Origin: Novosphingobium sp.
GTDB taxonomy: Bacteria > Pseudomonadota > Alphaproteobacteria > Sphingomonadales > Sphingomonadaceae
Direction: 5' to 3'
NCBI GenBank assembly: GCA_017744735.1
Contig: JAGIAR010000001.1
Coordinates: 372,001 to 436,000, forward strand
DNA: 64,000 nt
Below are positions 1 through 64,000 of the stretch, one piece after another (the stretch's first letter is position 1; every line of letters begins with the position of its first letter). The notes beneath the pieces were generated by a model. The model ran no database searches, had not been told where the DNA came from, and worked only from the letters and a program-made list of their open reading frames with translations. The position numbers and the translations under genes are program-made.

Positions 1-1
1 G

Positions 2-2137
2 GCAATCGAGGCACTCCTTGACGGCACCCATGCCGATCCGTTCTCCATTCTGGGCACCCACGCCGGCCCCGAAGGCACCTTCGCCCGCGCTTTGCTGCCG
101 GGGGCCGAGGAAGCCGGCGCCTACAGCCTGAAGGGCGGGTTCCTCGGCGCGATGAAGCGGGTCGATGGCCGCGGCTTGTTCGAAGGGCAGCTGAAGGGAA
201 AGCCCCGCCCGGTCAAATATCGCTGCACGGCAGGCAAGCACAGCTGGTGGGTGGCCGATGCCTACAGCTTCGGCCCGGTGCTGGGGCCCGTCGACGATTT
301 GCTGATCGCCCAGGGCACGCATTTCCGGCTGTTCGACAAGCTCGGCGCCCATTTGATCGAACACGAGGGCGCGGCGGGCGTCCATTTCGCGGTGTGGGCG
401 CCCAACGCCCTGCACGTCAGCGTGGTGGGCGATTTCAACGACTGGGATTCGGCCCGCCACCAGATGCGCCGCCGCGCGGACATCGGGGTGTGGGAAATCT
501 TCATTCCCGAGCTGGGGGAATGGGCCGCCTACAAATACCGCATCATCGGGCCCGACGGGGCAGCGGTTCCGCTGAAGGCCGATCCCTTCGCCTTCGCTTC
601 CGAATTGCGGCCCAAGACCGCGTCGCTCGTCGCGCGGCCTGCCAAGCGCGACTGGGGCGACGATGCCCATCGCGCGCATTGGGCCGGCGTCGATCCCCGG
701 CGGCAGGCGATCTCGATCTACGAGGTCCACCCGGGCTCATGGCAGCGCAATGAGCACGGCTGGTTCCTGACCTGGGACGAGTTGGCCGAACGGCTGATCC
801 CCTACGCGATCGAGATGGGCTTCACCCATATCGAATTCCTGCCGGTATCCGAGCATCCCTACGACCCGAGCTGGGGCTACCAGACGACCGGGCTTTACGC
901 TCCCAGCGCGCGCTTCGGTGGGCCGGACGGGTTCGCGCGCTTCGTCGACGGGGCGCATCAGGCCGGCCTGTCGGTGTTGATCGACTGGGTCCCCGCGCAT
1001 TTCCCGACGGACGAGCACGGCCTCGCCCGCTTCGACGGCACCGCATTGTACGAACACGAGGATCCCAGGCTGGGCTTCCATCCCGACTGGAACACCGCGA
1101 TCTACAATTTCGGGCGGCGCGAGGTGGCATCCTTCCTGGTCAACAATGCGCTGTTCTGGGCCGAACGCTACCATGTCGACGGGCTGCGCGTGGATGCCGT
1201 CGCCTCGATGCTCTATCGCGACTATTCGCGCGAGGACGGCGAATGGGTGCCCAACGAGGCGGGCGGACGCGAGAACTGGGACGCCGTCGAATTCCTGCGC
1301 GCCGTCAACCGCGCCGTCTACGGCAGCCACCCCGGCTTCATGACGATTGCCGAGGAAAGCACCGCCTGGCCGGGCGTGACCCTGCCGGCGCATGAAGAGG
1401 GGCTGGGTTTCGGCTTCAAGTGGAACATGGGCTTCATGCACGACACGCTGCAGTACATGGCCCGGGAACCGGTCCACCGGCGCTATCACCACGACGATAT
1501 CACCTTCGGCCTGACCTACGCGTTTTCCGAGAATTTCGTGCTCCCCCTCAGCCATGATGAGGTCGTCCACGGCAAGGGCAGCCTGCTCGAGAAGATGAGC
1601 GGCGACGATTGGCAGAAATTCGCCAATCTGCGTGCCTATTACGGGCTGATGTGGGGCTATCCCGGCAAGAAGCTGCTGTTCATGGGGCAGGAGTTCGCCC
1701 AGCGCCGCGAATGGAGCGAGGAACGCGCGCTCGACTGGGACCTCCTCGCAGCGCCGGCGCACGATGGGGTGCGCTCGCTGGTGCGCGACCTCAACCGCCT
1801 GTATCGCGACAAGCCCGCACTCCACGCCCGCGACTGCGAGGGCGACGGCTTCGAATGGCTGGTGGTGGACGACGCGCTGGCTTCGGTCTTCGCCTGGCTG
1901 CGCAAATGTCCCGGGCAGCCTCCGATCGCGGTGATCAGCAACATGACGCCGATGACCCACGGCTGCTACGGCCTGCGTCTGCCCGCCGACGGCGCTTGGG
2001 CCGAAATATTCAATTCCGATGCAACGACCTATGGCGGCAGCGGCCAGGGAAACATGGGCTGCGTCACGGCGCACGACGGTGTCGCCTGCCTGACCTTGCC
2101 GCCACTATCCACGATTATGCTGGAATATGCCGGCTGA
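2..2137 (+). CDS. glgB: 1,4-alpha-glucan branching enzyme, 5' end truncated by window edge
   Basis: ORF frame stays open to base 2 (AIEALLDGTHADPFSILGTH...); GH13 motifs such as GLRVDAVASMLYRDY and LPLSHDEVVHGKGSL. Confidence 0.95.
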   Translation, partial: AIEALLDGTHADPFSILGTHAGPEGTFARALLPGAEEAGAYSLKGGFLGAMKRVDGRGLFEGQLKGKPRPVKYRCTAGKHSWWVADAYSFGPVLGPVDDLLIAQGTHFRLFDKLGAHLIEHEGAAGVHFAVWAPNALHVSVVGDFNDWDSARHQMRRRADIGVWEIFIPELGEWAAYKYRIIGPDGAAVPLKADPFAFASELRPKTASLVARPAKRDWGDDAHRAHWAGVDPRRQAISIYEVHPGSWQRNEHGWFLTWDELAERLIPYAIEMGFTHIEFLPVSEHPYDPSWGYQTTGLYAPSARFGGPDGFARFVDGAHQAGLSVLIDWVPAHFPTDEHGLARFDGTALYEHEDPRLGFHPDWNTAIYNFGRREVASFLVNNALFWAERYHVDGLRVDAVASMLYRDYSREDGEWVPNEAGGRENWDAVEFLRAVNRAVYGSHPGFMTIAEESTAWPGVTLPAHEEGLGFGFKWNMGFMHDTLQYMAREPVHRRYHHDDITFGLTYAFSENFVLPLSHDEVVHGKGSLLEKMSGDDWQKFANLRAYYGLMWGYPGKKLLFMGQEFAQRREWSEERALDWDLLAAPAHDGVRSLVRDLNRLYRDKPALHARDCEGDGFEWLVVDDALASVFAWLRKCPGQPPIAVISNMTPMTHGCYGLRLPADGAWAEIFNSDATTYGGSGQGNMGCVTAHDGVACLTLPPLSTIMLEYAG

Positions 2138-2155
2138 GAAACTGCGGGAGAGCCC

Positions 2156-3415
2156 ATGAGGGATTCATATTCTCAACCCCTGGCGCGCGATGCGATGGCC
2201 TATGTTCTTGCCGGAGGCCGCGGAAGCCGGCTGATGGAACTGACCGACAATCGCGCGAAGCCGGCGGTCTATTTCGGCGGAGTTTCGCGCATCGTCGACT
2301 TCGCGCTGTCGAACGCGATCAATTCCGGCATTCGCCGGATCGGCGTGGCGACCCAGTACAAGGCGCATTCACTGATCCGCCACATGCAGCGCGCGTGGAA
2401 CTTCCTCCGCCCGGAACGCAACGAGAGCTTCGACATCCTGCCGGCGTCGCAACGCGTCTCGGAAAGCCAGTGGTACGAAGGCACGGCCGATGCCGTGTTC
2501 CAGAACATCGACATCATCGCCGCGCACGCACCCAAATACATGGTCATCCTGGCCGGCGACCACGTCTACAAGATGGATTACGAGCTGATGCTGCGCCAGC
2601 ACGTCGAAAGCGGCGCAGACGTGACCATCGGCTGCCTGGTCGTACCGCGCGCGGAGGCGAGCGGCTTCGGCGTGATGCATGTCGACCAGAGCGACCGGAT
2701 CACCGCTTTCGTCGAAAAGCCCGCCGATCCCCCGGGCATCCCCGGCGACCCGGACATGGCGCTCGCCAGCATGGGCATCTACGTCTTCGAGACCGACTTC
2801 CTGTTCGAGCAACTGCGGCGCGATGCGGCCGATCCGGAATCCCGGCGCGACTTCGGCGGCGACATCATCCCCTACATCGTCAAGCACGGCAAGGCGCAGG
2901 CGCACCGCTTCACCCAGTCCTGCGTGCGGGCGGCTGAGGAAATCGAGGAATACTGGCGCGACGTCGGGACGCTCGACGCCTATTTCGACGCCAATCTCGA
3001 CCTGACCGACGTGGTCCCCAAGCTCAACCTCTACGACCGCGAATGGCCGATCTGGACCGACCAGATCGTCGCCGCGCCCGCGAAGTTCGTGCATGACGAA
3101 GAAGGACGCCGCGGCATGGCGATCTCTTCGCTGATCTCGCAGGACTGCATCGTGTCGGGGGCGCTCGCCCGCAACAGCCTGCTGTTCACCGGGGTCAAGA
3201 TGGGCAGCTATTCGAGCGTCGAGCGGGCCGTGATCCTGCCCTATTGCAACATCGGACGCGGGGCGAACCTGCGCAACGTGGTGCTCGATTCAGGGGTCCG
3301 CATTCCCGAGGGACTGGTCGTGGGCGAAGATCCCGAGCTGGACGCACGGCGCTTCCGCCGGACCGAGAAGGGCGTGTGCCTGATCACCAAGGACATGATC
3401 GCCAGGCTCGGATGA
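2156..3415 (+). CDS. glgC: glucose-1-phosphate adenylyltransferase
   Basis: [63 protein letters not shown]; operon context. Confidence 0.96.
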
Positions 3416-4857
3416 CGCTCAAGGTTCTCTCGCTGGCCTCCGAGGCGGTGCCGCTCGTCAAGACCGGCGGCCTCGCCGATGTGGTCGGTGCCCTGCCCGC
3501 CGCACTCGCAGCCGAGGGCGTCGAGATGACCACCATGCTCCCCGGCTACCCTGCGGTAATGCGGGGGCTCGGCAGGCTGCGCAAGGTGGCTTCGTTCGAC
3601 TCCCTGCTGGGCGAACCGGCCCGCGTGGTCTCGGCGCGGCTGGAGGACGGACGCAGGTTGCTGGTTCTCGATGCGCCCGGCCTCTTCCAGCGCGACGGCG
3701 GGCCCTATGGCGACGCGACCGGGGCCGATTGGGGCGACAACTGGCGCCGATTCGCCGCCTTCGGGCTTGCCGCGGCGCAGCTTGCCGGGGTCGGCGGGAA
3801 GCCCCGCTTCGACCTGGTTCACGCGCATGACTGGCAGGCGGCGATGGCCTGCGTCTATCTGAGATACGGCGGCCGGCCGGTACCGAGCGTCCTCACCATC
3901 CATAACATGGCCTTCCAGGGCTATTTCGGCGCGGACATCTTCCCCCGCCTCGGCCTGCCCGATGCGGCCTGGACGATGGAAGGGATCGAATTCCACGGCG
4001 GCGTGGGCATGCTCAAGGGCGGGATGGTCTGCGCCGATGCGATCACCACCGTCAGCCCGACCTACGCGCGCGAGATCCACACCGCCCGCTTCGGGATGGG
4101 CCTCGACGGGGTGGTGCGCGCACGTAGCAATCTGGTCGAAGGCATCCTCAACGGCATCGACCGCGCGGAATGGAATCCGTCGCACGACCCGCGGCTCGCG
4201 GCGCCGTTCGACGCGCAGCATCTTGCACCGCGGCGCGCGAACAAGCGCGCGATCGAACAGGCGTTCGGGCTGGCCAAGGACGAAGGGCCGCTGTTCGTGG
4301 TGATCAGCCGCCTCACCTGGCAGAAGGGCATCGACGTCCTGCTCGAGGCCGTAGACCACCTTGTGGGCCTGGGCGGGCGATTGGCCTTGCTCGGCGCGGG
4401 CGACCCCGCTCTCGAAGGACAGTTGCTCGAGGCCGCGGCGCGCCATCCCGGCCGGGTCGCAGCGAAGTTCGGCTATGACGAGCCGCTCTCGCACCTGATG
4501 CAGGGCGGAGGCGACGCGATCCTGATCCCGTCGCGCTTCGAGCCCTGCGGCCTCACCCAGCTCTATGGGCTGGCCTACGGCTGCGTACCGGTGGTGGCAC
4601 GGACGGGCGGCCTGGCCGACACCGTGATCGATGCCAATGCGGCGGCGATGGCCGAACAGAGCGCAACCGGCATCGTCTTCTCCGAGGCGTCCTACGACGA
4701 GTTGTCGCTCGCAATCACCCGCACGATCCGGCTTTACGCGGACAAGACCGCCTGGCGCCGCCTGCAGCGCAGCGGCATGCGCGCCGATTTCGGTTGGGGA
4801 GCGAGCGCGAAAGCCTATGCCGCGCTTTACCGCAGGCTGATCGAGGCGGCGCGATGA
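3412..4857 (+). CDS. glgA: glycogen synthase
   Basis: [33 protein letters not shown] overlap with glgC; ORF track frame extended upstream, true start about 3412. Confidence 0.95.
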
Positions 4858-6710
4858 CGGCCCTCCCGGGCGTCATGGTGACGGCCGCTGCAACGGTATT
4901 TTCGGTGCGCGCACCGCGGGCCGAAGCGGTGACCTTGTGCCTCTCGAAGCGGCGGGGAAAGCGCGAAACACGGGTGCCGATGCGCCGCGACGGCGATCTG
5001 TGGACCGTCGAAGTCCCCCGCGATTGCACCGGCGAATGCTATGGCTACCGCGCGGAGGGAGAATGGGCGCCCGACCGCGACCTGTGGTTCGATCCGGCAA
5101 AGCTGCTGGTCGATCCCTATGCGCTCGAACTCGACAGGCGCTTCGTCCAGCACCCTTGCCTGGCCCGGTTCGGAACCGACACCGCCCCGATCGTCCCGCG
5201 CGCGGTCGTGACGGGCCCCCTGCCCGAGGTGGACCTGCGGCCACCGGCCTTCGCGCGTGGCGGCCTGGTCTACGAAGTGAACGTGAAGGGATTCACCCGG
5301 CTCCATCCCGAGGTGCCGGAGAAGCTGCGCGGAACGGTGGCGGCGCTTGCCCACCCCGCCGTGCTTGCGCATCTGGTCAAGCTGCATGTGAGCGCGGTGG
5401 AGCTGATGCCGATCGTCGCCTGGATCGACGAACGCCACCTTCCGCCGCTCGGCCTCTCCAACGCCTGGGGCTACAATCCGGTCGCGATGATGGCGCTCGA
5501 CCCGGGGCTTTGCCCGGGCGGCGTGGCCGAATTGCGCGAGACGGTGGCCGCCCTGCACGACGCCGGGATCGGCGTGATCCTCGACCTGGTGCTCAACCAC
5601 ACCGGCGAGAGCGACATCCATGGCGGAGTAATCTCGCTGCGCGGGCTGGACGGCGCAGCCTACGGCAAAGAGCCGGTGGGACGGCTGATCAACGATACCG
5701 GGTGCGGCAACACGCTCGACTTCGGACAGGCCCAGGTGCGCCGGCTTGCGCTCGACACCTTGCGGCATTTCGTGCGCCATTGCGGCGTCGATGGGTTCCG
5801 CTTCGACCTCGCGCCGGTGCTGGCACGCTCGCCGGGGTTCGACCCCGCAGCCCCGATCTTCGCCGAGATCGCGGCCGACCCCTGGCTGGCGGACCGGATC
5901 ATGATCGCCGAACCCTGGGATATCGGGCCCGGCGGATACCAGCTCGGAAATTTCCCGCACAACTGGCTCGAATGGAACGACCGCTACCGCGATGTCGTGC
6001 GCCGCTTCTGGCGCGGCGATGCGACGATTGGCGAACTGGCGACTTGTATCGCCGGATCGGCGGATGTCTTCGGCGCGGACTGCCGCAGCGTGAACTTCCT
6101 CGCCGCGCACGACGGGTTCACACTGGCCGACACGGTTTCCTACCTCCACCGCCACAATCTCGCCAACGGCGAGGAGAACCGCGACGGGCACGGCGAGAAT
6201 TTCAGCTGGAACAACGGCGTCGAGGGAGACACCGCCGATCCGCACGTCCGCGCTGCCCGCGCCGCGGACCTGCGGGCCCTGCTGGGCACGCTATTTGTCT
6301 CGACCGGAACCATCATGCTGACCGCGGGGGACGAATTCGGGCGCAGCCAGCAGGGCAACAACAATGCCTATGCGCAAGACAATCCGGTGTCCTGGCTCGA
6401 TTGGTCCAACCGCGACCGCGAGCTGGAGGACCATGTGGCGCGCCTTTCCGCCTGGCGGGCGGGCCGGCTGGACCTGTTCCGGGCATTCCCCCCAGACGGA
6501 CACTGGCGCGATCTCGAAGGCCGTGAAATTCCGCCCGAGGCCTGGAACGACCCTGCTTCCCCGGGGTTTTCCTTCCGGCTCGGGCAGGATCGCTCCGAGT
6601 GTGAAGTGACGCTCGATCGTCCGCAACGGATCGTCCGCCATCGCGAGCAAAAGGATGCTGTCGGTTCAGCCGCTACTCCTCTCCGATCGACGAGATGGCG
6701 TGCTGGCTGA
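4854..6710 (+). CDS. glgX: glycogen debranching enzyme; C-terminal end appears altered next to an IS6 remnant
   Basis: GH13 motifs VYEVNVKGFTRLHPEVPEKLRGT, GFRFDLAPVL, NFLAAHDGFTLADTVSYLHRHNLANGEENRDGH; ATGA overlap with glgA. Confidence 0.9.
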   Translation: MTALPGVMVTAAATVFSVRAPRAEAVTLCLSKRRGKRETRVPMRRDGDLWTVEVPRDCTGECYGYRAEGEWAPDRDLWFDPAKLLVDPYALELDRRFVQHPCLARFGTDTAPIVPRAVVTGPLPEVDLRPPAFARGGLVYEVNVKGFTRLHPEVPEKLRGTVAALAHPAVLAHLVKLHVSAVELMPIVAWIDERHLPPLGLSNAWGYNPVAMMALDPGLCPGGVAELRETVAALHDAGIGVILDLVLNHTGESDIHGGVISLRGLDGAAYGKEPVGRLINDTGCGNTLDFGQAQVRRLALDTLRHFVRHCGVDGFRFDLAPVLARSPGFDPAAPIFAEIAADPWLADRIMIAEPWDIGPGGYQLGNFPHNWLEWNDRYRDVVRRFWRGDATIGELATCIAGSADVFGADCRSVNFLAAHDGFTLADTVSYLHRHNLANGEENRDGHGENFSWNNGVEGDTADPHVRAARAADLRALLGTLFVSTGTIMLTAGDEFGRSQQGNNNAYAQDNPVSWLDWSNRDRELEDHVARLSAWRAGRLDLFRAFPPDGHWRDLEGREIPPEAWNDPASPGFSFRLGQDRSECEVTLDRPQRIVRHREQKDAVGSAATPLRSTRWRAG

Positions 6711-6875
6711 AGGCGTTGTGGACGCCGGAATGGACTGCGGCGAAAGTCTGCAACCCCCCACCAGGGGAACGAGTTGAGCCGTTAATGGGCTATCTGGTGT
6801 GCGACTACGGGCGTCGCGGCACCCTCCCCGATCGCGCCGATTTTCAATCCGGCGCGGTTAGTCTTACAACGCTCC
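6655..6875 (-). mobile_element. internally deleted IS6-family insertion sequence remnant
   Basis: Reverse complement has the C-terminal transposase motif LQTFAAVHSGVHNAFSQ next to a 5' end segment GTTGTAAGACTAACCGCGCCGGATTGAAAATC...; the same segments recur at about 24.5 kb and 63.2 kb. Confidence 0.65.
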
Positions 6876-8207
6876 TCTCAGAGACCGACCCGCGGTCTCG
6901 GGCGTCCAGCGCAGCGCGACCATCCCCACGAGGCATGCGGCGATCATCACGTAGGCTGGCATCAATTCGTCGCCCGTCCGGCCGATCAGCCAGCTGTTGA
7001 ACACCGGCGCGGTGCCCCCGAACAGCGACGTGGCGAGATTGTAGGAGATCGCGAAGCCGGCAAACCGGACCTGCGTGGGGAACATCGCCGGAAAGGTTGC
7101 CGAAATCGTGGCCAATTGCGGAACGTAGAGAAGACCGAGCAGCGCAAAGCCGGCAATCGCGCCGGCAAACCCGGTCGCCATCAGAAGATACAGCGGGATC
7201 ACGCCTATCGCGAGCCCGATCAGCGAGAACCACCACATCGGCTTTCGGCCGACCCGGTCGGACAGCGCGCCCGCGAAAGGTACGAACAGCAGCATGAAAA
7301 GCATCCCCACAAGGGGAACGAGCAGCGCCGCGTCGGTCGACAGCCCGAGGCGGCGCTCGAGATAGGTCGGCATGTAGCTGAGCAGGGTATAGTTCACCAC
7401 GTTGAGCGCGATCACGAGGCCGCTCATGGTCAGCAACGACCGCCAATGGCGGACGAACAGATGCCGCAACTGGTTGGGCGCGGCAGCCTGCCGTTCGTAC
7501 GCCGCCTCGGCCTCGCGAAAGATCGGCGTCTCGTCCATGCGCGAGCGCAGGTACATCCCGACCAGGCCCATCGGGGCGGCGAGGAAGAACGGGATGCGCC
7601 AACCCCATGCATGCATTTCCGCATCCCCCAGCAGCAACGAGAAGCCCAGCATCAGCAGCGCACCCAGCGAGAAGCCCGACAAGGTGCCGAATTCGAGGAA
7701 GCTGCCGTAGCGCCCGCGTTCGCGGTCCGGCGAGTATTCGGCCATGAACGTCGCCGCGCCGCCATATTCGCCGCCGGTGGAGAAGCCCTGCACCATCCTC
7801 AGCACCACGAGTGTCGCCGGTGCCCACATGCCGATCGCCCGATAGCTCGGGATCAAGCCGACCCCGACAGTAGCCCCCGCCATGATCAGGATGGTGAACG
7901 CCAGCACCGACTTGCGCCCATAGCGGTCGCCAAGCGGTCCCCAGAACAATCCTCCGAGCGGGCGCACGAGAAACGAAATCGCGAAGGTCGCCAGTGCGAA
8001 CAGCGTGGCGTCCGCGGCCTTGCCGGGGAAAAGCGCCTGCGAAATGTAGCTCACCCCATAGGCGTAGATTCCGTAGTCGAACCACTCGGTCGCATTGCCT
8101 AGTGCCGAGGCCGCAATTGCACGCCGCAACACCTTCCGGGGCACGACTTGATGTTCCTCAGCGGGAACGTCGGCGCCGATCCGGGTCGGCGAGCGCGCTT
8201 GGGTCAT
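6864..8207 (-). CDS. MHS-family MFS transporter (ProP-like; possible compatible-solute transporter)
   Basis: ALGNATEWFDYGIYAYGVSYISQALFPG...LVRPLGGLFWGPLGDRYGRKSVL...VLRMVQGFSTGGEYGGAATFMAEYSP. Confidence 0.88.
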   Translation of the reverse strand: MTQARSPTRIGADVPAEEHQVVPRKVLRRAIAASALGNATEWFDYGIYAYGVSYISQALFPGKAADATLFALATFAISFLVRPLGGLFWGPLGDRYGRKSVLAFTILIMAGATVGVGLIPSYRAIGMWAPATLVVLRMVQGFSTGGEYGGAATFMAEYSPDRERGRYGSFLEFGTLSGFSLGALLMLGFSLLLGDAEMHAWGWRIPFFLAAPMGLVGMYLRSRMDETPIFREAEAAYERQAAAPNQLRHLFVRHWRSLLTMSGLVIALNVVNYTLLSYMPTYLERRLGLSTDAALLVPLVGMLFMLLFVPFAGALSDRVGRKPMWWFSLIGLAIGVIPLYLLMATGFAGAIAGFALLGLLYVPQLATISATFPAMFPTQVRFAGFAISYNLATSLFGGTAPVFNSWLIGRTGDELMPAYVMIAACLVGMVALRWTPETAGRSLRGAL

Positions 8208-8224
8208 GGTGGCTCCAGAAGATC

Positions 8225-9445
8225 TCACGGCGAAACGGCTTCGAGTTGGGCGGCCATCGGGGTGGTCCGGGGCAGCACCTGATAGCTTTGCTGATCCGCG
8301 GCCGGCACGGGCGGCGAGGAGGTCTGCCGCCACAGACCGAAGATGAGCGCGACCCCGGCCGAGGCCGCAACGAACAGAAACAGACCTTCCGAACCCAGCG
8401 CGGTGATCGCCAGCGCCGCGCCGAGCGGCCCTGCCGCGGCGCCGGCAGAATAGACCAGGACAAGGCTTCCGCTTGCAGAGACCCGCTGCCCGGTAAGGAG
8501 CCGGTCATTGGCGTGCGCGACGCACAGCGGATAGAGCGCGAAAGCCAGCCCCCCGAACGTGGCAGCGAGCAGGAACAAGGGCCATCCCGGTTCGCCGAGG
8601 AATGCGATGCCGAGCGTCGCCGCGAGCACGCCGGCGAAGGCGAATACGATAACCCGGCGCCGGTCCACGCGGTCCGACAAATACCCGAGGGGCCACTGGA
8701 GCACGACGCCGCCGACGATCACCGTGCTCATGAACGCGGCGATCGCGGAAACCCCCATGCCGGCCCGTGCGGCATAGACCGCCCCCAGCGAATAGAATGC
8801 ACCCAGGATGAGTCCCGTGATCGTCGCTCCGAACACGGCAAGCGGGGATGCCGCGTAGAGCGACCTCACGGTCAGGCTTTCCCTCTGTTCGAGTGTGGGC
8901 GCGGCGATCCGGGTCAGCGCCACCGGTATTGCCGCCAGCGAAACGAGGATCGAAGCCGCGATGAACGGCAGTAACGGGTGCGCCGTACCGAGATTGAGCA
9001 GATACTGCCCTGCGGCCTGACCGACATAGAGCGCGATCATGTAGCCGGCCAGGACGGTGCCCCGCGACGCGCCATCGGCCCGCTCGTTGAGCCAGCTCTC
9101 GAGGCAGACGTAGACGCCGGCGACGCAAAACCCGTCGATCAGCCTCAACGCGCCCCAGAGAACAGGATCCCGGTGAATCGCGTAGCCCAGCGTGCTTGCG
9201 GAGAACAACGAGACGAACGCCGCGAATGCACGGATATGGCCCACCCTCCCTATCAGCGCGCCGGACTTGACCGATCCTGCAACGAGCCCGGCGAAATAGG
9301 CGGTCGCGACCGCGCCGACTACCAGCGCGGAAGCGCCGGAGCGCTCGAGCCGGACCGCAATCAGCGTCGACATGAATCCGCCGCCGGCCATCATCATGAA
9401 AATGGCAAGCAACAGGGTGCGGACGGGTGCGATGGCCTTGAGCAC
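8225..9445 (-). CDS. MFS transporter (YcaD-like)
   Basis: 12-TM hydrophobic pattern; RLIDGFCVAGVYVCLESWLNERADGASRGTVLAGYM; follows ask_ect; GTG start estimated. Confidence 0.8.
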   Translation of the reverse strand: MLKAIAPVRTLLLAIFMMMAGGGFMSTLIAVRLERSGASALVVGAVATAYFAGLVAGSVKSGALIGRVGHIRAFAAFVSLFSASTLGYAIHRDPVLWGALRLIDGFCVAGVYVCLESWLNERADGASRGTVLAGYMIALYVGQAAGQYLLNLGTAHPLLPFIAASILVSLAAIPVALTRIAAPTLEQRESLTVRSLYAASPLAVFGATITGLILGAFYSLGAVYAARAGMGVSAIAAFMSTVIVGGVVLQWPLGYLSDRVDRRRVIVFAFAGVLAATLGIAFLGEPGWPLFLLAATFGGLAFALYPLCVAHANDRLLTGQRVSASGSLVLVYSAGAAAGPLGAALAITALGSEGLFLFVAASAGVALIFGLWRQTSSPPVPAADQQSYQVLPRTTPMAAQLEAVSP

Positions 9446-9476
9446 GGGATATACTTTGGCGATCTGGGCCGGCCGC

Positions 9477-10910
9477 TTACGCGGCGACGCGGCCCGAATC
9501 CACCGCTGCGGGCATTTCCACCAGCGCGGCGTGCAAAGTCCGCGTCGCGCGCTCGAAATCGTCGCGCGCAACGACAAACTGCACATCCACATTGCGTATC
9601 TGATGCTGGACCGCGAACACCTCGACCCCCGCCTCTTCGAGAGACCGAAGTGCCCGTGCCAGCAGGCCGGATTCGGAAATGTCGCTGCCGATCACGACCA
9701 CCATCGCCATCGCCTGAACCGAGACCGCGGCGCCGGGGAAACGCTGTTCGAGATCGTCGACCACGCAGGGCATGGCGGCCATCGAGCCTGACAGGTAATG
9801 GGTGATCGTGTTGGCGTTGGACGACTTGCTGACAATCCACACGCCGTGTTGCGTCAGCACTTCGAGAATTCCGGCGTCGTAGCCTTTCTCCCCCACCATG
9901 TCCTGCTCGAAAAATTGCAGCACATGGAGATCGCGCAGCCCGGTGACCAGTTCGACTTGCGGCTCTTCGGACAGGTACTCCCCACAGATGAGGGTGCCTT
10001 CGTCGTCGCGATCGAAGGTGTTGCGAACGCATAGCGGTATTTCCGCCTGGCGCAGACCGCGGCCGGCATGCGGATGGATCGCCTCCATCCCGAGATTGGC
10101 CAACTGGTCGGCCACGTCATAATTGGTCCGTCCGATCTTTCGGGCACGGTCGATGCCGACCAGCTTGGGATCGGCGCTCGAGAGATGGAATTCCTTGTGA
10201 ATGATCGCCCGGTCTGCGCCGGTGAGCACCGCGATGCGCGAAAAGGTCATTTCCGAATAGCCCCGGGCGTAGCGTCGGACCATGCCGCCCTCGCAGCCCG
10301 CATAGCCGGTGACGATCGGCATGGTGGTGGCCAGGTCGATCGGATCGAGTGCATCGCGGATGCGCTGGTCGAGGCTTACCAGATCGTCGTGCGTCCACGA
10401 GGTCAGGTCCACGAATTCCGCGTTCACGCCGCGCTCGCGCAACAACAGAGCGGTTGAATGGGCACTGTGCGCCTCACCGAGCCCGGCGAGCATTTCCCTC
10501 ACGGTGACGAGCTGTTCCTTGACGCAAAAGTGTCCGTGCGCGCGAAGCCGGTCGAGATCGCCGAGGCACGCACTGAGCAGATCGATCCGATCGCTAACGA
10601 AACGGTCCGCTTCGGCAAGGCTTTGCTTGCGGGAAAACATGCCTGCGTTGCGTTGCTGCATCGCTTCGCGCACCTGTTCCAGGGCGCCTCGCCAGGCGGG
10701 CTGGTTGCGTACAAAATGCCTGTAGACTCCAGGCTCGCCGCTTTTCTTGTGTTCCAGCAGAAGGTCCGTCATTCCAGCATAGGCCGAGACCACGAAGATG
10801 CGGTTGTAGAGGCTGCTTGCCTGCCGCCCCGCGATCAGCACGTTGTCCAGCACGACCGCCGTGGCAGACATCGAAGTGCCGCCGATTTTCTCCACCGTAA
10901 GGCCGCTCAT
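9477..10910 (-). CDS. ask_ect: ectoine-type aspartate kinase
   Basis: VEKIGGTSMSATAVVLDNVL...VVSAYAGMTDLLLEHKK; C-terminal ACT regions; overlaps ectD. Confidence 0.92.
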   Translation of the reverse strand: MSGLTVEKIGGTSMSATAVVLDNVLIAGRQASSLYNRIFVVSAYAGMTDLLLEHKKSGEPGVYRHFVRNQPAWRGALEQVREAMQQRNAGMFSRKQSLAEADRFVSDRIDLLSACLGDLDRLRAHGHFCVKEQLVTVREMLAGLGEAHSAHSTALLLRERGVNAEFVDLTSWTHDDLVSLDQRIRDALDPIDLATTMPIVTGYAGCEGGMVRRYARGYSEMTFSRIAVLTGADRAIIHKEFHLSSADPKLVGIDRARKIGRTNYDVADQLANLGMEAIHPHAGRGLRQAEIPLCVRNTFDRDDEGTLICGEYLSEEPQVELVTGLRDLHVLQFFEQDMVGEKGYDAGILEVLTQHGVWIVSKSSNANTITHYLSGSMAAMPCVVDDLEQRFPGAAVSVQAMAMVVVIGSDISESGLLARALRSLEEAGVEVFAVQHQIRNVDVQFVVARDDFERATRTLHAALVEMPAAVDSGRVAA

Positions 10911-11824
10911 GCGTTTTCTCCGGCGAGCGATCCGGCGACCCTGCGCAAAGGGATCACATCCCGCGCACCGACGAACGCCGGCCGCAATTCGCGTGCCGCA
11001 TACGGAGCGAGCGGACGGTTGCACACCGCATTGTAGACCAGGAAAGCGTTCGCGCGCGGAAACGGCGTGATGTTGCCATTCGATCCGTGCATCGTATTGC
11101 AGTCGAACAGTACCACCGTGCCCGGCTTGCCGGTCGGAGAAACGATTCCGTTCTTGTATGCCAGTTCGGCCAGACTGAGATCGTCCGGCACGCCGTATTC
11201 CTGCTTCTTCAGCGATTGGCGGTAATGGTCCTCGGGGGTCTCGCCGACGCAGCTCAGGAACGATCGATGCGAACCGGGGATCAGCATCAGCGGGCCGTTG
11301 TTGGCGGTATTTTCGGCCAGCAGGATCGACATCGAGACCGCCCGCATGCGCGGCATTCCATCCTCGGCGTGCCACGTCTCGAAATCCGAGTGCCAATAAA
11401 ACTCCTTGCCCTTGAAACCCGGTTTGTAGTTGAGGCGCGACTGGTGGATATAGACGTCGTCGTCGAGCAGGTAGGCGGCCATCCCGGCGAGCCGTTCGTC
11501 TGCCGCAAGCCGGGCGATCAGCCTGCTTTGCTCGTGGACCGCGAAGATCGACCGGATCTCGCGCTCGTCGCCCGGCTCGGTGATCACCGTTTCGGGCTGG
11601 AGCGCGGCGGGGTCGGCAAGCAGCCGGCCGAGTTCGGCCTGAAGCGCTTCCAGCTCGGCGGCGTCGAACAAATCCTCAACGACGAGAAACCCGTCCCTTT
11701 CGAACCGGGCGGTCTGTTCCGAGGACAACGGCGCGCCGGGCGCCCACGCATTGTAGGCGACCGGGTCGAGCCGCGGCAGAAATTCCGGTTCTGCCGCGTG
11801 ACGGGTGGGATACATGTCCTGCAT
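10907..11824 (-). CDS. ectD: ectoine hydroxylase
   Basis: PhyH-type dioxygenase: FYWHSDFETWHAEDGMPRMRAVSMSILLAENTANNGPLMLIPGSHRSFLSCVGETPEDHYRQSLKKQEYG. Confidence 0.95.
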   Translation of the reverse strand: MQDMYPTRHAAEPEFLPRLDPVAYNAWAPGAPLSSEQTARFERDGFLVVEDLFDAAELEALQAELGRLLADPAALQPETVITEPGDEREIRSIFAVHEQSRLIARLAADERLAGMAAYLLDDDVYIHQSRLNYKPGFKGKEFYWHSDFETWHAEDGMPRMRAVSMSILLAENTANNGPLMLIPGSHRSFLSCVGETPEDHYRQSLKKQEYGVPDDLSLAELAYKNGIVSPTGKPGTVVLFDCNTMHGSNGNITPFPRANAFLVYNAVCNRPLAPYAARELRPAFVGARDVIPLRRVAGSLAGENA

Positions 11825-11835
11825 GGGCTTCTCCG

Positions 11836-12243
11836 TTATGCCGCGGCCTTCTCCGAAGCGGATGCCGGGGCTGGATAGGCGCCGCTCTCGTCATGCACCT
11901 CGCGGCCGGTGACCGGCGGATTGAACACGCACACGGTGAGGATGTCGGTCTCCGGGCAGACGATGTGCCGGTCGTGCTTGTTCAGGGCATAGAGAACGCC
12001 CGGCTTGAGTGCGTGCGTTTCGTTCGCGTCGAGATCCTCGATCGTGCCGGTCCCCTTGAGCACCATCACCGCTTCGAGGTGGTGCTTGTAGTGCATCCTG
12101 AGCTCGCTGCCGGCGTACATCTTGGTAAGATGGAGCGAGAAGCCCATGTCGTCGTCGGCGAGAAGCAGGCGGGCGCTCTCCCAGCCGTCGGACTTCACAT
12201 TGCTGTCGCCGGCCTGGATTTCCTTGAGTTTGCGAATAATCAT
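11836..12243 (-). CDS. ectC: L-ectoine synthase
   Basis: MIIRKLKEIQ...GWESARLLLADDDMGFSLHLTKMYAGSELRMHYKHHLEAV; operon context. Confidence 0.96.
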   Translation of the reverse strand: MIIRKLKEIQAGDSNVKSDGWESARLLLADDDMGFSLHLTKMYAGSELRMHYKHHLEAVMVLKGTGTIEDLDANETHALKPGVLYALNKHDRHIVCPETDILTVCVFNPPVTGREVHDESGAYPAPASASEKAAA

Positions 12244-12271
12244 ATATTGGTTTCCTTTTTAGGTTTCTGGA

Positions 12272-13573
12272 TCAGGCGGCGACGCCCAGGGTCGGCGAAA
12301 GTTCGGCGGCGAAAGCCCGCTCGAGAATGTCCAGGCCGGCGTTCAGCAGATCGTCCTCGATCGTCAGCGGGGCGAGCACCTTGACGATCTCGCTATGCGC
12401 ACCGCTGGTCTCGATGATCAGGCCCTGCTCGAAGCAATTGGCGGTAATCGCCGCAGCGGTTTCGCCCGAGCCGACGTCGATCCCGCGCATCATGCCGCGG
12501 CCGCGCGTGGCGAGACCGTGCGCCTTCGCCATGCGTGCGAGCCGGGCGGCGAGAATCTCCCCGCGGCGGCGGACGTCTTCCTGGAACGCCGGGCCGGCCC
12601 AGAAGTGCCGCAACGTCGCGGCGGCCGTCACGAACGCGTGGTTGTTGCCGCGGAACGTGCCGTTGTGTTCGCCGGGCGACCACAGATCTAGTTCCGGGCG
12701 CAGCAGGGTCAGCGCGAAGGGCAGCCCCATGCCCGACAGCGACTTGGCGAGCGTGACGATATCGGGCTCGATCCCGGCTTCTTCGAAGCTGAAGAACGTG
12801 CCGGTGCGACCGCAGCCGGCCTGGATATCGTCGACGATCAGCAGCGCGCCGTGCCGCTTGGCGATCGCGGCGATCGCGCGCAGCCACTCGGGCGATGCGA
12901 CATTCAGTCCGCCTTCGCCCTGCACGGTTTCGACGAGGATCGCAGCCGGAGCGTCGAGCCCGCTGGAGGGATCCGAAAGCCGCTGCTCCAGCGCCGCGGC
13001 AGTATCGACGTCGGGCCCGAAATATCCGTCGTAGGGTTCATGCGCCACGTGGTTCAGCGGAACGCCCGCACCGCCGCGCTTGCTCGCATTGCCGGTGCAG
13101 GCGAGCGCCCCGAGAGTCATCCCGTGAAACCCGTTGGTGAAAGCGATCACCAGCTCGCGGCCGGTCACCTTGCGCGCGAGCTTGATCGCCGCCTCGACCG
13201 CGTTTGTCCCGGTGGGCCCGGTAAACATCGCGCGATAATCCAGGCCGCGTGGCCGCAGGATAATCCCTTCGAGCGCGGAGAGAAAATCGGCCTTCGCGTC
13301 GGTATGCATGTCGAGGCCATGCGCCACACCGTCACGCGCGATGTACTCCATCAGCGCCTGCTTGAGCACGGGATGGTTGTGGCCGTAGTTGAGCGAGGAA
13401 CAGCCGGACAGGAAATCGAGGTAACGCCCGCCGTTTTCATCGTAGAACCATTCGCCGCTGGCGCGCACGAACTGCCGCGGCATCGAGACGCAGTAACTGC
13501 GCACTATGGATTCACGTCGTTCGTAAATGTCCGTTTCCGGCGCCGAGGCGCTCGGCTTGGGGGTTGTCGTCAT
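12272..13573 (-). CDS. ectB: diaminobutyrate-2-oxoglutarate transaminase
   Basis: class III aminotransferase; RYLDFLSGCSSLNYGHNHPVLKQALMEYIARDGVAHGLDMHT...LVETVQGEGGLNVAS. Confidence 0.96.
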   Translation of the reverse strand: MTTTPKPSASAPETDIYERRESIVRSYCVSMPRQFVRASGEWFYDENGGRYLDFLSGCSSLNYGHNHPVLKQALMEYIARDGVAHGLDMHTDAKADFLSALEGIILRPRGLDYRAMFTGPTGTNAVEAAIKLARKVTGRELVIAFTNGFHGMTLGALACTGNASKRGGAGVPLNHVAHEPYDGYFGPDVDTAAALEQRLSDPSSGLDAPAAILVETVQGEGGLNVASPEWLRAIAAIAKRHGALLIVDDIQAGCGRTGTFFSFEEAGIEPDIVTLAKSLSGMGLPFALTLLRPELDLWSPGEHNGTFRGNNHAFVTAAATLRHFWAGPAFQEDVRRRGEILAARLARMAKAHGLATRGRGMMRGIDVGSGETAAAITANCFEQGLIIETSGAHSEIVKVLAPLTIEDDLLNAGLDILERAFAAELSPTLGVAA

Positions 13574-13588
13574 GAGTGGAGTCTCCGT

Positions 13589-14152
13589 TCAGTCTGAATG
13601 GGTGTGGAGGGGCGCGATGCGCACCTCCCATTCGGAATCGTGTGCGCCTGCAAAATGCGCCTCGCGGTCGAACCGCAGCGAACGGTCGATGGAAGCGCCG
13701 TGTCGGCGGGCGAAAGTCTCGAACAATCGCCAGGATGCCGCATTGGCGGCGGTGATCGTGGTCGCGAGCGCGTTTGCGCCGGCCGCGGCGGGGCGGACAA
13801 GCAGTTCGTCCAGCATCTTGCCGGCGAGGCCTTCCCCCCGTGCGTCTGCTGCAACCGCAACCTGCCAAACGAACAGGCATTCGGGGTCGGCAGGGCGGCG
13901 ATAGGCGGAAAGCCAGCCGACCACCTCGCCTTCCCGCTCGGCCAGGACACAGGTCCCGGCAAAGTCACTGCACTGCAGCAGATTGCAGTAGGCCGAGTTG
14001 GTGTCGAGCGGCGGCGAACCGGCGATGAGCCGGGAAACGCGAACGCCGTCCTCGGCCGCCGGCACCCGGAACACCGGCTGACGGGGCCCGCCAAAGGCCT
14101 GCGCGACGCGTTTATCGGCTTCCCCTGTCTCGCCCTCAGGCGGAGCATTCAA
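13589..14152 (-). CDS. ectA: L-2,4-diaminobutyrate acetyltransferase
   Basis: GNAT fold: YCNLLQCSDFAGTCVLAEREGEVVGWLSAYRRPADPECLFVWQVAVAADARGEGLAGKMLDELL. Confidence 0.95.
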   Translation of the reverse strand: MNAPPEGETGEADKRVAQAFGGPRQPVFRVPAAEDGVRVSRLIAGSPPLDTNSAYCNLLQCSDFAGTCVLAEREGEVVGWLSAYRRPADPECLFVWQVAVAADARGEGLAGKMLDELLVRPAAAGANALATTITAANAASWRLFETFARRHGASIDRSLRFDREAHFAGAHDSEWEVRIAPLHTHSD

Positions 14153-14290
14153 TTCGATATTTGAAATAACTTTCCTCTCGGCGGCTCATCCCGAAAACGT
14201 TGCGTTGCACAATATAGGTGCTTTTTCAGCATTTTGCAAATCACGCCCTGCCCCAGCGGCGGATGCCCAGCCCGGTCGGGCTTCGAATAT

Positions 14291-14308
14291 GTTTCCATAT
14301 GTGAAATA
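14291..14308. promoter_or_regulatory. candidate EctR operator in the ectA/ectR divergent region
   Basis: near-palindrome GTTTCCATATGTGAAATA between divergent ectA and the MarR gene. Confidence 0.4.
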
Positions 14309-14364
14309 AAATCCAAAAATCAAACGGCTTGGCTCGAAGGCAAGCGCATTGTAGCCATCGGCCG

Positions 14365-14841
14365 ATGGACGACCCGCTCACGATCCCTGCCCTGCGCGCC
14401 CTGCGGCGGATTTTGCGCGCATCGGACCTCAGCAGCCGCCAGCTGGCGACCACCACCGGCCTCACGCCTTCGCAGCTTCTTCTGATGCAGGAGATCGTCG
14501 ATCGGGGCGCGTCCACACCGACCCAGTTGGCCGCAAGCCTGCGTTTCTCGCAGGCGACCGTCACCAACATCTGCGATCGCCTCGAGAAAGCCGGGCTGGT
14601 CGCACGAAACCGCGACGTGGATGACCGCCGCCGCATCCATCTCACCGCCACCGAGGCCGGCAAGGCCGCGGCGGAAGCCGCGCCCAACCTCCTGCAGACG
14701 CGCTTCGTCGAAAACTATGCGGCGTTGCCGCAATGGGAACAGGCGATGATCCTGGCCGGCCTGGAAAAGCTTGCCGAGGTTCTCGGGGTTGCGGCCAGCG
14801 ACGCCGCTCCCCTGCTCGATGCAGGAGCGATCGCGCGCTAG
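14365..14841 (+). CDS. MarR-family regulator, EctR-like
   Basis: wHTH: PTQLAASLRFSQATVTNICDRLEKAGLVARNRDVDDRRRIHLTATEAGKA; divergent from ectABCD. Confidence 0.88.
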   Translation: MDDPLTIPALRALRRILRASDLSSRQLATTTGLTPSQLLLMQEIVDRGASTPTQLAASLRFSQATVTNICDRLEKAGLVARNRDVDDRRRIHLTATEAGKAAAEAAPNLLQTRFVENYAALPQWEQAMILAGLEKLAEVLGVAASDAAPLLDAGAIAR

Positions 14842-15252
14842 CCGCTACTCTTCCTGTTTTTCCGAAGGCAGGAAGGCACCGATTTCCATCGGCGAACAGC
14901 AATGCTCCGAAATGTCGCGGACGATCGCAGGGAACGCTCCGCTTCGAGCGTTTCGCCTTCGATCTTCCGACGGACCTGCTCAAGGCTGGCGGGCGGCCTC
15001 GCCTGCGCGATCTCCGCTTCCGCCCCGTCCCCCAGCCCCATGCGCCGGAAAGCCCGTTCGCCAAGCCGATCTCGCCCGCACCGGCGATCCCCGGATCGTC
15101 CACCGATGCGAAGGTCGTTGGTATTTTGCTGGATTTCCCGGCTGCCCGGATGGCGCGCAGCGCCTGGAATTGCTCGACCGAATAGCCGGTGCGGTTTCGC
15201 AGGGTGAAAAGCGGTGTTCTTCGGATAGGTATCGATTGGAATGCGGCGGTTC

Positions 15253-15876
15253 TTAGCCGTGACCACCCTCCCCCGCGCTATCACCAGCATGCGAAGCGAC
15301 GGTTTCGCGCTGCTCGATACGGTCGAGGATCTTGCGCCAATCGATCCGGGCCAACGCAATGAGCGCGCCGATCATCGCCAGATGCAGGAGTACCGCCGCC
15401 GGGCGCGACAGACTGTCCTCGAATATCTGCCCGACCGAAGATTCCCTGATCCCCCGCGCGCCCGCCGCGTAGATCGTGTAGGAGACGGCTCGCCCGGCAA
15501 AAAACACCAGCGTGAAGGGCAGAATCCGGACGCCGGCAAGCCCCGCCGCTTCGAACAGTTGCGCGGACGGGACGGGCGAAATGGCGAACAGCGAGAGGGC
15601 GTAAACCCCGTTCCTCGGGTTCCGTTCGAACAGCGCGCGCGCAGCTGCGAGATTTTCGCGGATGCTTCCCGAAATGCGCCGGCCCAGCAGCTTGAAACAC
15701 CAGGCCAGCAGGAAGCGTCCCGAAGCCGCAGCGGCCGCACCGACCAGAATGATCGCAGCGATTCGAAGATCGGTATTGAGTCCATACAGGACGATGATCG
15801 ACCAGGTCGGCGGCCCGAACGCAGGCACCAGGTTCACCCCCAGGACTATCAGGAAGAGAACCAAAAGCGTGTCCAC
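15253..15876 (-). CDS. integral membrane protein, function unknown
   Basis: several hydrophobic helices; LFAISPVPSAQLFEAAGLAGVRILPFTLVFFAGRAVSYTIY. Confidence 0.75.
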   Translation of the reverse strand: MDTLLVLFLIVLGVNLVPAFGPPTWSIIVLYGLNTDLRIAAIILVGAAAAASGRFLLAWCFKLLGRRISGSIRENLAAARALFERNPRNGVYALSLFAISPVPSAQLFEAAGLAGVRILPFTLVFFAGRAVSYTIYAAGARGIRESSVGQIFEDSLSRPAAVLLHLAMIGALIALARIDWRKILDRIEQRETVASHAGDSAGEGGHG

Positions 15877-15949
15877 TGGTCAGCAGCCGGGCGCGCCGGG
15901 CGAAATGCGACGGCTTCGTGCGGACTCGCGCAGAACCGCAGGCGTCCGC

Positions 15950-16930
15950 TCAGGGAACAAGGACCATCGCCCCTTCGACGCCCCCCGAGCGGACCCGCGC
16001 GAGCGCGATGTTCGCGTCTTCGAGCGGAAGCTGGGTGACATGCGTGCGCAGCGCGGCCTTCGCTGCCAACTCGAGGAATTCCCGCCCGTCTGCGCGGGTG
16101 AGATTGGCGACCGAGCGGATCGAACGCTCCTCCCACAGGTCGGCATACGGAAAGGCGGGGATATCCGACATGTGAATTCCGGCACAAACCACCCGGCCGC
16201 CCTTGCGAACGGCCTTGAGGGCCGCAGGGACCAGGGCCCCGACCGGCGCGAAGACGATCGCTGCGTCCAGCGGTTCGGGCGGCATTGCGGTGGATGCGCC
16301 GGCCCAGGCGCAACCCAGCCTGCGCGCGAAATCCTGCCCGGCGGCATCGCCTTCGCGGGTGAAGGCGCACACCTTGCGCCCTTCCCAGACGGCAAGCTGT
16401 GCAAGAATATGCGCTGCAGCTCCGAACCCGTAGAGGCCGATCACCCCGGCATCGCCGGCCATGCGGTAGGAACGATAACCGATCAGGCCCGCGCACAGCA
16501 GGGGCGCGGCGTCTGCGTCGTTCATGCGTTGCGGAAGGGAGAAACAGAACGCCGCGTCGGCTATGCAATGACTTGCGAAGCCCCCATCGCGCGTGAAGCC
16601 GGTGAACAGCGGTGAATCGCACAGATTCTCGCGACCCGACAGGCAGTAGCGGCAATTGCCGCAAGTCCTGCCCAGCCACGGCACCCCCACCCTGTCGCCC
16701 CGGGCAAATGCGGTCACTCCAGCGCCTAGCGCGTCGACCCGTCCGACGATCTCGTGGCCCGGGATGATCGGCAGGATGCCATGGATCTCCCCATCGGCGA
16801 CGTGCAGGTCTGTACGGCAGACTCCGCAGGCCGTGACCGCGATGCGAATTTCGCCCTCGCCTGGCTCCGGCAACTCGCGCTGGACCAGACGCAACGGCCG
16901 GCCGGGCTCATCCAGTTCCATCGCACGCAT
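15950..16930 (-). CDS. zinc-dependent alcohol dehydrogenase (AdhP-like MDR)
   Basis: CGVCRTDLHVADGEI...IPGHEIVGRVDALGAGVTAFARGDRVGVPWLGRTCGNCRYCLSGRENLCDSP. Confidence 0.92.
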   Translation of the reverse strand: MRAMELDEPGRPLRLVQRELPEPGEGEIRIAVTACGVCRTDLHVADGEIHGILPIIPGHEIVGRVDALGAGVTAFARGDRVGVPWLGRTCGNCRYCLSGRENLCDSPLFTGFTRDGGFASHCIADAAFCFSLPQRMNDADAAPLLCAGLIGYRSYRMAGDAGVIGLYGFGAAAHILAQLAVWEGRKVCAFTREGDAAGQDFARRLGCAWAGASTAMPPEPLDAAIVFAPVGALVPAALKAVRKGGRVVCAGIHMSDIPAFPYADLWEERSIRSVANLTRADGREFLELAAKAALRTHVTQLPLEDANIALARVRSGGVEGAMVLVP

Positions 16931-17117
16931 TGTCAGTCCCCACCCGGCGGAAGTTCCTCGGGGCCGCGATCCGGTTCGTCGTAATCGGGCTCGGCTGGTT
17001 CGAACTCCGGCGGGCCGGGAACCGAAGGTTCGGCTGGCGGGGGAGCGGTTTCCGGGGGGCTGCCCGGCTCCAGCCTGTCGGGATGCGGCGGCGGAACACT
17101 GGCCATCGGGCAGCCCC

Positions 17118-17486
17118 TCAGGCCGCCAGCCCGAGTGGGTTTCCCCTGCCCGAGAGCTCGACCGCCGCATCGATATCGCTGAGCGGAAACCTTCCGCTGA
17201 CGGCGACTCCTTGCGGGCCGTTGCGGTAGAGGGTGCAGTGCGCCTCGGCGATCACGACGACGGGAGCGGCGTGTTCATCGACGATCTCCCGTACCAGCCG
17301 ATCGCGCGCGTCACCCGGGCCGATTTCGCCCATCACGACGAGATCCGGCGTGCGCATCCGTGCAGCCTCGGCCGCCTGCGGCTCGGTCCAGGCGTGGTCG
17401 AAGGAGGCGAAACCGAGCGGGAGAAGGCGGTCTTCCACCGCGCGGCTGATCAGCATGTTGTATTCGATAATCAGGGCATGGCTCAT
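17118..17486 (-). CDS. receiver-like protein lacking the canonical phosphoacceptor Asp
   Basis: ALIIEYNMLISRAVEDRLLPLGFASFDHAWTEPQAAEAARMRTPDLVVMGEI resembles a REC fold, but the acidic pocket and VVLD Asp are replaced. Confidence 0.65.
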   Translation of the reverse strand: MSHALIIEYNMLISRAVEDRLLPLGFASFDHAWTEPQAAEAARMRTPDLVVMGEIGPGDARDRLVREIVDEHAAPVVVIAEAHCTLYRNGPQGVAVSGRFPLSDIDAAVELSGRGNPLGLAA

Positions 17487-17533
17487 GGGGTCCTCCTTTT
17501 CGACCCTTGTCGGGGCGCGCGACCCGCCCTGCA

Positions 17534-17547
17534 TTACGGAAATACCC
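17534..17547 (+). promoter_or_regulatory. FixJ-like box 1
   Basis: TTACGGAAATACCC upstream of the receiver-like gene. Confidence 0.4.
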
Positions 17548-17590
17548 GGATGCGGCGGTCGCCCTCTGCGATGCAGCGATTGCGCCCCGC

Positions 17591-17604
17591 TTACGGAAGT
17601 CTGC
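17591..17604 (+). promoter_or_regulatory. FixJ-like box 2
   Basis: TTACGGAAGTCTGC upstream of the lipoprotein at 17662. Confidence 0.4.
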
Positions 17605-17661
17605 GTATTCGCCGGAAATTGGCGAGCTGCGACAGACGGTTTTCCGATCCGAGGAGCGTGT

Positions 17662-18234
17662 ATGAACGATCAGAACCTGCTGCGCCGCCTGCTCTCCGCG
17701 ACTTGCCTCGCTGCTGCTCTGGCATTGGCGTCCTGTGCTACACCGACACCTTACCAACCGCTATCGGCGTCCACTCCGCAGCGGTCGGGCGGCTACTCGG
17801 AGCAACAGCTCGAAACCGACAAGTGGCGGGTGACCTTCTCCGGCAACACGCTTACGGCGCGCGACACGGTCGAGCGGTATCTGCTCTATCGCGCGGCAGA
17901 ACTCACACTCGCGCAAGGCAACGACTGGTTCGAGATCGTCAACCGCTACATGGAACATGAAGTGCGCGACGAAGTGAGGCCGAACCCGTTCTACGATCCG
18001 AGCTGGGACTTCGGCGGATGGCGCCCCTACTACCATTACTACGCGCATGCATATGGCTGGCGGGATTGGTATCCCTACAGCGGGGAGCCTGCCTTCGATA
18101 CCCGTCGTGTCGAGCAGTTCGAGGCGCGCGCGGAAATCATCATGCGCAAGGGAACCAAGCCCGCCGGGGACGGAAATCTGTTCGAGGCTCGCGACGTGCT
18201 GGAAAAGCTCGGACCGGGAATTCTCCGCCGGTAG
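17662..18234 (+). CDS. lipoprotein of unknown function (CC0125/CC1285-like)
   Basis: lipobox-like LAAALALASCATPTPYQP; WRVTFSGNTLTARDTVERYLLYRAAELTLAQGNDWFEIV. Confidence 0.8.
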   Translation: MNDQNLLRRLLSATCLAAALALASCATPTPYQPLSASTPQRSGGYSEQQLETDKWRVTFSGNTLTARDTVERYLLYRAAELTLAQGNDWFEIVNRYMEHEVRDEVRPNPFYDPSWDFGGWRPYYHYYAHAYGWRDWYPYSGEPAFDTRRVEQFEARAEIIMRKGTKPAGDGNLFEARDVLEKLGPGILRR

Positions 18235-18243
18235 GCATCCGCA

Positions 18244-18696
18244 TCAATCCACCGCGGGATCGTGATCGGCGATCGTGCAGGCGATGTCGTCCCATTCGCG
18301 CCGGACCACATCCTTGCCGATCTCCGCTACGATAGCGTCACGCGTATTCCGCCCCCAATGACGGCGCAGATAACCGAGCATGCGTGGTGGGGCCAAAACG
18401 ACGATGTCGGCCTTCCCGCTCGTCGCAACGCGCTCAAGCCTGTCGGCGGCCTTGATCGCGAAGCCTTCCTCGGCCCGCTCGTGCCAATCGGTTTCCTCGT
18501 AGGCGCTCCTGCGCTGCCCCCCGCTTGAGAATACGCGTCCAGGCGCATCGCTTCCCATCTCATGAGTCGATGGGTGATCGATCCGATCATGGCTCAGCGT
18601 GTCGAGTATGATGAAGCGCTCATCTCCTTCGTTTCGGAACAGCAGCATCTTGCTGCCATCTACCGCCATGACGAGCGTTCCATGGGCTATCTTCAT
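18244..18696 (-). CDS. host attachment protein family
   Basis: ADRLERVATSGKADIVVLAPPRMLGYLRRHWG; GSDAPGRVFSSGGQRRSAYEETDWHERAEEGFA. Confidence 0.75.
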   Translation of the reverse strand: MKIAHGTLVMAVDGSKMLLFRNEGDERFIILDTLSHDRIDHPSTHEMGSDAPGRVFSSGGQRRSAYEETDWHERAEEGFAIKAADRLERVATSGKADIVVLAPPRMLGYLRRHWGRNTRDAIVAEIGKDVVRREWDDIACTIADHDPAVD

Positions 18697-18867
18697 GTGA
18701 CCGTCTCCCCGGCTTCAGATACAATCGAGGTTCGTGCAAAAGGGCCATTCCGGCGGGTGACACGGAATGGCCCCGGCAGGTGGAAGACGGGTCGGAGCTT
18801 CCGCCTGGTGTCGCCATCCGTCGAGTGCGCGGGGACGGGGCCCCCGACGGCTGACGACGATCTGACA

Positions 18868-19377
18868 TCAGTCCTTCTTGGCGTGCCTGATCTCGATCTT
18901 GCGCCGCGCCGGTACTGCTTTCTTGTCGCGCGGAACGACGATCTTCAACACGCCGTCGGATGCCTTTGCATGAATATCGTCGAGCTGGGCGTCGGCCGGA
19001 AGCGAAATACGGCGTTCGAAGGCCCCGTAGCTGCGTTCCGAGCGCGTGTAATTGCGCTCCTTCTCTTCGCGCTCCTCCGTCTTCTCCCCCTTGATCACCA
19101 GCAGGCCCTTTTCTGCCTCGACCTCGATCTTGTCGGCGGGAATGCCGGGAACCTCCACCGTGACCTTGTAAGCCTTGTCCGTTTCGGTCATCTCGACCGC
19201 CGGAGAAGGCAGTGAGGCTGCGAGCCGGGAACCGAAATCGACGACCGGCCACCGCACCGGAAAATCGTCGAACACGCGATCGACTTCGGTTCGAAGCTGC
19301 GAGAGCGGCTCGAGAAACTGTTCGAAGATGCCGAGTTCCTGCTTGGGCTTTGTGGGAGCCAGTGCCTGGTCTGTCAT
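18868..19377 (-). CDS. Hsp20/alpha-crystallin small heat shock protein
   Basis: VEMTETDKAYKVTVEVPGIPADKIEVEAEKGLLVIKGEKTEEREEKERNYTRSERSYGAFERRISLP. Confidence 0.93.
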   Translation of the reverse strand: MTDQALAPTKPKQELGIFEQFLEPLSQLRTEVDRVFDDFPVRWPVVDFGSRLAASLPSPAVEMTETDKAYKVTVEVPGIPADKIEVEAEKGLLVIKGEKTEEREEKERNYTRSERSYGAFERRISLPADAQLDDIHAKASDGVLKIVVPRDKKAVPARRKIEIRHAKKD

Positions 19378-19440
19378 GGGCTTTCTCCTTCCTGTCTGAT
19401 GTGTAGTTCGCAAATTGGCCGCCGGCGGAGCGCACTTGGA

Positions 19441-19457
19441 TAGGGAAACATCCGTAA
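19441..19457 (-). promoter_or_regulatory. FixJ-like box 3 upstream of hsp20
   Basis: reverse complement TTACGGATGTTTCCCTA. Confidence 0.45.
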
Positions 19458-19466
19458 GCAGCGCGG

Positions 19467-20060
19467 TCAAAACACGCGCTGCGCCAGCATCAGGGTGTGA
19501 TCGTCGGCAAAGGTGTTGACCGTAAAACCCATCTCGCGTTCGAGTTGGAGCGCATCGGCCTGGCTCGCGCTCTGAAGCGATTGCAGGCGCGCGATGCCCA
19601 TCGCCTCGGCGTAGCGCGCCGCGAGACTCAGCAAAGCCCAGCTGATGCCCTTGCCCTTGGCATCCGGCCGGGTCGCCAGCGCGAACTCCGCAGTTTCGAA
19701 TTCGCGATCCGCCACCAGCATGGCCGTTGCGAGAATCTCGCCGGTTTCGATCTCGATCGCGAGGAAATCGATGCTGTGGTCGTCCGTGTCGCGAAGCATT
19801 GCCTCAAGCCGGTCCTCGTCGATCTTGCGCAGACCGGAGAGGAAGCGGAAATAAAGGTCTTCTTCCGTCAGCCGAGCGAAAAACCGCTCCAGAGCGGCGC
19901 GATCGCCCGAGCGAGCCGGCCGGACGAAAATCTTCAGGCCCGAGCTGGTGGTGATCGGACCGCCCCAGCGCTCATTCGCTTCGCGGTTGGAGAAGCGGCG
20001 CAACGGGCGCACGCCCATCGCGGCAAGCGTGGCTGTTGCACGGGGTGCGGACTCGACCAT
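19467..20060 (-). CDS. GNAT-family N-acetyltransferase
   Basis: IFVRPARSGDRAALERFFARLTEEDLYFRFL...FALATRPDAKGKGISWALLSLAARYAEAMG; start may be 20096. Confidence 0.82.
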   Translation of the reverse strand: MVESAPRATATLAAMGVRPLRRFSNREANERWGGPITTSSGLKIFVRPARSGDRAALERFFARLTEEDLYFRFLSGLRKIDEDRLEAMLRDTDDHSIDFLAIEIETGEILATAMLVADREFETAEFALATRPDAKGKGISWALLSLAARYAEAMGIARLQSLQSASQADALQLEREMGFTVNTFADDHTLMLAQRVF

Positions 20061-20114
20061 CGGAATCTCCTGCTTGATGGCCAATTCTGATCCCAAGGCA
20101 CGCTTCTCGACGAT

Positions 20115-20130
20115 CCGTAAACCTCCGTAA
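20115..20130 (-). promoter_or_regulatory. FixJ-like box 4 between GNAT gene and fixL
   Basis: CCGTAAACCTCCGTAA (rc TTACGGAGGTTTACGG). Confidence 0.45.
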
Positions 20131-20203
20131 GTCTTCGCCGCTTCGCCGCCTTTACAAGACCGAGCCTGGTTTCGTATTTCGAGCGAAGGACATTTTAAGC
20201 GGA

Positions 20204-21364
20204 ATGAGTATGAGTACTCCGGCCTCGCGCGCGCGCAGTATGCTGGCGGCCTTTGGCGGCGTGGAGGATCTCCATGCGCTGATCGACACCGTTCCGGACG
20301 CGATGGTGGTAATCGATGCGGCCGGTTCGATCATGTCGTTCAGCCGGGGTGCCGAACGCATGTTCGGCTATGTCGAGGATGAAGTTCTGGGCGAAAACGT
20401 CAGCATGTTGATGCCCTCGCCCGATCGTGAAAAGCACGACTCCTATCTGCACCATTATTTCGAAACCGGCGAGAAGCGGATCATCGGCATCGGGCGCGTT
20501 ACCACGGCCCGCCGCCGCGACGGATCGACCTTCCCGATCGATCTTGCGGTGGGCGAAGTGCTGCTTCGAGAGGCGCAGGTTTTCGCAGGGTTCATTCGGG
20601 ATTTGACCGAGAGCCACGAGACCGAGCGGCTATTGCACAATCTCCAGGGAGAATTGGCGCACGCATCGCGCATCACCTCGATGGGCACGCTCGCGACCTC
20701 GATCGCGCATGAGCTCAATCAGCCCCTCACAGCCGTAACCAACTATGTCCAGACCGCGCGAGACCTTCTGGCGGAGCTCACGCCGGAGAACGTCGACCTG
20801 GTGCGCGAAGCGCTCGAAGAGACGGCGACCGAGGCCCTGCGCGCGGGCCAGATCGTCCACCGGCTGCGCGATTTCGTTTCGCGTGGAGAAACCACCCGCG
20901 AGATCGTCAGCCTGCAGCGGATGGTGACGGAAACGACCGCGCTTGCGCTGCTCGACGTCAAGGTTCGCAACACGAATTTCATCACTCGGCTGGATCCCTT
21001 GTGCGATGCGGTGTTGGTCGACCCGGTACAGGTCCAGCAAGTCCTGCTCAATCTGATGCGCAACGCCTTCGACGCCATGGCGGACACACCGGTAAAGCAA
21101 TTGACCATCATCTCCGCGCCCGACGGCAATGGAATGATACGCGTCACTGTATCCGACCGTGGACCGGGCATCTCCCCCGAAGTCGCGAAACGGTTGTTCC
21201 AGCCATTTGTGAGCACGAAGGACAGCGGCATGGGTCTCGGACTTTCGATCTGTCACACCATCGTGACCTCGCACGGCGGAAAAATCTGGGCCGAACCGGC
21301 CGAAGCCGGCGGAACCACCTTTCACTTCACTGTGATGTCGGCAGCTTCCGAGGGGCAGGTATGA
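20204..21364 (+). CDS. fixL: heme-PAS oxygen sensor histidine kinase
   Basis: REKHDSYLHHYFETGEKRIIGIGRVTTARRRDGSTFPIDL heme-PAS signature; HELNQPLTAVTNY H-box; GLGLSICHTIV G-box. Confidence 0.9.
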   Translation: MSMSTPASRARSMLAAFGGVEDLHALIDTVPDAMVVIDAAGSIMSFSRGAERMFGYVEDEVLGENVSMLMPSPDREKHDSYLHHYFETGEKRIIGIGRVTTARRRDGSTFPIDLAVGEVLLREAQVFAGFIRDLTESHETERLLHNLQGELAHASRITSMGTLATSIAHELNQPLTAVTNYVQTARDLLAELTPENVDLVREALEETATEALRAGQIVHRLRDFVSRGETTREIVSLQRMVTETTALALLDVKVRNTNFITRLDPLCDAVLVDPVQVQQVLLNLMRNAFDAMADTPVKQLTIISAPDGNGMIRVTVSDRGPGISPEVAKRLFQPFVSTKDSGMGLGLSICHTIVTSHGGKIWAEPAEAGGTTFHFTVMSAASEGQV

Positions 21365-21975
21365 GCGATTTTCCGGTTTATCTCATCGACGACGACGATT
21401 CGGTCCGCCGCTCGATCGGCTTCATGCTCAAGACCTCGGGTTTGAAGGTCGAGGCCTTCCCCAATGGTGTGGAGTTCCTCAAGGCGGTTCGCAACCTGGA
21501 TCCCGGCGTGATCCTGCTCGACATCCGCATGCCGGACATGGACGGTCTCGAAATCCAGGCCGAACTCAACGGCCGCGGGATTTCGCTGCCGGTGATCGTG
21601 ATGACGGGCCATGGCGATGTCGAAGTCGCGGTGCGTGCGATGAAAGGCGGTGCGCTCGATTTCATAGAGAAGCCTTTCGACAAGGCTGTGCTGCTGGAAT
21701 CGCTGGCGGAGGGTTTTTCCCGACTGGAGCACAGCGGAAAACTGAGCGGTCGGCGCGAAGAAGCGCAGAGGCGGCTCAACGGCCTGACCCCACGCGAACG
21801 CGATGTACTCGCTGGTCTCGCCGTCGGCTATCCGAACAAGACGATCGGCTATGATCTCGGCATCAGTGCGCGCACGGTCGAGATTCATCGGGCCAACCTC
21901 ATGAAAAAACTTGAGGTGACCAATATTTCCGATCTGCTGAGGATCGCTTTCGCCGCAGGCCTCGGCGAAGCCTGA
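21361..21975 (+). CDS. fixJ: FixJ-family response regulator
   Basis: VYLIDDDDSVRRSIGFMLKTSG...ILLDIRMPDMDGLE; LuxR-type HTH LTPRERDVLAGLAVGYPNKTIGYDLGISARTVEIHRANLMKKL. Confidence 0.92.
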   Translation: MSDFPVYLIDDDDSVRRSIGFMLKTSGLKVEAFPNGVEFLKAVRNLDPGVILLDIRMPDMDGLEIQAELNGRGISLPVIVMTGHGDVEVAVRAMKGGALDFIEKPFDKAVLLESLAEGFSRLEHSGKLSGRREEAQRRLNGLTPRERDVLAGLAVGYPNKTIGYDLGISARTVEIHRANLMKKLEVTNISDLLRIAFAAGLGEA

Positions 21976-21978
21976 GCC

Positions 21979-22338
21979 TTAATCGGCGCGCAGCGAAACC
22001 ACGCGGAAAGGGAGATTTTTCCCTTCTGGCGTGGTGAGCGCGACTGTTTCACCCAGCCTGATCTTCAAATTGTCCAGGTGATAACGGAATTCCATTCCAT
22101 CATCCGGGAAAGCAATGAACCATCCAGCGGAATTGAGCCGTATCACACCCGTCCCATCGGGTTCGTTCTGCCAGAAACGGCGCGCAAAAGCGGCGCCCGG
22201 ATGGGCCGAACGCTCGTTCTCGTCGATCGAACCGTCGATTTTGATCGGAAGTCGGAGCAGGAACGCGCGTGCAGGCGAGCCATTCGGAAAGTCCTCCGTC
22301 GGCGCCAGCTCAAGCTTCACCAGATACCATTGCGCCAA
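21979..22338 (-). CDS. hypothetical protein, paralog of 23313..23711
   Basis: WYLVKLELAPTEDFPNGSPARAFLLRLPIKIDGSIDE...NLPFRVVSL matches the paralog. Confidence 0.7.
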   Translation of the reverse strand: MAQWYLVKLELAPTEDFPNGSPARAFLLRLPIKIDGSIDENERSAHPGAAFARRFWQNEPDGTGVIRLNSAGWFIAFPDDGMEFRYHLDNLKIRLGETVALTTPEGKNLPFRVVSLRAD

Positions 22339-22394
22339 CGGCCGCCTCCGAGACTCAGAGCTAACTCCCTGATCTCCTTGAGCATCACGACATA

Positions 22395-22410
22395 TAGGGA
22401 AACCTACGGA
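22395..22410 (-). promoter_or_regulatory. FixJ-like box 5
   Basis: TAGGGAAACCTACGGA (rc TCCGTAGGTTTCCCTA). Confidence 0.45.
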
Positions 22411-22420
22411 GGCGACCTCA

Positions 22421-22434
22421 GGATAGTTCCGTAA
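22421..22434 (-). promoter_or_regulatory. FixJ-like box 6
   Basis: rc TTACGGAACTATCC, upstream of uspA. Confidence 0.4.
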
Positions 22435-22494
22435 TTACCGCGCAGACCGGCGCGCTAGGCTGAACGCTCGAAAATCTGACAGGGAAGCTCGGCC

Positions 22495-23298
22495 ATGCGC
22501 TCCATTGTGCTCCATATCCACGACGACGAATCCTTCGAAGCGCGATTCCAGACCGCGCTCGATATATCCAAGGCTTTCGACGGCCATATCGATTGCGTGC
22601 AGCCGATCCCGGTAGACGTCACGATCGACCTCTACGGATCGGGCAGCGCAGAAATGGTGCCGATCCTTCGCGATAGTGCCGACACGTTTCAGCGTCTCGT
22701 CGAAACCCGCCTGAACGCGGAGGGGGTCGCCTGGACTTGGGCACAGGATTTCGATGCGACTGGTCATATGCTGCTTGCGCATGCGGCCCTCGCCGATCTG
22801 GCCATACTCGGAAGTTCGGACCCCGTCGTCGGCAGGAGTGTATCGAGCATTGCCGGCCAGTTGGCGATCCATTCCCGAACGCCCGTCCTGGCAGTCCCCG
22901 CGACCGTCCGCAGCTTCGATGTCTCGTCCCCGGCACTTGTGGCATGGAACGGCTCGGTAGAATCGTCGCACGCCTTGCGCGCAGCCGTGCCTCTGCTGCA
23001 GCGCTCGAGTTCGGTCCACATCGCAACCGTTGAAGAGCGACACGACGCAGGCGCTTACGAACTGTCGGCCATCGCAGCCGCCGAGTTTCTCTCGCGCCAC
23101 GGGATCGAGTGCGAGATCGTTGCAATCCCGCGCCGAAGCGGATCGGCCGAAACGCTCCGCCATGCAGCCGAGATGCGGCAGGCGGGCTATATCGTCATGG
23201 GCGCCTACGGGCACACACGTTTCCGCGAGACGGTGTTCGGCGGAGTGACGCGCGACCTGCTGGCGCATTCGGCGATCCCGCTGTTTCTCTGCCATTGA
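22495..23298 (+). CDS. universal stress protein (UspA family, tandem domain)
   Basis: LADLAILGSSDPVVGRSVSSIAGQLAIHSRTPVLAVPA ... GYIVMGAYGHTRFRETVFGGVTRDLLAHSAIPLFLCH. Confidence 0.9.
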   Translation: MRSIVLHIHDDESFEARFQTALDISKAFDGHIDCVQPIPVDVTIDLYGSGSAEMVPILRDSADTFQRLVETRLNAEGVAWTWAQDFDATGHMLLAHAALADLAILGSSDPVVGRSVSSIAGQLAIHSRTPVLAVPATVRSFDVSSPALVAWNGSVESSHALRAAVPLLQRSSSVHIATVEERHDAGAYELSAIAAAEFLSRHGIECEIVAIPRRSGSAETLRHAAEMRQAGYIVMGAYGHTRFRETVFGGVTRDLLAHSAIPLFLCH

Positions 23299-23312
23299 GT
23301 TCGTGCATGGCC

Positions 23313-23711
23313 CTATGGGCCGATTCCTTCCTGCACGATCGCTCCGTCGGGATGGAGCCCCACGACGCGAAACGGAAGCCGCTCCCCGTCGGTCTCGGTC
23401 AAGGTGACATAATCGCCGAGCGCGATGGGATGGGTTTCGAGGTGATAGACGGCCTCGTCATCGTCATCCCCCAATGCGTAGGAAAAAGCCCAACCGTTCG
23501 GCTTGCGCACGACATACCCCTTCTGATCCGGCTCGCCCGGCCAGGTTCGGCGCACGGTGGCAAGGTGCGGATGGAAGGTAACCGCAGCTTCATTGATCAA
23601 ACCCTTCTCGTTTAACGGAAGGCGCAGCAGATATGCGTGATCCGGCGATCCTTCGGGAAATTCCGGCGTGCGTGCCAGCTCAAGGCGGATGATCTTCCAT
23701 TGAATTTCCAT
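23313..23711 (-). CDS. hypothetical protein, paralog of 21979..22338
   Basis: KIIRLELARTPEFPEGSPDHAYLLRLPLNEKGLINE...ERLPFRVVGL. Confidence 0.7.
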   Translation of the reverse strand: MEIQWKIIRLELARTPEFPEGSPDHAYLLRLPLNEKGLINEAAVTFHPHLATVRRTWPGEPDQKGYVVRKPNGWAFSYALGDDDDEAVYHLETHPIALGDYVTLTETDGERLPFRVVGLHPDGAIVQEGIGP

Positions 23712-24046
23712 CGGATCGGTTCCTTTGTCCGCGAAGGGTGATGGGCATCCATAACCAGGCTTCTTCGCACGCCCACGAGCGACGTCCACGAGCAAGCCCT
23801 TGCCCACAACGGTCTGGGCGCGAAGTTGGGATGTCTGCTCAAGCCATTGCCTGGCGTGGCCGGGACGCGATGGCGGCACGCCGGGGACGACTCGATCCCG
23901 TGCTCGAACCGGCGGAGGTTGGTCCGGATCGCTTCCCGACCGGGCGCCTCCCCCGGAGAGGCGCCGATCGACAGAAGCCGCCGTGGCTAAAGGAACGCTT
24001 CCGGCAGATCGCGCGGCTGCGATGCAACAGGCATGGCAGTCGACCG

Positions 24047-24241
24047 TCAATCGATCGGCATGGGAACATCGAGCAACCGCATTCCGGCATAGTCCGGCTC
24101 GAAATAGGGAGCCAGGGGAACCCAGAACCATTCCAGCGCGGCATCGGCCGCGTCGAACCACGCCTCGCTCCACAAGGCCGCGCTCACCGCGCAGAGGGCA
24201 ATGAGGGGATGGAATGCCAGTTCCGGTTCGGGTTCGGTCAT
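24047..24241 (-). CDS. small hypothetical protein
   Basis: MTEPEPELAFHPLIALCAVSAALWSEAWFDAADAALEWFWVPLAPYFEPDY; FixJ-like motif just upstream. Confidence 0.5.
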   Translation of the reverse strand: MTEPEPELAFHPLIALCAVSAALWSEAWFDAADAALEWFWVPLAPYFEPDYAGMRLLDVPMPID

Positions 24242-24274
24242 GGAGGGAGCGTAAGCGGAGCCGCGCTGATCTCC

Positions 24275-24288
24275 ATTACGCAAATCAC
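24275..24288 (+). promoter_or_regulatory. FixJ-like box 7 (weaker)
   Basis: CATTACGCAAATCACCGGAT aligns with CATTACGGAAATACCCGGAT at 17532. Confidence 0.3.
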
Positions 24289-24454
24289 CGGATACGCGCG
24301 GCCGCTCACCGGGCGCAACGTGGCGGACATTGCGATCACCGAGCTCGCGGTGTTCCAGCGGCCCGATCGCGTCAGCTCGCCCCATCTGGTCGACCTTGCG
24401 CCCTGGAAATGACGGCGGAAACGATCCGGTCACCGTCGTAACGACGAAACGCAC

Positions 24455-24640
24455 GGAGCCGGACTATGATCCGCCACTCAGCCAGGGCGGCTGAGTGGCG
24501 GATCTTATAGGTCTGGCGATCGACGAGATGGCGTTCCTGGCCGAAGTGATCGTGGACATTGGCATGGACCGACGCGAATTTCTGTAACAACTTCATTCGC
24601 TGGAATCTCAGCCGAGAGCTCGTCAACTGCGTTTCGAGCT
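24455..24640 (-). pseudogene. C-terminal fragment of an IS6-family transposase
   Basis: minus-strand LQKFASVHANVHDHFGQERHLVDRQTYKIRHSAALAEW, characteristic of the IS6-family C-terminus. Confidence 0.75.
24468..24504. repeat. perfect 16-bp inverted repeat, 5-nt loop
   Basis: GATCCGCCACTCAGCC-AGGGC-GGCTGAGTGGCGGATC. Confidence 0.95.
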
Positions 24641-24659
24641 CCGGGTCGCCCGATGAAAT

Positions 24660-26876
<2,217 letters not shown>

Positions 26877-26991
26877 GGATGGTTCTCGCTGCCAGGAGGG
26901 ATGGGATTGGCCCGGCTTCGAGCCGGGGATGAAGAGGGAACCTGCGGCGCGGATCGAAGTTGCACGAAATCCGGTCTGCTTAACCTGGGTT

Positions 26992-27177
26992 ATGACGAAT
27001 TTTCCCGCGGCCCGGCGGGGCGCGGACGCGGCGGTCGTGCGAGTAAACCTCGACGTGCCCGAGATGGACATCGTGCTGGTCGAGATCGCGAGTGCAGTCC
27101 GTCACGCCTGTGGGGTGCGGTTGCGGAGCTTCCCGATCCAGCGGGACAAGCTCCTGGCTGAGCTGCCGGAGGTCTGA
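26992..27177 (+). pseudogene. possible remnant of the C-terminus of a molybdopterin-binding xanthine dehydrogenase-family subunit
   Basis: [37 protein letters not shown] resembles the AIANAIFDATGVRLRxLPxTPxxVL tail of that family. Confidence 0.35.
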
Positions 27178-27220
27178 CCTGCAGGAGAGAAGGGGTTTTC
27201 CTGTTTTCACGCAGAGACGC

Positions 27221-27231
27221 GGGGGGGGGGG
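27221..27231 (+). repeat. homopolymeric G11 tract upstream of the chemosensory operon
   Basis: gacgc-ggggggggggg-cggaaatt, about 110 bp before the MCP start. Confidence 0.85.
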
Positions 27232-27343
27232 CGGAAATTAGGCCCCCAAGGAGACCAAGCCGGCGGATGGCTCCGTCAATTTGTGTGCTGGCGTCCGACC
27301 CTGGTTCTGCCTTATGCGGGGTGCTCGGCTGCGAGGGTCACGG

Positions 27344-29257
27344 ATGAGCTTGGTGAAGAAATCGGCGCTGAGCACGCTAGCCGCTGGCAAAGGCGCCACG
27401 GGGGCCAAGCCCAAGCCGGCCGCGAAACAAGCGGTCAGGAAGTCTTTGACCCGCCCGAAAAACGCGACCGACCGGATCGACCAGGCGACCCAGGAACTGG
27501 CGAGCGGCCTGGCCGAAGCCGCGGCGGCGGCGGCGCAGCTGCAGCGCGCGGTCGACCAGATTGCGAGCGGAGCCGAGGAGGCCGCCGGTGCGGCCCAGGA
27601 GTCGCTGGGCCTGATCGGCAATTTGAAGACGGCGTTCCGCGACGCGAGGGACCGCGCCGCGGCGTCCCAGCGCCAGTCCGAAACGCTGCAGGGGGATTTC
27701 GGGGAAGTCGCGAGCCAGATCGACGCATCGGTGGCGGCCATCGGCTTGAACGCCCGCCGCCAGATCGGCTCGATCGCGGTCGTCGAGAAGCTCGAGAGCG
27801 CCGTCGGCGAAATCGTCGCGGTTGGCCAGACGGTCGTCGACCTGTCCGAACAGACCAGCATGCTGGCGCTCAACGCGTCGATCGAGGCTGCGCGCGCCGG
27901 TGACGGAGGGCGCGGCTTCGCGATCGTCGCCGACGAAGTGCGCGAACTGGCCGAGCGCGCCGAAAGGAACGCGGGCGACATCCAGAGGTCGGCGGCCGAG
28001 ATCGTGGCCGAAGTCCGCGAGGCAGCCGCGCGGATCGCTGCGGCGTCGAAACTGGCGGAAGCCGAATCCGCCGCGGGGCTGAACATGGTCGAACAGCTGC
28101 GGGCGGCCCGCGCGGACCTGGCGAGCCTGGTCGAAAGCGCCCGGCAGATCAGCGCGGCCGCGGGCGAGGCCGACGCCGCCGCGAGCGAGGCGGAGAAGGG
28201 CGCGGAGCAGGTCGCAAGCGCGGCGGAGGAGCAATCGGCCGCCGCGGCGGAAGCGCAGCAGGCGATCCAGCAGCAGTCGATCTCGCTCGACCAGAGCCAG
28301 CAGACCGCCGAGGCCCTGGGGGAACTCACCGCCAGACTGGGCGATCAGGCCGGCGCGGCCGAGGCCGCCGGCGAAATCGCCATCGCCGCCGAGGAATTGT
28401 CGGCCACCGTCCAGGAACTTTCGGGCGCGGCGAGCCAGATTCAGGTCGCGATCGAACAGATCGCGCGGGGCGCGCAGGTGCAAAGCGCGGCGACGATCCA
28501 GTCGAGCGCGGCCCTGACCCAGATCGAGAATTCCGCCAGGCTGGCCCAGTCCCGCGCCGAGGCTTCCGCCGCGCAGGTCGACACGCTTGTCGGGACCGTC
28601 GGGCAAGGCCGGGACACGATCAATCAGCTCGTCGCCGGGGTCGGCGAAGCGGTCGGCGAAACCCGCCTGATACTCGATCGGCTGGCCGCGATCGGCGATA
28701 CCGCGCGGGCAATCGAGAAGATCAGCGACAGCCTCGCGCTGATCGCACTGCAGACCAATATGCTGGCGGTTACCGGAGCGGTCGAGGCCACCCGCGCCGG
28801 CGAGGCCGGGACCGGCTTCGCGACCGTAACCGGAGACATTCGCAAGCTTGCCGCCGAGGCTGCGGCCAACGCCGAGAACGCCAGGGATGTGATCAGGGCG
28901 AGCCAGGACCAGATTGCTGCGATCCGGCGCGAACTCGATCAGATCGCCGCCGCGGGCGAAGCGGAAGCCGGGCGCAACCAGGCGATGATCGACCGCTTCG
29001 AGGCCATGGTCCAGTCGCTCGGCGAAACCCGGGCGGGCAATTTCGCCATCGTCGACGGAGCCGAGGCGGCGCTGCGCGCGGCGAGCGAAGTGAGGATCGG
29101 CTGCGAGCAGATCGCGACGGCGGCGGAACTGGCGTCGGACGCCACGCGCGAGGCCGGGGCGGCATCGGCCCAGCAGGCGCAGGGGACGGAAGACCTCGCG
29201 GCCGCGATCGAGGATATCGCGGCGCTCGCGGCATCGCTTTCGGCCGCGCAATCCTAG
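27344..29257 (+). CDS. soluble methyl-accepting chemotaxis protein with two MCP signalling tips
   Basis: [34 protein letters not shown] and a second degenerate tip [34 protein letters not shown]; no obvious TM segments. Confidence 0.9.
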
Positions 29258-30624
29258 TGGAGCCTGCCGCTTCGTCATCGCGGGTGCTGGCCTTCACCGC
29301 CGGCAACCGCCGGTTCGGCATAGCGGCCAATCTGGTCCGCGAAGTCGGCCGCCTTCCCCGCCTGACGCCGGTTCCGCACGCGCCGCCCAGCCTGCTCGGG
29401 CTGGGAAACCTTCGGGGCGAAGCGCTTCCGGTGGTGTCGGCGGCACGGCTGCTGGGGCTCGAGGAGCAGGCGCCGGAGCGGATCGTCGTGATCGAGGGCG
29501 ATCACCCGGCAGCGCTCGCGATCGAGCGGATCGACGGCATCGTCTCCGGCGGCGAGCGGGACCTGCCGCCCTTCGCGGACTTGCTCGATCGGTGTTTCCC
29601 GGCCCGGATCGGCGCAACCGGACACCGGCGCGCGGCGCGGCAATCGGATGCCGCCGACCACGACCGGCTGGCATTGCTGACCTTTGCGATCGGCGAGCAG
29701 CTCTTCGCCCTGCCGCTGGAAGACATCGAAAACGTCCTGCGCGTCCCTGCCGAGATCGCCCTTCTCCCGCATGGCGATGCGGCGACGGTCGGCACGATCG
29801 CCTGGCGCGATCGGCCCCTGCCGCTGTTCTCGCTCGCCGCCCTGCTCGATCTTCCCGCGCGGCCGGGCAAGGACGCCAGGATCGTGGTCGCCAGAATCGG
29901 CAACCACGCCGCCGGCTTCACCGTCGACCGGATCGGGACCCTGCTGCATGCGCCGCAGGCGGCGGTGGACCCGGTTCCGGCCGCCCTGCTGCGAAGCTCG
30001 GCCGAAACGGTGATCCAGGCGATCTACCGCCCACCCGCCGGCGGCAGGCTGGTGTCGGTTCTCTCGGCGGAGCATCTGCTGGACGAAGAGCTGACGGCGA
30101 CTTTGTCGCGCGCCGCCGCCAGGCCCCGCGCCGCCGCGGCAAGGCGCAGCGCGCGGACCGAGCCGCTGCTGCTGATCGAAAGCGCCGGCCAGCGCCTGGC
30201 CTTCCCCCTGGCGGCGATCCGGCGGCTCGCGCCCGCCCCCGCACGCCTGACGCCGCTGCCGCAGGCCCCTGCATTCCTGCTCGGCCTCACAGGCCTTCAC
30301 GGAGAGGCGGTGCCGGTTATCGACCTGTCGCTGCATCTGTCCGGCCGCGCCGCCGCTCCCGGCCGGTCGCGCCTGCTGGTCGTCGAGATCGCCGGAGCGG
30401 ACGCGGCGCTGCTGGTCGACGCGGTGCACGGCCTGGTCCGGGCCCCGGCAGAATCGCTGGCGAAGGCGCCTCCGCTCGGAACGGAAACCGCGGCGATCGG
30501 GCGGGTCCTGCAGCTGGGCGACGGGATGGAAGTGACGCTGGTGATCTCGCCGGCCGATCTGTTCGACGCGCTCCAGCGAAAGTCGATCGCGCAAACCGGC
30601 GGGAAACCGGCCCAGCCGGAATGA
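29257..30624 (+). CDS. protein with three CheW-like domains
   Basis: three repeats of FxxGxxxFxxxxxxVxEVxRxPxxxxxPxxPxxLLGLxxLRGEAxPVxxL-type sequence; GTG start overlapping MCP stop. Confidence 0.82.
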   Translation: MEPAASSSRVLAFTAGNRRFGIAANLVREVGRLPRLTPVPHAPPSLLGLGNLRGEALPVVSAARLLGLEEQAPERIVVIEGDHPAALAIERIDGIVSGGERDLPPFADLLDRCFPARIGATGHRRAARQSDAADHDRLALLTFAIGEQLFALPLEDIENVLRVPAEIALLPHGDAATVGTIAWRDRPLPLFSLAALLDLPARPGKDARIVVARIGNHAAGFTVDRIGTLLHAPQAAVDPVPAALLRSSAETVIQAIYRPPAGGRLVSVLSAEHLLDEELTATLSRAAARPRAAAARRSARTEPLLLIESAGQRLAFPLAAIRRLAPAPARLTPLPQAPAFLLGLTGLHGEAVPVIDLSLHLSGRAAAPGRSRLLVVEIAGADAALLVDAVHGLVRAPAESLAKAPPLGTETAAIGRVLQLGDGMEVTLVISPADLFDALQRKSIAQTGGKPAQPE

Positions 30625-31694
30625 CCAGGCTCCTGATCGTCGACGATTCCGCGCTGATGCGGAAGCTGCTGAGCGAGATATTCTCCGATGCCGGCGGGTT
30701 CGAGATCGACATCGCGCGCGACGCCGAGGAGGCGCTGGCCCGGCTCCACGATTTCGGCCCGGAGGTCATCACCCTCGACATCCACATGCCCGGCATGGAC
30801 GGGCTGAGCTGCCTCGACCGGATCATGATCGAACGGCCCTGCCCGGTGGTGATGGTCTCGTCGCTGACCGAGGAAGGAGCGGACGAAACGCTCGAGGCGC
30901 TTTCGCTGGGGGCGGTCGATTTCATCGCCAAGCCGCGCGGCCCGGTCTCGCTGGAGATCGACACGATCGCCGCCCAGCTGGTGGAGAAGGTCCGCTCGGC
31001 GGCAACCGCGCGGGTCTCTCGCGCGGCACGGCTGACCGATCGCGTCCGGCTGCGCGCCCGCGCGGTGAACAGGCCCCCCGCACGGCGGAAGCAGCGCGGT
31101 CCGGTAGAGCGGCTGGACGGCATCGCGGCGGTGCTGGTCGGCGTTTCGACCGGCGGCCCGCCCGCGCTCGACGCACTGCTGCAACCGCTCCCGGCCGATT
31201 TTCCCTGGCCGATCGTGATCGCCCAGCACATGCCGAAGAGCTTCACCGGGCCGCTTGCGCGCCGGCTCGACCGGAACTGCGCGCTGACAGTGTCCGAGGT
31301 TACCGGGCCAACCCCGATCATCGCCGGCCACGTCTATATCGGCACCGGCGATGCCGACCTGCTCGTTTCCCGGCGGAAGGGGGTCGCGATCGCGATGCCC
31401 GCTCCGCTGCGGCCGGAGGTGCCGTGGCATCCGAGCGCCGAACTGCTGGTGACCAGCGCGATGAAAACCCTGGGAGCAGAACGGCTGGTCGGAGTGTTGT
31501 TGACCGGAATGGGTTCGGACGGCGCGTCCGCGATGGCCCGGATGAGAGAGGGTGGCGGCCACGTGATCGCGCAGGACGAAGCCAGCTCGGTCGTATGGGG
31601 CATGCCGGGCGCGCTGGTCGCGCTGGGCGGGGTCGACCGGGTCCTGCCGATCGGGGAAATCGCTGCCCAGCTCCTGGAATGGGCGCAGGAGTGA
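30621..31694 (+). CDS. cheB: protein-glutamate methylesterase
   Basis: REC (LLIVDDSALMRKLL) plus CheB catalytic motifs VGVSTGGPPALDALL, IAQHMP, LLTGMGSDGASAM. Confidence 0.95.
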   Translation: MTRLLIVDDSALMRKLLSEIFSDAGGFEIDIARDAEEALARLHDFGPEVITLDIHMPGMDGLSCLDRIMIERPCPVVMVSSLTEEGADETLEALSLGAVDFIAKPRGPVSLEIDTIAAQLVEKVRSAATARVSRAARLTDRVRLRARAVNRPPARRKQRGPVERLDGIAAVLVGVSTGGPPALDALLQPLPADFPWPIVIAQHMPKSFTGPLARRLDRNCALTVSEVTGPTPIIAGHVYIGTGDADLLVSRRKGVAIAMPAPLRPEVPWHPSAELLVTSAMKTLGAERLVGVLLTGMGSDGASAMARMREGGGHVIAQDEASSVVWGMPGALVALGGVDRVLPIGEIAAQLLEWAQE

Positions 31695-32527
31695 CCGGGG
31701 GCGCCCCCGAAGCGCTCACGATCGAAGAGCTGAGCCAGCTGTGCGCGCTGCTGCGCCGCTGCACTGGCATGATCTTCGGCGAGAAGAAGCGCTACTACCT
31801 CGAACGGCGGATCGCCGCACTGATGAAAACCGCCGGGATCGCCGACGCGGGAACCTATCTGCTCGCACTGGCGAACGACCCGGCCGAGCGGCAAAAGCTG
31901 ATCAATGCGGTCACGGTCAACGAAACCTATTTCTATCGCGAGGACCGGCAGTTCGCCGCGCTGAGCGAGCGGATCCTGCCGGCGATCGTGCAGGATCGCC
32001 GCCCCGGGGACCGGGTGCGCATCTGGTCATTGCCCTGCTCGACCGGGGACGAATGCTATTCGATCGCGATCTGGCTGCTGGAGAACTGGGCGCTGGTGGA
32101 CGCCTATCTGATCGAGATCGTCGGATCCGACATCGATACCCGGGCGCTCGCCGCGGCACGCGAGGGGCGCTACGGCACCCGGGCCCTGTCGCATCTCCCC
32201 GAATCCGTCCGCGCAGCCTATTTCGAGAGCGAACACCGTCACGAGCGGCAGATCATCCAGGATCTGCGCGAATCGGTCGGGTTCACCCAGGCCAATATCG
32301 TCGACCGGCAATCGATGCGGGCGGCGGGCCGGTTCGACGTGATCCTATGCCGCAACCTGCTGATCTATTTCGACGAGGAAGGGCGCCGGGCGGCGGCCGA
32401 GAACCTTTACGACGCGCTCAATCCGGGCGGTTTCCTGTGCCTTGGCCACAGTGAATCGATGGCGCGGATCGACCCGCGCTTCACGCTTGTTCGCCTTGGC
32501 GACGCGATCGTCTATCGTCGGGACTGA
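31691..32527 (+). CDS. cheR: chemotaxis protein methyltransferase
   Basis: VNETYFYREDRQF...IWSLPCSTGDECYSIAIWLLE...FDVILCRNLLIYFDEEGRR. Confidence 0.95.
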   Translation: MTGGAPEALTIEELSQLCALLRRCTGMIFGEKKRYYLERRIAALMKTAGIADAGTYLLALANDPAERQKLINAVTVNETYFYREDRQFAALSERILPAIVQDRRPGDRVRIWSLPCSTGDECYSIAIWLLENWALVDAYLIEIVGSDIDTRALAAAREGRYGTRALSHLPESVRAAYFESEHRHERQIIQDLRESVGFTQANIVDRQSMRAAGRFDVILCRNLLIYFDEEGRRAAAENLYDALNPGGFLCLGHSESMARIDPRFTLVRLGDAIVYRRD

Positions 32528-34443
32528 TGGACGAGCTGCTGACCCAATTCCTGATCGAAGGGCGCGAACTGACCGCGGACGCCCATCGCGCGCTGCAGCG
32601 GCTCGAACGGGCCGGCGACGATGCCGCCGCGCTGGACGCACTGTTCCGCGCGATCCACACGCTCAAGGGCTCGGTCGGCCTGTTCGAGATGAAGCCGGCC
32701 GAACGGATGCTCCACGCCGCCGAAACCTCGCTGGCGCGGTTGCGCGGCGAAGACGCGCTGCTTACGGTCGGCGAACGCGACGGGCTTGTCGCGGTGATCG
32801 ATCAGCTGGACCGCTGGATCGACGCGATGGAAAGCGCCGGCCGCCTGCCGGAAACCGCCGAAGCGACCGCCCGGGAAATCGTCGCCGAAATTTCGCGCGA
32901 ACCGGGCGAGCCGGCCGGCCTGCCTGCGCCCCCGCCGGACTGGCTGAGCACGCTTCTCCTCCGCCCGCAATTTGCCGGGCGCCTGCCTGCAGCGGGCGGC
33001 ACCGCCTTCCGCTATTCCCCCGATACCGATTGCTTTTTCCGCGGTGAGGATCCGCTCGCGACGGCGGCCGCCGTTCCGGACCTGCTGGCGCTGGCGCTGC
33101 TGCCGGCCGGACCCTGGCCCGAGTTCGACGAATTCGATCCGTTTCGCTGCCGCACGATCATCGAAGGGGTGAGCAGCGCGGATGCCGAAAGCGTCGGCGC
33201 CGCATTCCGCCTCGTCCCCGACCAGATCGCGGTCGGCCGCGTCGGGGCCGCCGCGGCGGCCCCCGCCGACCCGGGCGCGGCATCGCAGTCCGCGTTGCGC
33301 GTCGAAGGCCACAAGCTCGACCGGCTGGCGCGGCTGGCGGGCGAATTGTCGGTCGCCGTCCATGGGCTGGATGGCCTCGCCGGTCGGGCGGGATTGTCCG
33401 ACCGGGCCCTTGCCGCCGATCTGAAGCGGGCGCAGGCGGCGATCGAGAACGCCACTGGGTCGCTGCATGCGACGATCGCCGCCATCCGGCTCGTGCCGCT
33501 GGCACCCGTGCTGCGGCGCCTGCCGCGGCTGGCCCGCGAAGTCGCGGCGGCCCTGGGCAAGGAGGTCGATTTCGTCATCAGAGGCGAGAATACCGAAGCC
33601 GACAAGCAGATCGCCGATGCGCTGTTCGAACCGCTGCTCCACCTCGTACGCAACGCGATCGATCACGGGATCGAATTTCCCGACGAGCGCGAAGGGGGCG
33701 GCAAATCGCCGAGAGGGCGGGTTTCGCTGGACATAGAGACCCATGGCGAGCGCCTGCATATCAGCCTCGCCGATGACGGCGCCGGCATCGATCCCGAACA
33801 TTTGCGCGAAGCCGCCATCGCCAAGGGTCTGGTCGAACGAGAAGCCGGCGAGAATCTGAGCACAGCGCAGGCTCTGCGGCTGATTTTCGCGCCCGGCTTT
33901 TCGACCGCGAAAGCCGTGTCGAGCGTGTCGGGCCGGGGCGTCGGGATGGACGCGGTGCTGGCGGCGGTCGAACGGCTGCAGGGCTCGATCGAGGTCGAAA
34001 GCACTCCCGGAACCGGAACGACCCTGCGGCTGGACCTGCCGCTCAACGCGATTCTCACCCGGCTGCTGACGGTGTCGGCCGGGGGCGAGCTGTTCGGATT
34101 GCGGCTGGACCAGATCAGCGAAACCCTGCGCGTGGAAGAGCATGAGATCCACGCGGTCGGCCAGGGCCGGGCCTGCGTGATCAGGGGCCGCACGGTGCCG
34201 GTGCTCGAGCTCGCGACACTGCTGGGCAAGCCGGGCGAGACGACGGGCGCCGCCCGGCTGGTGGTGACCGAGGCGACCGGCGAGCCGGTGGCGGTGCGGG
34301 TCGGCGAATGGGGCGGACGGCTGGACACGATGATCCGCGAGCGCAGCGGGCTGCTGGCGGCAATCCCGGCGATCGGCGGAACCGCGGTCCTCGGCGACGG
34401 CGGTGTGCTGCTGGTGCTCGATCTGCCGGAATTGCTTTCGTGA
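32527..34443 (+). CDS. cheA: chemotaxis histidine kinase
   Basis: Hpt AIHTLKGSVGLFEM; HATPase LVRNAIDHGIEFPDER, GRGVGMDAV; C-terminal CheW-like domain. Confidence 0.95.
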   Translation: MDELLTQFLIEGRELTADAHRALQRLERAGDDAAALDALFRAIHTLKGSVGLFEMKPAERMLHAAETSLARLRGEDALLTVGERDGLVAVIDQLDRWIDAMESAGRLPETAEATAREIVAEISREPGEPAGLPAPPPDWLSTLLLRPQFAGRLPAAGGTAFRYSPDTDCFFRGEDPLATAAAVPDLLALALLPAGPWPEFDEFDPFRCRTIIEGVSSADAESVGAAFRLVPDQIAVGRVGAAAAAPADPGAASQSALRVEGHKLDRLARLAGELSVAVHGLDGLAGRAGLSDRALAADLKRAQAAIENATGSLHATIAAIRLVPLAPVLRRLPRLAREVAAALGKEVDFVIRGENTEADKQIADALFEPLLHLVRNAIDHGIEFPDEREGGGKSPRGRVSLDIETHGERLHISLADDGAGIDPEHLREAAIAKGLVEREAGENLSTAQALRLIFAPGFSTAKAVSSVSGRGVGMDAVLAAVERLQGSIEVESTPGTGTTLRLDLPLNAILTRLLTVSAGGELFGLRLDQISETLRVEEHEIHAVGQGRACVIRGRTVPVLELATLLGKPGETTGAARLVVTEATGEPVAVRVGEWGGRLDTMIRERSGLLAAIPAIGGTAVLGDGGVLLVLDLPELLS

Positions 34444-34721
34444 CCGTCCGGGTCGCAGACGGCGTCATCTTCCTCGAAGGCGCCTGCCCGGTCGAGGACG
34501 CCGAGCCCCTGCTGCTGGCGCTGCAGGACTGCGCGGCGGCGCAGGTCGACGTGTCGGGGCTCGAACGGATGCATCTGGCAGTGGCGCAGCTGCTGCTGGC
34601 TGCGGGACCGGCGATCGCTGGCGCTCCTGAACCTGCGTTCTTGCGCGATCTGCTGTTGCCCGCCATCGCAGCCTTCGCGCGGGAACAAACTGTTTCCGGG
34701 CGAAGCGATGCGGATTTATAG
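34440..34721 (+). CDS. STAS-like domain protein
   Basis: small ORF in operon with overlapping GTG; ACPVEDAEPLLLALQDCAAAQVDVSGLERMHLAVAQLLLAA. Confidence 0.7.
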   Translation: MTVRVADGVIFLEGACPVEDAEPLLLALQDCAAAQVDVSGLERMHLAVAQLLLAAGPAIAGAPEPAFLRDLLLPAIAAFAREQTVSGRSDADL

Positions 34722-34751
34722 AAATCCTTGGACAGGCCCGGAGGGGATAGA

Positions 34752-35132
34752 ATGTCGGTTACGGTTATGATCGTCGATGACAGCAAGCTGGCGCGGATCG
34801 TCGCCGGAAAGGCGCTGGCCGAGCTGCAGCCCGAATGGCGCAGGGTCGAAGCCGGCAGCGCCGCCGAAGCGCATGAAGTCGTCTCCACGAACCAGGTCGA
34901 CATCGCCCTGATCGATTTCAACATGGCGGAGAAGGACGGCCTGGAATTCGGCGCAGAGCTGCGCGCGCTGTACCCGGACATGCCGATCGCGATCATCACC
35001 GCGAACATTCAGGACGAGGTGATCGCCCGCGCGCGCGAAATCGGCGCCGCCTTCGTGGCCAAGCCCGTCACCAGCGAGGGCCTGGCCGGCTTCGTGTCCG
35101 GCGCGGCGCTCAAGCTCAGAACCTCGCCATGA
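34752..35132 (+). CDS. cheY: CheY-like response regulator
   Basis: VMIVDDSKLARIVAGKAL...IALIDFNMAEKDGLE...AAFVAKPVT. Confidence 0.88.
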   Translation: MSVTVMIVDDSKLARIVAGKALAELQPEWRRVEAGSAAEAHEVVSTNQVDIALIDFNMAEKDGLEFGAELRALYPDMPIAIITANIQDEVIARAREIGAAFVAKPVTSEGLAGFVSGAALKLRTSP

Positions 35133-35767
35133 TCCCCGACGAAATCGCACTCAACGAACTCGAAAGGGATGCGCTGGTAGAGATCGTCAACATCGGCGTG
35201 GGCCGGGCCGCCGCCAATCTGCGCAAGATGATCGGCGACCAGGTGCTGCTGTCGGTACCCTCGATCGAGGTCGTCAGCCGGCAGCGCGCGGCGCGGCTGA
35301 TCGGCGAACGCGAGCTGGCTGGCCTGGTCGCCGTCCGGCAGGATTTTACCGGGCCGTTTTCAGGCCGTGCGCTGCTGATCTTTCCCGAGACCAACAGCCT
35401 GGAACTGGTGCGCGCGGTCACCGGCGGCGCCCTCGGCGTGGACGAAGTGCTGGAGATGGAGGAGGAAGCGCTTGCCGAAACCGGCAACGTGATCCTCAAC
35501 AGCTGCCTCGCCACGATGGCGAACATGCTCAAGCGATCGCTGTCCATGACCATTCCCGAAGTCCTGCGGGGCGACGGCGCAACCTTGTTCGAGGTCGATT
35601 TCGCCAGTGAGAAACAAGGCCTGGTCCTGTTCCTCTACATCGATTTCTCGGTGCGGAACCACAACATCCGGGGCTATATCGCCATGCTCATGGACCTGCC
35701 GTCGCTGGCGACGCTGAAGGAACTTCTCGACGAGTTCATCGCCCGCGTCGTTGGCGACGATGGCTGA
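35129..35767 (+). CDS. cheC: CheC-family phosphatase
   Basis: two DxxxExxN-type motifs: DALVEIVNIGVGRAA and ALAETGNVILNSCLATMANML. Confidence 0.85.
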   Translation: MIPDEIALNELERDALVEIVNIGVGRAAANLRKMIGDQVLLSVPSIEVVSRQRAARLIGERELAGLVAVRQDFTGPFSGRALLIFPETNSLELVRAVTGGALGVDEVLEMEEEALAETGNVILNSCLATMANMLKRSLSMTIPEVLRGDGATLFEVDFASEKQGLVLFLYIDFSVRNHNIRGYIAMLMDLPSLATLKELLDEFIARVVGDDG

Positions 35768-38108
35768 ACGCCGGGCGGCCGACGATCAGCTGCGCGCGGT
35801 GCTCGCGGCAGCCGGCGCGAGCGGATCGTGGGACTGGGACATCGCGGCCGACCGGCTGTTCGTCGATACGCGGTTCGCGGACCTTTACGGCCTCGATGCG
35901 CGCAACCTGGCGGACGGCCTGCCCACTTCGGCCTTCTTCGGCGCGATCCATCCCGAGGATCGCCCCCGCATCCGCATCGCGGTCGCCGGGCTGCTCGCCG
36001 GCGCGGAGCTCTTCTCCAAGGAGTTCCGCCTGGTCCTGCCTTCGGGCGAGACCATCTGGGTCCACGGGCGCGGCCAGAGCCATCTGAACGCTTCGGACGA
36101 GCCGGTGCGGTTCACCGGGCTGCTGGTCGACGTGACCGAGCGCAAGCGCACGGAAGAGCGCCTGCGCATCGCCCAGAGCGCGGGCGGAATCGGCACCTTC
36201 GAATATAGCGACGGCTTCGCGACGGTTTCCGTCTCGCAGGAGTTCTGTCGCCTGCTCGGCCTGCATCCGGCCGAACGCCTGCCGGTCCGCACGATCAACT
36301 CGGTGCTGGTCGATGGCTCCGCGCAGCTGATCCCCGAGGGAACCGATGCGGCTGCGCCGAAGGCGCTCGAAGGCGATTTCCTGATCCGGCGAAGAGACGA
36401 CGGGGCCGAGCGGTGGATCGCGCGGCGCGGCGAGGTCGTGCGCGAAGGCTCGGGCCCCGGCTATCGCCTGCTCGGGGCGATCTACGACGTCTCCGACGCC
36501 AAGCGGACCCAGGCGCAGATGCAGGCGCTCAACGAGACGCTGGAGCTGCGCGTAGCCGAGGCGCTCGCCGAAAAGAAAGCCTATGCCGACGTGATCGAGA
36601 GTTCGCCGGCGGCGGTGACGGTGCTGGGCCCCGGCTACGAGATACTGGCGATCAACCGGGCGAATATCGACGCTTTCGAAGGCGCCTTCGGAAAGCGGCC
36701 CGAGGTCGGCGCGAACTTCCTGGCGCTGTTCGACGACCTGCCCGAGCATCGCGCGCAACAGCAGGCGATCTGGACCCGCGCGCTTGCGGGAGAAACCTTC
36801 GTGACCGTCGAGGAGTTCGGCGATCGGGCGCTGGCACGGCGCTGGTACGAAATGCGGTTCAGCCCCCTGCTCGACCGCGACGGACTGCAGATCGGAGCGT
36901 CGAGCACGTCCTATGACATAACCGATCGGATGCTCGCCGAAGCGCAGCTGGAACAGGCGGAGGACGCGCTTCGCCAGGCCCAGAAGATGGAGGCGGTCGG
37001 CCAGCTGACCGGCGGCATCGCGCATGACTTCAACAATCTCCTGACGATCATCATCGGCAGCATCGACACCGCCCTCCGCCGGCTCGAACCCGACGCGGAT
37101 CCCCGCCTGCGCCGCAGTCTGGACAATGCGGTGACGGGCGCCGAGCGCGCCGCGGCGCTGACCCACCGGCTGCTGGCCTTTTCCCGCCGCCAGGCGCTCA
37201 ACCCCCGCATCCTCGACGTGCCGCGGCTGCTTCTGGGGATGAGCGACCTGCTGAGCCGGACGATCACCGAGGCGATCGCGGTGGCGATCGATGTCCCCGA
37301 CGATCTGTGGCAGATCGAGGCCGATCCCAACCAGCTGGAAAATGCGATCCTCAACCTGGCGGTGAACGCGCGCGACGCGATGCCAGCGGGCGGGCAGCTG
37401 ACCATTGCCGCGCGCTCGGTCGCGCTGGACGAGGCGGCGGCGCCAGACGATGTCGAAGCCGGCGAATATGTCGCGATCAGCGTCGCCGATACCGGCGTCG
37501 GCATGGACGCAGAAATGCTGGCGAAAGTGTTCGATCCCTTCTTCACCACCAAGGAAGTGGGCAAGGGCACCGGGCTCGGCCTGTCGATGGTCTATGGCTT
37601 CGCGCGGCAATCGGGCGGGCATGTCACGGTTTCGTCCGAGCCCGGCCGCGGGACCACCGCGACGATCCTGCTGCCGCGCGCGGCAGCCGACGCGGCGGTC
37701 GAGCCCGTGCAAAATCAGGAGCGGGTCGCGCTCGGCCGGGCGGACGAAACCGTGCTGGTGGTCGAGGACGACGACGACGTGCGGGCCTATACGGTCGGCG
37801 CGCTGCGCGAGCTGAACTACCGCACGATCGAGGCGCATGACGGCCTGTCCGCGCTCCGCCTGCTCGAACGGCAGGACCAGCCGATCACCCTGCTGCTGAC
37901 CGACGTGGTAATGCCGGCGATGTCGGGGCCCGAACTGGCGGCGGCGGCGATCGAGCTGCAGCCGGGGCTGAAGATCCTCTACACGTCCGGCTATACGCGC
38001 GACACGATCATGCAGGACGGCAGGCTGGAGGCGGGGGTCGAGCTGCTGCCGAAGCCCTTCACCTTCAAGACGCTGGCCAGCAAGGTGCGCGAAGTCCTCG
38101 ACCAGTAA
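35760..38108 (+). CDS. hybrid PAS sensor histidine kinase with C-terminal receiver
   Basis: PAS repeats; [57 protein letters not shown]. Confidence 0.92.
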
Positions 38109-38236
38109 CCTTTCCGCCTCCCGTCTCGGGACGCGGAAGGCGCGCCCTCCGCTCGGCTCACCGCAAATCCGGAACCGGGCGCGCCGCCTGCCATTCTCTT
38201 CGCACCCGGCGAAACGGCAGTGAAGGAACAGGGACA

Positions 38237-38446
38237 ATGGCGAAGAAAATTCGGGATCGGCTGGAAGACGCAGCGGACAGCAGCGCGCAGGCCGGCGAGG
38301 AAGTGCGGCAGACCTTCTTCGGATCGGTCGCCCGCTCGGCGGTGAGCGCCGCGGTCAGCGTGACGGTGACCTTCGCGACCGGCTGGCTGTTAAAGAAGGC
38401 GTTCGCGAAGCTCGACCGGTCGGGAGGTTCCGCGGTTCCACGCTGA
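38237..38446 (+). CDS. small hypothetical protein with one hydrophobic segment
   Basis: MAKKIRDRLEDAADSSAQAGEEVRQTFFGSVARSAVSAAVSVTVTFATGWLLKKAF. Confidence 0.55.
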   Translation: MAKKIRDRLEDAADSSAQAGEEVRQTFFGSVARSAVSAAVSVTVTFATGWLLKKAFAKLDRSGGSAVPR

Positions 38447-38615
38447 GGTGGACGAACATCCTCCCTGTAAGCGAAGCGCTCGGGGAGGATGCGGAGGCAT
38501 CTCCGCGCCCGCTGCTTCGACTTCGAAAACGCGCAACCATCTGCTTTGACAAACGTTGAGAGCGGGTCGGGCGCATCCGCTGAATGTGCAGACTTTACCG
38601 TGGGATAGAGGCGAA

Positions 38616-41036
38616 ATGCGCCGCGTGACCAAGCCCGATCTGACCGATATCTTCCCGGGCGAGAGCGCGATGGCGCAGGCGATGCGCGCGCATGAGTGGG
38701 CGGCCACCGCGCTCGGCGAACCGGGCGGCTGGCCCGAGGCGCTCAAGATCCCGCTGCGGATTCTGCTGACCAGCCGCTTCGAGATGTGGCTCGGTTGGGG
38801 GCCGGAGCTGAATTTCTTCTACAACGACGCCTACGTCCCGACCCTCGGGATCAAGCACCCTGTCGCGCTCGGGCGGCCGTTCCAGGAGGTCTGGGCCGAG
38901 GTCTATGACGACGTCGCCGACCAGGTCGCGCGGGTGCGTGCGGGCGAGGCGACGTGGAACAAGGCGCTGCTGCTGCTGCTCGAACGCAGCGGCTTTCCCG
39001 AGGAGACCTATCACAGCTTCTCCTACAGCCCGCTTTACGATGCCGAGGGCGCGGTCGGCGGGATGCTGTGCGTCGTCAACGAGGAGACCGGCCGGGTGAT
39101 CGGCGAGCGCCGGCTGGAGACGGTGCGCCAGTTGGGCCTGTCGCTTGCCGGAGCGACCGACCTGGACAAGGTCCGCGCCGGAGCACAGGCGGCCTTTGCC
39201 TCCAACCGGCACGATTTCCCCTTTGCCGCGATCGGCCTCGCGCGGGATGACGGCGACGAACTGTTCCGCCAGGCCTCGCCGGCCCTGCCCGCGGAGCCCG
39301 CCGCGGCCGGCGCGATCGTCGCGCTGCCGCAGGGGAGCGGCTGGCCCACCGGCGCCTGGGACCGCCCGCCGACCAAGGCGATCGCGATCGCGATCCCTGG
39401 GGTCGGCCCGGACACCCAGGCCGGCACGCTGCTGCTGGCGCTCAATCCCTATATTCGCGATGCCGGCGACCTGCTCGATACGGCGCGGCTGCTGGCGAGC
39501 CAGATCGGCGGCGCGCTGGCCAATTGCGCGGCGCTGAATTCCGAACGGCGCCGGGCCGACCGGATGTGGAGCCTGGCCCGGGACCTGATCGTGGTCGTCG
39601 ACGCCGACGGCGTGTTCCGCTCGGTCAGCCCGTCGTGGACGCGGATACTGGGCCAGCCGGCCGAGGAGATCGTCGGGCGGGCATTCGCCGAGTTCATGCA
39701 TCCGGACGACATCGCGGCGAGCAACCGCGCGCTGGCCGAAGCGCTGGCCGAACAGAACCTCAGCAATTACGCCAACCGCTTCCGCGCGGCCGACGGGACC
39801 TATCACCTGATCGAGTGGCACACGGTGGTGGAGGACGGGCTAGTCTATGCCTATGGCCGCGACGTGACCGAGCGCGAGCGGGTCGAGCGCGAGCTGGGGA
39901 ATGCGCGCGAGGCGCTGTTCCAGGCGCAGAAAATGGACGCTATCGGGCAGTTGACCGGCGGGATCGCGCATGATTTCAACAATCTGCTGATGGCGGTGCT
40001 CGGCAGCCTCGACCTGCTGCGCAAGCGCCTGCCGGACGAGCCGCAGGCGCAGCGCCTGCTCAACAATGCGGTCGAAGGGGCGCAGCGCGGCGCAACGCTG
40101 ACCCAGCGCCTGCTCGCCTTTGCCCGCCGCCAGGACCTCACGGTCGACCGGGTCGACTTGACGCAGCTGCTCGCGGGCATGAACGACCTGGTGCAGCGCT
40201 CGATCGGGCCGGAATGGCCCATCTCGACCAGCTTTCCGCTGCGCCTGCCGCCGGTGCGGGCCGACGCCAACCACCTCGAGATGGCGCTGCTCAACCTGAT
40301 CGTCAACGCACGCGACGCGATGCCCGGCGGGGGCACGATCCTGATTGCGGCGAGCTGCGAGACGATCGCCCGCCGCGGCGCGGCCGGCCTTGCCCCCGGC
40401 GACTACGTCCGCCTGGTGGTCAACGACCGGGGCGCCGGAATGGATGCGGAGACCCTGCGCCGCGCGACCGAACCGTTCTTCACCACCAAAGGCGTCGGCA
40501 AGGGCACCGGGCTGGGCCTGCCTATGGTCCACGGGACGATGCAGCAATTCGGCGGCGCGCTCGAAATGCTGAGCAGTCCGGGCAAGGGGACCAGCGCGGT
40601 GCTGTGGCTGCCGCTCTCGCCAGACGAAGCCCCCCCTGCCGAAGCGCCCGCCGCCCCGCCCGAACCGGTGCGTTCCCCGGCGCTGCGGATCCTCGCGGTC
40701 GACGACGACCCGCTGGTGCTGCTCAACACCACCGCGCTGCTCGAGGATCTCGGGCACGAAGTGATCGAGGCGGAATCGGCCGCCGCCGCGCTGGAGATGT
40801 TCCGCGCGCGTGGCGATATCGACCTGCTGGTGACCGACCAGGCGATGCCGAACATGACCGGTGCCGAACTGGTCGCCGCGATCGACGATCTCCGCCCCGG
40901 AGCCGCCGCGATCATCGTCAGCGGTTATGCCGAAGGGGTCGAGCTCCCCGGACGCGAGGTGGTCCGGCTGGCCAAGCCGTTCAACCAGCTGGCGCTGGCC
41001 GAAGCGGTGCTGAAGGCGACCGGGCGCGGCGGATAA
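38616..41036 (+). CDS. hybrid PAS sensor histidine kinase with C-terminal receiver
   Basis: [70 protein letters not shown]. Confidence 0.92.
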   Translation: MRRVTKPDLTDIFPGESAMAQAMRAHEWAATALGEPGGWPEALKIPLRILLTSRFEMWLGWGPELNFFYNDAYVPTLGIKHPVALGRPFQEVWAEVYDDVADQVARVRAGEATWNKALLLLLERSGFPEETYHSFSYSPLYDAEGAVGGMLCVVNEETGRVIGERRLETVRQLGLSLAGATDLDKVRAGAQAAFASNRHDFPFAAIGLARDDGDELFRQASPALPAEPAAAGAIVALPQGSGWPTGAWDRPPTKAIAIAIPGVGPDTQAGTLLLALNPYIRDAGDLLDTARLLASQIGGALANCAALNSERRRADRMWSLARDLIVVVDADGVFRSVSPSWTRILGQPAEEIVGRAFAEFMHPDDIAASNRALAEALAEQNLSNYANRFRAADGTYHLIEWHTVVEDGLVYAYGRDVTERERVERELGNAREALFQAQKMDAIGQLTGGIAHDFNNLLMAVLGSLDLLRKRLPDEPQAQRLLNNAVEGAQRGATLTQRLLAFARRQDLTVDRVDLTQLLAGMNDLVQRSIGPEWPISTSFPLRLPPVRADANHLEMALLNLIVNARDAMPGGGTILIAASCETIARRGAAGLAPGDYVRLVVNDRGAGMDAETLRRATEPFFTTKGVGKGTGLGLPMVHGTMQQFGGALEMLSSPGKGTSAVLWLPLSPDEAPPAEAPAAPPEPVRSPALRILAVDDDPLVLLNTTALLEDLGHEVIEAESAAAALEMFRARGDIDLLVTDQAMPNMTGAELVAAIDDLRPGAAAIIVSGYAEGVELPGREVVRLAKPFNQLALAEAVLKATGRGG

Positions 41037-41257
41037 TGAGCTGCGGTTGAACGGGGCGGCTGAGGCCCATCCGGTGACACCGCACGGACGCTACTTTATC
41101 GACCGCGGCAGGCCTTGGCGCCGCGCGGTACGCTGTTGTTCTTCATAAAGGCATTCGGAGCATCGATCGCGCGCCGGGTTGCGCAACAGAATCCAGCCGT
41201 AGGAGCAGGAGCCGTCGTTTCGCTCAGTGAAGATCATGGCTCCCGATCGTCACGATC

Positions 41258-42538
41258 TCATCCTCCGCCAGCCCCAGGGCCGGCGCTCTTGCTCTCGGCC
41301 GGATCGCGACCCGCCTCGAGCAGTCGGGCGATTTGTGCCAGCTTCGGAACTGCGGTGGCGAAATAGTCGACGTAGCCTTCGCACAGATAATTGAGGCCGG
41401 GCTCGCCTTCGCGGGTACGGGCAAAACGGTGCTTCGGGCAACCGCCCCAGCACAGCTCCAAAAACGGGCATTTGCGGCATTGCGTCGGCAGCGTCTCGTG
41501 CTTGGCGCGGCCGAAAGCCTGCTGCTGCGTGGAATCGACCATCGCCGCGAGGCTGTCCGTCACTATGTTGCCTAGGCGATATTCGGGATAAACGAAGTGG
41601 TCACAGGAATAGACGGTGCCGTCATGCTCGGCGATCACTGCGCGGCCGCAGGTTGGCTGGTGCACGCAGACCACTCCTGGTGCGCCGACCATCGCGGCGA
41701 GCGTCCATTCGAAATTCATCACGAAAATCTCGCCCACGTCGCGCCCCGCCCATTCCCGGAACACCGCCGAAAGGTAGCTGCCCCATGCGGCCGGGCTCAC
41801 GCTGAACGGTGCTAGAGCCGCATCGGAATTTTCGTTTTCCATTGTCCCGTCCGGACCCGCCAGATCCAACCCGATTGCTTTTTCCCGCTCGCCTGCGAGC
41901 CTTTCGACCACCGGGGTGAACTGGATATGCTTCACCCCTTGGGCCTTGAGGAAGCGATAGACCTGGAGCGGATGGGCAGCCGAGTTGCCGTCGACGCAGG
42001 CGAGCACATTGTATTCGACCCCGTGCCGTTGAAGTCGCTCGAGCGCCGCCAGGACCAGGTCGAAGGTCGGCGCTCCCGAGCGGTAGCGGCGGAAGCGATC
42101 GTGAATTTCTCGCGGCCCATCGAGGCTGAGCCCGACGAGGAACTGGTTCTCGGCGAGGAACGCCGCCCATTCGTCGTCGATCAGCGTCCCGTTGGTCTGG
42201 AAGCCGTTGTCGATTCGCCGCCCTTCTCCATGGAGCGCCTGCAGCGCCACGGCGCGGCGGTAGAAGTCCAGCCCCAGCAGGGTCGGTTCGCCGCCCTGCC
42301 AGGTGAACATCACCGGCTGCCCTCGCGGGGTGGAGGCGATGGTGTTGCGGACATGGGCTTCCAGCACTTCGTTCGACATGCGACGCATCTGCTTGCCTGG
42401 AAACAGCGCCTCCTTCTCGAGATAGAAGCAGTAGCTGCAGTCGAGGTTGCAGGCTGGCCCGCTGGGTTTGGCCATCGCATGGAAGCCAGTGGTGCTGGGC
42501 ACGATCCCGGCCATCCGGTCGATCGAGGGAAGCGTCAT
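41258..42538 (-). CDS. anaerobic-type sulfatase-maturating enzyme (radical SAM/SPASM)
   Basis: AKPSGPACNLDCSYCFYLEKEALFPG...FTWQGGEPTLLGLDFYRRAV...CRKCPFLELCWGGCPKHRF; next to a sulfatase. Confidence 0.92.
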   Translation of the reverse strand: MTLPSIDRMAGIVPSTTGFHAMAKPSGPACNLDCSYCFYLEKEALFPGKQMRRMSNEVLEAHVRNTIASTPRGQPVMFTWQGGEPTLLGLDFYRRAVALQALHGEGRRIDNGFQTNGTLIDDEWAAFLAENQFLVGLSLDGPREIHDRFRRYRSGAPTFDLVLAALERLQRHGVEYNVLACVDGNSAAHPLQVYRFLKAQGVKHIQFTPVVERLAGEREKAIGLDLAGPDGTMENENSDAALAPFSVSPAAWGSYLSAVFREWAGRDVGEIFVMNFEWTLAAMVGAPGVVCVHQPTCGRAVIAEHDGTVYSCDHFVYPEYRLGNIVTDSLAAMVDSTQQQAFGRAKHETLPTQCRKCPFLELCWGGCPKHRFARTREGEPGLNYLCEGYVDYFATAVPKLAQIARLLEAGRDPAESKSAGPGAGGG

Positions 42539-43248
42539 CGCGGCGCCGCTCCGCTCACAATGTCAAGCGGAGGCAGTTTGTAGCTGCCGTCGAACACCGG
42601 CAGGACGTTGATCGAATCTGTCCTTGCGACACCGCTCGTCCGCCCAGTGGGCCATGCCGCGAGCGAGCCGGTTGTGTAGGAGGCGTGGATCGCACGCGCC
42701 GCTGCGAGGTCGGACCGTCCCGCCACCAGCGTGCGCACCAGCGCCAGCACTTTTGCCGTGGGCGCGGGGATCGCGGTGTCGCCCGCAGGCAGCGCGCCCT
42801 TCCAGCCCGGAGCGGTCACCGCATAGGCGCCCGCTTTCGTGCCGGTGGCGCGCGAGCCGATGTAGGAGAAGCTGTCCCCGTAGGTGTCGAGCGACTGGAT
42901 CGAACAATAGCGATTACGGATCTCGGGCACCGCGATCACCTGTGGCCCCACCGCAAGGTCAAGCCAGGCGAAGCCGTAGAGCGTATCGATGTTCGGCCCC
43001 GCCGCATGGGGCGCAGGTGTCGCAAGATCCGGGCTGAGGTAAAAGGTATTGAACCCGAGACCGGCTTTCTTCGCCAGTTCGCTATAGCGCCCGCTCAGTA
43101 CCAGCGGCACGCCCCGGATGAAGGCGTCCTGTGCCAGCGCGGAGCTGTCGTCGTCCGCGCGGGCGATGGAAGCACGCAGAAGCGAAGCCGCCCCGGCAAC
43201 GCCGGCGGCAGTGAGGAAATCGCGGCGGGACGCAGCGAACTCGGTCAT
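42535..43248 (-). CDS. DUF1254-family protein with Tat-type signal
   Basis: MTEFAASRRDFLTAAGVAGAASLL; AGPNIDTLYGFAWLDLAVGPQVIAVPEIRNRYCSIQSLDTYGDSFSYIGSRATG. Confidence 0.82.
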   Translation of the reverse strand: MTEFAASRRDFLTAAGVAGAASLLRASIARADDDSSALAQDAFIRGVPLVLSGRYSELAKKAGLGFNTFYLSPDLATPAPHAAGPNIDTLYGFAWLDLAVGPQVIAVPEIRNRYCSIQSLDTYGDSFSYIGSRATGTKAGAYAVTAPGWKGALPAGDTAIPAPTAKVLALVRTLVAGRSDLAAARAIHASYTTGSLAAWPTGRTSGVARTDSINVLPVFDGSYKLPPLDIVSGAAPR

Positions 43249-43279
43249 CGGATAATCCTTGCGAAAGGAGATGGCGGCA

Positions 43280-45133
43280 TCAGTGGTTCGGGTTGATCTT
43301 GCGCAGCTCTTCCTCGAGCGTGCCGCTGGACGCGTTGCGGTGGATCTTGCCGATGTCGTCCCAGGTGATCAGCGGATAGAGATTGTGCTCTTTCGCCTGC
43401 TCGTCGAACAAGGCCTTCAGTTCGGCGAGCTTCTCGGGATACTTCTTCGCGAGATCGATCCGCTCGTTGAAATCCTCGTTGAGGTTGTAGAGCCGCCAGT
43501 TGTCCTCGCTGAACGGTGTGTCCTGCCCCGGCGCACCGGTGACGAAGCGGTTCGGATAGGCGAGGCCCGCCTTCCACCCGTCGTGGTAGATCGCGCGCGA
43601 GCCGAAGATGTAATAATACTGCGTCTTGCGGCGCGATGCCGCTTTGGCATTGTCGATCGAATAGGCGAGCGAGATGCCCTCGATCGGCTTCTGCTCGATG
43701 TTGCGGATCTCCCCCGGCGCCTTGAGTCCCGCCAGTTCCAGCGTGGTCGGCAATATATCGATCACATGGCCATACTGTGTGCGAAGCTCTCCGTGTTCCT
43801 TGATCCCCTTGGGCCAGGCGAGGATCAGCGGATTGTGGCTGCCGCCCTCGGCATCGGCATCGGCCTTCCATTCGCGAAACGGCGTGTTGAGCGATTGCGA
43901 CCAGCCATATGGATAGTTGCCCTCGATCGCTTGGGATGTGCCGAGTTCGTCGATCTTGCCGAGGTTATATGCAATGTTATCCTTTTCGCTCAGCGGCTTG
44001 GCGATCAGGCTGCGGTCGATGTCGCCGTTGGCGGTGCCTTCCTTGCTCGCGCCGTTGTCGCCGATCATCACGACGAACAGCGTGTTTTCGTACTGGCCGA
44101 TATCCTTGAGGTGCTGGACTACCCGACCGACCTCATGGTCGGTGTATTCGAGGTAGCCGGCATAGACCTCCATGAAGCGCGCATAGAGCTTCTGCTCGTC
44201 GGGCGAGAGCGACTTCCATGGCTTCACCGCCGGATCCCGCTCGGGCAGCACCGCATCGGCTGGGATCAGCCCGAGCTTCTTCTGCTGAGCGAACACCACC
44301 TGGCGATAGACGTCCCAGCCGGCGTCGAACTTGCCCCTGTATTTGTCGCTCCATTCGGCTGCGACCTGATGCGGCGCATGGGTCGCGCCGGGCGCGTAAT
44401 AGAGGAAGAACGGCTTGCCCGGCGCGGCCTTCTTCTGGCGGTCGATGAAGGAGATTGCCTTGTCGGTGATCTGTTCGTTCAGATGTCGCCCGTCGGGGGT
44501 GACATGTGCCTGATCCTCGACGAGGTCGGGCTTGTACTGGTCGGTCTGCGAACCGAGGAAGCCGAAGAAATGGTCGAAGCCCTTGCCGGTCGGCCAGCGG
44601 TCGAACGGCCCGGCATCGGTCGCGTCCTCGTCCGGCGTCACGCCGTATTTGCCGACCGCGAAAGTGTTGTAGCCGCTGTCGCGGAGGATTTCGGCGATGG
44701 TGCCGTCTTCCGACGGAATCCGGCCATCCCAACCGGGGAAGCCGGCCGAGAGGATCGTGTGCGAGAAGCCCGCGACATGGACCGACGAGCTGTTGCGCCC
44801 GGTCAGCAACGCCGCTCGGGTCGGCGCGCAGACGGCGGTGGTGTGGAAGTTCGTGTAGCGCAGGCCCTCGTCGGCCAGTGCATCGAAGGTCGGCGTGTGG
44901 ATCAGTCCGCCGAAGCTGCTGGAAGCACCGAAGCCGACGTCGTCGAGCAGGATCCACACCACGTTGGGCGCTCCCGCGGGCGCCTTGACCGGGGTGGGCC
45001 ACCATTCCTTCGAATCCGCGTAGGTGCGGCCGATAGTGCCTTGATAGGGCTGTTGGTCCTGTGCGCCTGCGGGGCTGACCAAGGAAGCCGCGGAGGCGAG
45101 TGCGGCGACGGAATGGAGTAGCTTCTTCTTCAT
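43280..45133 (-). CDS. arylsulfatase, Cys-type
   Basis: NVVWILLDDVGFGASSSFGG; FGly motif CAPTRAALLTG; signal peptide; length and context. Confidence 0.94.
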   Translation of the reverse strand: MKKKLLHSVAALASAASLVSPAGAQDQQPYQGTIGRTYADSKEWWPTPVKAPAGAPNVVWILLDDVGFGASSSFGGLIHTPTFDALADEGLRYTNFHTTAVCAPTRAALLTGRNSSSVHVAGFSHTILSAGFPGWDGRIPSEDGTIAEILRDSGYNTFAVGKYGVTPDEDATDAGPFDRWPTGKGFDHFFGFLGSQTDQYKPDLVEDQAHVTPDGRHLNEQITDKAISFIDRQKKAAPGKPFFLYYAPGATHAPHQVAAEWSDKYRGKFDAGWDVYRQVVFAQQKKLGLIPADAVLPERDPAVKPWKSLSPDEQKLYARFMEVYAGYLEYTDHEVGRVVQHLKDIGQYENTLFVVMIGDNGASKEGTANGDIDRSLIAKPLSEKDNIAYNLGKIDELGTSQAIEGNYPYGWSQSLNTPFREWKADADAEGGSHNPLILAWPKGIKEHGELRTQYGHVIDILPTTLELAGLKAPGEIRNIEQKPIEGISLAYSIDNAKAASRRKTQYYYIFGSRAIYHDGWKAGLAYPNRFVTGAPGQDTPFSEDNWRLYNLNEDFNERIDLAKKYPEKLAELKALFDEQAKEHNLYPLITWDDIGKIHRNASSGTLEEELRKINPNH

Positions 45134-45224
45134 GATCGATCCCTGATTTGAGCCTGCTACGGCCGGCCCTTTCCTGCGCGAGAGATGGGCGGCCGGGCGC
45201 AGGTCTCCCGGCCGTCCAGGCGGG

Positions 45225-46178
45225 TCAGGCCGGTTCGTATTCCTTGGCCTTTTCCTTGCGGACCGTGCGGCTGGCGCGCCCGTCGATGCCCACCGGCACG
45301 TCGCCCGCGATAGTCGAGCGGCGCAGCGTGCGGCGCTGGAGCGCGAAGTCGGCGACTGCGCGGTGCTGGGTCGCACGGTTGTCCCAGAACGCCACATCGC
45401 CCGGCTGCCAGCTCCACCGCACGGTGTTCTCGGGCTTGGTGATGTGTTCCTGCAGGATCTGGAACAGGCGGGTCGAATCCGCCTGGTTCAACCCGACGAA
45501 GCGCTTGATGAAGTGGCCGAGCAGCAGGCTGCGCTCGCCCGAGACCGGATGCACGCGGACCACCGGGTGCTCGGTTTCGTACACGGTCGAGGCGAACACG
45601 TTCTTGTGCTGCCTGACCAGGTCCGACGAGGCCTTGGTGTCCGAATTCCCGCTGAGCAGCGCGGCATAGTCGTAATCGTTGCTGTGCACCGCCCAAAGGT
45701 TGTTCACCAGCTGGCGCAGCGGCTCGGGCAACTCGTCATAGGCGGTCACGCCGTTGGCCCACAGCGTGTCGCCGCCGGCTTCGGGGATCGTGATCCCGCG
45801 CAGGATCGAACCCTTCGGATAGGCATCGACGAAGGTGACATCGGTGTGCCAGCTCGAGGCGGCGTAGCCTTCCTTGCTGTCGAGTTCGAGCAGGTACTTC
45901 GAGCCTTCGGCCACCGGCACGGTCGGATGCGCGACCGGATCGCCGAACAGCGCGGTGAAGGCCTCGTGCTCGGCATTGTCGAGATGCTGCTGGCCGCGGA
46001 AGAAGATCACCTTGTGGCGGACGAGTGCGGCTTCGATCGCTTGGACGGTGGGGCCGTCGAGATCCCCGGAAAGCACGATGCCGCGGATCTCCGCGCCGAT
46101 GCGGCCCGCGATCGGGCGGATGTCGAGCGGCGAGTTGGGGTCCTTGGCGTTGGGATAGGTGTCGACGAGAGTAGCCAT
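45225..46178 (-). CDS. TauD/TfdA-family 2-oxoglutarate dioxygenase (AtsK-like)
   Basis: AEIRGIVLSGDLD...HKVIFFRGQQHLDNAEHEAF...SSWHTDVTFVDAYPKGSIL...GDVAFWDNRATQHRAVAD. Confidence 0.9.
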   Translation of the reverse strand: MATLVDTYPNAKDPNSPLDIRPIAGRIGAEIRGIVLSGDLDGPTVQAIEAALVRHKVIFFRGQQHLDNAEHEAFTALFGDPVAHPTVPVAEGSKYLLELDSKEGYAASSWHTDVTFVDAYPKGSILRGITIPEAGGDTLWANGVTAYDELPEPLRQLVNNLWAVHSNDYDYAALLSGNSDTKASSDLVRQHKNVFASTVYETEHPVVRVHPVSGERSLLLGHFIKRFVGLNQADSTRLFQILQEHITKPENTVRWSWQPGDVAFWDNRATQHRAVADFALQRRTLRRSTIAGDVPVGIDGRASRTVRKEKAKEYEPA

Positions 46179-46214
46179 CGGAATTTTCCTTTCAGGGACT
46201 GGGACGGACGGGGG

Positions 46215-47564
46215 CTATTCGGCCGGGACGAGCAGCGCGGGGGCGGCGTCGAGACGGCGGCGAATTTCGGAATGCGCGGCTTCGTCCAGCGGGAAGCGGG
46301 CAAGCAGCGCGGCGGAAATGGTGTGCGCGATCGCCGGACAGAGGGCGAAGACGTAGAGCAGCCCATCGAGGACCTCGGGCGAATTGGCCGCTTTGGGATC
46401 GAAGCCGAGCCAGCCGACCAGCGGTAGGGCCACGCCGACGGCGACCGCGCCAGCCGATTTGCTGGCGATCGAGAAGACCGAGAAATACAGCCCGGTACGC
46501 TCCTCACCGGTTTCGAGCCGGTGCTTGTCGGCAACGTCGGCGACAATCGACCGGAGCATCAGATTGCCCGATCCTTGGGCGAGGCCTTGGGCAAAGGTCA
46601 GCGCCAGCAGCAGGCCGAAGCGTTCGGGCGTGACCAGCAGCAGGCCGAGGTTAATCACGACCTGGACCGTTTCCCCGAGCACCGCCGCGCGGTGCTTGCC
46701 GAGCTTGAGGCCGATGCGCAGCCAGATCGGCCCGGCAAGGATGCCGAATACGAACTGGAACAGGAAGAGCCCGGCAGCCCAGTCGGGCCGACCCATGTAG
46801 AAGGTGGCGAAGAAGACGATCAGCGACGAGCGGATCGTCTGGCCGAGCGTGACCGCGAAATCCGAGGCGAGCACCTTGAGCAGCAGCGGATTGGCGAAGA
46901 CCGCGGTCAGCGACTGGCGCAGCGAGAAGCGTTCGGGCGCTTCGAGCGGCGGCTCTTCGGGGAAAGTGGTGAGCGAGATCAGCGCCGCCGGAACCGTGGT
47001 CGCGAGCACCAGCCCGCCCATCAGCGCCATCTGCAGCCGCCCGTCTCCGGGACGCAGTTGATCGGCAATGGTCGGCAGCACCAGAGTGAGGAACAGCGAG
47101 CTTGCCGCAACCACCGACTGGTAGGTCGCAACCCTTGTGCGCTCATGATACTGACCGGAAATCTCCCCCGACCAGGCGAGGAACGGAATCTGCACCGCAG
47201 TCCAGCCGAGGTGGAACGCGAACAGCACCGCCGCGAGATAAGCTGGAGTGACCGCGACCGGCGGGAAGAACAGGAAGAACGCCGCCAGGGTGAAAAGCAG
47301 GCTCCCCCCCGCTATCCATGGCTTGCGCCGGCCGATGCGGCTGCGCGTGCGGTCGCTGAGCGCCCCGATCAACGGGTCGAGCAGCGTGCCCCATAGGCTC
47401 CCGGCAAGGAACACCGCGCCGATCGTGCCGAGCGAAAGCCCGAAATCGCGCGCGAAGATCGCCGGGAGGTTAACCGCAAGCGGCAGGGTTGCCGCATAGG
47501 CCGGGAGCGCGATGGCCGAGAAGCGGGTGAGCTTCCAGCCGGATAACGAGGGGGTGCCAGTCAT
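46215..47564 (-). CDS. MFS transporter (GPH/MelB-like)
   Basis: GSLWGTLLDPLIGALSDRTRSRIGRRKPWIAGGSLLFTLAAFFLFFPP. Confidence 0.87.
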   Translation of the reverse strand: MTGTPSLSGWKLTRFSAIALPAYAATLPLAVNLPAIFARDFGLSLGTIGAVFLAGSLWGTLLDPLIGALSDRTRSRIGRRKPWIAGGSLLFTLAAFFLFFPPVAVTPAYLAAVLFAFHLGWTAVQIPFLAWSGEISGQYHERTRVATYQSVVAASSLFLTLVLPTIADQLRPGDGRLQMALMGGLVLATTVPAALISLTTFPEEPPLEAPERFSLRQSLTAVFANPLLLKVLASDFAVTLGQTIRSSLIVFFATFYMGRPDWAAGLFLFQFVFGILAGPIWLRIGLKLGKHRAAVLGETVQVVINLGLLLVTPERFGLLLALTFAQGLAQGSGNLMLRSIVADVADKHRLETGEERTGLYFSVFSIASKSAGAVAVGVALPLVGWLGFDPKAANSPEVLDGLLYVFALCPAIAHTISAALLARFPLDEAAHSEIRRRLDAAPALLVPAE

Positions 47565-47574
47565 CGTCCGGACC

Positions 47575-49995
47575 TCACAGCTTGGTCCGCACGGTGACGC
47601 CGTAGGTCGCGGGATCGCCGAGCTGGCCGGTTACCGCGCCGGTGTTGGCGACCGAGAGCGTGGTGAAATAGTCCTTGTCGAACAGGTTCTTGGCCCAGAC
47701 CGACACGTCCCACTTGCGGTCCGCGCTCCGGATACCGATGCGGGCGTTGGCGATGCCATAGCCCGGCACCTCGGCCCAAGCCGAGTTCGACGACGAGGTG
47801 TTGAACCGGGAACGGTGCGACCAGTCGGCATTAGCGTAGAGCTTGAGCCCGCCGCTGCCGAGTTCGGTCTGCCCTTCGGCGCCGAGGGCGTAGGTGAATT
47901 TCGGGACGCCGGGCAAAGGTGCACCCGAAAGATCCTGGATCGACCCGAGATCGAGCCGCTCCACCGCCTGCGGGGCATTGGTGTATTGGACGTATTTCGC
48001 GTCAGTGTAGGCGAGTGATCCGTAAAAGCTGAAATGATCGCTCGCCCGGAAGTTCAGATCCGCTTCCGCCCCGCGCGAGCGGACCTTCGGGATATTGGTG
48101 ATGTACTGGAAATAGGTGTTCGAGGTCTGCGAGACCTCGGTCACCGTGGTCTGATAATCGGTGACCTCGGTCCAGAACAGCGCACCGTTGAAGGTCAGCC
48201 GGCGGTCGAACAGCTGCGACTTGAAGCCGGCCTCGTAATTGTCGACCTTTTCGGGTGCGACGTCCATGCTGTCGGCAGAGAAGCCAGCCGGCAGGTTCGT
48301 GAGATTCAGCCCGCCGGACTTGTTGCCGCGCGAGTAGCTTGCATAGAGCAGCGCGTCGGGCGTGACCTTCCAAGCCAGTGAGATCAGCCCGCCGAGGCTG
48401 TCGTTCTTGGTGCTGGTCGAATAGGAGGTCACCGGGTTGAAGCTGTTGCGCAGCGCGATCGCGGTGGCCCGCTGCGCCGGACTCAGGCCTGCAAGATCGT
48501 CGCCGCCCGTCCACCACTGCTCGTAGTCCCCGGTCTTGGTCTCGTGGGTGAAACGCAGGCCGCCGGTCAGCGTCAGATTGTCGGCAATCTTCCAGTCGAC
48601 CTGGCCGAAACCGGCGAGGCTCTTGGTGATCGGATCCGAATAGGACTGCGCGGCGAAGCCGTTGAGCGCCGCATTCGAGACCACCGGATCGACCACCGGC
48701 ACATTCCACAGCGCGGCGTCCTCGCCATAGCCGAACGAACCGTAGCCGCGCACCGTCTGCCAGAAGTAATAGGCGCCGACGACATAGCTCAGTGGCCCGT
48801 CGGTCTCGGACGCGAGGCGCACTTCCTGCGAGAACTGCCGCTGGTGGTTCTGTTGCTGGGCGACGGTGATGATCGGCAGCGAGGTGCCGTCGCCGTCGTT
48901 GGCCGGATACCAGTCCCACCAGCGATAGGCCGTGATCGAGGTCAGCTTGGCAAAGCCGAGGTTCCAGTCGAGCTGGCCCGAAACGCCGTAGCCCTCCATG
49001 TTCGCCTGGTAATGCCCGTCGGCTTCGCCCTCGCGCGCGAAGGGATCGAATGCGGGCAGCATGTAATCTGGAAAGCGTGCCGCGCGGACAAGGAAGTTGT
49101 TCGGGATCGCGGTGCCGTCGGAATAGGTCTCGTGGTGATCGACGAACACCGTCAGCGCGTATTTCTGCTTCTGCTTCGAATAGTCGCCGATCAGCTTGAT
49201 ATCGATGTCGCTAGTCGGGGTGATCAGCACCTGCCCGCGGACCGAAACGTTGTGATAATCCTGCGCGTCGGTGTGGGTGGTAGTGTTGGTCAGGAAGCCG
49301 TCGCGGTCGGTGTAGGCACCGCTGACGCGGACCGCGACGAGATCGGGTACGATCGCGCCCGATGCAGACGCGCGCACCTGCACGTAATCGTAATTGCCGT
49401 AGCTTGCCTCGGCCGAGAATTCGGGTGTGAAGCTGGGCGCCTTGCTGGTGATGTTCACCACGCCCGCGGTGGTGTTCTTTCCGAACAGTGTGCCCTGGGG
49501 CCCGCGCAGCACCTCGATCCGGTCGAGATCGACCAGGTCGAACTGCGAGAGGCCGACGCGGCCGTAATAGACGTTGTCGATATAGAAGCCGACGCCGTTC
49601 TCGAGCCCGTCGTTAGTCAGCGCGATATTGCTGCCGAGGCCGCGGATGTTGACGTTGGTGTTGCGCGGATTGAAGCTGAACACCTGCAGGCTGGGCACCT
49701 GCTGCTGGATCTGGAGCAGTGTGTAATCGCCCTTGCGCTCGAGCGCCTCGGCACTGACTACGCTGAGCGCGATCGGCACGTCCTGCGCGCTCTCGTCGCG
49801 GCGGCGGGCCGAGGTGACGACGATCTCGTTTTCGGCAAGGCCGGCCGCGACCGAGACATCGGCGGTGGCGACAGAAGCGGCGCCGGAGGCGGCTTCGTCC
49901 GCTGCCAAGGCAGGAGCAGCGGCGAGCAGCCCGGCCAGCGCCGAAGTGGCGAGCGCTGCGCGGCGGAAAACGATGGAACGGTTGAAACTGGACAT
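47575..49995 (-). CDS. TonB-dependent receptor
   Basis: ENEIVVTSARRRDESAQDVPIALSVVSAEAL plug; RIEVLRGPQGTLFGKNTTAGVVNITSK. Confidence 0.93.
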   Translation of the reverse strand: MSSFNRSIVFRRAALATSALAGLLAAAPALAADEAASGAASVATADVSVAAGLAENEIVVTSARRRDESAQDVPIALSVVSAEALERKGDYTLLQIQQQVPSLQVFSFNPRNTNVNIRGLGSNIALTNDGLENGVGFYIDNVYYGRVGLSQFDLVDLDRIEVLRGPQGTLFGKNTTAGVVNITSKAPSFTPEFSAEASYGNYDYVQVRASASGAIVPDLVAVRVSGAYTDRDGFLTNTTTHTDAQDYHNVSVRGQVLITPTSDIDIKLIGDYSKQKQKYALTVFVDHHETYSDGTAIPNNFLVRAARFPDYMLPAFDPFAREGEADGHYQANMEGYGVSGQLDWNLGFAKLTSITAYRWWDWYPANDGDGTSLPIITVAQQQNHQRQFSQEVRLASETDGPLSYVVGAYYFWQTVRGYGSFGYGEDAALWNVPVVDPVVSNAALNGFAAQSYSDPITKSLAGFGQVDWKIADNLTLTGGLRFTHETKTGDYEQWWTGGDDLAGLSPAQRATAIALRNSFNPVTSYSTSTKNDSLGGLISLAWKVTPDALLYASYSRGNKSGGLNLTNLPAGFSADSMDVAPEKVDNYEAGFKSQLFDRRLTFNGALFWTEVTDYQTTVTEVSQTSNTYFQYITNIPKVRSRGAEADLNFRASDHFSFYGSLAYTDAKYVQYTNAPQAVERLDLGSIQDLSGAPLPGVPKFTYALGAEGQTELGSGGLKLYANADWSHRSRFNTSSSNSAWAEVPGYGIANARIGIRSADRKWDVSVWAKNLFDKDYFTTLSVANTGAVTGQLGDPATYGVTVRTKL

Positions 49996-50559
49996 TGGAA
50001 TTTCCCTGAACCTTGCGAATTTGTCGGGTCCCCCCTGGCGAAAGGCGCAGGAATCCGTTCCTGCCTTTCTCATCCGAAAGGCCGGGGACGCCGGAAGGCG
50101 AACGGCTCCTGCCGCCGAAACCGCTTGGGGCCGGACGGGATGGGTATGGCTGGCCGCGTCGCGCGAAGGGCGCGGCCGGCCAAAGGGCTGGCGCCGGAGT
50201 TATGCGGGACGGCCGTCACCGATGCGCGGGTCGGGGGGAGGAATCGCCTCGATCCGGTGCTTCGGCTGGCCGGACACAAAGTCCCGGCGCCTGCTCCCCG
50301 CTAAACTGTCTTGGTCATGCGCATCGTATCACCTCATCGAGAGAGGGGAACACGACGCCTGGCGCTGTCGCCTGAGCATCGCGCGCTTTAGCCGTTGGTA
50401 ACGCGGAGCAAGCTGCATCCCGATCAAAAGCCGCGGATTCCATTTCGAGAGACGAGGCGGAATCGGTTCCTGCGCCTAATCCCTAGTTATCAAGTAGAGA
50501 TTAGGCCGTCAACGATTTTTCGATTGCAGAAATCGGCTGAAAGCGTTCCTTCCATCCCG

Positions 50560-50715
50560 AACGGCATGGCCCGCACGACGGCATTTGCCCGCCTGCATGA
50601 GCCCCCCGTGGACCAGGTGCAGCGCAGGCTCAGGACGATGCTCTCCTTGCCCCTGGGCACACGGACTGGCTCGCCCTGGTCGGGTCCGGTGCGGTTACTC
50701 TGACAACACCCACCG
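50560..50715 (-). repeat. possible IS6-like terminal remnant
   Basis: GTTACTCTGACAACACCC matches 16/18 with GTTAGTCTGCCAACACCC at the IS6 remnant near 63.28 kb. Confidence 0.35.
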
Positions 50716-50808
50716 CGCCCTACGGTCGAGTTTGTGATCCGAAAAAGTGGACTAAGGCGGCTGGGCAGCGCTTCCCTGCATCCGAATACTCCTCCCGGAA
50801 GTAGCCGG

Positions 50809-51594
50809 CTATCCCGGGAGATAGCCGGCCGGATAATCGAACTCACCGAGAAAGGTCACCGTGGCTCCCACGCGGCGATCAAGGACGCCGAACGGGCCGT
50901 AGCCGAACAGACGGCCGACGTTACGCATCTGCTGCAGGTCGATCAGCAGGGTCAGCTCCATCGGCGGTAGGTCGCGGGTGGAGATCAGATAAAGTTCCTC
51001 GGCGATCTTCCACATCGTAACGGCCTCTATGCCTACTTCGTATTTGAGCGCCTCAGGGCTCAGCAGCCACTGCCAGATGATCGTCTTCGAATTCACGTAA
51101 ATATGCTCGAGGGCGGCCTCGGGGCTGTATTCGCAATAGAGTCGCTTGCCGAGCAACTCGCGCGTTTCCGCGACCGGCTCATAGCTGCCCGCCATGCCGA
51201 CGATGCGCCCGGGGCGCAGCATCTCGTAGAGATCGGTGCCACCACCCTCGCCAGTCACCTCGTTCCAGACCGTCAGCGCACGCCCGGCGTTGAAATCGAT
51301 CACATTGGAAAAAGCGCAGCGCCCGTCGTCGGCGGCGAAATCGAGAAAGAAGATGCCGGGCCGAATCTCGACCGCGTCCCAGGAATCCTCGCCTGCCTGC
51401 ACCCTGCCCGTCGGTTCGCGCGCTTCCCAGCGGAGGGCCTCTTCACCCACTTCCATTACCAGGCCCGCACCGTCGTCGAATGCCAGCGCGATCGAACGGC
51501 CGGCAAGGCCGCGGGTCGAAGGCAAGCGATTGGCAATAAGGTCCATGTCGCGGCGCATCGGCGGCACGGGAACGATCGGCTTCAACTGCACCAT
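50809..51594 (-). CDS. MoaF-like protein
   Basis: LAGRSIALAFDDGAGLVMEVGEEALRWEA...DAVEIRPGIFFLDFAADDGRCAFSNVIDFNAGRALTVWNEV. Confidence 0.7.
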   Translation of the reverse strand: MVQLKPIVPVPPMRRDMDLIANRLPSTRGLAGRSIALAFDDGAGLVMEVGEEALRWEAREPTGRVQAGEDSWDAVEIRPGIFFLDFAADDGRCAFSNVIDFNAGRALTVWNEVTGEGGGTDLYEMLRPGRIVGMAGSYEPVAETRELLGKRLYCEYSPEAALEHIYVNSKTIIWQWLLSPEALKYEVGIEAVTMWKIAEELYLISTRDLPPMELTLLIDLQQMRNVGRLFGYGPFGVLDRRVGATVTFLGEFDYPAGYLPG

Positions 51595-51628
51595 GATCCT
51601 GTCCTCTGCTTGGGAATTGCGCGCGGGG

Positions 51629-52477
51629 TCACCAGCCGCTGCCGCTGCCGAAGGGCAGCGGTGCAGTGCCGAGCGCCCAGATCTCCTCGATCCGCCCGTC
51701 GACAATCTTGAACACTTCGGTGAACACCATGCTGCCGGGCCATTTGATAGGAATGTCGCCCGCCGCCCGCTTGAGATCGCCGGGATGGTCGAACACCAAA
51801 TGGCAGACCGCCAGCCCCCGTTCCTCGTCGACGATCGGATAGCGCCGGGCGCGCAAGGCCTCGATATAGGCATAATGCCCAGCGGTGATCTGTTCCGACA
51901 CGGTGAGTGCGCGGTGCTCTTCGCCTGGGATCAACTGATCCGGATCGTCGAGACTGTCGACCACCCCGTTGACCAGCCGGCGGCAATTGTCGTTTACTGG
52001 CACGATGTCGCCCTGTGAAAGCTCGATCGCGTCGAAATAGAGATCCACCACATCGATCATCTCTTGGCGGCCACGCCGCTGGGTCGGTTCGATCACGCGG
52101 TGAAAGTCGCCCGGATCCTCGGCCAGCGCTTCTGGCTTGAAGAACGCACCGACTCGGGTGACGATCGTCTCGCCCTCGGCGATAGTCGTGCCTTCAATCT
52201 TGAGCCGGATGGAAACGATCGCCTCGCCGCCCATCTCGTCCATCACATCCCAATATTCGACCTGGCCTGCCGTTTCATCGACGAAGTAATGCGATGTGCC
52301 CTTGAGCCCGCGGATTGTGCGCCAGATGCCACAGCCAAGCGGGAGTTCCTGCGTATCCTCGGTCGAGCGCAGATGCGGCGCCAGCCGCAACCGGCCCGGC
52401 GCGCGATCGACGAGCGCCGCGAGATATTCGTCCATCGCGCCAATCAAGCGGGCGCGCTCGCCGGCAGAAGCGGTCAT
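51629..52477 (-). CDS. double NTF2/SnoaL-like protein, paralog A
   Basis: two half-domains; shares TEDTQELPLGCGIWRTI, EALRARRYPIVDEERGLAVCHLVFDHPGD, LPFGSGSGW with paralog B. Confidence 0.72.
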   Translation of the reverse strand: MTASAGERARLIGAMDEYLAALVDRAPGRLRLAPHLRSTEDTQELPLGCGIWRTIRGLKGTSHYFVDETAGQVEYWDVMDEMGGEAIVSIRLKIEGTTIAEGETIVTRVGAFFKPEALAEDPGDFHRVIEPTQRRGRQEMIDVVDLYFDAIELSQGDIVPVNDNCRRLVNGVVDSLDDPDQLIPGEEHRALTVSEQITAGHYAYIEALRARRYPIVDEERGLAVCHLVFDHPGDLKRAAGDIPIKWPGSMVFTEVFKIVDGRIEEIWALGTAPLPFGSGSGW

Positions 52478-53340
52478 CGCGCGCTCCATCCCGACCCGAT
52501 GCCATAGGGCAGCGCGGTGCCGATCGCCCACACTTCCTCCAGAATCCCGTCGCGAATCTTGAACGCCTCGAACACGATCATCGTGTTGGGCGTATGGTAG
52601 ACCAATTCGCCGTCGGAACGCTGACGGTCGCCCGGGTGATCGAACAGCAGGTGGCAGATCACCAGCCCTCGCTCCTCGTCGACAATCGGATAGCGCCGGT
52701 CGCGCAGCGCCTCGATGTAGGCGTAATTGCCGGCGTCCATCTGCTCTTCAACTCCGAGCGCGCGGTGGGCATCGAGCGGGTCGAGGAGATCGGCGTCCAT
52801 CACGCTGTCGAGCGTGCCGTTCACCAGCCGGCGGCAATCGCCGATCACCGGCAGCCGGCCGCCGTCGCTCTGTTCTATCGCATCGAAGTAGAGATCGACA
52901 ATCGCGACCAGCTCGACGCGAGGACGGCGCTCGGCTTCAGGAATCGGTGCGTGGAACCCCGGTTGAGCATCGCTGACGACTTCGGGTTCGAAGAATTTTC
53001 CGGGCGAACCGCGCACCGCGAGCGTCTCGATCTCGGTAATCGTCGTGCCTTCGACGCGCAAACGCACGCCAAAAATCGTAGGGGAACCGTTCTCGTCGAC
53101 CGTGCCCCAATATTCCACCTCGCCCGCAACGGGATCGACGAACACGTGCCCACCCGGCCAGTGCGCGCGGATCGTCCGCCACAGGCCGGTGCCGACCGGC
53201 AACGCAATGGTGTTTTCCGTGTTGCGCACGACGGGCGCGATCCTGACCGCCCCCACATCGTGCCGGACCAGCGCGTCGAGATAGTCGGCCATCACGCGGG
53301 CCAGCCGCTCGCGCTCCAGTTCCAGCCGCGTCGTCGTCAT
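52474..53340 (-). CDS. double NTF2/SnoaL-like protein, paralog B
   Basis: RNTENTIALPVGTGLWRTI, EALRDRRYPIVDEERGLVICHLLFDHPGD, LPYGIGSGW; ATGA-type overlap with paralog A. Confidence 0.72.
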   Translation of the reverse strand: MTTTRLELERERLARVMADYLDALVRHDVGAVRIAPVVRNTENTIALPVGTGLWRTIRAHWPGGHVFVDPVAGEVEYWGTVDENGSPTIFGVRLRVEGTTITEIETLAVRGSPGKFFEPEVVSDAQPGFHAPIPEAERRPRVELVAIVDLYFDAIEQSDGGRLPVIGDCRRLVNGTLDSVMDADLLDPLDAHRALGVEEQMDAGNYAYIEALRDRRYPIVDEERGLVICHLLFDHPGDRQRSDGELVYHTPNTMIVFEAFKIRDGILEEVWAIGTALPYGIGSGWSAR

Positions 53341-53413
53341 TTTTTTCAATCTCCACGTACCACCGCACTGCGGCGCTCAAATGCAGCGTAATGCCGCGTT
53401 CATTGACTCGCTA

Positions 53414-53433
53414 ACAGTCCCATTCGGGACAGT
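53414..53433. promoter_or_regulatory. palindromic operator 1
   Basis: ACAGTCCCATTCGGGACAGT, 75 bp upstream of paralog B. Confidence 0.6.
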
Positions 53434-53492
53434 CAATCGCCATCCGCCGTTTTGTTCGATTGACATTCCGGAGCGAGAAGATACCCACATAC

Positions 53493-53510
53493 TAGTCCCA
53501 CATGGGATTA
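53493..53510. promoter_or_regulatory. palindromic operator 2
   Basis: TAGTCCCACATGGGATTA, about 20 bp upstream of paralog C ATG. Confidence 0.6.
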
Positions 53511-53531
53511 TATTGAGATGCAGGAGACCCG

Positions 53532-54443
53532 ATGGGACAGCTTTCGACAACCGGCGCGCTCGATCGGCAAGCCCTGATCGACGCCGCCGAAACTTATCTC
53601 GACGCGCTCGCGGCGAACAACGTTGCCCAAGTGCCATTCGCGCTCGCCGCGCGCTTCACCGAGAACAGCCAGGAACTTGAGATCGGCGACGGTTTCTGGG
53701 CCACCTGCAGCGGCCGGGGGGTTTACAAACAGTTCGCCGCCGATCCGGTGACGCAGCAGGTCGGCTTTATCGGGGTGATGCGGGAGAGCGGGCGCGAGGT
53801 GATCTTCGGCCTGCGCCTGCGGATTGAGGACGGCCTGGTGAGCGAAGCCGAAACAGTCGTCTCGCGCGACCCGATCCTGTTCTACAAGGACGGCCCGGCC
53901 AAGCTGGAAGCGCGCGGCGAGCCGATGCCGCTCTGGCGGGAGCGCGTACCCGAAAGCGAACGCGCGAACCGGGCGGAACTGGCGGCCACCGCAGATGCCT
54001 ATTTCGAGGCGCTGCAGCTCAACGACGGCACCAAAGTCCCGCCAATTGCGGCCGAATGCGACCGGATGGACAATGGCGTAATGGCGACCCACGCGCCAGA
54101 ATTCGACGAACCGGGAGATCCGCCGTTCTATGCGCTCGGCCCCGCCGAGCAGCTTGCCACCGGATATTTCGGCTTCGTGACCCGCATCCGCGACCGGCGC
54201 TATCCGATTATCGACGAGGAATTCGGCGTTGTCTTCAGCCTCTCGTTCCTCGACCATTCGGGCGCCGTTCGCGAGATCGCCCTGACCGACGGACGCACCG
54301 TACCGATCGGGGTGGATCGGCCGTTCGCATGGCAGATAATGGAAGTGTTCAAGATCACCGGCGGGCTGATCCGGCAGATCGAGGTGCTGCTCAACCTGTC
54401 GTTCTATGGCATGCGGCCCAACTGGCCGGCAACGGCGGTGTAA
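53532..54443 (+). CDS. double NTF2/SnoaL-like protein, paralog C
   Basis: RFTENSQELEIGDGFWATCSGRG; RIRDRRYPIIDEEFGVVFSLSFLDHSG; divergent from paralogs A and B. Confidence 0.72.
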   Translation: MGQLSTTGALDRQALIDAAETYLDALAANNVAQVPFALAARFTENSQELEIGDGFWATCSGRGVYKQFAADPVTQQVGFIGVMRESGREVIFGLRLRIEDGLVSEAETVVSRDPILFYKDGPAKLEARGEPMPLWRERVPESERANRAELAATADAYFEALQLNDGTKVPPIAAECDRMDNGVMATHAPEFDEPGDPPFYALGPAEQLATGYFGFVTRIRDRRYPIIDEEFGVVFSLSFLDHSGAVREIALTDGRTVPIGVDRPFAWQIMEVFKITGGLIRQIEVLLNLSFYGMRPNWPATAV

Positions 54444-54491
54444 TCGCGAAAGAGCTCCGGGGCGGCCGCGACGACCGCCCCGGAAGGAGGG

Positions 54492-56864
54492 TCAGAAACT
54501 GCGCCGCGCGGTCACACCCCATTCGCGCGGGGGAGCAACACTAAGTTCGCCAGTGCCGAAGCCATCGATCAGGTCGAGCGCACCGGTCGAATAAACCTTG
54601 TTGGTCAAATTGGTCCCGAACACCGCGAACGACCAGTCGCCCCGTGGTGCGAGGAAGGTGACGCGGGCATTCACCAGCGCATAGCCGTCCTGCGACGAGA
54701 ACTCGGTGTTGGACGAGTTGAAATAGACCTTCGACTGGTAGACGACGTCCGCGCGCGGAGTGATTGTCCAGCCCGCGGCGGTGCGAATTTCGTACTGCGC
54801 GCCGGCCGAGAAGGTGAATTTGGGCGTGCGCGCCGGCACCGTATCCAGCGTCGGTCCGCCTCCCACCCCGGCGGCGGAGCCGAGATCGTCGTTTTTGTAA
54901 TGCAGATATCCGGCATTCGCATTGAGTTCGAAGCCAACGACCGACCGCACTTCCAGTTCGAACTCGGCACCTTCCATATGCGCCTTGCCGACATTCTGGG
55001 TGACGGTCGCGATAATGTTGTTGTCGTCGACATAGAGCGACGGCAGCTGTATGCCCTTGTATTTAGAATAGAACACCGCGCCGTTGAGCCGGACCCTCCG
55101 GTCGAACAGGCTCGACTTGAAGCCCGCTTCATAGCTGGTCAGGCTTTCCGGGCCGAACGACTTGATCTGGGTCTGGTCGTTGGGGCGCGGACTAAACCCT
55201 CCGCCGCGGAAGCCGGTCGCGACCTGGATGTATGTCATCACTTCGGGCGTCCATTGATAGGCGATGTTGGCCATCGGCGACCATTTCTTGTCGCGCTCCG
55301 ACAGGTCGGTGACCGGGAACAGCAACTCGTCGTCGATGATCGACCGGCGTAGGATCGAGATGCTCTTTTTCTCATCGGTATATCGGATCCCCCCCGTCAC
55401 GCTCAGCTTGTCGGTCGCGTGATAGACCGCATGGACGAATACCGCCTTGTTCGACTGGTCCTGCTCGTCATCAAAATAGAACGCGATGATCGTCGGCGGG
55501 TAGACTTCGGCGGTGCCGAAATCGCCGTCATGGCCGTCGTAATAATAACCGCCGACGGTCCATTCGATCGGTCCATTATCGCCCGAGAGGGTCAGTTCCT
55601 GGCTGAACTGGCGATGTGGATCGTGCTCATCGGTCAGGTTGATTGCCAGCGGCGAGCCGCTCGAATTGACCCCGAAATCGGCGCGGTAATGCCGGTAGGC
55701 GGTGATCGACTTGAGACTGATATTATCGCCCAGCTTCCAGTCGAGCGTGCCGCTGACACCATATTGCTTCACATCGTTGCGGTTCGGATAATCGAGCCCC
55801 GTGATGTCGGAATGGAAGTTGTTGTAGCTCGAATAAGGGCTGTTCGTGACGAACCGGTCGTCATACGGAATGCCGTACAAGGGAATCGCGACCGTATCGT
55901 TCCACACCGGCGTATAGCCGGCGCCCTCGCCGCTGGTCGCGATCACCGCCAGCTTGTCGGCCGGCTGCTTCTGGTGCTGGTTCTCGTAATCCGCGACCAC
56001 GTTAAATTCGAGATTGTCGGTGGCGATGAAGCGGATCGCACCGCGCATGGTCTGGATGTTGACATCACCTTCGGTGTCGACCTGGCAGTCCTTCGCGGTG
56101 GTGGTCGGCATCAGCGAGCCGGCGAGATCAGGATGCGCGCAGGCGAAATCATAGACCTTGAAGTAGCCGTCGCGGGTGTTCGACGAACCGGACAGGCGCA
56201 CAAACACGCGATCCGGCACTAGGGTCGCGTCGAAGCTGGCCTTGACCGCACGGCGATCGAATCGGCCCATGGTCGCCTCGATGTAGCCTCCTCCATTGCC
56301 GTCGGGTTTCTTTGAAATCAGGTGGATCGCCCCGCCGATCGCGTTCTGCCCGAACAGCGTGCCCTGCGGGCCGCGCAGCACTTCAACCTGTTCGAGATCG
56401 AGCAGATCCATCGCCGCGCCGATCGGACGCGCCTCGTAGACTCCGTCGATATACATCGCGACGCCCGGTTCGAACGCAAGCGAGAAGTCGTTCATGCCGA
56501 TGCCGCGAATGGTCGCGAAGGCGGCCGGGCCATAGCCCGCCCCGCCCGGATTGATGGTGAGGTTCGGCGCCTGACCGCTGAGGTCGGTGACATTGGTCAC
56601 GCTGCGCGCTGTGAGATCGTCACCGCTGAGAGCGGTAATCGCAAGCGGCGTGGCTTGGAGGTTCTCCTTGCGGTACCGCGCGGTGACCACGATCTCCTCG
56701 ATATGATCGGTGGATTGCGCGCCGGCAGGGCCAGCGTTCGCGGCAACATCCGCCGGCGCCGTGTCTTGAGCGTAGGCCTGCGAACCTGCAGCAATGGCCA
56801 GCGCGCTTCCGCACATTGTGAGGGCAAGCTTCCATCCCCGGGCAACGCTTATCGGTCTTCTCAT
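54492..56864 (-). CDS. TonB-dependent receptor
   Basis: EEIVVTARYRKENLQATPLAITALSGDDL; QVEVLRGPQGTLFGQNAIGGAIHLISKKPDG. Confidence 0.93.
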   Translation of the reverse strand: MRRPISVARGWKLALTMCGSALAIAAGSQAYAQDTAPADVAANAGPAGAQSTDHIEEIVVTARYRKENLQATPLAITALSGDDLTARSVTNVTDLSGQAPNLTINPGGAGYGPAAFATIRGIGMNDFSLAFEPGVAMYIDGVYEARPIGAAMDLLDLEQVEVLRGPQGTLFGQNAIGGAIHLISKKPDGNGGGYIEATMGRFDRRAVKASFDATLVPDRVFVRLSGSSNTRDGYFKVYDFACAHPDLAGSLMPTTTAKDCQVDTEGDVNIQTMRGAIRFIATDNLEFNVVADYENQHQKQPADKLAVIATSGEGAGYTPVWNDTVAIPLYGIPYDDRFVTNSPYSSYNNFHSDITGLDYPNRNDVKQYGVSGTLDWKLGDNISLKSITAYRHYRADFGVNSSGSPLAINLTDEHDPHRQFSQELTLSGDNGPIEWTVGGYYYDGHDGDFGTAEVYPPTIIAFYFDDEQDQSNKAVFVHAVYHATDKLSVTGGIRYTDEKKSISILRRSIIDDELLFPVTDLSERDKKWSPMANIAYQWTPEVMTYIQVATGFRGGGFSPRPNDQTQIKSFGPESLTSYEAGFKSSLFDRRVRLNGAVFYSKYKGIQLPSLYVDDNNIIATVTQNVGKAHMEGAEFELEVRSVVGFELNANAGYLHYKNDDLGSAAGVGGGPTLDTVPARTPKFTFSAGAQYEIRTAAGWTITPRADVVYQSKVYFNSSNTEFSSQDGYALVNARVTFLAPRGDWSFAVFGTNLTNKVYSTGALDLIDGFGTGELSVAPPREWGVTARRSF

Positions 56865-56989
56865 TTGCTAAACCCTCCGCTCAAACGGTTGAACTCATCG
56901 ACACGGCAGCGGCGCAGGCGGGCGTCCAGAGCCCGAGCCGCGCCGCGATGCCTTTCAGTCCTCTCCCGCCAATTGCCGGCCAGTATGAC

Positions 56990-57007
56990 TAGTGCCAATT
57001 GGGACGT
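56990..57007. promoter_or_regulatory. palindromic operator 3a (weaker)
   Basis: TAGTGCCAATTGGGACGT. Confidence 0.45.
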
Positions 57008-57011
57008 TTTA

Positions 57012-57029
57012 TAGTCCTATATGGGACTA
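57012..57029. promoter_or_regulatory. palindromic operator 3b
   Basis: TAGTCCTATATGGGACTA, upstream of the TonB receptor. Confidence 0.65.
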
Positions 57030-57080
57030 TGTCAACCGGTTGAAAAGCGGCTGACGTCGCCAGCTCTGAAGGTGGCTGGA

Positions 57081-58412
57081 TCAGTCGGGCAAGAGCGTGC
57101 TGTCGGCCGGAAACGCCGCGCCCAGCGGCGCATCCGGATGAACCGGCGGACGCAAAGCGAGCAGCAGCACCGCGCCGGCCGCGCAGCCGATACCGACCCC
57201 GTAGAGGACCGGTGTAAATGTGCCGAACCGGTCGTAGTAGGCTCCGGCAAGCACCGGCGCGGCCGCGCCGAGGGTCGATTGCACCGCCGAAGCGAGGCCG
57301 TATACCGAGGCGTAAGCACGCGCTCCGAACCAATTGCCGAGGAGCGTCACCATGCAGACCATCGAACTTGATCCGCCGATGCCCAGCAGAGCTACGCTGG
57401 CATAAAGCAGCCACGGGTGGTTCGCATGGGCGAACAGCACGATGCCGGTCGCCTGGCAGGCCATCGCCGCGACCCACAAATACTGGGGATCTATTCGGTC
57501 GCCGAGATAGCCTGCAGCCATATGGGCAGCGAGGCCGATCGCGACCGCGGCCGACAGCAAATAGGCGGCCGTTTGCAGCGAATAGCCGAGATCGCGGATC
57601 TGCAGCGCGCCTTGGGCGAGAAAGATCACATAGGCGCCGCTGAACCCGACCGCGCATAACATTAACAGCCAAAATGCCGGTGACCGCAACACCTGCCCGG
57701 AGGTCCAGTCTTGGGTGGTAAGATGCACCCGCCGGCGGACATTATGCGCTTCCGCCGGTACGCCTTCCTCCAGCGCGCTTTCCGCGCCGCCATCGGGGCT
57801 CTGCCCGATATCTTCCGGACGATCCTTCACGAAGAGCAGGCTGATCGCTGAGGCCAGCAACGCGAAGACGGCGATAAGCCACCAGCCGTACCGCCAATCG
57901 CCATTGGCGGCGGCGACCACTTTTTCTAGCAGAGGGGCGCTCACAACTCCGCCGATCGTGCCACCCGACAGCACCACCGCCAGCGCGAGCGAGCGGCGCC
58001 GCACGAACCAAAAGGTGACGCCGGCCTGCGCTGGGATCGGCCCCCCGATCGCGTCCGAGGTGCCGATCGCGATCCCCGCCACCAGCAACAGCATCACCGG
58101 GGTGGTAACGATCGTCGCCATCGCGGCGGCGGCGGCCGCCAGCAGGAAATTTCCCAGGGCCAGCGTGTTGCGAATGCCCACCTTTGCGATCAACTTCGCG
58201 ACCAGCGGCCCGGGCAGACCGGTCATCGCCATAAACAGCGCATAAGCGACCGCCAGCGTCGTCCGGCTGAAATGAAACTCATCCGCCATATACACGTTGA
58301 GGAAGCTCAACCCGTACATCGGCAGGGCCAGGTTAACCGCCATGATCGCCCAGAAGGCCGCGACCAGCCGCCAGCCGTAAAAACCTTTCCGCAGCGCGCG
58401 CTCGCCGTTCAT
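57081..58412 (-). CDS. MFS transporter
   Basis: GWRLVAAFWAIMAVNLALPMYGLSFLNVYMADEFHFSRTTLAVAYALFMAMTGLPGPLVAKLI. Confidence 0.87.
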   Translation of the reverse strand: MNGERALRKGFYGWRLVAAFWAIMAVNLALPMYGLSFLNVYMADEFHFSRTTLAVAYALFMAMTGLPGPLVAKLIAKVGIRNTLALGNFLLAAAAAAMATIVTTPVMLLLVAGIAIGTSDAIGGPIPAQAGVTFWFVRRRSLALAVVLSGGTIGGVVSAPLLEKVVAAANGDWRYGWWLIAVFALLASAISLLFVKDRPEDIGQSPDGGAESALEEGVPAEAHNVRRRVHLTTQDWTSGQVLRSPAFWLLMLCAVGFSGAYVIFLAQGALQIRDLGYSLQTAAYLLSAAVAIGLAAHMAAGYLGDRIDPQYLWVAAMACQATGIVLFAHANHPWLLYASVALLGIGGSSSMVCMVTLLGNWFGARAYASVYGLASAVQSTLGAAAPVLAGAYYDRFGTFTPVLYGVGIGCAAGAVLLLALRPPVHPDAPLGAAFPADSTLLPD

Positions 58413-58529
58413 CTAACCGAATTCCCGGACACTTGCGGACGTCGATAAATCGGACTGTCTCCTGTCATCGTCCATCCTTTCGCTTCCGCGCCTCGAGGAT
58501 TCTCCGTCGACACCCGTAATGGAACTAAA

Positions 58530-58547
58530 CGGTCCCATATGGTACTT
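58530..58547. promoter_or_regulatory. palindromic operator 4
   Basis: CGGTCCCATATGGTACTT between the MFS gene and marR. Confidence 0.5.
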
Positions 58548-58724
58548 GTCAAGCGATCGCGGAGGCCGGGTATTGATTCGCGAGACTTTCGGGATCAGGT
58601 GCTTCCGCAAGCGGGGTGAGCGCCCGCTCTGGCTTGACCGGCACAGGGCTATTCATTCATTGCGCGCCACGAATGCCTGCGGGCCGCCGCCCGAAAATGC
58701 GAAGGCGAGAGGAGACCGACAACC

Positions 58725-59237
58725 ATGTCGCGCAGCGAAGACGAGAACCCGACCAGCGAAGGCCTGCTGCCGGAGGATCTGCGGCTCAGGTTAATGGCGG
58801 AGCCCGACGAATGGATTGGCTTTCGGATGATCCTGATCGGCAATTATTTCTCTGCGCCGCTGTTCGCCCGCCTGCAGAAAGACTACGGATTGCTGCGTGA
58901 CGAATTCGTGGTACTCGCCAATCTGCAGAATTATGGACCGCTGACCGCTAACGTCATCTGCGGCCTCAGCGGAAGGCCCAAGAACAGCATCAGCCGCGGC
59001 GTCATCAAGCTGACCAAGGAGAAGATGGTCGTCGCCCGGACCGACCCGGGCGATCGCCGGAACGTCATTCTGACAATCACTGACAAAGGCCGCAGCCTGT
59101 TCAACGAAGTCATCGAGCTGTTTCGCGAACGCGAAAAGCTGTTATTCGGCGCATTGACCGCGCGCGAGACCACAACGCTCGACCGGCTGCTGGCGAAGAT
59201 CCTGCTCAATTGGCACGGCGGCTCGCAAAATATGTGA
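58725..59237 (+). CDS. MarR-family transcriptional regulator
   Basis: TANVICGLSGRPKNSISRGVIKLTKEKMVVARTDPGDRRNVILTITDKGRSLFNEV. Confidence 0.87.
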   Translation: MSRSEDENPTSEGLLPEDLRLRLMAEPDEWIGFRMILIGNYFSAPLFARLQKDYGLLRDEFVVLANLQNYGPLTANVICGLSGRPKNSISRGVIKLTKEKMVVARTDPGDRRNVILTITDKGRSLFNEVIELFREREKLLFGALTARETTTLDRLLAKILLNWHGGSQNM

Positions 59238-59539
59238 GCCTTAGCTGCTCAAAGTCCACTCGGTGCTGTCAGGCTGGTAACTGGACTCCGATTCAGCGCG
59301 CTGGCCTTGGCCCAATTGGACTATCTTCTCAGTAGATACCTGGTCCAAGCTGCCGCGCTCGTCTTCAGTTAAGACGAACAAATTGGTGCAAGTTCGACAA
59401 CCGTATAAGGGCACCCCAGCGCACGCTTTTAGCGAGGTTAAGAGTTCCTTGAACCGCGCGCTGCCCCGGTTGATCGAGCTTTCGCAGCGGACGTCGCGCG
59501 GAAGACTGCCGATCTCCATGCTTGGCAATAGGTCTTGGG

Positions 59540-59640
59540 CCACTGGGAGCGCGCCCGACAAGATTCTACCTTCAATGTCTGAGCGGATGCGTTCGTGCAT
59601 CGAAGCGGTCACGCGAGCATCTTCTCCAGAGCAGCACGGT
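59540..59640 (-). pseudogene. possible N-terminal remnant of a GntR/HutC-like regulator
   Basis: minus-strand MHERIRSDIEGRILSGALPV matches the start of GntR-type wHTH domains, then similarity is lost. Confidence 0.35.
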
Positions 59641-59798
59641 ATCGATCGACGATCTGGTCGCGCGCGACATGCTTTCCTCCGAACAGGACCCATCCGCGAT
59701 CCCTTAGCTAACGATCCGGCCCCCTGCTGTCACGCCTGTCGATTTCGTGCATAAGGGAGCCGATGGCTCGCGACGATCGGGCCCGCGGGGGTGAGGAC

Positions 59799-61100
59799 AT
59801 GGCAAGCGACAAGCCGGAAAGCACGGCGCTGCTGCGGCGAAGAGTCGAGCGCAAACTGGCCCTTTGGCTGATCTTCCCGATCGCGCTGATCACCTTCGTC
59901 AACTCCATCGACCGAGTGAATATAAGCTACGCAGGTAGCGCGATGTCTGCCGACCTTGGGCTTTCCCCGGGACAATTCGGGCAAGGCGTCAGCCTGTTCT
60001 TTGTCGCCTACCTGTTGTTCCAATATCCCCATGTTCGCCTGCTTAAGACTTTGGGGATCAAGCTCTGGATTCTGCTTTCGATGCTCCTCTGGGCCTGCTC
60101 CGGGGTGTGGATGGCCTATGTCGGTAGTCCAGGTGAATTCTATGCCGCGCGCTTCCTGCTGGGAATGGCGGAGGCTGGTTTCGCCCCGGGGATGACCTGG
60201 GTGATTTCGCGGTGGGCGCCGCCGTCGATCAGGGCACGCGCGCTCGCGGGGGCACTGGTCGCCGTTCCGCTATCGATGGTGCTTGGCGGTCCGCTATGCG
60301 GCTGGCTGTTGGGGATCGCCAATCCGCTGGGGATGGATGCGTGGCGCTTCATGTTCTTGATGCTGGCGGTTCCAAACGTTGTGCTGGCGGTTGGCGCAGC
60401 GCTTTACCTTGTTGATCTCCCAGCCAGGGCATCGTGGTTGTCGGAGGATGAGAAAGACTGGCTCGCCGAAGGGGCCGGGGAGAACGAGATCCGGGACACC
60501 GCTGCGCAGTCATTGCGCGGGATAGCCCGCGATCCTTGGCTGTGGCGATGCTCGGTCGCGTGGCTTTTGATCATGACCGGATCCTACGCCCTGGCGTTCT
60601 GGCTGCCACAGATTGTCCGAAAGCTCGACGTAGGCAGCAGCGAATTGATGATCGGTACGGTCAGCGCCCTGCCCCTGCTGGGTCTTGCTATCGGCCTTAT
60701 CGCGAACAGCCGACGCTCGGACCGGAAAGGAGAACGCCCACTCCACACTGGCATCCCTGCGGCGGCGGCCGGCGTGGCAATGCTTGCGGCGGCCTTTCTC
60801 CAGTCGAGTTGGCCCGTCCTCGCGCTTCTGTGCATTGCCGGGTTTGGCATCGGGGCAGCGCAGGGTGTGTTTTGGGCAGTGCCGGGCTCCGTGCGGTTGG
60901 GCGGAGGCCAGGTACCGGCAGGAGCAATCGCGCTGATCAGCATGTTCGGAACCGCAGGCGGGATCATCGGGCCGTGGCTGACGGGACTGCTGGTAACCCG
61001 GACCAACAGCTTTTCGCTTGCGATCGGCCTGCTGGCGCTGCTTCTTATCCTCGCCTTGCCGGTGCTGAGCCTGAAACCCGCAAGGGCGGCGGAGAATTGA
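59799..61100 (+). CDS. MFS transporter, ACS (anion:cation symporter) type
   Basis: LIFPIALITFVNSIDRVNISYAGSAMSADLGLSPGQFGQGVSLFFVAYLLFQ; start may be 59763. Confidence 0.87.
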   Translation: MASDKPESTALLRRRVERKLALWLIFPIALITFVNSIDRVNISYAGSAMSADLGLSPGQFGQGVSLFFVAYLLFQYPHVRLLKTLGIKLWILLSMLLWACSGVWMAYVGSPGEFYAARFLLGMAEAGFAPGMTWVISRWAPPSIRARALAGALVAVPLSMVLGGPLCGWLLGIANPLGMDAWRFMFLMLAVPNVVLAVGAALYLVDLPARASWLSEDEKDWLAEGAGENEIRDTAAQSLRGIARDPWLWRCSVAWLLIMTGSYALAFWLPQIVRKLDVGSSELMIGTVSALPLLGLAIGLIANSRRSDRKGERPLHTGIPAAAAGVAMLAAAFLQSSWPVLALLCIAGFGIGAAQGVFWAVPGSVRLGGGQVPAGAIALISMFGTAGGIIGPWLTGLLVTRTNSFSLAIGLLALLLILALPVLSLKPARAAEN

Positions 61101-61126
61101 AGAAGCCTGGAAGTTCATCGGATGGG

Positions 61127-61609
61127 ATGGAGGAGCCTTTGGAAAAACCTGCGCTGGAACTGGCGTTCTGCATCCGGTTGGATTTCGCCGACGGACCGCG
61201 TCTGCGCTTTAATCCGGCCCAAATGGATTTCACCCGCGGTTTCGTGGCCGTCACCGGCGGTGAAATCAACGGTGCCCGACTTTCGGGCCGCGTCGTCCCT
61301 TACTCAGGTGGAGACTGGCCGCGCATCTGGGCCAGCGGGCTGATCGAGTTCGAGGCCCACTACATGCTTGAAGCTCACGACGGCACCCCGATCTACATCC
61401 ATAATCGCGGCATAGCCTATTCGAACCCGGAAACGCTGGCGCGCATCGAGGCCGGCGAGAGCGTTGCGCGGGATGACAGCTATTGCCGGATCACGCCCCG
61501 CTTCGAGGCTCCCAGCGGACCGCACGATTGGCTGAATCGCACCATTTTCGTGGGCACTGCGGAACGACGCGGAGCTTCCACCTTCTTCGACTATTATGCG
61601 GTGACCTGA
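61127..61609 (+). CDS. DUF3237-family protein
   Basis: GFVAVTGGEINGARLSGRVVPYSGGDWPRIWASGLIEFEAHYMLEAHDGTPIYIHNRGI...FVGTAERRG. Confidence 0.82.
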   Translation: MEEPLEKPALELAFCIRLDFADGPRLRFNPAQMDFTRGFVAVTGGEINGARLSGRVVPYSGGDWPRIWASGLIEFEAHYMLEAHDGTPIYIHNRGIAYSNPETLARIEAGESVARDDSYCRITPRFEAPSGPHDWLNRTIFVGTAERRGASTFFDYYAVT

Positions 61610-61612
61610 AAG

Positions 61613-62128
61613 ATGCCCCAGTTCTTGTCGGTTGCCGACCAACTTTCTATCCGCGATGTCATCGCGCTCTATGCATGGACGCTGGACACAGGCGATGTCG
61701 AGGGGTTCGTTTCCTGCTTTTGCAGCGACGGCGCCCTAATCTGGGACGCGTTCGAAGAGCCAATGCGCTGGGAAGGGACGGAGGCGCTGCGGCACTTCGC
61801 GACGTATTTCCGTAACCTTCCGACGTCCGCCGGCCGCCAGCATCATGTAACCAATATCCTGGTCGAGCCATGTGAGGATGGGGCCCGGAGCAAGTCCTAT
61901 GCCGCCGTTGCGTTGCGGCAGGGCGACGGCCCTCATCTGCTCAACGTGATGGGTTACTATGAAGACCGGTTTCGTCTTGAGGACGGCCGCTGGCGATTGG
62001 CCGAACGGTTCATCCGGGACTGGTCCGGGCCGGTCCTTGCAAACTTCGCCGGCCAGACCGGCGAGCGCATTGCGCGGCCGATGCCCGCGCCGCTGGCCGG
62101 CGCGATTCACGAGCCTCGCTCCCGCTAG
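61613..62128 (+). CDS. NTF2/SnoaL-like small protein
   Basis: LSVADQLSIRDVIALYAWTLDTGDVEGFVSCFCSDGALIWDAFEEPMRWEGTEALRHF. Confidence 0.82.
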   Translation: MPQFLSVADQLSIRDVIALYAWTLDTGDVEGFVSCFCSDGALIWDAFEEPMRWEGTEALRHFATYFRNLPTSAGRQHHVTNILVEPCEDGARSKSYAAVALRQGDGPHLLNVMGYYEDRFRLEDGRWRLAERFIRDWSGPVLANFAGQTGERIARPMPAPLAGAIHEPRSR

Positions 62129-62913
62129 AAGGTCGAAGTGGTCGCGCCGCCGTCGATAACCAGGCTTTGGCCGGTGATGTAATTGGCGAATTCGCTACAG
62201 AACATCGCGACGAACGCCCCGACATCGTCGCAATCGCCGAAGCGCTCGCTGGCGATGCGCCACTCGCGGGAGAATTCGGCGACCTCCTGCTCGTAAGTCG
62301 TACCCTTCGCCTGTGCGCGCTCGCCGAACTGTTTTTCGACGAAGGCGCTGTGATGCATGCCGGGCAGCAGATTGTTGATGACGACATTGTGCTTCGCCAC
62401 CACTTTCGAAACCGCGACGGTGTAGTTCGCGAGCGCAGCCCGGGTACTGCCCGAAAGTACGCGAATTTCGCCCGGATACTTCGCCGCGACTGTCGCGATG
62501 TTGACGATCCTTCCCCATTTGCGCTCGACCATCCCGTCGAGGACGGATCGCATGAACTCGATCGGCGAAAGCAGCGAGATCTCGATCGCTTCCCGCCAAT
62601 CCTCCCGGGTGATTGCCCGATAATCGGGCGTCATCGGCGGCGGAGCACACGTGCCGACGAGGATGTCGGGATCTGGGCAAGCTGCCAGGATGCGCTCCCG
62701 GCCGTCCTCGCGGCTGTGGTCGGCACAAACCGGGGTCACGGCCGCGCCGGTTTCTTCCGCGATCTCACGGCAGGCGCGCACCAGGCGATCTTCGGTGCGG
62801 GCGGAGACGAACACCTCGACTCCTTCCCGCGCCAACGCCAATACGGCGCTGCGGCCCATGCCGGTGCTCCCACCATTGACGATGGCCTTACGCCCCCTGA
62901 TTCCGAGATCCAT
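62125..62913 (-). CDS. SDR-family oxidoreductase
   Basis: GRKAIVNGGSTGMGRSAVLALAREGVEVFVSART; C-terminal GQSLVIDGGATTS. Confidence 0.88.
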   Translation of the reverse strand: MDLGIRGRKAIVNGGSTGMGRSAVLALAREGVEVFVSARTEDRLVRACREIAEETGAAVTPVCADHSREDGRERILAACPDPDILVGTCAPPPMTPDYRAITREDWREAIEISLLSPIEFMRSVLDGMVERKWGRIVNIATVAAKYPGEIRVLSGSTRAALANYTVAVSKVVAKHNVVINNLLPGMHHSAFVEKQFGERAQAKGTTYEQEVAEFSREWRIASERFGDCDDVGAFVAMFCSEFANYITGQSLVIDGGATTSTF

Positions 62914-63049
62914 CTTCCGCTGCCGCCTTATGCTGTGCCGGATTGCAGTCCGGTCTCCTCAGGGGAAAATGCTAGCCTTGCCGGACTCACCCGTCCACTC
63001 ACTCGCGGCGCAACACGGGCTGCTTTCGAAATCGTATACCTGTTCAAGC

Positions 63050-63300
63050 TCGGCGAGCGTGCTTTTTCAAGCCAACTGTACCTGCAGCGATGCCACGCTC
63101 GAACAGCAGGTCCTCGACATTCCGGAGCGAGAGAGGAAACCGGACCTACGTCAAAACCACCAGCCGGATCACCTCGGCGAGGAGTTGACGCGTTTGAAGG
63201 CTATCCGGCTTGCGACGTGGCATCGCGCGCCCTACCCCAATCGCCCCGATTTTCAATCAAGTCCGGTTAGTCTGCCAACACCCTTGAAACGCAGGCCTGC
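63050..63300 (-). pseudogene. IS6-family transposase N-terminal remnant with 5' end; in-frame stop
   Basis: minus-strand MPRRKPDSLQTRQLLAEVIRLVVLT*VRFPLSLRNVEDLLFERGI; IS-end GGGTGTTGGCAGACTAACCGG. Confidence 0.75.
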
Positions 63301-63530
63301 GAAGATCGCGACAGACGCGCTCGCCAACAAACCGCACGCATCGCTTGGGCGGTGATGTCGTGTGAAGAAGTCTACGCGGCGCCGGCCGCGTGACCGTCGT
63401 CCGCGCTGCTGGGTATCGGGCTTGCGGCGGGGAGGCATTACGGCGCCCTACCCTCTAGTCCCTACCAAGAGGGCCCCTTGGTCCGACAGCATTCCCGCAG
63501 GAGTTCCATCCGACCTGATCAGGCGCCGCC

Positions 63531-63926
63531 CTAGGCCGTGCTCGCCCAGGAACTCTTCCACATGGCGCAAATCTTGTTCCCGTCAGGATCGCGCAGATAC
63601 GCAATATATGGCTGGCCGAAGCTTTCAGGACGGAGGCCGGGCGCGCCATCGTCGCTGCCTCCGTTGGCTACGCCCGCACGGTGAAACGCATCGACCTGTT
63701 CGGTACTGACCGCACGAAACCCGATCGTGCCGCCGTTGGCGCAACTGGCCGGTTCTCCATTGCGCGGCGCGCGGACGGCGAAGCCCTGCTCGCCGGAGCG
63801 GTAGGACAGCACCGGCACGTCGGGAGAGGCGGAATTGGCGAGGCCGAGCGCACCCATCACCGCGTCGTAGAAGACCCGCGCGCGCTCTATGTCGTTGGTG
63901 CCGACAAAGACGTGATTGAACAGCAT
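63531..63926 (-). CDS. VOC/glyoxalase-family protein
   Basis: MLFNHVFVGTNDIERARVFYDAVMGALGL...AYLRDPDGNKICAMW. Confidence 0.9.
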   Translation of the reverse strand: MLFNHVFVGTNDIERARVFYDAVMGALGLANSASPDVPVLSYRSGEQGFAVRAPRNGEPASCANGGTIGFRAVSTEQVDAFHRAGVANGGSDDGAPGLRPESFGQPYIAYLRDPDGNKICAMWKSSWASTA

Positions 63927-63932
63927 GCCGGA

Positions 63933-64000
63933 TCAGGCCGCGAGCGGAGTTTCGGCCGGGGTGTTCGCCGCGACGGTGCAGCCCGCCTCGTCGAGCGGGA
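63933..64000 (-). CDS. 3' end of a CDS running off the window
   Basis: minus-strand open frame ...PLDEAGCTVAANTPAETPLAA*. Confidence 0.35.
   Translation of the reverse strand, partial: PLDEAGCTVAANTPAETPLAA

Follow-up and report, generated by a model that had tools for sequence, protein, structure and literature searches.

Three neighboring genes of the window, the 64,000-nucleotide stretch of the Novosphingobium genome analyzed here, encode members of an unnamed protein family that arose by duplication and fusion of an NTF2-like domain. On balance, we favor a reading in which the members of this family are enzymes acting on lignin-type aromatic dimers, and the three genes, designated A, B, and C, together with other genes of the window, serve one aromatic substrate. 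The double-NTF2 family is genome-wide and spans several phyla, and is far larger than the three-gene finding from which the analysis started. The genes considered are the following.

50809-51594, minus strand: MoaF protein of 261 aa with the MoaF N- and C-terminal Pfam domains, downstream of A
51629-52477, minus strand: gene A, tandem-NTF2 protein of 282 aa, the tandem duplicate of B
52474-53340, minus strand: gene B, tandem-NTF2 protein of 288 aa, first gene of the apparent B-A-MoaF operon
53532-54443, plus strand: gene C, tandem-NTF2 protein of 303 aa, divergent from B
54492-56816, minus strand: TonB-dependent receptor, clusters with TonB receptors of other loci; possible uptake partner
57081-58412, minus strand: MFS transporter, clusters with an MFS protein at locus L088
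58725-59237, plus strand: MarR-type regulator, 57% identical to the MarR adjoining the C ortholog in genome G146
59763-61100, plus strand: MFS transporter
61139-61609, plus strand: DUF3237 protein (Pfam); DUF3237 is the PinX domain (PMC12607616)
61613-62128, plus strand: single-domain SnoaL_4 (NTF2) protein (Pfam), with relatives in lignostilbene dioxygenase operons
62125-62913, minus strand: short-chain dehydrogenase/reductase, SDR (Pfam)
63531-63926, minus strand: glyoxalase-fold protein, 53% identical to one near a pair of a family gene and a lignostilbene dioxygenase gene in locus L149

The MoaF, DUF3237, SnoaL_4, and SDR calls of an earlier note on this DNA are confirmed by Pfam; among the window genes tested, only the gene at 50809-51594 has the MoaF domains, with no match in A, B, or C. 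The three ORFs that the note described as clearly related are present, and their homology is seen from pairwise identity (55% for A and B, 34% for C and B) and from full-length profile matches (E<1e-100 for each). A and B overlap by 4 bp, with A starting inside these shared bases at B's end, and 34 bp separate the end of A from the start of MoaF. Because of this overlap and short gap on the same minus strand, B, A, and MoaF appear to form a single operon. B and A thus probably share a transcript with MoaF, and C, separated from B by 191 bp, runs divergently. A scan for promoters and terminators gave results at the level of chance, and no signal peptide was seen in B.

In the maximum-likelihood tree, A and B are sisters (100/100), and C pairs with a gene from G146 (100/100) in a subclade other than that of A and B. 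Local amplification, previously suggested for the whole cluster, therefore holds for A and B and fails for C, for which the tree rules out one event behind all three paralogs. On the evidence of the tree, A and B are best regarded as a recent tandem pair and C as an older, separate lineage. All three lie within a more divergent clade of the family and have long branches.

The internal duplication follows from the comparison of the N-half and C-half profiles of a 107-sequence alignment, which match each other in HHalign with 98% probability (E 2e-13). AlphaFold models of B (pLDDT 94.5, pTM 0.93) and C (pLDDT 94.8, pTM 0.92) each contain two alpha+beta cones, and both halves of both models have the N-terminal helix followed by a curved beta sheet that defines the NTF2-like/SnoaL fold. 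In Foldseek searches, single halves match limonene epoxide hydrolase, Trt14, AusH, NsrQ, AclR, and designed NTF2 proteins. Profiles, models, and structural matches agree with the initial description of two SnoaL/NTF2 halves in tandem, and the modeling of B and C that had been proposed as a check gives NTF2 folds for both halves. The target-normalized TM of each half with limonene-1,2-epoxide hydrolase, the Trt14/AusH/NsrQ isomerases, and AclR is about 0.5-0.6; however, these proteins are single-domain and only 9-19% identical, and no relation was detected at the sequence level. Since the query-normalized TM is at most 0.33 among the listed Foldseek matches of B and C, no listed solved chain has the same two-domain arrangement. 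The best E-value match of C is the MonBI-MonBII polyether epoxide hydrolase complex (9kw8), where the alignment covers two NTF2-like units, but the query TM of 0.30 and rmsd of 17 indicate a different domain arrangement.

Searches of Pfam, NCBIfam, and PDB yielded no convincing family match for A, B, or C, consistent with the failure of the earlier note to recognize a characterized family, and the idea that they belong directly to a Pfam or NCBIfam family was rejected on this basis. SnoaL_2 is reached by only 3 of 107 relatives (best E 0.006), and A, B, and C match no named Pfam SnoaL family. The double-NTF2 family likewise does not match SnoaL_4 (PF13577), the type seen in its LdpA-like neighbors. 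Sequence relatives in PDB are limited to weak matches, the best being a designed NTF2 protein (E 0.014). One family member is labeled 'hypothetical protein' in a PLSDB record, and the family is not mentioned in the papers found on PinX, LdpA, and PcfL-type pathways. Fungal secreted DUF8021 proteins may resemble the double-NTF2 family, but this link is mentioned in no paper found and carries no weight here.

A typical member is about 290 aa long, and some members are fused again to give four halves. The source genome contains 12 genes with 14 tandem-NTF2 units, two of the genes being double-length (four halves), as well as weaker relatives. In the GTDB family of the source, 24 of 151 genomes are carriers, with up to 15 matches each. 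The distribution is patchy, as only 5 of 399 genomes drawn from the phylum match, all of them from the GTDB family of the source. A scan of GTDB representatives, in which many of the carriers are MAGs, revealed the family in Erythrobacter-type genomes, Sphingobium, Novosphingobium, Caulobacteraceae, Parvularculaceae, Nevskiaceae, Steroidobacteraceae, and several Acidobacteriota. Relatives thus occur in Sphingomonadales, Gammaproteobacteria, and Acidobacteriota, and members from Pseudomonadota and Acidobacteriota are interleaved in the tree.

The positions conserved in at least 85% of 104 relatives are E42, N43, G50, G52, W54, D69, R93, E105, and R110 in the first half and R138, R141, Y151, C169, R171, E173, N174, G175, R215, R216, D221, E258, F260, E271, P278, and Y279 in the second. 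The RRYPI[VI]DEE motif and the TENT region (TENT/TEN-G.W), first seen in the window proteins, prove to be family-wide, as is a C.R..NG motif. C retains most of the near-invariant positions. In A and B, the family residues E173, C197, and E271 are replaced by V, V, and W, respectively, and in A N43 is also replaced by D; the substitutions common to A and B could have altered or abolished activity. A, B, and C might even be degenerate or pseudo-enzyme paralogs with a structural or regulatory role, considering that the substituted positions of A and B are conserved in about 90% of relatives and that all three branches are long. We regard this as very unlikely: the frames are intact and most near-invariant residues are kept, C is nearly complete at these positions, and its ortholog is retained with MoaF and MarR in another genome.

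The sets of genes around the relatives depart strongly from random. Clustering of neighbors in 80 loci, with flanks of up to 10 kb, gave PQQ alcohol dehydrogenase in 29, lignostilbene dioxygenase in 19, an LdpA-like SnoaL_4 cluster in 13, VAO/PCMH flavoprotein in 11, and cytochrome and DUF3237 in 10 each; MFS, MarR, GMC, ALDH, SDR, and TonB genes also recur. The key neighbor names are backed by Pfam and PDB searches. The tested members of the SnoaL_4 cluster match 8abt, and the dioxygenases match lignostilbene dioxygenases (6ojr, 6xm6) with E from 1e-104 to 1e-125, whereas their matches to apocarotenoid oxygenases are far weaker (about 1e-17 to 1e-26). The family gene lies upstream of the dioxygenase at a distance of 15-28 bp in four Acidobacteriota loci and of 100 and 160 bp in two Proteobacteria loci, and in G138 the order is reversed, the dioxygenase coming first, 44 bp apart. 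Sphingobium and Novosphingobium have runs of SnoaL_4, family, SDR, and MFS genes in which the end of each gene overlaps the start of the next. Another example is provided by locus L079, where two family genes occur with two SDRs and with GSTs, one of which has LigF as its best PDB match. Against a lignin link, one ortholog has conserved chromosomal surroundings (ZnADH, phosphoesterase, glycosyltransferase, TrcR) in which no lignin genes are obvious.

When tandem copies are merged, a dioxygenase is found within 10 kb of 18 of 79 family clusters, compared with 2.5 expected under uniform placement (P 4e-11). A dioxygenase is present in all 24 family-bearing genomes and in 55 of the 127 others, DUF3237 in 24/24 versus 24/127, and MoaF in 9/24 versus 0/127; the P values overstate the surprise, since co-occurrence tests ignore phylogeny and the clustering of catabolic genes in islands. 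The overlapping operons and the side-by-side position in two phyla weigh more than these statistics. The first impression that MoaF does not recur near the family was overturned by G146, in which the C ortholog (53% identity), MoaF (48%), and MarR (57%) lie within 2.5 kb, so that the set is a recurring module. The neighborhood check thus supports the association with MoaF, as all nine MoaF-bearing genomes among the 151 carry the family. The dedicated aromatic-catabolic setting suggested in the earlier note is likewise upheld, and the neighborhoods of relatives narrow it to lignin-type dimer catabolism.

By a heuristic assignment, about half of the members seem to carry a signal peptide, and a CDR.CL motif is common among these; in G146 and G036 arrays of three to five exported paralogs adjoin TonB receptors. 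Together with the many copies per genome, this would suit non-catalytic binding or carrier proteins whose two pockets would bind hydrophobic aromatic oligomers within the periplasm or the cytoplasm and pass them to oxidases, A, B, and C being cytoplasmic versions. Such a role seems unlikely to us, because both halves contain near-invariant charged residues, more typical of catalysis, and cytoplasmic members overlap enzyme genes in operons. The double-NTF2 family is likely enzymatic.

The substrates of such enzymes could differ from lignin-type dimers. SnoaL-fold steroid dehydratases such as BaiE are known, members of the family are found in Nevskiaceae and Steroidobacteraceae, the LdpA-like neighbors also match BaiE weakly, and a tannase/feruloyl esterase-like protein (cluster 33, likeness by eye) recurs near some members. 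Accordingly, the family might act on other aromatic or cyclic compounds (steroids, bile acids, plant phenolic esters), its link to the dioxygenase reflecting shared catabolic islands. We consider this quite unlikely, since lignostilbene dioxygenase, VAO/PCMH flavocytochrome, DUF3237, and the LigF-matching GST of L079 all point to phenylpropanoid dimers, and directly adjacent pairs of family and dioxygenase genes occur in two phyla.

Most kinds of partners known from the Pin, LdpA, and PcfL pathways surround members of the double-NTF2 family. PinX, an aromatic-dimer decarboxylase that carries DUF3237 and opens lariciresinoate, is a homolog of PhcG (42% identity) and PhcF (38%) (PMC12607616); PinVW is a flavocytochrome, and PinU is a lignostilbene dioxygenase homolog (PMC12607616, PMC12997858, PMC11323797). 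The gene kinds represented by PinX, PhcF/PhcG, PinVW, PhcC/PhcD, and lignostilbene dioxygenases are found around the family, with DUF3237 in the window itself, but they are its neighborhood partners and not its homologs. A closer parallel is given by LdpA and PcfL, Novosphingobium NTF2 gamma-formaldehyde lyases feeding lignostilbene dioxygenases (PMC11323797, PMC12997858), which share with the family an NTF2-type fold, occurrence in sphingomonads, and the combination of a lyase with a lignostilbene dioxygenase. However, LdpA-like neighbors match PF13577, a type ascribed to LdpA from its apparent relatives rather than from its own sequence, whereas the double-NTF2 family has no such match and is internally duplicated. 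Since some relatives adjoin an LdpA-like SnoaL_4 gene in the same operon, the family cannot simply be a replacement of LdpA.

In the preferred reading, that of enzymes of lignin-type dimers, the NTF2 pockets would act on the side chain of the dimer by acid-base chemistry without a cofactor, as a lyase, dehydratase, or isomerase. Polar residues conserved in the first half (E42, N43, R93, E105) and in the second (N174, R216, D221, E258, E271) speak for this reading. Some members may form a stilbene or another alkene that is then cleaved by lignostilbene dioxygenase, as LdpA and PcfL do; this specific alkene-forming step is a tentative suggestion by analogy, and the precise reaction, modeled on these two enzymes, is a guess. 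Lignin-type dimers are likely substrates of the dioxygenase-linked clade and plausible ones of A, B, and C. The A/B/C locus shares DUF3237, SnoaL_4, SDR, MarR, MFS, and TonB genes with the better-defined clusters, and the repeated clustering of the family with enzymes that break lignin dimers makes it probable that A, B, and C supply enzymes still missing from this breakdown. Partnership with lignostilbene dioxygenase is, however, a property of the family and not of A, B, and C, which have none nearby, so that their link to the pathway is weaker. Because of this and of their position in a more divergent clade, their place in the pathway is transferred from that of relatives. A, B, and C, with the TonB receptor, MFS, MarR, DUF3237, and SDR, would then probably take up one aromatic substrate and process its side chain.

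A rather doubtful extension of this scheme is that cofactor-free NTF2 lyases evolved separately a second time in this family, as tandem-domain enzymes, both cytoplasmic and exported, that yield stilbene-type products from lignin dimers and accompany lignostilbene dioxygenases in Pseudomonadota and Acidobacteriota alike. If so, the exported forms would make part of lignin-dimer cleavage periplasmic. In any case, a family of up to 15 copies per genome that is tied to lignin-dimer genes has no Pfam or NCBIfam entry. Should it supply missing side-chain steps, it would offer concrete candidate genes for dimers unexplained by known pathways and extend the logic of a lyase followed by a stilbene-cleaving dioxygenase to Acidobacteriota; this can be tested directly with the core orthologs of cultured Croceibacterium, Sphingobium, and Altererythrobacter-type strains.

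Farther upstream, the window also contains genes for an arylsulfatase, a radical-SAM/SPASM protein of the sulfatase-maturase type, TauD, and TonB, which hint at sulfated substrates.

A set of putative organosulfate-use genes adjoins the cluster that holds A, B and C, the window members of the tandem-NTF2 family:

41258-42538, minus: radical-SAM/SPASM protein of the sulfatase-maturase type
43280-45133, minus: arylsulfatase
45225-46178, minus: TauD dioxygenase
within 41258-49995, minus: MFS carrier and TonB receptor

The whole stretch (window 41258-49995, minus strand) might be an organosulfate-use module that feeds the A/B/C cluster.

Two other family-bearing loci, L079 (4393-17075) and L114, each contain two family genes, three GST genes, two SDR genes, a TonB receptor and an MFS carrier. 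For one of the three GSTs, the best match in PDB is LigF, and this gene set looks like a beta-aryl-ether cluster. Elsewhere, three to five exported family paralogues form arrays interleaved with TonB receptors (L148, 6276-13332; L151, 11477-19661).

Family proteins of double length (~600 aa, four NTF2 halves) are encoded at L014 (9497-11278) and L012 (6050-7864), and also at L082, L100, L119, L127 and L130. PQQ alcohol dehydrogenases usually accompany them, together with a tandem series of several SnoaL_4 genes (LdpA-like, after the formaldehyde lyase). Near LdpA-like genes and the four-half member in the L012 genome, inspection by eye points to a dihydroxyacetone kinase set of the PTS type (13313-17658). 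Another recurrent feature of family-bearing genomes is a MoaF-like protein of double length (~570 aa). Its gene often lies together with a cluster-33 gene (tannase/feruloyl-esterase-like by eye) and one for a small Tat-signal protein:

L147, 10984-13175
L152, 7687-9914
L154, 6502-8205
L155, 6176-8389

In contrast to the catabolic clusters, one family orthologue across Erythrobacteraceae occupies a conserved chromosomal setting of zinc-type dehydrogenase, family gene, metallophosphoesterase, glycosyltransferase and TrcR (L009, 3713-9229; also L095, L113, L117, L123-L125, L133, L135 and L140).
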